From Bacillota bacterium (GTDB taxonomy: Bacteria; Bacillota; Sulfobacillia; Sulfobacillales; Sulfobacillaceae): a DNA stretch of 17,309 bases. A model generated the notes under the pieces. That model worked only from the letters and a program-made list of their open reading frames with translations, was not told the origin of the DNA and did no database searches. Positions 1 through 17,309 of the stretch are shown in pieces (within the stretch, counting starts at the first letter, position 1; each line of letters begins with the position of its first letter). Where the stretch lies: contig JAMCTO010000253.1 of the NCBI GenBank assembly GCA_023381095.1, positions 1 through 17,309 of the forward strand, in the 5' to 3' direction. A program made the position numbers and the translations under genes.

Positions 1-49
1 GTCGAGCACAAGCTTTTGGAATCCTGGTATGGAGAGAACGTGAATCTTA

Positions 50-121
50 TGCTCCTGAAAAGCTGAGTATAACGCTTGTCATTCGACTCCTGCTCCTGAA
101 AACTCATAGACTAGCGTTATA
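50..121. repeat. Short direct and inverted repeats at left edge
   Basis: The 12-mer TGCTCCTGAAAA occurs at 50-61 and again at 91-102. A perfect 9-bp inverted repeat, TATAACGCT (68-76) and AGCGTTATA (113-121), encloses the second copy. Read on the minus strand, the direct repeat contains an AGGAG ribosome-binding-like core (TTTTCAGGAGCA). The role is unknown: it could be an operator, a duplicated translation signal or debris. Confidence 0.4.
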
Positions 122-190
122 GGATGGTCCACTGAGGGATCTGTCGACGGTGCTGGGGGCCAACCCGGTATCGATGACAGCGATGGTCAT
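104..190 (-). CDS. Small ORF with subtilase-like start, possibly a broken gene
   Basis: A 28-residue frame starts at ATG 190 with a perfect AGGAGG (198-203) seven bases upstream. Its first residues, MTIAVIDTGLAPS, resemble the strand carrying the catalytic Asp in S8 subtilases (VIDTG). The frame stops at 104-106, far short of a peptidase. The stop overlaps an ATG (ATGA, 104-107) of a second frame that stays open to the window edge. Another frame read through the same stretch is also partly open (IHVLSIPGFQKLVLD near the edge). It could be a frameshifted or decayed subtilase, a short peptide gene, or chance. The ribosome binding site is the best argument that something here is or was translated. 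It is divergent from the arsenic operon. Confidence 0.35.
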   Translation of the reverse strand: MTIAVIDTGLAPSTVDRSLSGPSYNASL

Positions 191-387
191 AAAAACGCCT
201 CCTAAAATGCATCGATATAGGGTATATTGGCCAATCATCATGGCATTATGCAATTTGTCACAGACAATATAAGTATAGTACGATAAGTTGATAGATTGAA
301 ATGGGCCAGAACTCGAGGGAATGGACTCGGCATCTGGCGGGAAACGTGGCATTGACAGTATATAAATATGGGATCCAAAAAATGAAA

Positions 388-424
388 ATCCCCACGTTCA
401 ACACCAGTCTTTCATAAAGGGGAT
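388..424 (+). promoter_or_regulatory. Inverted repeat covering the arsB ribosome binding site
   Basis: ATCCCC (388-393) can pair with GGGGAT (419-424), which contains the only plausible Shine-Dalgarno (AAGGGG, 417-422) for the arsB GTG at 434. A -35-like TTGACA lies at 352-357, but I see no matching -10 at the right spacing, so the promoter is not assigned. The pairing is only six base pairs. Confidence 0.3.
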
Positions 425-433
425 GTCAATGAA

Positions 434-1729
434 GTGGCTCTGGTTTTGGCAGTAGGACTATTTGTGGTGGTCTTGGTATTGATTATTACTCAACCGCGAG
501 GACTCTCCATTGGGTGGACCGCACTAGGCGGTGGAATTCTGGCATTGGTCCTCGGCATCGTGTCGTGGGCGAATGTGCTCGATGTTGTTCATATTGTATG
601 GGATGCTACCTTGACGTTTGTGGCCGTCATTCTAATCTCGTTGATATTGGATGCGGTGGGATTTTTCAAATGGGCCGCACTACATATGGCACGATTTTCC
701 CGTGGCCACGGCATTCGCCTCTTTTTATTCCTGGGAATATTGGGAGCGCTGGTGGCTATGTTTTTCGCCAACGATGGCGCGGCTCTCATTTTGACACCCA
801 TTGTCTATGAGCAGACCAAGGCACTAAAGCTCAATTATAAGGCCACGCTGGCGCTTATTATGGTCAGTGGTTTTATTGCCGATACCACTTCGCTGCCGAA
901 CCCACGACATCATGGATACAACATCGTGTCGGCGGATTTCTTTCATTTAGGATTCGCGTCGTTTGCGCTGAGGATGGTGCCAGTAGACGTGGTGTCATTG
1001 GCCGCCAGTCTGGCGGTGTTGTTTGCCGTGTACCATCGAAGTTTGCCTAGATCCATCGACACCGCGGCGTTGGAAGATCCCCAGTCGGCTATTTTAGACA
1101 TCCGCGTGTTCCGAATCGCTTGGGTGATATTAGGGTTGCTGCTGGTGGGATATTTTGCTAGTCAAATACTGCATTGGCCGGTCTCGGTGTTTGCCGGAAC
1201 CGCAGCCATTGCACTGCTGTTGATTGCCCGGAGCAGTCCTGCGGTCAATGTTACTCGGGTGGTTAAAGAGGCCCCGTGGAAGATTGTAGTGTTTTCCATT
1301 GGCATGTACGTTGTCGTATTTGGTTTGCGTAATGTGGGCCTCACACATCTCTTAAGTGAGGTGCTGAGTTCCTTGGATCGGCACGGAGCATTAGCTGGAA
1401 TTATCGGGACCGGGGCGGTGGCGGCAGGCCTTTCTTGCATTATGAACAATATGCCCTCCGTCATGATTAATGCGTTGGCTATCCATGATGTCGTGGGTTC
1501 GGCAGCAATGCACACCGCTATGGCTTATGCTAACGTGGTGGGCTGCGACTTGGGGCCGAAAATTACCCCCATTGGTTCGTTAGCGACTTTGTTATGGCTG
1601 AGCGTGCTGGAACGGCGCGGAATTCGCATTTCCTGGGGCTACTATTTCCGGGTAGGTATTCTGATGACGGTACCGGTGCTCCTGGTAACCTTGGGGGCAC
1701 TCTGGGGTTGGTCTTTGGCGATTGGATAA
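434..1729 (+). CDS. arsB: ArsB-type arsenite efflux permease
   Basis: Encodes a 431-residue, highly hydrophobic protein of the ArsB family, which exports arsenite or antimonite across the cytoplasmic membrane using the proton gradient, or ATP when paired with ArsA. Family landmarks are clear: FFANDGAALILTPIVYE near residues 110-126, GFIADTTSLP at 146-155, NIVSADFF at 163-170, and a C-terminal block GCDLGPKITPIGSLATLLWL followed by ISWGYYFRVGI. Length matches the family (about 430). The start is GTG 434, because the nearby ATGs are out of frame and AAGGGG lies about 11 bases upstream. Residues 156-162 read NPRHHGY where ArsB proteins usually have a hydrophobic stretch ending SNLV, an oddity that could reflect paired frameshifts. 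The next gene follows after 30 bp, apparently in one operon. No arsR is visible. Confidence 0.93.
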   Translation: MALVLAVGLFVVVLVLIITQPRGLSIGWTALGGGILALVLGIVSWANVLDVVHIVWDATLTFVAVILISLILDAVGFFKWAALHMARFSRGHGIRLFLFLGILGALVAMFFANDGAALILTPIVYEQTKALKLNYKATLALIMVSGFIADTTSLPNPRHHGYNIVSADFFHLGFASFALRMVPVDVVSLAASLAVLFAVYHRSLPRSIDTAALEDPQSAILDIRVFRIAWVILGLLLVGYFASQILHWPVSVFAGTAAIALLLIARSSPAVNVTRVVKEAPWKIVVFSIGMYVVVFGLRNVGLTHLLSEVLSSLDRHGALAGIIGTGAVAAGLSCIMNNMPSVMINALAIHDVVGSAAMHTAMAYANVVGCDLGPKITPIGSLATLLWLSVLERRGIRISWGYYFRVGILMTVPVLLVTLGALWGWSLAIG

Positions 1730-1759
1730 AACCATAAATCATAACAACAGGAGGACTTT

Positions 1760-3118
1760 ATGGCAGACATTCTCATTATCGGGGGCAGTGACGCCGGTAT
1801 TAGTGCGGCACTGAGGGCACGGGAGATAGACAGCACCGCTAATGTCACCATGGTGGTGGCCGATGCATTTCCTAACTACAGTATTTGTGGCCTCCCCTTT
1901 TATCTCAGTGGTGAGGTAGCCGATTGGCACCAGCTAGCCCATCGTACCTTGGGAGAGATTCAAGAGACCGGGATCAACGTCGAACTTAACACCCGCGCCC
2001 TTCACATTGATCCCAAGCAGCATACCGTCTTGGTACATAAGCCCGACAAGAGTCAAAAACTTTTGCAATATGATCGCCTCATTATAGGAACTGGTGCTGA
2101 CCCTATTCGTCCGTCAATTCCGGGATTGGACAACCGTGGGGTATTTTTATTGCACAGCATGGACGACAGCTTTGCCGCAGCCGACTTTATTGCCTCTCAT
2201 AAACCGGAGCGCGCCTTGATAATTGGCGCGGGTTACATTGGACTGGAGATGGCCGATGCCCTTCGTCATCAAAAAATTGGGGTGACGGTGGTCGAACAGT
2301 TGCCCTCAGTTTTGCCCACTGTGGATCGGGAATTGGGAGATGCGCTAGGGACTTACATCGAGAGCCACGGGGTTGAAGTGAAAACCGGGGTCCGTATTCA
2401 AGAAATAGGGCGAGAGGGAGATGCGCTGCGAGTCACAGGTGACGACGGTTTTGATCGGCGGGTCGACATGGTGCTGGTGGTGGTTGGGGTGAAACCAGTC
2501 ACCGAATTGGCCAAAGCGGCTGGAATAGCAACAGGATTGAGGGGTGCCATCATCGTGAATCGGTCCATGGCCACCAATGTTAACGACATTTATGCGGCTG
2601 GAGACTGTGTCGTCACCTACCACCGCCTGTTAAACGCCGACACCTATATGCCGCTAGGAACCACCGCCCATAAGCAAGGGCGGGTTGCAGGTGAAAGTGC
2701 GGCAGGGGGCCAGGCTCGCTATGGCGGATCATTAGGTACCCAGGTGGTCAAAGTCTTTGATTGGGCAGTAGCACGCACAGGTCTTCGGGATCACGAGGCC
2801 AGATCTGCTGGGTATCATCCAGTAACCGTTGAGTTCTCGACTTGGGACCATAAAGCATATTACCCTGGTGCCCATCGGCTAACGTTTCGCATTACCGGCG
2901 ATGAGATCACAGGGCAACTGTTGGGAGCGCAACTGATGGGGCATTGGCAGGGCGCTGTTGCCAAGCGGGTCGACATTTTTGCTATGGCGCTTTACCATCA
3001 GATGTCGGTGGCCGATATCCTAGAGGCCGACCTTAGCTATACTCCGCCATTAGGGAGTCCTTGGGATGCAGTGCAAATGGCCGCCGAACACTGGCAAAAA
3101 CACCGACAGGACACGTGA
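1760..3118 (+). CDS. FAD/NAD(P)-dependent disulfide reductase-like oxidoreductase
   Basis: A 452-residue flavoprotein of the pyridine nucleotide-disulfide oxidoreductase superfamily, closest in layout to CoA-disulfide reductase and NADH oxidase. The N-terminal FAD motif is IIGGSDAG (6-13). A single redox Cys sits at residue 43 in YSICGLPFY, the position of the catalytic Cys in CoA-disulfide reductases. The NAD(P) motif IIGAGYIGLE is at 154-163, and the second FAD motif IYAAGDC at 277-283. There is no C-terminal rhodanese domain. Start ATG 1760 has AGGAGG at 1749-1754. It follows arsB by 30 bp, so it is probably co-transcribed. Thiol or redox support for arsenic detoxification is an inference from position only. 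The exact electron acceptor cannot be read from the sequence. Confidence 0.85.
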   Translation: MADILIIGGSDAGISAALRAREIDSTANVTMVVADAFPNYSICGLPFYLSGEVADWHQLAHRTLGEIQETGINVELNTRALHIDPKQHTVLVHKPDKSQKLLQYDRLIIGTGADPIRPSIPGLDNRGVFLLHSMDDSFAAADFIASHKPERALIIGAGYIGLEMADALRHQKIGVTVVEQLPSVLPTVDRELGDALGTYIESHGVEVKTGVRIQEIGREGDALRVTGDDGFDRRVDMVLVVVGVKPVTELAKAAGIATGLRGAIIVNRSMATNVNDIYAAGDCVVTYHRLLNADTYMPLGTTAHKQGRVAGESAAGGQARYGGSLGTQVVKVFDWAVARTGLRDHEARSAGYHPVTVEFSTWDHKAYYPGAHRLTFRITGDEITGQLLGAQLMGHWQGAVAKRVDIFAMALYHQMSVADILEADLSYTPPLGSPWDAVQMAAEHWQKHRQDT

Positions 3119-3353
3119 GTGCTACTGCGCACTCGAGAGCGACAGACAAATGCCTTTCGGAGCCAATTATAAGAGGGCGTGACGCATGGACATAGCCATC
3201 TCTTTTCTCGCACGACACTTTCCAAAACGGATTGACCCCATAAATACCAATCGACAAGACTGTTTCCTCGTTTTTAAACCTATCCATGCGTGTCAAACAT
3301 ATGTCATGATAGAATTGGGGAAGTAATATTTATTGAATAGGAGAGACTCAGCA

Positions 3354-4007
3354 ATGCCATCCATAACACGAGGGGATTGTAGAAAGTGCCACCGGTCATT
3401 CGCCAAATCTCAAATGACCCGACATCTCAAGAGTTGTTTAGGTTCTTCAAACCAAGGTGACAGTATGTTGATTTTGGTGGAGTTACCGCGGTCGCCTTTT
3501 TGGGTTTATTTGACGGTACCCAATACCGTTAAACTTATGTCCATAGACGCCGTGCTACGGGATTTATGGTTAGATTGTTGTGGCCATATGAGCGAATTTT
3601 CTAGTCACGATGATCTATATGTGGATGAGCCTGATGAGCCTTTATTTGGTCGTAAACGCGAACGCAGCATGAATGTATCTTTAAAACGGGCGATCGGCCA
3701 TGGATCTCTGGTCTATCAATACGACTTTGGATCGACCACCACATTAGTCCTTCGAGTAATGGGGGAAAAGGTGATAGGACTGGAACCGGGTATCAAGGTT
3801 GTGGCAAGAAACGATGCTCCCGATATTCGTTGTACGGAGTGTGGCGGTGTTGCAACGGAATTGCTGTTTGATGACTGGGCGCCGATCGCATACTGTGACG
3901 AGTGTCTTGGTAGTGTAGAGGAGGATGGTGAGGCCTATACACTGCCAGTGGTGAATTCTCCGCGTATGGGGGTTTGTGCTTATAGTGGTCCGTCGATCGA
4001 GCCCTGA
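3354..4007 (+). CDS. pRiA4b ORF-3-like protein with zinc-binding ends
   Basis: A 217-residue protein. The start is ATG 3354, preceded by AGGAGAG (3339-3345) at eight bases; a longer frame from TTG 3333 would place that site inside the gene. The core (WVYLTVP, LRDLWLDCCGHMSEF, YQYDFGSTTTLVLRVMGE) has the hallmarks of the plasmid pRiA4b ORF-3 family. These proteins often occur near mobile elements and have no settled biochemical role. The N-terminus carries a C-x2-C-x11-H-x3-C motif (Cys9, Cys12, His24, Cys28). The C-terminus carries a C-x2-C-x17-C-x2-C ribbon (Cys160, 163, 181, 184). Both look like zinc sites, suggesting nucleic-acid or protein binding. It stands alone, between the arsenic operon and a converging gene. 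Confidence 0.8.
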   Translation: MPSITRGDCRKCHRSFAKSQMTRHLKSCLGSSNQGDSMLILVELPRSPFWVYLTVPNTVKLMSIDAVLRDLWLDCCGHMSEFSSHDDLYVDEPDEPLFGRKRERSMNVSLKRAIGHGSLVYQYDFGSTTTLVLRVMGEKVIGLEPGIKVVARNDAPDIRCTECGGVATELLFDDWAPIAYCDECLGSVEEDGEAYTLPVVNSPRMGVCAYSGPSIEP

Positions 4008-4021
4008 GGAGGACCGTCATA

Positions 4022-4052
4022 GACGCAACTTCCATCCAACGGAAGTTGCGTC
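4022..4052 (+). terminator. Hairpin after the pRiA4b-like gene
   Basis: A perfect 12-bp inverted repeat (GACGCAACTTCC at 4022-4033, its complement at 4041-4052) with a 7-base loop starts 15 bases after the stop codon. Only a weak GTTAT follows rather than a T tract, so it could be an imperfect terminator or an mRNA-stabilising hairpin. Confidence 0.55.
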
Positions 4053-4457
4053 GTTATAAGCCCGTTTGTGATTTTCGTTGGCTGCCACGCATTTTTGGAA
4101 GGGTTGGTCCTCTCCTCTATGTTGCAAGGGTCAGTGCTTCGGTTGGACCGAGTATACTTCTCATTGCAAACCGTCGCCTAGAAAAGGCCGAGAGAATTTC
4201 CTTTGGGAATCGGCGCCTCAACCCCTTTGTTTAAGGTCAACCGGGAGACACGTTCGGTACGAATAATGGGGATTCGAGCACGTGAACAAATGCCTACGCG
4301 TCGATGCTCCGCTGGGATATCTTGGTTCGATCGTCCAGATACTTTCGCGAAACGTGAGGCCCTGCACCCACTGCATGATTTTTCCATCTAGCTGTCTTGC
4401 CAGTAACTTTATCCGCATACCCGTTTTTTCCGCCGAGCTATCATATCCGGATGTCAT
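4053..4457. other. About 400 bp without a recognisable gene
   Basis: This stretch lies between two converging genes. Several 60-100 codon frames are open on both strands, but none has a good ribosome binding site or a sequence I recognise. There is no clear T-rich terminator for the minus-strand MutS-like gene ending at 4458. It may be decayed coding sequence. I see no terminal inverted repeats that would mark an insertion sequence. Confidence 0.4.
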
Positions 4458-5954
4458 CTATACCGCACCGAAGATTCGATGGTATAGGTCTTCTCCGAAA
4501 CTGGTTTGCAAAGGTTTACCTTCCTCGAGCTTAAATGTACGTTCTCCGTCAGAGAGCCTTTGCGGTTGCAAGAATAGAAAGTTTTCGCGTTGTTGCTGAT
4601 AAAGACCGGCTGCCAATTCGTATAAATGCGTTACAAAAAACACTTGCACATGTTTTTCCACTAAAGCACTCACAATTTGCCGCGCAATCTCAGAACCTTC
4701 CCGTTCATTGGTGGCTGCAAATGACTCATTAAACAGTACGAGCGAGTTGGCTTTTAGCTGGTCGACAATCTCACTCATTCGATGGAGTTCTTCGTCGAGT
4801 TTGCCACTGTTCATGGTTACATCTTCTTCACGTTTGAAATGAGTAAAAAGCCCATTGCAAATATTAGCCTGAAAGGACTCTGCGGGGACAAACATTCCAC
4901 ATTGCATCATAAGTTGCGCAAGGCCAATACTCCGCAAAAAAGTAGACTTGCCACCTTGATTGCGCGGCGTAATGATGACCATGTCTTTACCGTCAGCCTT
5001 AACCGTATTGCCCACCACGCGAGGTACCTGGCGCAATGAGAGGCACACATCATAAAGCCCTTCAACACTCAGCAGGCGTTCTGTGGTTGCTGCTGGGACC
5101 GGAAAGCACAAAGGTTCTTCTTTTTGCGCTAGGACCTTATGAAGAGTTAAACATCCCATGTAAAACGCTAGTTCGGTTTTCAAAAGGGTAAAGAAGTTGA
5201 GAACATGGTCGGTCGATTGCGCAAGCACATTGGCGACTTGGTAAATGCCCCGATCGCGCAATTCTGCCAAAGCACGAGCCCCCGTGTCGTCCCGGTCTGC
5301 TATGGTATAGGTATAAAAACGGGGTGTTTTGGTCATTATTCGGGCAATCCAGGGCGACTTTTTGGTCTGAGATGTCCGATGCAGCCGAAAACGGGTTGCT
5401 TTATTGCCCGGTCCTAGGGCAGCACTGATCCAAACACCCTTGCGAAATTTCAGTTCGCGGAGATGGCTTTTGACTTGATCGAGGTACTCTTCCCCCAATT
5501 CATTGATTAGCATCGTGAAAAATCTAGAAAATCCGCTGGAGACAAACTGGTGGGCGTGTGTTTGCGCAATGTGTTTCAACTGTTCTAGGGTTTCAACAAA
5601 CATCTGCATCACGTCGACGGATCTCTGCAGAATCGCGCTGGGATAAGAACTAAATAGGCCGAGGTAATTCTTTTTCTCGCGTTCAATTGCAGTTGCTGCG
5701 ATGGCGTAAATATCTCGCACGACAGATTCCTGGTTGACGCAATCATTGAGAATGTCTTGGCGATATAGGATCACATCAAGATCGACAAGTGGCGACAGTG
5801 TTACCTGTCGCGAGATTGTCCAAACAAATTGATCTCCGGCCGCCATGGCGTTCCATAAGGCGGACAACTCCAGATCTTGGATCAGGGCCGATTCATTGGG
5901 CGAGATGTCTTGGACAGTAAAGTCTTTGGTGGGATACATGAGAAATACATTCAT
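4458..5954 (-). CDS. MutS-like ATPase, second subunit of a tandem pair
   Basis: A 498-residue protein ending in a MutS domain V-type ABC ATPase. It lacks the mismatch-binding domain I of true MutS (about 850 residues). The P-loop region is ITPRNQGGKSTF (K336), with Pro-Arg replacing the usual Gly-Pro before Asn. FTHFKREED (370-378) and GKLDEELHRM (384-393) match the loops after the P-loop in MutS. Walker B is SLVLFNES, with Asn409-Glu410 replacing Asp-Glu. The H-loop His is present (VTHLYEL, His443). Start ATG 5954 overlaps the upstream stop as ATGA, with AAGGAG just before it inside the previous gene. The overlap implies coupled translation and probably a heteromeric complex. Expression should follow the fluoride riboswitch upstream of the pair. 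The substrate is unknown. Confidence 0.85.
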   Translation of the reverse strand: MNVFLMYPTKDFTVQDISPNESALIQDLELSALWNAMAAGDQFVWTISRQVTLSPLVDLDVILYRQDILNDCVNQESVVRDIYAIAATAIEREKKNYLGLFSSYPSAILQRSVDVMQMFVETLEQLKHIAQTHAHQFVSSGFSRFFTMLINELGEEYLDQVKSHLRELKFRKGVWISAALGPGNKATRFRLHRTSQTKKSPWIARIMTKTPRFYTYTIADRDDTGARALAELRDRGIYQVANVLAQSTDHVLNFFTLLKTELAFYMGCLTLHKVLAQKEEPLCFPVPAATTERLLSVEGLYDVCLSLRQVPRVVGNTVKADGKDMVIITPRNQGGKSTFLRSIGLAQLMMQCGMFVPAESFQANICNGLFTHFKREEDVTMNSGKLDEELHRMSEIVDQLKANSLVLFNESFAATNEREGSEIARQIVSALVEKHVQVFFVTHLYELAAGLYQQQRENFLFLQPQRLSDGERTFKLEEGKPLQTSFGEDLYHRIFGAV

Positions 5955-7480
5955 AATATCCGCTCCTTTAACCAGTGATAGGTCATGCGGTATTTTTCGG
6001 CGATAGACAACGCGAAAGACAATCCATCTGGAGGTCGCCGCAAGATTTTATACGTGCGTACTGCGGGATTGTCGGGAACCACTGAACTGACCAAGCTGAC
6101 GGTCTTTTCATTAAACGATGCAAGTTCATCGATGAATGTGACCCATACCGCCAGTAGATCGCTTCCGCAGAGGCTTGCCATGACCTTGTTGCTGAGAAAC
6201 AGTGCGTCCTGCCATGTCGTGGAGGTGAAGATTTCGTTGAGGATGACCACACTATGAGGCGTGGATTCTTGAAGAATCTCATGCATTCTGATCAGGTCAT
6301 CCTGGAGTTTGCCGTTGCGATTGTTAAGAGTTTCCTCTTTTTCGAAATGTGTGAATAGGCGATCGAATAGAAACAGGCGAGCTCCAGTGCCTGGTACCGG
6401 ACAACCAAGGCTGGCCAGGTAGTGCAGTTGTCCAAACATGCGGGCGAAAGTGGTTTTCCCTCCTTGGTTCGGTCCGCTTACTACGAAAATACGCTCGGGA
6501 TCCTTAAGGTAAAAATCATTACGCACTATGGTTGCGTGATCTGCAATGCGTTGATAGGCAAGAGCGGCATCAAAAGCATCATTCGCAAAAATTTCTTTGT
6601 TGGTGGATACCTCGGGATAACAAAATGGCAATCCGGCCTGTTTAAAGAATTCTCTATAATCCAGAACCGCTATGTAAAATTGAATTTCTCGGTCAAATAT
6701 GGCAATCGTTTTGTCTAGATAATCGACGCGCGTTATGAAAAAGGAATCCAAATAGGCGAAGACCTCGGGGTATAATTTTGCTACAAAATCGAGTATTCCA
6801 GCTTCTACATGATTCATGTTCGGCCCGTCGGTAAATTTGATCCGATACTGCTTTACGGGCCCCTGTTTAAATTTGGCGAAAATTTCTGCGACCTCGGAAC
6901 TATAGTCAATATCGTCCCAATAGGGATGCACATCAATCTGTTGTCCGTGGATATGCAGTCGATATTGCACTGTGCCTAACGCGTCCTTTATCTCCCGGGC
7001 CTCGGTTTCTAAGGCGAGAAATCTATCGGAATGGATATATTCGACAAGATAGTTAGTGAAAGAGACAAGGCCTGGGGAAACGTATTCGACTTCTGCCAGT
7101 GAGTTCATTAAATCTAAGACGGCATGGCAATAAAGCTCTACCGCATCGACAAACCAAACTGCCTTTTGGTAGTGATAGGTTAGTTTCTGGGATTGCACCA
7201 GGTATTCACGCATGGTGCGCATGGTATGGGCAAAAGACAGAATTGCTTCTAGCAAAAGGGGATTCTCGAGGTCGCGCATGACGTCTTGGCGATACCGTAT
7301 GGTATCCCTATTGGTCAATGGAGCATAGAAAAAGGGGGATAATTCGTATTCAGCCCTGCCTGCTGTCATGGCGGCAATAATTTGATCCAAGTTTAAGTCC
7401 CGAAAATACTGAGGTGCATTGGGAACTTCGCTGGATGGGCGGTCTTGAGTCCGAGGGTAGAGAATGCTCGAGAATTTCAT
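5951..7480 (-). CDS. MutS-like ATPase, first subunit of a tandem pair
   Basis: A 509-residue paralogue of its downstream neighbour, again with an N-terminal helical (lever/lock-like) region of about 320 residues and a C-terminal MutS-type ATPase. The Walker A is orthodox, SGPNQGGKTTF (G336 to T344). FTHFEKEET (376-384) and GKLQDDLIRM (390-399) follow. Walker B is VVILNEIF, with Asn415-Glu416 instead of Asp-Glu. The H-loop His found in the partner is replaced by Phe449 (VTFIDEL). The N-terminal mismatch-recognition domain and any Smr nuclease domain are absent. Start ATG 7480 has AGAGGA eight bases upstream. It is the first gene after a fluoride riboswitch. A role in mismatch repair should not be assumed; the family name reflects only the ATPase. 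Confidence 0.86.
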   Translation of the reverse strand: MKFSSILYPRTQDRPSSEVPNAPQYFRDLNLDQIIAAMTAGRAEYELSPFFYAPLTNRDTIRYRQDVMRDLENPLLLEAILSFAHTMRTMREYLVQSQKLTYHYQKAVWFVDAVELYCHAVLDLMNSLAEVEYVSPGLVSFTNYLVEYIHSDRFLALETEAREIKDALGTVQYRLHIHGQQIDVHPYWDDIDYSSEVAEIFAKFKQGPVKQYRIKFTDGPNMNHVEAGILDFVAKLYPEVFAYLDSFFITRVDYLDKTIAIFDREIQFYIAVLDYREFFKQAGLPFCYPEVSTNKEIFANDAFDAALAYQRIADHATIVRNDFYLKDPERIFVVSGPNQGGKTTFARMFGQLHYLASLGCPVPGTGARLFLFDRLFTHFEKEETLNNRNGKLQDDLIRMHEILQESTPHSVVILNEIFTSTTWQDALFLSNKVMASLCGSDLLAVWVTFIDELASFNEKTVSLVSSVVPDNPAVRTYKILRRPPDGLSFALSIAEKYRMTYHWLKERIL

Positions 7481-7565
7481 AGCATCAATCCTCTAGTGGT
7501 CACTATCGGATTCTGTAGTGGGTACAGAGACAAAACAAAATACAAAACATCGCAACTCTGGCGCA

Positions 7566-7596
7566 AAACAAAACACCCCCGCAGAATGTAGGTGTT
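7566..7596 (-). terminator. Riboswitch-controlled intrinsic terminator
   Basis: On the minus strand AACACC (7591-7596) pairs with GGTGTT (7572-7577), followed by TTGTTTTG. No minus-strand gene ends here, so this is a leader terminator. It reuses the aptamer's 3' pseudoknot strand and should form when fluoride is absent. Confidence 0.8.
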
Positions 7597-7650
7597 ATTA
7601 GCTTCGGCCATGCCGGCATTTTTGACAACGTTCTGGTCAACACCATGACC
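7588..7650 (-). promoter_or_regulatory. Fluoride (crcB-type) riboswitch aptamer upstream of MutS-like pair
   Basis: Read on the minus strand from 7650, the stem GGTC/GACC closes the loop ATGGTGTT. An AACG segment, a helical insert, and GCTAATAACACCTAC at the 3' end follow. The loop GGTGTT can pair with the 3' AACACC, the pseudoknot that defines the fluoride aptamer. Those same AACACC bases also form the terminator stem directly downstream, so the two structures exclude each other, as expected for a fluoride-on switch. The copy at 12840-12900 has the same loop but a different, still paired, stem (GGCC/GGCC), which is compensatory change. The assignment is by recognition of the crcB consensus; no covariance model was run. 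Confidence 0.87.
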
Positions 7651-7671
7651 AACCATAGGGTACTTAATTCT

Positions 7672-7677
7672 ATTATA
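7672..7677 (-). promoter_or_regulatory. -10 element of the MutS-like operon promoter
   Basis: A consensus TATAAT on the minus strand sits about 20 bases before the riboswitch stem, which places transcription start just ahead of the aptamer. The -35 is poor (TTCGTC at 18-bp spacing is the best candidate). Confidence 0.6.
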
Positions 7678-8190
7678 CTCAAAACCGAACGTTTCGACGA
7701 ATCGGGCTGCAATCCATCGACGTAGGCAGTGGCCACGGACGCTGGTGCTGTTTTGGCGCTGGTCATGTGATCTCTTCGACAATCGCCGTTTGTTTTAGTC
7801 ACCGCATAGCCTATTAGGACCTTGACACAGGAAAGACTATGGAATACGTTAAATTTATAGAATGAGCCATGGAGCTGGCTCACCCAATTGCCGCAAGGCC
7901 AATGGCTCCTGATCAATTGGTATTGGTCGGGGGCCATTTTTAATTTGACTTCGCGTGACCCCTGACCGCCGTGATATTTTTCGAAAGCAGGGTACACCAT
8001 GCGCATAAAACCTCATATTTGTGAATCTTGGACTCAAGCGCCCACGGATTGTCGGCACGACAGTTTCGCGATCCGACGGCGGTCGATGCGTACTGGATTG
8101 ATTCCGACCACGAAACCAGAGTGTGGCCAGCACGACCAAACGGGCAACGGGTGAAGTGATTTTCCAAGGCAAATTCCCTTCGGGCCGGGG
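7678..8190. other. About 510 bp gap between the two fluoride units
   Basis: The gap lies between the end of the HAD gene and the second riboswitch promoter. A minus-strand frame of 105 codons (7855-8172, TTG start, weak GAAGGGAA upstream) begins 18 bp after the HAD stop with a short hydrophobic run (VARLVVLATLWF), but the rest is Arg/Pro-rich and unlike any family I know. A 7-bp stem TGAGCCA/TGGCTCA at 7863-7882 followed on the minus strand by an AT-rich run may terminate the upstream operon. No fluoride exporter gene is present here. Confidence 0.4.
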
Positions 8191-8646
8191 CTATTCCCGC
8201 AGGGTGGCAATTAGACGATTCGGATGAATCAGCAGTTCCAGTCCTCGCTCAATGGTGGGAACCCAGATATCCGCTGCCAGCAATGCCTGAACAGACGCTC
8301 CTTCCGGTCCCATGACGCCTATGGCCAAATCCGCCGCCAAGAACATTGGTTCGTCATTGGCGCCGTTACCCACCGCTACCACACCGCCTGTTAATTGTTG
8401 AACCAAATCCTCTTTATCCTTTCCTGTCTTGACAATCTCCACGGGGATTCGCAGACGCTGTGCAAAATGGGCGACCGTGCCAAAAGTGTCGGCCGTGGCA
8501 ATCAGTGTGGAATACCGGGAGGCCACCTTTTTTAATAATTCTTCGGTTTGCAAGCTAACCTGTCCGTCTAGGGCCAGAGTACCATTGAAATCGAACACCA
8601 CGTAGTCCAAGGTTATCGCCCCGCGCCCGGGAATATCGATCTGCAT
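8191..8646 (-). CDS. Small HAD-family phosphatase-like protein (P-type-ATPase-like)
   Basis: A 151-residue soluble HAD-superfamily protein resembling the phosphorylation domain of P-type ATPases. Motif I reads DFNGTLA, so the nucleophile Asp is present but the usual second Asp (general acid/base) is Asn. Motif II is the Thr in IATADTFG, motif III a Lys in KTGKDKEDL, and motif IV GNGANDEPMF, which holds the Mg-binding Asp. I chose ATG 8646, with AAGGAG (8658-8663) 11 bases upstream; a GTG at 8658 would overlap that site. It is the last gene of the riboswitch-led operon, 36 bp after the Trp-rich gene. The physiological substrate is unknown. A link to fluoride tolerance follows from the operon, not from the protein itself. 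Confidence 0.82.
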   Translation of the reverse strand: MQIDIPGRGAITLDYVVFDFNGTLALDGQVSLQTEELLKKVASRYSTLIATADTFGTVAHFAQRLRIPVEIVKTGKDKEDLVQQLTGGVVAVGNGANDEPMFLAADLAIGVMGPEGASVQALLAADIWVPTIERGLELLIHPNRLIATLRE

Positions 8647-8682
8647 AAACTTTCCCACTCCTTACGGCCACTATTGATAAAT

Positions 8683-9618
8683 CTAGTCTAACTGCAGTCC
8701 CCATCTCTTCGCTTGAGATCGTCCGCGTAAGGAACCCGTCAGACCGCCCAGGTGCCATTCCGTTGTTTGCACATTACTCAGTGTTTCATAAAGTGCGTAG
8801 TTCAAACTTGCCGCCCAGCTTGACCAAATGCTATCCCATGCGGCAGCGGTTTGTGAAGTTTTCGATGCATTTAGATAAAAGCCTAGGCCCAGGGTCATCA
8901 AAGAAATGCTCTCTTGGGCGCTTTGGGGGCGAGGAATTGCCACCGTTTCAACGTCGGGAACTTCTGGGACATGGCCTGCATAAGCCCCTGAATGGGTCCA
9001 TTCGACGAGTTGCTGTTCTTCTTGGAGACGCCAGCGATAGAGCCAGATGGCTTCCTCCCAGCGATACCAGAGATCCGCCCACTGGGTAATATGGTTGTGC
9101 CAGAATGAAACAAACCCCGACATTTCGTGATCATGGGAGTGCTCAACACCAATCCGCCATATGTCTTCCCAATTGATGCGGCTTTCGGGAGAAATGTTGA
9201 CACGGTCATAGATTTGGTGGGGAATACGACAAAATAGCGTTGGTTTCTGAGCCCAGCACTTAAGACGCACCACCGCTTGATCCAGTTCGGTATCATGGCC
9301 CCGCCAGCGATCGCTGACATCAATCCATGAAGATTCGTGCCACCATCTTGGGTGCTGTAAGCCAAATAATGCGAGACGTAGCTCATTGTCCGCCAGAAGG
9401 CATTCTTCCATCTGAATCGCGCCGTCAACATTGGTCAATACCCAATAGGATCCTAACGCAGTTTGCCTGACGATTGGATCCGATTCCTGGTCGCATATCA
9501 CGTCGCCGAGCATCGGAAGCTGATCATGTTGCATCGATCGCCCTACGAGCCATGCCCATCTGCACCATTCATTTATCCCGGCGCTGTCGGATGGCGGACA
9601 CGGCTTTTGGTCCATCAT
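8683..9618 (-). CDS. Tryptophan-rich protein of unknown function
   Basis: A 311-residue protein that I do not recognise. The start is ATG 9618, preceded by AGGAGG (9624-9629) at five bases; a longer frame to 9741 would run into the MFS gene and lacks such a site. It has no signal peptide or long hydrophobic segment, so it is probably cytoplasmic. About 23 residues are Trp (around 7 percent), grouped in clusters such as HPRWWHESSW and QWADLWYRWEEAIWLYRW, the latter probably an amphipathic helix. It also has several His residues, for example GVEHSHDHEMSGFVSFWHNH. The gene starts 23 bp after the MFS stop and precedes the HAD gene by 36 bp, so it is a firm member of the fluoride-switch operon. 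Confidence 0.75.
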   Translation of the reverse strand: MMDQKPCPPSDSAGINEWCRWAWLVGRSMQHDQLPMLGDVICDQESDPIVRQTALGSYWVLTNVDGAIQMEECLLADNELRLALFGLQHPRWWHESSWIDVSDRWRGHDTELDQAVVRLKCWAQKPTLFCRIPHQIYDRVNISPESRINWEDIWRIGVEHSHDHEMSGFVSFWHNHITQWADLWYRWEEAIWLYRWRLQEEQQLVEWTHSGAYAGHVPEVPDVETVAIPRPQSAQESISLMTLGLGFYLNASKTSQTAAAWDSIWSSWAASLNYALYETLSNVQTTEWHLGGLTGSLRGRSQAKRWGLQLD

Positions 9619-9641
9619 ACGTTCCTCCTCTAAGTGAGAAT

Positions 9642-10838
9642 TTAGGAACTCAGCTTGACGGTTCGGATCATCGCCCATAGCCCTACGAAAGCGAAACTGG
9701 CTTCTACTGCGAAGCCCACGCGAGGATTGGTTAGTGTCCATAGCATTCCCATAATCAGGCCAGCTGCCAATTGTCCTATACCGCGAACGGCGGCAATTTG
9801 CCCTAATCCTTGACCCCGGCTAGCATCCGGGACGAGACGCACCGTTGCTAATTTTTGGGCTACTTCGATAAGGCCGGTGGCCAGTCCTGCGGCGGCAAAC
9901 AAGAGAGCCCATTGTCCGATACTGCGACCAACCAAAGCAAACCCCAGAACGACGAGGGCCCATAGCCCATAGCCAAGAAGCAGCAATGCGCGGCCCGGAA
10001 GACGGTCAGCGATCCAACCAATCGGATAAGCGCTTGCCGCATAAACCACGTTATGAAGCGTATACAACAGCAAGGCCAGGGTGTGAGCCGTCATCGGTCC
10101 CAATGTCACAGAACTTTGCCATACGCGAAGAATAAAGAATGTGGGGGCTAAATATCCCGCCGCAAAAACAGCGGTAGCCAGGCGATATTGGATAAATGGG
10201 CGAGGCCAGGCGTTTGTCGCGACTTTTGTGGACAGAACCATGGGTGAGCGCAGCTTACGTACCCGCAATATAACCAGCACGGTGATAACTGCAGGAACGG
10301 CGCTCCAAGCAATGAGTGTTCTCGGACTCACATACGCCACAAGCAAGGCGGCACTGAGTGGCCCCAGCAAGGCGCCGGCAGTATCAAACGCTTCCCGCAG
10401 TCCATAAGCCTGACCGACATACTTAGGGGGCACTTCTTCAGCAATGTACGCGTCGCGAATGGGGCCGCGGGCTCCGCGGCCTGTCCATCCTAACGTTCGG
10501 AGTACGACCACCCACGGCCACCAAGTGACCAAAGCCATAAGAGCTTTAATTCCGGTTAGAACGTATCCCAGGACTAGAACTCCATGGCGGTTAGCCTTGT
10601 GATCACTGACGCGTCCACCCCACACTGAGGCCCATGCTTGTGCCAAATTAGAAACTCCTTCGGTTAATCCCAAAGCCATCGCTGGAGCTCCCAGGGCAAT
10701 AAGAAACCCCGGCATCAAAGCGGTCACCATTTCGTGACCCCAGTCCGAAAACAGGGAAGCTAATGAAAACGACCATACATTTCGGGTGAGCCAAAGACGC
10801 CGATTTGTGCCGTCGTCCGATTGTGAATGGGGGCCCAT
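9642..10838 (-). CDS. MFS transporter
   Basis: A 398-residue major facilitator superfamily protein with about 12 hydrophobic segments. After the second segment comes GGRVSDHKANRHGVLVLGY, matching the cytoplasmic motif A (G-x-x-x-D-x-x-G-R/H). The RTLGWTGRGARGPIRDAYIAEE stretch is typical of one bacterial MFS drug/metabolite subgroup. I prefer ATG 10838, 12 bases after GGGAGG; TTG 10847 would add three residues but lies only three bases from that site. It lies about 110 bp after enolase with no obvious terminator between, and 23 bp before the Trp-rich gene. The substrate is not readable from the sequence. In a fluoride-responsive operon it could export fluoride-stress metabolites or the ion, but MFS proteins are not established fluoride channels. 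Confidence 0.86.
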   Translation of the reverse strand: MGPHSQSDDGTNRRLWLTRNVWSFSLASLFSDWGHEMVTALMPGFLIALGAPAMALGLTEGVSNLAQAWASVWGGRVSDHKANRHGVLVLGYVLTGIKALMALVTWWPWVVVLRTLGWTGRGARGPIRDAYIAEEVPPKYVGQAYGLREAFDTAGALLGPLSAALLVAYVSPRTLIAWSAVPAVITVLVILRVRKLRSPMVLSTKVATNAWPRPFIQYRLATAVFAAGYLAPTFFILRVWQSSVTLGPMTAHTLALLLYTLHNVVYAASAYPIGWIADRLPGRALLLLGYGLWALVVLGFALVGRSIGQWALLFAAAGLATGLIEVAQKLATVRLVPDASRGQGLGQIAAVRGIGQLAAGLIMGMLWTLTNPRVGFAVEASFAFVGLWAMIRTVKLSS

Positions 10839-10951
10839 AGTCTCCAACAGCCTCCCAGGAAAAAATGTTGTTTTTCGCGGTAGCCTAATTCATGGAATGG
10901 AACAGGGTATCTCTCCGCGTAACCTTGGAGGTTTCGGGTTCCTCACATGAC

Positions 10952-12241
10952 TTACTCATCGAGTCCCAGTGGAGAGTACCATCGCCACCCCGCATAGTCC
11001 AGTTCTGCATCATGCGCTTCCATCAGCAAAAACCGATTATACTTGGCGAGGCGTTCACCGCGAGCGGGCGCTCCTGACTTCACCTGAGACACTCCTGTAG
11101 CCACTGCAAAATCGGCCAGAGAGGTATCGCACGTTTCGCCAGATCGGTGAGACACGACGCAGTTCCAACCCGCCTGCTTTGCGATATTGACCACTTCACG
11201 AGTCTCGGTTACCGTACCAATTTGATTGAGCTTAATTAGGACGGCGTTAGCGGATTGTTCGCGAATTCCCCGTGTTACCAAGTCTGGGTGTGTAACAAAA
11301 ATATCGTCACCGACAATTTGGCATCGTTTGCCCAAACGAGACGTCAGTTGTTGCCAACCAGTCCAGTCATCTTCAGCTAATCCATCCTCAATGGATATTA
11401 ATGGATATTGCTGTGCCCATCGTGTATACTGGTCGATCATTTGGTCGCTACTCAAGACCACTGATTCGCTCCATCTGTAGTGATCTCCGTCTCTCAACGA
11501 GTTGGCGGCCACATCAACACCGATCGCGATATCATGTCCGGGCCGAAGACCCGCATCGCCCATGCTGTTTAGCAATAATTCGAAAATTTGGTCGATATCG
11601 TCAATCCGGGGAGCAAATCCGCCTTCATCACCTACCGCCGTGCGCAAACCAGCCTTATTCAACCGAGTTTTTAATGCGTGATAGACATCTGTGCCCATAC
11701 GCATGGCGTCAGCAAAAGAAGAAGCACCTCCCGGAATTAACAAAAATTCTTGGACCGGAATAGCGCTATCGGCATGCATACCGCCATTGATCACGTTAAA
11801 CTGCGGGGTTGGAAGAGTACGAGATTCCCCGCGGCCCCAATAGCGATATAGAGGTTCCTTGAGAGCTTGGGCTGCTGCCAGCGAGGTTGCTAAAGACACA
11901 CCCAGAATAGTATTGGCACCCAAGCGCGATTTGTTAGGCGTACCATCCAAAGTCAACAGCCGTTGATCTAGCTGTGCCTGTTGGGTTGCCTCAAAACCAA
12001 TGAAAGCGGGGCGAATAATTTCATCAATTATATGAATGGCTTTGGTTACCCCGCGTCCTGAAAAGGCGGCGTCGCCGTCGCGGAGTTCTCGCGCTTCTCG
12101 TGAACCGGTTGAAGCTCCAGCAGGAATTCCCGCCAGAGCCCGATCCCCCGAATCGAGGGAAACTTCAACAGCCAAGGTCGGCCACCCGCGAGAGTCGAAT
12201 ATTTGGAATCCTCTAATATCAAGAATAACTGGGATAGACAT
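10952..12241 (-). CDS. eno: Enolase (phosphopyruvate hydratase), riboswitch-linked copy
   Basis: A 429-residue enolase that interconverts 2-phosphoglycerate and phosphoenolpyruvate in the cytoplasm. Key residues are in place: the GASTG loop (42-46), His156, Gln164-Glu165, Glu206 in GDEGG, the Mg ligands Asp243, Glu285 (SIED) and Asp312 (GDD), Lys337 (IKLNQIGT), SHRSGET with His365, and Lys388. The C-terminus (GWRWYSPLGLDE) differs from common housekeeping enolases. Start ATG 12241 has an almost perfect GGAGGTGAT eight bases upstream (measured from GGAGG), located inside the end of the pyrophosphatase gene. The two genes overlap by 23 bp, which suggests translational coupling. Enolase is strongly inhibited by fluoride plus phosphate, so a fluoride-switched copy makes sense as target replacement. 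Confidence 0.95.
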   Translation of the reverse strand: MSIPVILDIRGFQIFDSRGWPTLAVEVSLDSGDRALAGIPAGASTGSREARELRDGDAAFSGRGVTKAIHIIDEIIRPAFIGFEATQQAQLDQRLLTLDGTPNKSRLGANTILGVSLATSLAAAQALKEPLYRYWGRGESRTLPTPQFNVINGGMHADSAIPVQEFLLIPGGASSFADAMRMGTDVYHALKTRLNKAGLRTAVGDEGGFAPRIDDIDQIFELLLNSMGDAGLRPGHDIAIGVDVAANSLRDGDHYRWSESVVLSSDQMIDQYTRWAQQYPLISIEDGLAEDDWTGWQQLTSRLGKRCQIVGDDIFVTHPDLVTRGIREQSANAVLIKLNQIGTVTETREVVNIAKQAGWNCVVSHRSGETCDTSLADFAVATGVSQVKSGAPARGERLAKYNRFLLMEAHDAELDYAGWRWYSPLGLDE

Positions 12242-12740
12242 GTGTATCACCTCCAGGAGATTTTCGCGTCAAAAACCGTTGCTGACATTGTTGAATCAAC
12301 GTTACAGCGACATCCTGATCTTGAAAATTGCCTACCGTGGTGACAATGCCCTGTAACGTCTTATATTCTTGAAAGAAATGGCGAATCTCCCGCAAACGAT
12401 GATTGCCAATGTCGGTCATCGTTTTTATCTGGCCGAATCGCGGGTCTGTATCGACGACGCCGATGATTTTTGCATCCAGTCCATGTTCGTCTTCCATCCA
12501 CAAGACTCCGATTACACGCACGGTTACCTCGATTCCTGGGGCAATTGCGGTCGACGCCATCGCCAACACATCGAGCGGATCGTTGTCTTCCGCCCAGGTT
12601 TCGGGAATAAAGCCATAATTTACCGGATAATGCATCGCGGCATGCAATACGCGATCTAAGCGAATTTTCCCGGTGGTCACATCATATTCGTACTTATTTT
12701 GTGACCCGTGGGGAATTTCGATAATTGTCTGGACAATCAC
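12219..12740 (-). CDS. ppa: Family I inorganic pyrophosphatase
   Basis: A 173-residue soluble pyrophosphatase that hydrolyses PPi to two phosphates and drives biosynthetic reactions. Comparison with the E. coli enzyme (about 176 residues) shows conserved active-site features: Glu18 (KYEYD), Arg30, Tyr42 (YGFIPET), the Asp cluster DNDPLD at 52-57, Asp84, Asp89 and Lys91 with the expected spacing, and Tyr126-Lys127. The start is GTG 12740, preceded by GGGGAGGGG. It is the first gene after the fluoride riboswitch and overlaps enolase by 23 bp. Family I pyrophosphatases are potently inhibited by fluoride, and the family is a known companion of crcB-type riboswitches. Whether a second, housekeeping copy exists elsewhere cannot be told from this window. 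Confidence 0.95.
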   Translation of the reverse strand: MIVQTIIEIPHGSQNKYEYDVTTGKIRLDRVLHAAMHYPVNYGFIPETWAEDNDPLDVLAMASTAIAPGIEVTVRVIGVLWMEDEHGLDAKIIGVVDTDPRFGQIKTMTDIGNHRLREIRHFFQEYKTLQGIVTTVGNFQDQDVAVTLIQQCQQRFLTRKSPGGDTHVYPSYS

Positions 12741-12813
12741 CCAAAACCCCTCCCCATTTCACGCAGCATATTTCGGATGGGGGAATGGTTGGCGCGATGA
12801 GACTTTGCAGCGC

Positions 12814-12849
12814 AAAAAATTTGACACCCCACCCATTTGGTAGGTGTCA
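12814..12849 (-). terminator. Riboswitch-controlled intrinsic terminator
   Basis: On the minus strand TGACACC (12843-12849) pairs with GGTGTCA (12822-12828), followed by AAATTTTTT. It lies between promoter and first gene and shares its 5' strand with the aptamer pseudoknot, so fluoride binding should prevent it forming. Confidence 0.88.
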
Positions 12850-12900
12850 TCATCCTGCGTTTCCAGGCCCTTAGAACATTGTCAGGCCAACACCATGGCC
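12840..12900 (-). promoter_or_regulatory. Fluoride (crcB-type) riboswitch aptamer upstream of ppa-eno operon
   Basis: Read on the minus strand from 12900, the stem GGCC/GGCC closes the loop ATGGTGTT, then TGACAATG, a variable helix, and GATGATGACACCTAC. The loop GGTGT pairs with the 3' ACACC as the aptamer pseudoknot. This 3' strand is shared with the terminator hairpin immediately downstream. The element starts within a few bases of the start point predicted by the promoter at 12911-12939. The downstream genes, pyrophosphatase and enolase, are the textbook fluoride-sensitive enzymes, which independently supports the call. No covariance search was run. Confidence 0.92.
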
Positions 12901-12910
12901 TTATGCCACT

Positions 12911-12939
12911 AGGATACCACTCGGATGGCATCCAATCAA
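12911..12939 (-). promoter_or_regulatory. Promoter of the ppa-eno operon
   Basis: The -35 is TTGATT (12934-12939), the spacer is exactly 17 bp, and the -10 is TATCCT (12911-12916), all on the minus strand. The predicted start, about 12904, falls just before the first aptamer stem. Confidence 0.72.
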
Positions 12940-12961
12940 TGACCTTTGGCAGTACCTGATT

Positions 12962-13426
12962 TTATTCCAACATGGAGTCTTCCCTCTTGCGAAAAATCCG
13001 GTAGATGCCGGTGCACTCAGCGGCAACTTGTCCGGATTCATCAAGAATTTCGCCTTCGACAAAGACCATACGGGATCCTGCGCGAACTACCCGGCCATGA
13101 CCGACAATGCGATGTTTGGCGGTAATCATCCGTTGATACTGGATGTTCAGGGTTATGGTGACTTGACCTCTTACATTGTCTGTCCAAATGGAGCGAACCG
13201 CAGTACCTAAAAGTCCATCAAACATGTAAGCGACGATGCCTCCATTAACTGCGTCAGTTCCACCGCCACCTCGATGATGATGTTGCACATCAAGCTCAAT
13301 GGTGGAATGGCCGCCTCTAGCTTCAATGATGCGCAATCCTGCCCACGAGAAAAAGGGATAACCATTGGCTTCGCTGGGAGGGAGAGGGTGAACATTTTTG
13401 TATTTATCATCTTCGTTCGCGTGCAA
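12962..13426 (-). CDS. PaaI-type hotdog thioesterase
   Basis: A 154-residue single-domain hotdog-fold protein of the PaaI/YdiI acyl-CoA thioesterase type. The family signature is the glycine pair and Asp in DAVNGGIVAYMFDGLLGTAV (Asn61, Gly62-63, Asp70), where the helix N-terminus and acidic residue act on the thioester. The strands HSTIELDVQHH and QVTITLNIQYQR flank it as expected. The start is TTG 13426 with AGGAGGAG about five bases upstream; no better ATG exists. It ends just upstream of the riboswitch promoter. The nearby acyl-CoA operon suggests an acyl-CoA substrate, but chain length cannot be told. Confidence 0.82.
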   Translation of the reverse strand: MHANEDDKYKNVHPLPPSEANGYPFFSWAGLRIIEARGGHSTIELDVQHHHRGGGGTDAVNGGIVAYMFDGLLGTAVRSIWTDNVRGQVTITLNIQYQRMITAKHRIVGHGRVVRAGSRMVFVEGEILDESGQVAAECTGIYRIFRKREDSMLE

Positions 13427-13457
13427 CGAAACTCCTCCTATTTAGTTGCTCTGTATT

Positions 13458-13495
13458 GAAAAAACAACAGCCTCCACGGATTAATCCATGGAGGC
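13458..13495 (-). terminator. Intrinsic terminator of the IscA-like gene
   Basis: On the minus strand GCCTCCA pairs with TGGAGGC (ends at 13470-13476 and 13489-13495), with an inner GGAT/ATCC extension. TGTTGTTTTTTC follows the stem. It lies 20 bp after the IscA-like stop. Confidence 0.88.
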
Positions 13496-13514
13496 CATTG
13501 CTACCTTCGAGAGG

Positions 13515-13871
13515 TTAATGGCTGCAGGCGTTCGCAGAACCGGATTCGTCCTTAGTTCGGAAAGAATTACCACAACCACACGAAGATACCGCATTGGGGT
13601 TGTTAATGGAGAATCCGCCCCCCATGAGAGAATTCACGTAATCTACTTCGATGCCTTCGAGATACGGAGCACTTTGGGGATCAATGACAACCTTGATACC
13701 GCCAAAATCATATTGGTTGTCATCGGTCTGCGGTGCATCCAAGGCCATTCCGTAGCTAAAACCGCTGCATCCACCCTTGCTGATATAAATTCTAAGGGCC
13801 AGATCCTCACGGTCCTTGGACACCATGAATTCCTTCACTTTATCTGCGGCTGAATCGGTAAGAGTAACCAA
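13515..13871 (-). CDS. IscA/ErpA-family Fe-S cluster carrier
   Basis: A 118-residue A-type iron-sulfur carrier (HesB/IscA/ErpA family) that passes Fe-S clusters to target apoproteins. The three conserved cysteines are present: one in SKGGCSGFSYG (Cys35) and two in SSCGCGNSF (Cys98, Cys100). I chose TTG 13871, with AAGGAGG (13883-13889) 11 bases upstream; a GTG at 13883 overlaps that site and is unlikely. The gene is monocistronic, with its own promoter at 13921-13948 and a strong terminator. Assignment to IscA, ErpA or SufA cannot be made from the sequence alone. Confidence 0.9.
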   Translation of the reverse strand: MVTLTDSAADKVKEFMVSKDREDLALRIYISKGGCSGFSYGMALDAPQTDDNQYDFGGIKVVIDPQSAPYLEGIEVDYVNSLMGGGFSINNPNAVSSCGCGNSFRTKDESGSANACSH

Positions 13872-13920
13872 ACTTAGGACCACCTCCTTGGGCGCATATG
13901 AGCCAGAAAACTTATAAGCT

Positions 13921-13948
13921 ATTATACAGCATATTGCACAATGTTCAA
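13921..13948 (-). promoter_or_regulatory. Promoter of the IscA-like gene
   Basis: TTGAAC (13943-13948), a 16-bp spacer and TATAAT (13921-13926) on the minus strand. The -35 abuts the stop codon of the MarR gene. Confidence 0.75.
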
Positions 13949-14428
13949 TCAGGTACCGGAATTTTTCGTCGTTTTGGCTTCATGCTCCAAATCAGCGAAA
14001 GCCGCGAGCAATGCGGATAATCCTTCGATTAGTTTGAACCGCTCATGCGATTTCATACGCTCCGCAAACCGCGTAAACTGTTCTTGACGACGAGACAACA
14101 CTAGTTCGGCCAATTGCGTGCCATAAGACGATAAACGCACACGAACAATGCGTCGGTCACTGCCATCGCGTCCTCGTCGCACTAAATTCATATTAATCAA
14201 CCGATCCACTAAACGCGTGGCTGCTGATTCGGTCAGTCCAAGCAATTCGGCCAGTTCCCCCATTGGCAAATCGTCGGTGCCATAGAGCGACACCAACGCA
14301 TTCATTTGCGAGGGAGTCACCTCAAGTCCGATGAGTTCTCGGGTGGCTTCAGCGTCTAAATACCGCATAATGCGGGGGAACAAACGTTGAATCTCATTGA
14401 CAAACGATTGAATATCCTCTTCAGGCAC
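13949..14428 (-). CDS. MarR-family transcriptional regulator
   Basis: A 159-residue winged-helix regulator. The DNA-binding region spans roughly residues 38-100: TPSQMNALVSLYG, then the helix-turn-helix LPMGELAELLGLTESAATRLVDRLINMNLVRR, then the wing DGSDRRIVRVRLS. Flanking N- and C-terminal helices would form the dimer interface. The start is GTG 14428, with GAGGGGCGG about seven bases upstream. It is divergent from the acyl-CoA operon across 233 bp that contain a repeated AT-rich motif, so it is the obvious candidate repressor of that operon and of itself, perhaps released by an acyl-CoA. That regulatory link is inferred from position. Confidence 0.88.
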   Translation of the reverse strand: MPEEDIQSFVNEIQRLFPRIMRYLDAEATRELIGLEVTPSQMNALVSLYGTDDLPMGELAELLGLTESAATRLVDRLINMNLVRRGRDGSDRRIVRVRLSSYGTQLAELVLSRRQEQFTRFAERMKSHERFKLIEGLSALLAAFADLEHEAKTTKNSGT

Positions 14429-14460
14429 GATCGATCCGCCCCTCGTGACTCTTTATCTTT

Positions 14461-14498
14461 ATCATAGCAAAAAGTCGGCGGATCATCATAGCTAAAAG
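14461..14498. promoter_or_regulatory. Direct repeat, candidate MarR operator
   Basis: ATCATAGCAAAAAG (14461-14474) and ATCATAGCTAAAAG (14485-14498) differ at one position and start 24 bases apart, between the marR start and the acyl-CoA operon promoter. On the minus strand each copy contains TATGAT, a -10-like hexamer for the MarR gene. The repeat could be an operator or alternative promoters. Confidence 0.5.
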
Positions 14499-14505
14499 CT
14501 TGCCG

Positions 14506-14535
14506 TTGACAAATATTGCGTTGTGAGGGTATACT
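14506..14535 (+). promoter_or_regulatory. Strong promoter of the acyl-CoA operon
   Basis: A perfect TTGACA (14506-14511), an 18-bp spacer and TATACT (14530-14535). Transcription would start near 14542, leaving a leader of about 120 bases before the first gene. Confidence 0.85.
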
Positions 14536-14600
14536 GGCGCTGCAGCAAAAGGGGGCATCGCCACCAATGATGGAGAAAGTCTATACCCGAATTTTGCCTT

Positions 14601-14632
14601 GCGCTTTGGTCCTAGAACCGGAGCGCCTTTTT
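14601..14632 (+). terminator. Leader terminator (possible attenuator) before the acyl-CoA operon
   Basis: GCGCTTTGGT (14601-14610) pairs with ACCGGAGCGC (14617-14626), two of the ten pairs being G-U, with a 6-base loop. A C and then TTTTT (14628-14632) follow. It lies between the promoter and the first gene, so unregulated it would stop transcription. A 39-codon frame from ATG 14567 runs across it. Confidence 0.6.
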
Positions 14633-14661
14633 ATCCTGCAGCTATGTGAAAGGAGCCCACG

Positions 14662-15510
14662 ATGTATATTAAAAAAGTTGCGGTAGTAGGAGCGGGCACG
14701 ATGGGGGCTGATATTTGCTACACCATCGCCATGGCAGGTATCCCGGTGGTCATAAGAGACGTCAGTAATGAACAGTTAGACCATGCCCGGCAGCATATTC
14801 AGGAGTTGTTTCAAGGACGGGTGGCACGGAACAAAATGAGTCCGGCGGATGTAGAAGACCGGATGAATTTTATTACCTTTAGCGGAGATCTTGATGATCT
14901 GGATGGCGTCACTTTGGCAATTGAAGCGGTAACCGAGAAAATGGCCGTCAAAGAGGCGGTATTTCGTGAGTTAGATCAGGTTTTGTCCCCTTTATCCGTG
15001 ATAGTGTCCAATACATCGGCCTTAAGTATTAGTCACTTGGCGACAGTCACATCAAGGCCAACGCGTGTGGCCGGCATGCACTTCTTCTATCCGGCCCATA
15101 TGATGAAATTGGTTGAAGTGATTGCCGGAGACCAAACCAGTTCTGAAACCGTGGAAGCGGTAATGAGACTAGCGGAAGAAATTCGCAAGATTCCGGTGAA
15201 GGTCAAAGAGTGTCCGGGTTTTGTGGTGAACCGCATATTGATGTCCTCGATGGCCGAAGTTTTGCGATATAAAGAAGAACATCAACTGGAAGCGGCCAGC
15301 ATCGATCAAGTCATCACCCAAAACAAATTAGCCCCGATGGGGCCATTTATGCTCGCTGATGCATTGGGATTGGATGTCGCGTTGGAAGTGGCGAACACGC
15401 TGTATCAGTCATTAGGCGATCGATTCAAACCTAGTCGTGAACTGGAGCAACTAGTGGCTGAAGGGCATCTGGGAATGAAGACCGGTCAAGGTTTTTACTC
15501 ATACCGGTAA
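14662..15510 (+). CDS. 3-hydroxyacyl-CoA (3-hydroxybutyryl-CoA) dehydrogenase
   Basis: A 282-residue NAD(P)-dependent dehydrogenase that oxidises 3-hydroxyacyl-CoA to 3-ketoacyl-CoA or the reverse. The Rossmann motif is GAGTMG (10-15). The catalytic set is complete: Ser119 (SNTSALS), His140 (GMHFFYP), Glu152 (LVEVI) and Asn190 (GFVVNRIL). The C-terminal helical domain ends with LGMKTGQGFYSY. Length fits single-domain HBD/PaaH enzymes. Start ATG 14662 has AAAGGAG upstream. It is first in an operon with an extra dehydrogenase C-terminal domain, an enoyl-CoA hydratase and an acyl-CoA synthetase, pointing to beta-oxidation or a related acyl-CoA pathway. Confidence 0.93.
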   Translation: MYIKKVAVVGAGTMGADICYTIAMAGIPVVIRDVSNEQLDHARQHIQELFQGRVARNKMSPADVEDRMNFITFSGDLDDLDGVTLAIEAVTEKMAVKEAVFRELDQVLSPLSVIVSNTSALSISHLATVTSRPTRVAGMHFFYPAHMMKLVEVIAGDQTSSETVEAVMRLAEEIRKIPVKVKECPGFVVNRILMSSMAEVLRYKEEHQLEAASIDQVITQNKLAPMGPFMLADALGLDVALEVANTLYQSLGDRFKPSRELEQLVAEGHLGMKTGQGFYSYR

Positions 15511-15530
15511 AAAGAGGGGAGGAACGAACA

Positions 15531-15839
15531 GTGGCACAAGAGTGGGAAAGCGAATTGCTAACCCGATTTCAGTTGGCGACATTTTTAGAAGCGGTAAGGC
15601 TGCACGATGAGGGAATTGCCAGTGCGGAAGACATTGATATTGCCATGCGCGCTGGCGCTGGACTTCCTAAAGGTCCTTTTGCCTGGGCTGACAAAGCCGG
15701 ACTGGATATGATTTTGGGGCAATTGCAGGAACTTACTCAGGCAGGCAACCCAAATTTTGCTCCACCAGAATCTCTGGTGGATAAAGTGGCACGCGGACAA
15801 CTGGGCGATAAATCCAAACGAGGCTACTTAAGTCATTAA
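15531..15839 (+). CDS. Stand-alone 3-hydroxyacyl-CoA dehydrogenase C-terminal domain
   Basis: A 102-residue protein consisting only of a 3HCDH C-terminal-type helical domain. RFQLATFLEAVRLHDEGIASAEDIDIAMRAG is followed by GLPKGPFAWADKAGLDMIL and the terminal DKSKRGYLSH, which parallels MKTGQGFYSY at the end of the preceding enzyme. There is no Rossmann domain, so it cannot be a dehydrogenase alone. Start GTG 15531 has GGGGAGG upstream, and the gene follows its neighbour by 20 bp. In bifunctional FadB-type enzymes this domain is duplicated; here the second copy seems to be a separate subunit that may complete the dimer or the active site. That is inference. Confidence 0.83.
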   Translation: MAQEWESELLTRFQLATFLEAVRLHDEGIASAEDIDIAMRAGAGLPKGPFAWADKAGLDMILGQLQELTQAGNPNFAPPESLVDKVARGQLGDKSKRGYLSH

Positions 15840-15856
15840 ACAGGGAGGAATCTCGA

Positions 15857-16615
15857 ATGGCAGTTATTGAGGTGGAACAGCGCGATCGGGTGGAGATTTG
15901 GACCCTGAACCATCCACCAGTCAATGCCATCAGTATGGATGTTTTAACTGAATTGGAAACGCTTTTGAATCAGGTGTCCAGTAATGATGACATCAATGCG
16001 GTGGTCATTACCGGAACTGGCTACACGTTTGCGGCGGGGGCGGATCTAGCTGGCTTTATGAAACTAGGAGGCCAATTGCCGGAGTTTCTTCGTAAGGGCG
16101 CTCAAATATTTGGCCAACTAGAAGAGTTGCCCAAACCTGTGGTGGCGGCAGTCAATGGGATTGCCTTTGGCGGCGGAAACGAGTTGGCGATGGCCGCAGA
16201 TATTCGCATTGCTTCCACCAAAGCGAGATTTGGACAACCAGAGGTCAATTTAGGCATCATTCCGGGTTGGGGAGGTACGGTGAGAATGCCCCGGCTCATT
16301 GGGCGCTCCAGAGCTGCACACCTGTTATTGACTGGAGACGCGATTGACGCATCCGAGGCCTACCGCATTGGTCTGGTGGCACAAGTAGTGGAACCCGCAT
16401 TGCTGTTGGAATACGCGGTGAATCACGCTGATCGACTGGCGAGTTTGCCGCCTCTAGCTCTCGGTGCCATCAAGCGCTTGCTTTCGGATGAGGATCTGGA
16501 AGGGGCCCAGGCGCGGGAGACGGCGGAAATTTTGCACTTAATGACCACGCAGGATGCCATGGAAGGTGTGATGGCATTTATGCAAAAACGTCGGCCACGA
16601 TTTCGGGGGAAGTAA
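15857..16615 (+). CDS. Enoyl-CoA hydratase/isomerase family protein
   Basis: A 252-residue crotonase-fold enzyme, most likely adding water to trans-2-enoyl-CoA. The first oxyanion-hole segment is FAAGADL (58-64) and the second AFGGGNELAMAADI (103-116). The two catalytic glutamates of true hydratases are present: Glu109 (GGGNEL) and Glu129 (FGQPEVNLGIIPG), 20 residues apart as in mitochondrial hydratase (144/164). Start ATG 15857 has GGGAGG upstream. The gene lies 17 bp after the small dehydrogenase-domain gene and 2 bp before the acyl-CoA synthetase gene, so it belongs to the operon. Confidence 0.92.
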   Translation: MAVIEVEQRDRVEIWTLNHPPVNAISMDVLTELETLLNQVSSNDDINAVVITGTGYTFAAGADLAGFMKLGGQLPEFLRKGAQIFGQLEELPKPVVAAVNGIAFGGGNELAMAADIRIASTKARFGQPEVNLGIIPGWGGTVRMPRLIGRSRAAHLLLTGDAIDASEAYRIGLVAQVVEPALLLEYAVNHADRLASLPPLALGAIKRLLSDEDLEGAQARETAEILHLMTTQDAMEGVMAFMQKRRPRFRGK

Positions 16616-16617
16616 CC

Positions 16618-17309
16618 ATGAACACCAAACCCTGGCTGCAGTTTTACGATGATGTGCCTCATGACCTGAAAGAGGCGCCACAGCCCTTGTATCAGATCCT
16701 CGAAGGGAAGCCACCACAGCAAGTGGCCTTAATTTTTGAAAAACAAACCCGGACCTATGGAGAACTTTGGGAAAACAGCGGGAGGATCGCTAAGGCACTA
16801 GCTAACATCGGCATTCACAAAGGCGATCGTGTCGCCCTACTGTTGCCTAATTGTTTTGCTTTTGTGGAGATCTATTATGGAGTCTTGCGCCGTGGCGCCA
16901 TGGTGGTTGCTTTAAATCCGCTCTATACCCCTGCGGAATTGGCGGTCTTGTTGTTGGACGCAGCGCCTAAGGCATTGGTGGTACCCACCCAGGCAGTATC
17001 TCAACTTCCGCCCGGATTGCCGTTTCCGGTGATTTTTGCCGACATCGCCAACGATGGAAAGAAAGAACACGAGGCTAGTGCGGGATACCCAGGTTCGCTC
17101 TGCCTTTCCGACTGGTTAGCAACAGATCAAGGGCCGGATCCGATCGAAATTGACCCAACACAGGATGTCGCTGTGCTGCAATACACCGGGGGGACCACGG
17201 GAACTCCCAAGGGTGCGATGCTCACCCATTGGAATTTATTTGCCAACGCCCTCCAGTCTCGCTGGTGGATGCAACATTTGTTGTCCAACAGTCAAGATAC
17301 GGTACTTTT
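16618..17309 (+). CDS. Acyl-CoA synthetase (AMP-forming), 3' end beyond window
   Basis: The first 230 codons of an ANL-superfamily adenylate-forming enzyme, probably a long-chain fatty acid-CoA ligase that activates the substrate for the operon's beta-oxidation enzymes. The N-terminal region has YGELWENSGRIAKALANIGIHKGDRVALLLPNC. The ATP/AMP-binding P-loop is YTGGTTGTPKGAM near residues 188-200, followed by LTHWNLFANA. The frame stays open to the last base, so the C-terminal half and the catalytic Lys are not seen. Start ATG 16618 follows the hydratase stop by 2 bp, with GGGGGAAG overlapping that gene's end. Confidence 0.92.
   Translation, partial: MNTKPWLQFYDDVPHDLKEAPQPLYQILEGKPPQQVALIFEKQTRTYGELWENSGRIAKALANIGIHKGDRVALLLPNCFAFVEIYYGVLRRGAMVVALNPLYTPAELAVLLLDAAPKALVVPTQAVSQLPPGLPFPVIFADIANDGKKEHEASAGYPGSLCLSDWLATDQGPDPIEIDPTQDVAVLQYTGGTTGTPKGAMLTHWNLFANALQSRWWMQHLLSNSQDTVL

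Follow-up and report, generated by a model that had tools for sequence, protein, structure and literature searches.

The 17,309-nucleotide stretch of DNA analysed here (the window) comes from an acid-loving bacterium related to Sulfobacillus and probably carries a fluoride-inducible tolerance operon of this acidophile. On the minus strand, fluoride riboswitch aptamer 1 is followed in order by ppa, eno, an MFS transporter gene and the genes for a Trp-rich protein and a HAD-like protein. The initial annotation ended at the HAD gene; the module extends further, with a pair of MutS-like genes behind a second switch and an orphan third switch. Fluoride poisons enolase and pyrophosphatase, and what is understood of tolerance to it concerns chiefly the CrcB and CLC-F exporters. 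In this acid-adapted lineage the entry of HF should be worst, and its riboswitch islands are rich in enzymes and unnamed partners, while some of its near-complete genomes show no CrcB. The testable fluoride genes that can now be named are those of the undescribed Trp-rich family, the MFS group and the MutS-like pair. The features are as follows.

12834..12909, minus strand: aptamer 1 (fluoride riboswitch), at the head of the ppa-eno-MFS-Trp-rich-HAD operon
12813..12849, minus strand: terminator-like hairpin and T-run of leader 1, sharing the pseudoknot 3' strand GACACC
12219..12740, minus strand: ppa, family I inorganic pyrophosphatase of the aptamer-linked lineage (PF00719, 4.4e-54)
10952..12241, minus strand: eno, enolase of the aptamer-linked lineage (PF00113/PF03952, TIGR01060)
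9642..10838, minus strand: MFS transporter (PF07690, 2e-30)
8683..9618, minus strand: Trp-rich protein of an undescribed family, with predicted HEAT-like repeats and a helical domain
8191..8646, minus strand: HAD-like protein, similar to the P-domains of P-type ATPases (motif DFNGT ... GNGAND)
7856..7918, plus strand: aptamer 3, orphan leader whose CBS-like gene is missing from the window
7582..7659, minus strand: aptamer 2, in the leader ahead of the MutS-like pair
5951..7480, minus strand: MutS-like ATPase A (PF00488, 5.1e-16)
4458..5954, minus strand: MutS-like ATPase B (PF00488, 1.1e-22)

Genomes and loci

The source genome (G000) is 64% complete and its sister genome (G002) 93% complete. 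The block in G002 is 94-95% identical to that of the window, and the flank at 12964-17309 is 89% identical. Genes in the fetched loci were called using a simple longest-ORF caller, which placed some starts too far upstream and missed some genes. Shares such as 42/136 hold for that sample only, because the loci were picked around aptamers and target genes. The aptamer set was compiled without one site of G029 and without the genomes at class level (G042-G060). The lineage model (R1) was built from 55 aptamers, with aptamers 2 and 3 and their G002 counterparts excluded.

Switches and operon layout

The initial annotation read the leaders as fluoride aptamers. With the Rfam fluoride riboswitch model RF01734, this held for aptamer 1 (36.5 bits against a gathering score of 34, E 5.1e-7), and the other two window aptamers stayed under the cut-off (aptamer 2, 23.7 bits, E 0.0077; aptamer 3, 25.5 bits, E 0.002). 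The lineage model supports both as putative fluoride aptamers, at 33.9 bits (E 3.5e-8, rough) for aptamer 2 and 31.3 bits (E 2.3e-7, rough) for aptamer 3; aptamer 1, itself among the 55 training rows, scored 55.2 bits. In a further difference from RF01734, the aptamers form subtypes that go with the downstream gene. The aptamers closest to aptamer 1 mostly precede ppa genes, and the three closest to aptamer 2 all precede MutS-like genes. Aptamer 3 is 98% identical to a G002 aptamer preceding a CBS-like ORF, a gene that G002 carries at this site and the window lacks.

Likeness to RF01734 was found in P1, P3 and the pseudoknot, and in a terminator-like hairpin placed on the pseudoknot strand in leaders 1 and 3. 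Over 14 pairs of these elements in 55 aptamers, 94.7% of 739 cells were paired (slides, 31-54%), in rows picked by Rfam match and thus biased towards the RF01734 structure. Double-change cells numbered 132 versus 37.6 in shuffles, covariation that speaks for the aptamers; a less favourable measure was that ten pairs had changed on both sides, a count reached in 43/500 shuffles. The fold of 12813-12857 in leader 1 had -15.8 kcal/mol (z -2.8), and its hairpin was absent from the list of a simple terminator scan; the terminator of aptamer 3 (7901-7938) had -26 kcal/mol (z -6.5). The terminator-like hairpin of aptamer 2 was weak and no better than shuffles (z -0.24).

A run of elements on one strand from promoter to HAD gene had been described, and its aptamer, hairpin and five genes were recovered in that order. 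Its promoter, read by eye as TTGATT-17-TATCCT, is weak evidence because it lies under the threshold of a consensus scan. The intergenic gaps are -23, 113, 23 and 36 bases in gene order, and each gene is preceded by a ribosome-binding-site-like stretch. As far as sequence can tell, control of the operon by a fluoride aptamer is supported. The same genes were found again behind aptamers in related genomes, in support of the initial annotation.

At low pH, fluoride would enter as HF and dissociate in the neutral cytoplasm. Together with Mg2+ it would stabilise the pseudoknot of the nascent leader; because the pseudoknot would hold the strand that the terminator needs, the terminator would not form, and transcription would therefore reach ppa, eno and the MFS, Trp-rich and HAD genes. 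The second switch would exert the same control over the MutS-like ATPase pair.

Enolase and pyrophosphatase isozymes

The operon Ppa passed the cut-off of PF00719 (182.9 bits, gathering cut-off 23.5), and Eno that of the TIGR01060 equivalog (518.5 bits, cut-off 300). Aligned to enolases and pyrophosphatases of solved structure, both retain the catalytic motifs. The reading of these enzymes as extra, dedicated copies was borne out by a further enolase in G000 (contig C311), a further enolase and a further Ppa in G002, and the separate lineages; no second Ppa was found in G000 at its 64% completeness. In the Ppa tree, 16 aptamer-linked Ppas stood apart from 30 housekeeping Ppas (SH-aLRT 99), and in the enolase tree a 10-member aptamer-linked clade stood apart from the housekeeping enolases (support 100/100). 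A scan with the same lineage model detected no aptamer at ten housekeeping or second-copy enolase loci. By these comparisons of sequence, the operon enzymes are distinct from the housekeeping copies. The aptamer-linked Eno and Ppa carry common substitutions within their own lineages, which are candidates for fluoride resistance; in the operon enolase the clade residues are W23, A44, S162, P165, G244 and H321 (numbering of this analysis). Such isozymes would sustain pyrophosphate hydrolysis and glycolysis while the housekeeping copies are blocked.

It is possible, though we consider it the less probable case, that the switch has a dose effect only, supplying more Eno and Ppa of ordinary fluoride sensitivity, with the MFS, Trp-rich and HAD genes as passengers or general stress genes. 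The frequent location of HAD homologs away from aptamers fits this explanation. The common substitutions of the separate Eno and Ppa lineages speak against it, as does the finding of Trp-rich and MFS genes directly behind aptamers of their own.

Fluoride-switched Eno, Ppa and HAD genes are already known. According to the available text of a review, genes under fluoride switches include those for enolase, pyrophosphatase, HAD and formate hydrogen lyase, the first three of which are also found in the window, and the terms mutS and MFS are absent from that text (PMC11139923). As described in the accessible part of the report on Enterobacter cloacae FRM, a fluoride riboswitch there precedes the operon ppaC-uspA-eno-gpmA-crcB-orf5249, so that extra pyrophosphatase and enolase genes follow the switch as in the window (PMC5533749). 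By the same account, the pyrophosphatase of that operon is the Mn-dependent PpaC, whereas that of the window operon is of family I (PF00719), and the E. cloacae operon includes crcB and uspA, whereas the window operon has neither and continues with the MFS, Trp-rich and HAD genes. Sulfobacillus thermosulfidooxidans is listed among bioleaching cultures harmed by fluoride in a paper whose main text, as far as available, makes no mention of crcB, riboswitch or enolase (PMC12831704).

MFS transporter and exporters

The lack of an exporter in view was confirmed, as none of the known exporters was found in the window. CrcB had no match in the whole of G000, including the window, which says little because this genome is 64% complete. 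CrcB was also not found in G002, G007, G016, G019, G022 and G030. No CLC match was found in G007 and G019 either, and the best CLC of G002 matched chloride CLCs at 128 bits versus 52 for CLC-F. Neither CrcB nor CLC was present in two near-complete relatives whose ppa and eno are aptamer-linked. The exporter-poor gene set looks new.

Among close relatives of the MFS transporter, 18/24 were preceded by a same-strand aptamer, compared with 0/20 distant paralogs (Fisher p 1.6e-7, which is not that of independent events because these are related genes in related genomes). The count leaves out the short pieces G024:C122 and G019:C36 and merges two G007 rows into a single gene. The distant paralogs were judged per contig against the aptamer list, and two of their loci (L259 and L260) were scanned with the model. 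Beyond the order, MFS matches at E 1e-50 were obtained in 3/398 genomes of the phylum; two of these had been known before, and the third match is 36% identical. Most likely, the MFS protein would serve either in ion rebalancing or as an exporter whose substrate is fluoride, HF or a fluoride adduct.

A new class of exporter for fluoride, HF or fluorophosphate, acting where CrcB and CLC-F are missing, is unlikely. Such a role would agree with the MFS genes lying 29-347 bases directly behind aptamers of their own in G012, G023, G024 (C67), G027 and G031, with the exporter-poor genomes above and, according to the accessible part of a study on Pseudomonas putida, with the aid that a benzoate transporter gives to CrcB-independent fluoride tolerance (PMC13104614). 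The MFS as a stand-in for CrcB was rejected by co-occurrence, its presence not tracking the absence of CrcB (5/7 CrcB-less versus 14/23 CrcB-bearing genomes of the family, p 1.0). The MFS frame is split in G007 and the gene interrupted in G020, and G019 and G022 have neither CrcB nor a full close MFS copy, all of which count against this role. Aptamer-linked eno or ppa was present in 6/7 CrcB-less versus 11/23 CrcB-bearing genomes, which was not significant (p 0.10). These tests covered G002-G031, without G000, G001, G032 and G033 (64, 71, 59 and 61% complete); G026, with a fragment under the cut-off, was entered as CrcB-less, and G003 was entered as MFS-bearing because of a contig-edge fragment. 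Still less probable is the joint reading, by which Sulfobacillus-like acidophiles would tolerate fluoride largely without the two known exporters through a switched island in which dedicated isozymes of Eno and Ppa work alongside a new exporter class of the MFS kind for fluoride or a fluoride adduct, a Trp-rich HEAT-like helper and MutS-like ATPases.

Trp-rich, HAD and MutS-like proteins

The Trp-rich protein has 23 Trp in 311 residues and had no Pfam or NCBIfam match. It was the sole operon protein modelled (pLDDT 92.3, pTM 0.88), and the predicted fold is HEAT-like with a helical domain. Neither the PDB, searched using Foldseek, nor a viral fold library gave a match with E <0.001. Of the open copies of the family, 15/16 lie downstream of an aptamer, and the remaining copy sits at the edge of a contig; in related genomes some are directly behind their own aptamers. 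A literature search found no paper joining fluoride, riboswitch and HEAT repeat, and the family looks new. Its most likely role would be that of a scaffold or helper for the operon's own products.

The HAD label denotes a likeness, because no Pfam or NCBIfam model scored above its cut-off: PF08282 was just missed (20.1 against 20.9), the best NCBIfam matches were P-type ATPase models under the cut-off (TIGR01525, 4.7e-8), and the HAD-IIB models were under the cut-off too. The pattern of D-x-N-G-T and GNGxND is kept in 23/24 homologs, the exception being a piece of 101 residues, and 13/24 homologs are tied to aptamers. The protein would most likely be active in phosphate chemistry.

In both MutS-like proteins MutS_V was the only MutS domain found, with no mismatch-recognition N-terminal domain (Pfam, E 0.001). 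A repair machine of the Trp-rich protein and the MutS-like pair that frees fluoride-locked enzymes is very unlikely, since the predicted HEAT-like fold, the domain V-only pair with its weak match to the reactivase ATPase model KamC (under the cut-off) and the repeated co-occurrence with eno and ppa are set against somewhat better matches to the MutS and MutS2 models, also under the cut-off, and against the title of reference 99 in the available text of PMC11139923, which calls fluoride inhibition of E. coli pyrophosphatase reversible, so that a reactivase may not be needed. MutS-like genes adjoin MFS genes in G034, G038 and G039 (where only the B gene was called), loci in which no aptamer was detected, and this speaks against the tolerance-operon reading. 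PADLOC, run for an anti-phage reading of the MutS-like, HAD and Trp-rich proteins, gave one marginal match (NsnB, 0.0062).

Gene content and genomic context of the fluoride-aptamer island

From 12909 to 8191 on the reverse strand, the window carries a fluoride aptamer, a terminator-like hairpin and genes for Ppa, Eno, an MFS transporter, a Trp-rich protein and a small HAD-like protein. The genes are closely spaced, with a ribosome-binding-site-like stretch before each one. The initial annotation had claimed this order on one strand with short spacings, and Rfam, fold and Pfam/NCBIfam matches bear it out. The features are as follows.

12834-12909, -, aptamer 1
12219-12740, -, ppa
10952-12241, -, eno
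9642-10838, -, MFS transporter
8683-9618, -, Trp-rich protein
8191-8646, -, HAD-like protein
7856-7918, +, aptamer 3, between operon and aptamer 2, in opposite orientation
7582-7659, -, aptamer 2, on the operon strand and downstream of it
7480-4458, -, two overlapping MutS-like genes (A and B) behind aptamer 2

The genome (G000) is a 1.7-Mb assembly, 64% complete, in 326 contigs. In the sister genome G002 (same genus, 93% complete), the island block is 94-95% identical and the flank at 12964-17309 is 89% identical; this conservation makes it unlikely that the island arose as an assembly artefact. Elsewhere in the window, 434-1729 (+) encodes an ArsB arsenite efflux protein (582 bits, above cut-off), followed at 1760-3118 (+) by a CoA-disulfide-reductase-like flavoprotein (match below cut-off). 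An ORF near a fluoride locus of related genome G021 (locus L230, 5310-6602) is ArsB-like by eye.

Aptamers

The leaders had been proposed as fluoride riboswitches; with the Rfam model, this held for aptamer 1, which is above the cut-off, but aptamers 2 and 3 fall below it. Both were recovered (E 3.5e-8 and 2.3e-7, respectively) using a covariance model of 55 aptamers, namely aptamer 1 and 54 from related genomes, built without aptamers 2 and 3 and their G002 counterparts; as a control, the model was run on ten loci with housekeeping or second-copy enolases and matched nothing up to E 0.1. In the 55-aptamer alignment, whose rows were picked by the Rfam model and are thus biased towards the Rfam structure, 94.7% of 739 cells in P1, P3 and the pseudoknot are paired (31 to 54% with partners slid), and double-change cells number 132 versus 37.6 in shuffles. 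Pairs changed on both sides are a less striking measure (10 versus 8.0, with 43 of 500 shuffles reaching 10). The terminator of leader 3 is strong (z -6.5); the hairpin of leader 2 is weak, which makes its mechanism less sure. At E 0.001, aptamers occur in 46 of 61 genomes, G000 counted. Genome G024 (90% complete, 4% contamination; L122, L123, L135-L138) has 15, six of them on contig C67, together with several MutS-like pairs and eight CrcB match rows.

Enolase and pyrophosphatase isozymes

The reading of Eno and Ppa as extra copies stands for enolase, with another on contig C311 of G000, and for both enzymes in G002, which has two of each; a second Ppa was not found in G000, a result that is not decisive at 64% completeness. 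A 67-enolase tree places the window copy as one of 10 aptamer-linked enolases in a clade (support 100/100) adjoining 32 housekeeping enolases of the order. Other second enolases sit elsewhere, those of G007 and G016 and those of G010, G014, G018 and G030, and these several positions suggest more than one recruitment of enolase. Four copies first labelled housekeeping (G012, G023, G027, G031) group with the G010/G014/G018/G030 set, with no aptamer within the stretches scanned. An upstream aptamer was found for 18 of 23 enolase genes in fetched loci; of the 19 enolase rows to which similarity alone gave the label fluoride-linked, three (G022, G011, one of G030) are without an upstream aptamer, and the G014 gene also has none, its stretch ending in the preceding MutS-like gene. 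W23, S162, P165 and G244 (alignment numbering) are common to 8 of the 10 clade enolases, seven of which also have A44; the 48 housekeeping rows almost always carry N at 23, N or Q at 162, D at 165 and A at 244. We take these five residues to lie near the mobile active-site loops and metal ligands.

In the Ppa tree, which is partly unsure owing to long rows (G019, G050, G021), one branch separates 16 aptamer-linked Ppas from 30 housekeeping ones (SH-aLRT 99), and the former share N41 (16/16), W49 (15/16) and Q130 (15/16). By script, 16 of 17 Ppa genes have an upstream aptamer; among the ORFs counted, two (L124, L128) are too long and run into an aptamer.

Trp-rich protein and other operon members

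The Trp-rich protein (311 residues, 23 Trp) had no match in Pfam or NCBIfam. A search of 5.8 billion proteins gave 16 clusters of relatives, and a profile search, with only the best 8000 candidates scored, added five; of 13 public contigs encoding relatives, two carry the title Sulfobacillus benefaciens and the other 11 Bacillota bacterium. The structure model is confident (pLDDT 92.3, pTM 0.88), with helical repeats to about residue 122, long helices at 168-208 and 255-305, and strands at 127-133 and 223-232. HEAT_2 matched 5 of 22 members, and fold matches were within the range of common helical arrangements. The 61 genomes gave 17 matches, 16 open genes and one piece with stops (G022). Fifteen of the open genes lie downstream of a same-strand aptamer, seven of them within 121 bases; in the remaining genome, G003, the gene start is some 270 bases away from the end of its contig. 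At G005, which is among the 15, a 154-residue opposite-strand ORF lies in between, and only intervening ORFs not shorter than this were counted.

Close MFS loci, defined by at least 45% identity, number 24, and 18 of them have a same-strand upstream aptamer, including G004 (at 1.6 kb), G005 (past the 154-residue ORF) and G020 (only before an interrupted piece). For the 20 distant paralogs, no aptamer of the E 0.001 scan lies on the same contig (p 1.6e-7). The remaining six close loci are at contig edges (two) or in families f2 and f3 (four). The G020 gene (L253, 12062-16445) is split by about 3 kb with opposite-strand ORFs. Upstream aptamers were also found for 13 of 24 HAD genes in fetched loci (47 HAD match rows overall) and 19 of 24 MutS-like A ORFs, fragments counted.

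Exporters and proposed mechanism

CrcB was not found in the draft family genomes G000, G001, G002, G007, G016, G019, G022 and G030, and G026 has only a fragment below cut-off. The G007 (97% complete) and G019 (95%) drafts gave no CLC match either; both have aptamer-linked ppa and eno, and in the G019 stretch neither a Trp-rich gene nor a complete close MFS gene was seen. The best CLC of G002 is of the chloride type. The presence of the MFS gene showed no association with CrcB loss. Where present, CrcB genes can form adjacent pairs beside a DUF190 gene (L122 4033-5357, L133 7193-8432, L117 1612-2826), following an aptamer in L122 and L133, with none seen directly before the L117 pair.

The operon probably works as follows. 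At low pH, HF would enter the cell; fluoride and Mg2+ would fix the leader pseudoknot, so that the terminator, which needs the pseudoknot 3' strand, could not form and the operon would be transcribed; the isozymes would then bypass blocked enolase and pyrophosphatase. Gene company points to possible roles in export (MFS), as scaffold or helper (Trp-rich) and in phosphate chemistry (HAD), and to a possible role for the MutS-like pair. Fluoride switches are already known in front of genes for enolase, pyrophosphatase, HAD proteins and formate hydrogen lyase (PMC11139923), and in E. cloacae FRM an operon carrying additional eno and ppaC genes has been shown to add to fluoride resistance (PMC5533749). 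Among the open-licence papers searched, none had both "fluoride riboswitch" and "MutS" and none joined fluoride, riboswitch and HEAT repeat; the sole paper with fluoride, Sulfobacillus and riboswitch mentions Sulfobacillus only for crystal structures that it used. No description of the Trp-rich family was found there.

Orphan aptamer and other genes behind aptamers

No recognisable gene lies behind aptamer 3, which is 98% identical to its G002 counterpart. About 1.9 kb of G002 between the HAD gene and this aptamer is missing from the window (junction near 8032). Within it, behind the aptamer, is an ORF (L111, 12320-12865) similar to a family that follows aptamers at other loci; single comparisons gave 27, 26 and 28% identity, with E from 5e-11 to 2e-12. 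The name CBS-like comes from one family member's weak CBS match (0.02, under the cut-off), which the G002 ORF does not share. The G002 layout recurs in G006, so the more economical reading is that the window lost this segment. All aptamers assigned to the family, nine with the G002 one labelled by hand, have the core ATGGAGC; ATGGTGT is the core in 15 of the 16 that precede ppa and in all 5 that precede eno. In the stretch 7856-8646, aptamer 3 (+) now faces the 3' end of the HAD gene, so that an antisense transcript could arise there under fluoride.

In the fetched loci (L111-L263), a sample only, 42 of 136 placed aptamers lie directly before a HyfC/NuoH-like gene (e.g., L169 5193 -, L170 5352 -, L180 2363 +), the first of a complex-I/hydrogenase-4-like operon; the single member tested matched PF00146. 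CxxC is missing from 38 of 40 large-subunit homologs, which thus seem to be without a NiFe site. At four loci (L112 1532 +, L115 8012 +, L122 6186 -, L127 13598 -), a Gpr1/Fun34/YaaH (acetate-permease-like) gene follows its own aptamer, with PF01184 in the one member tested.
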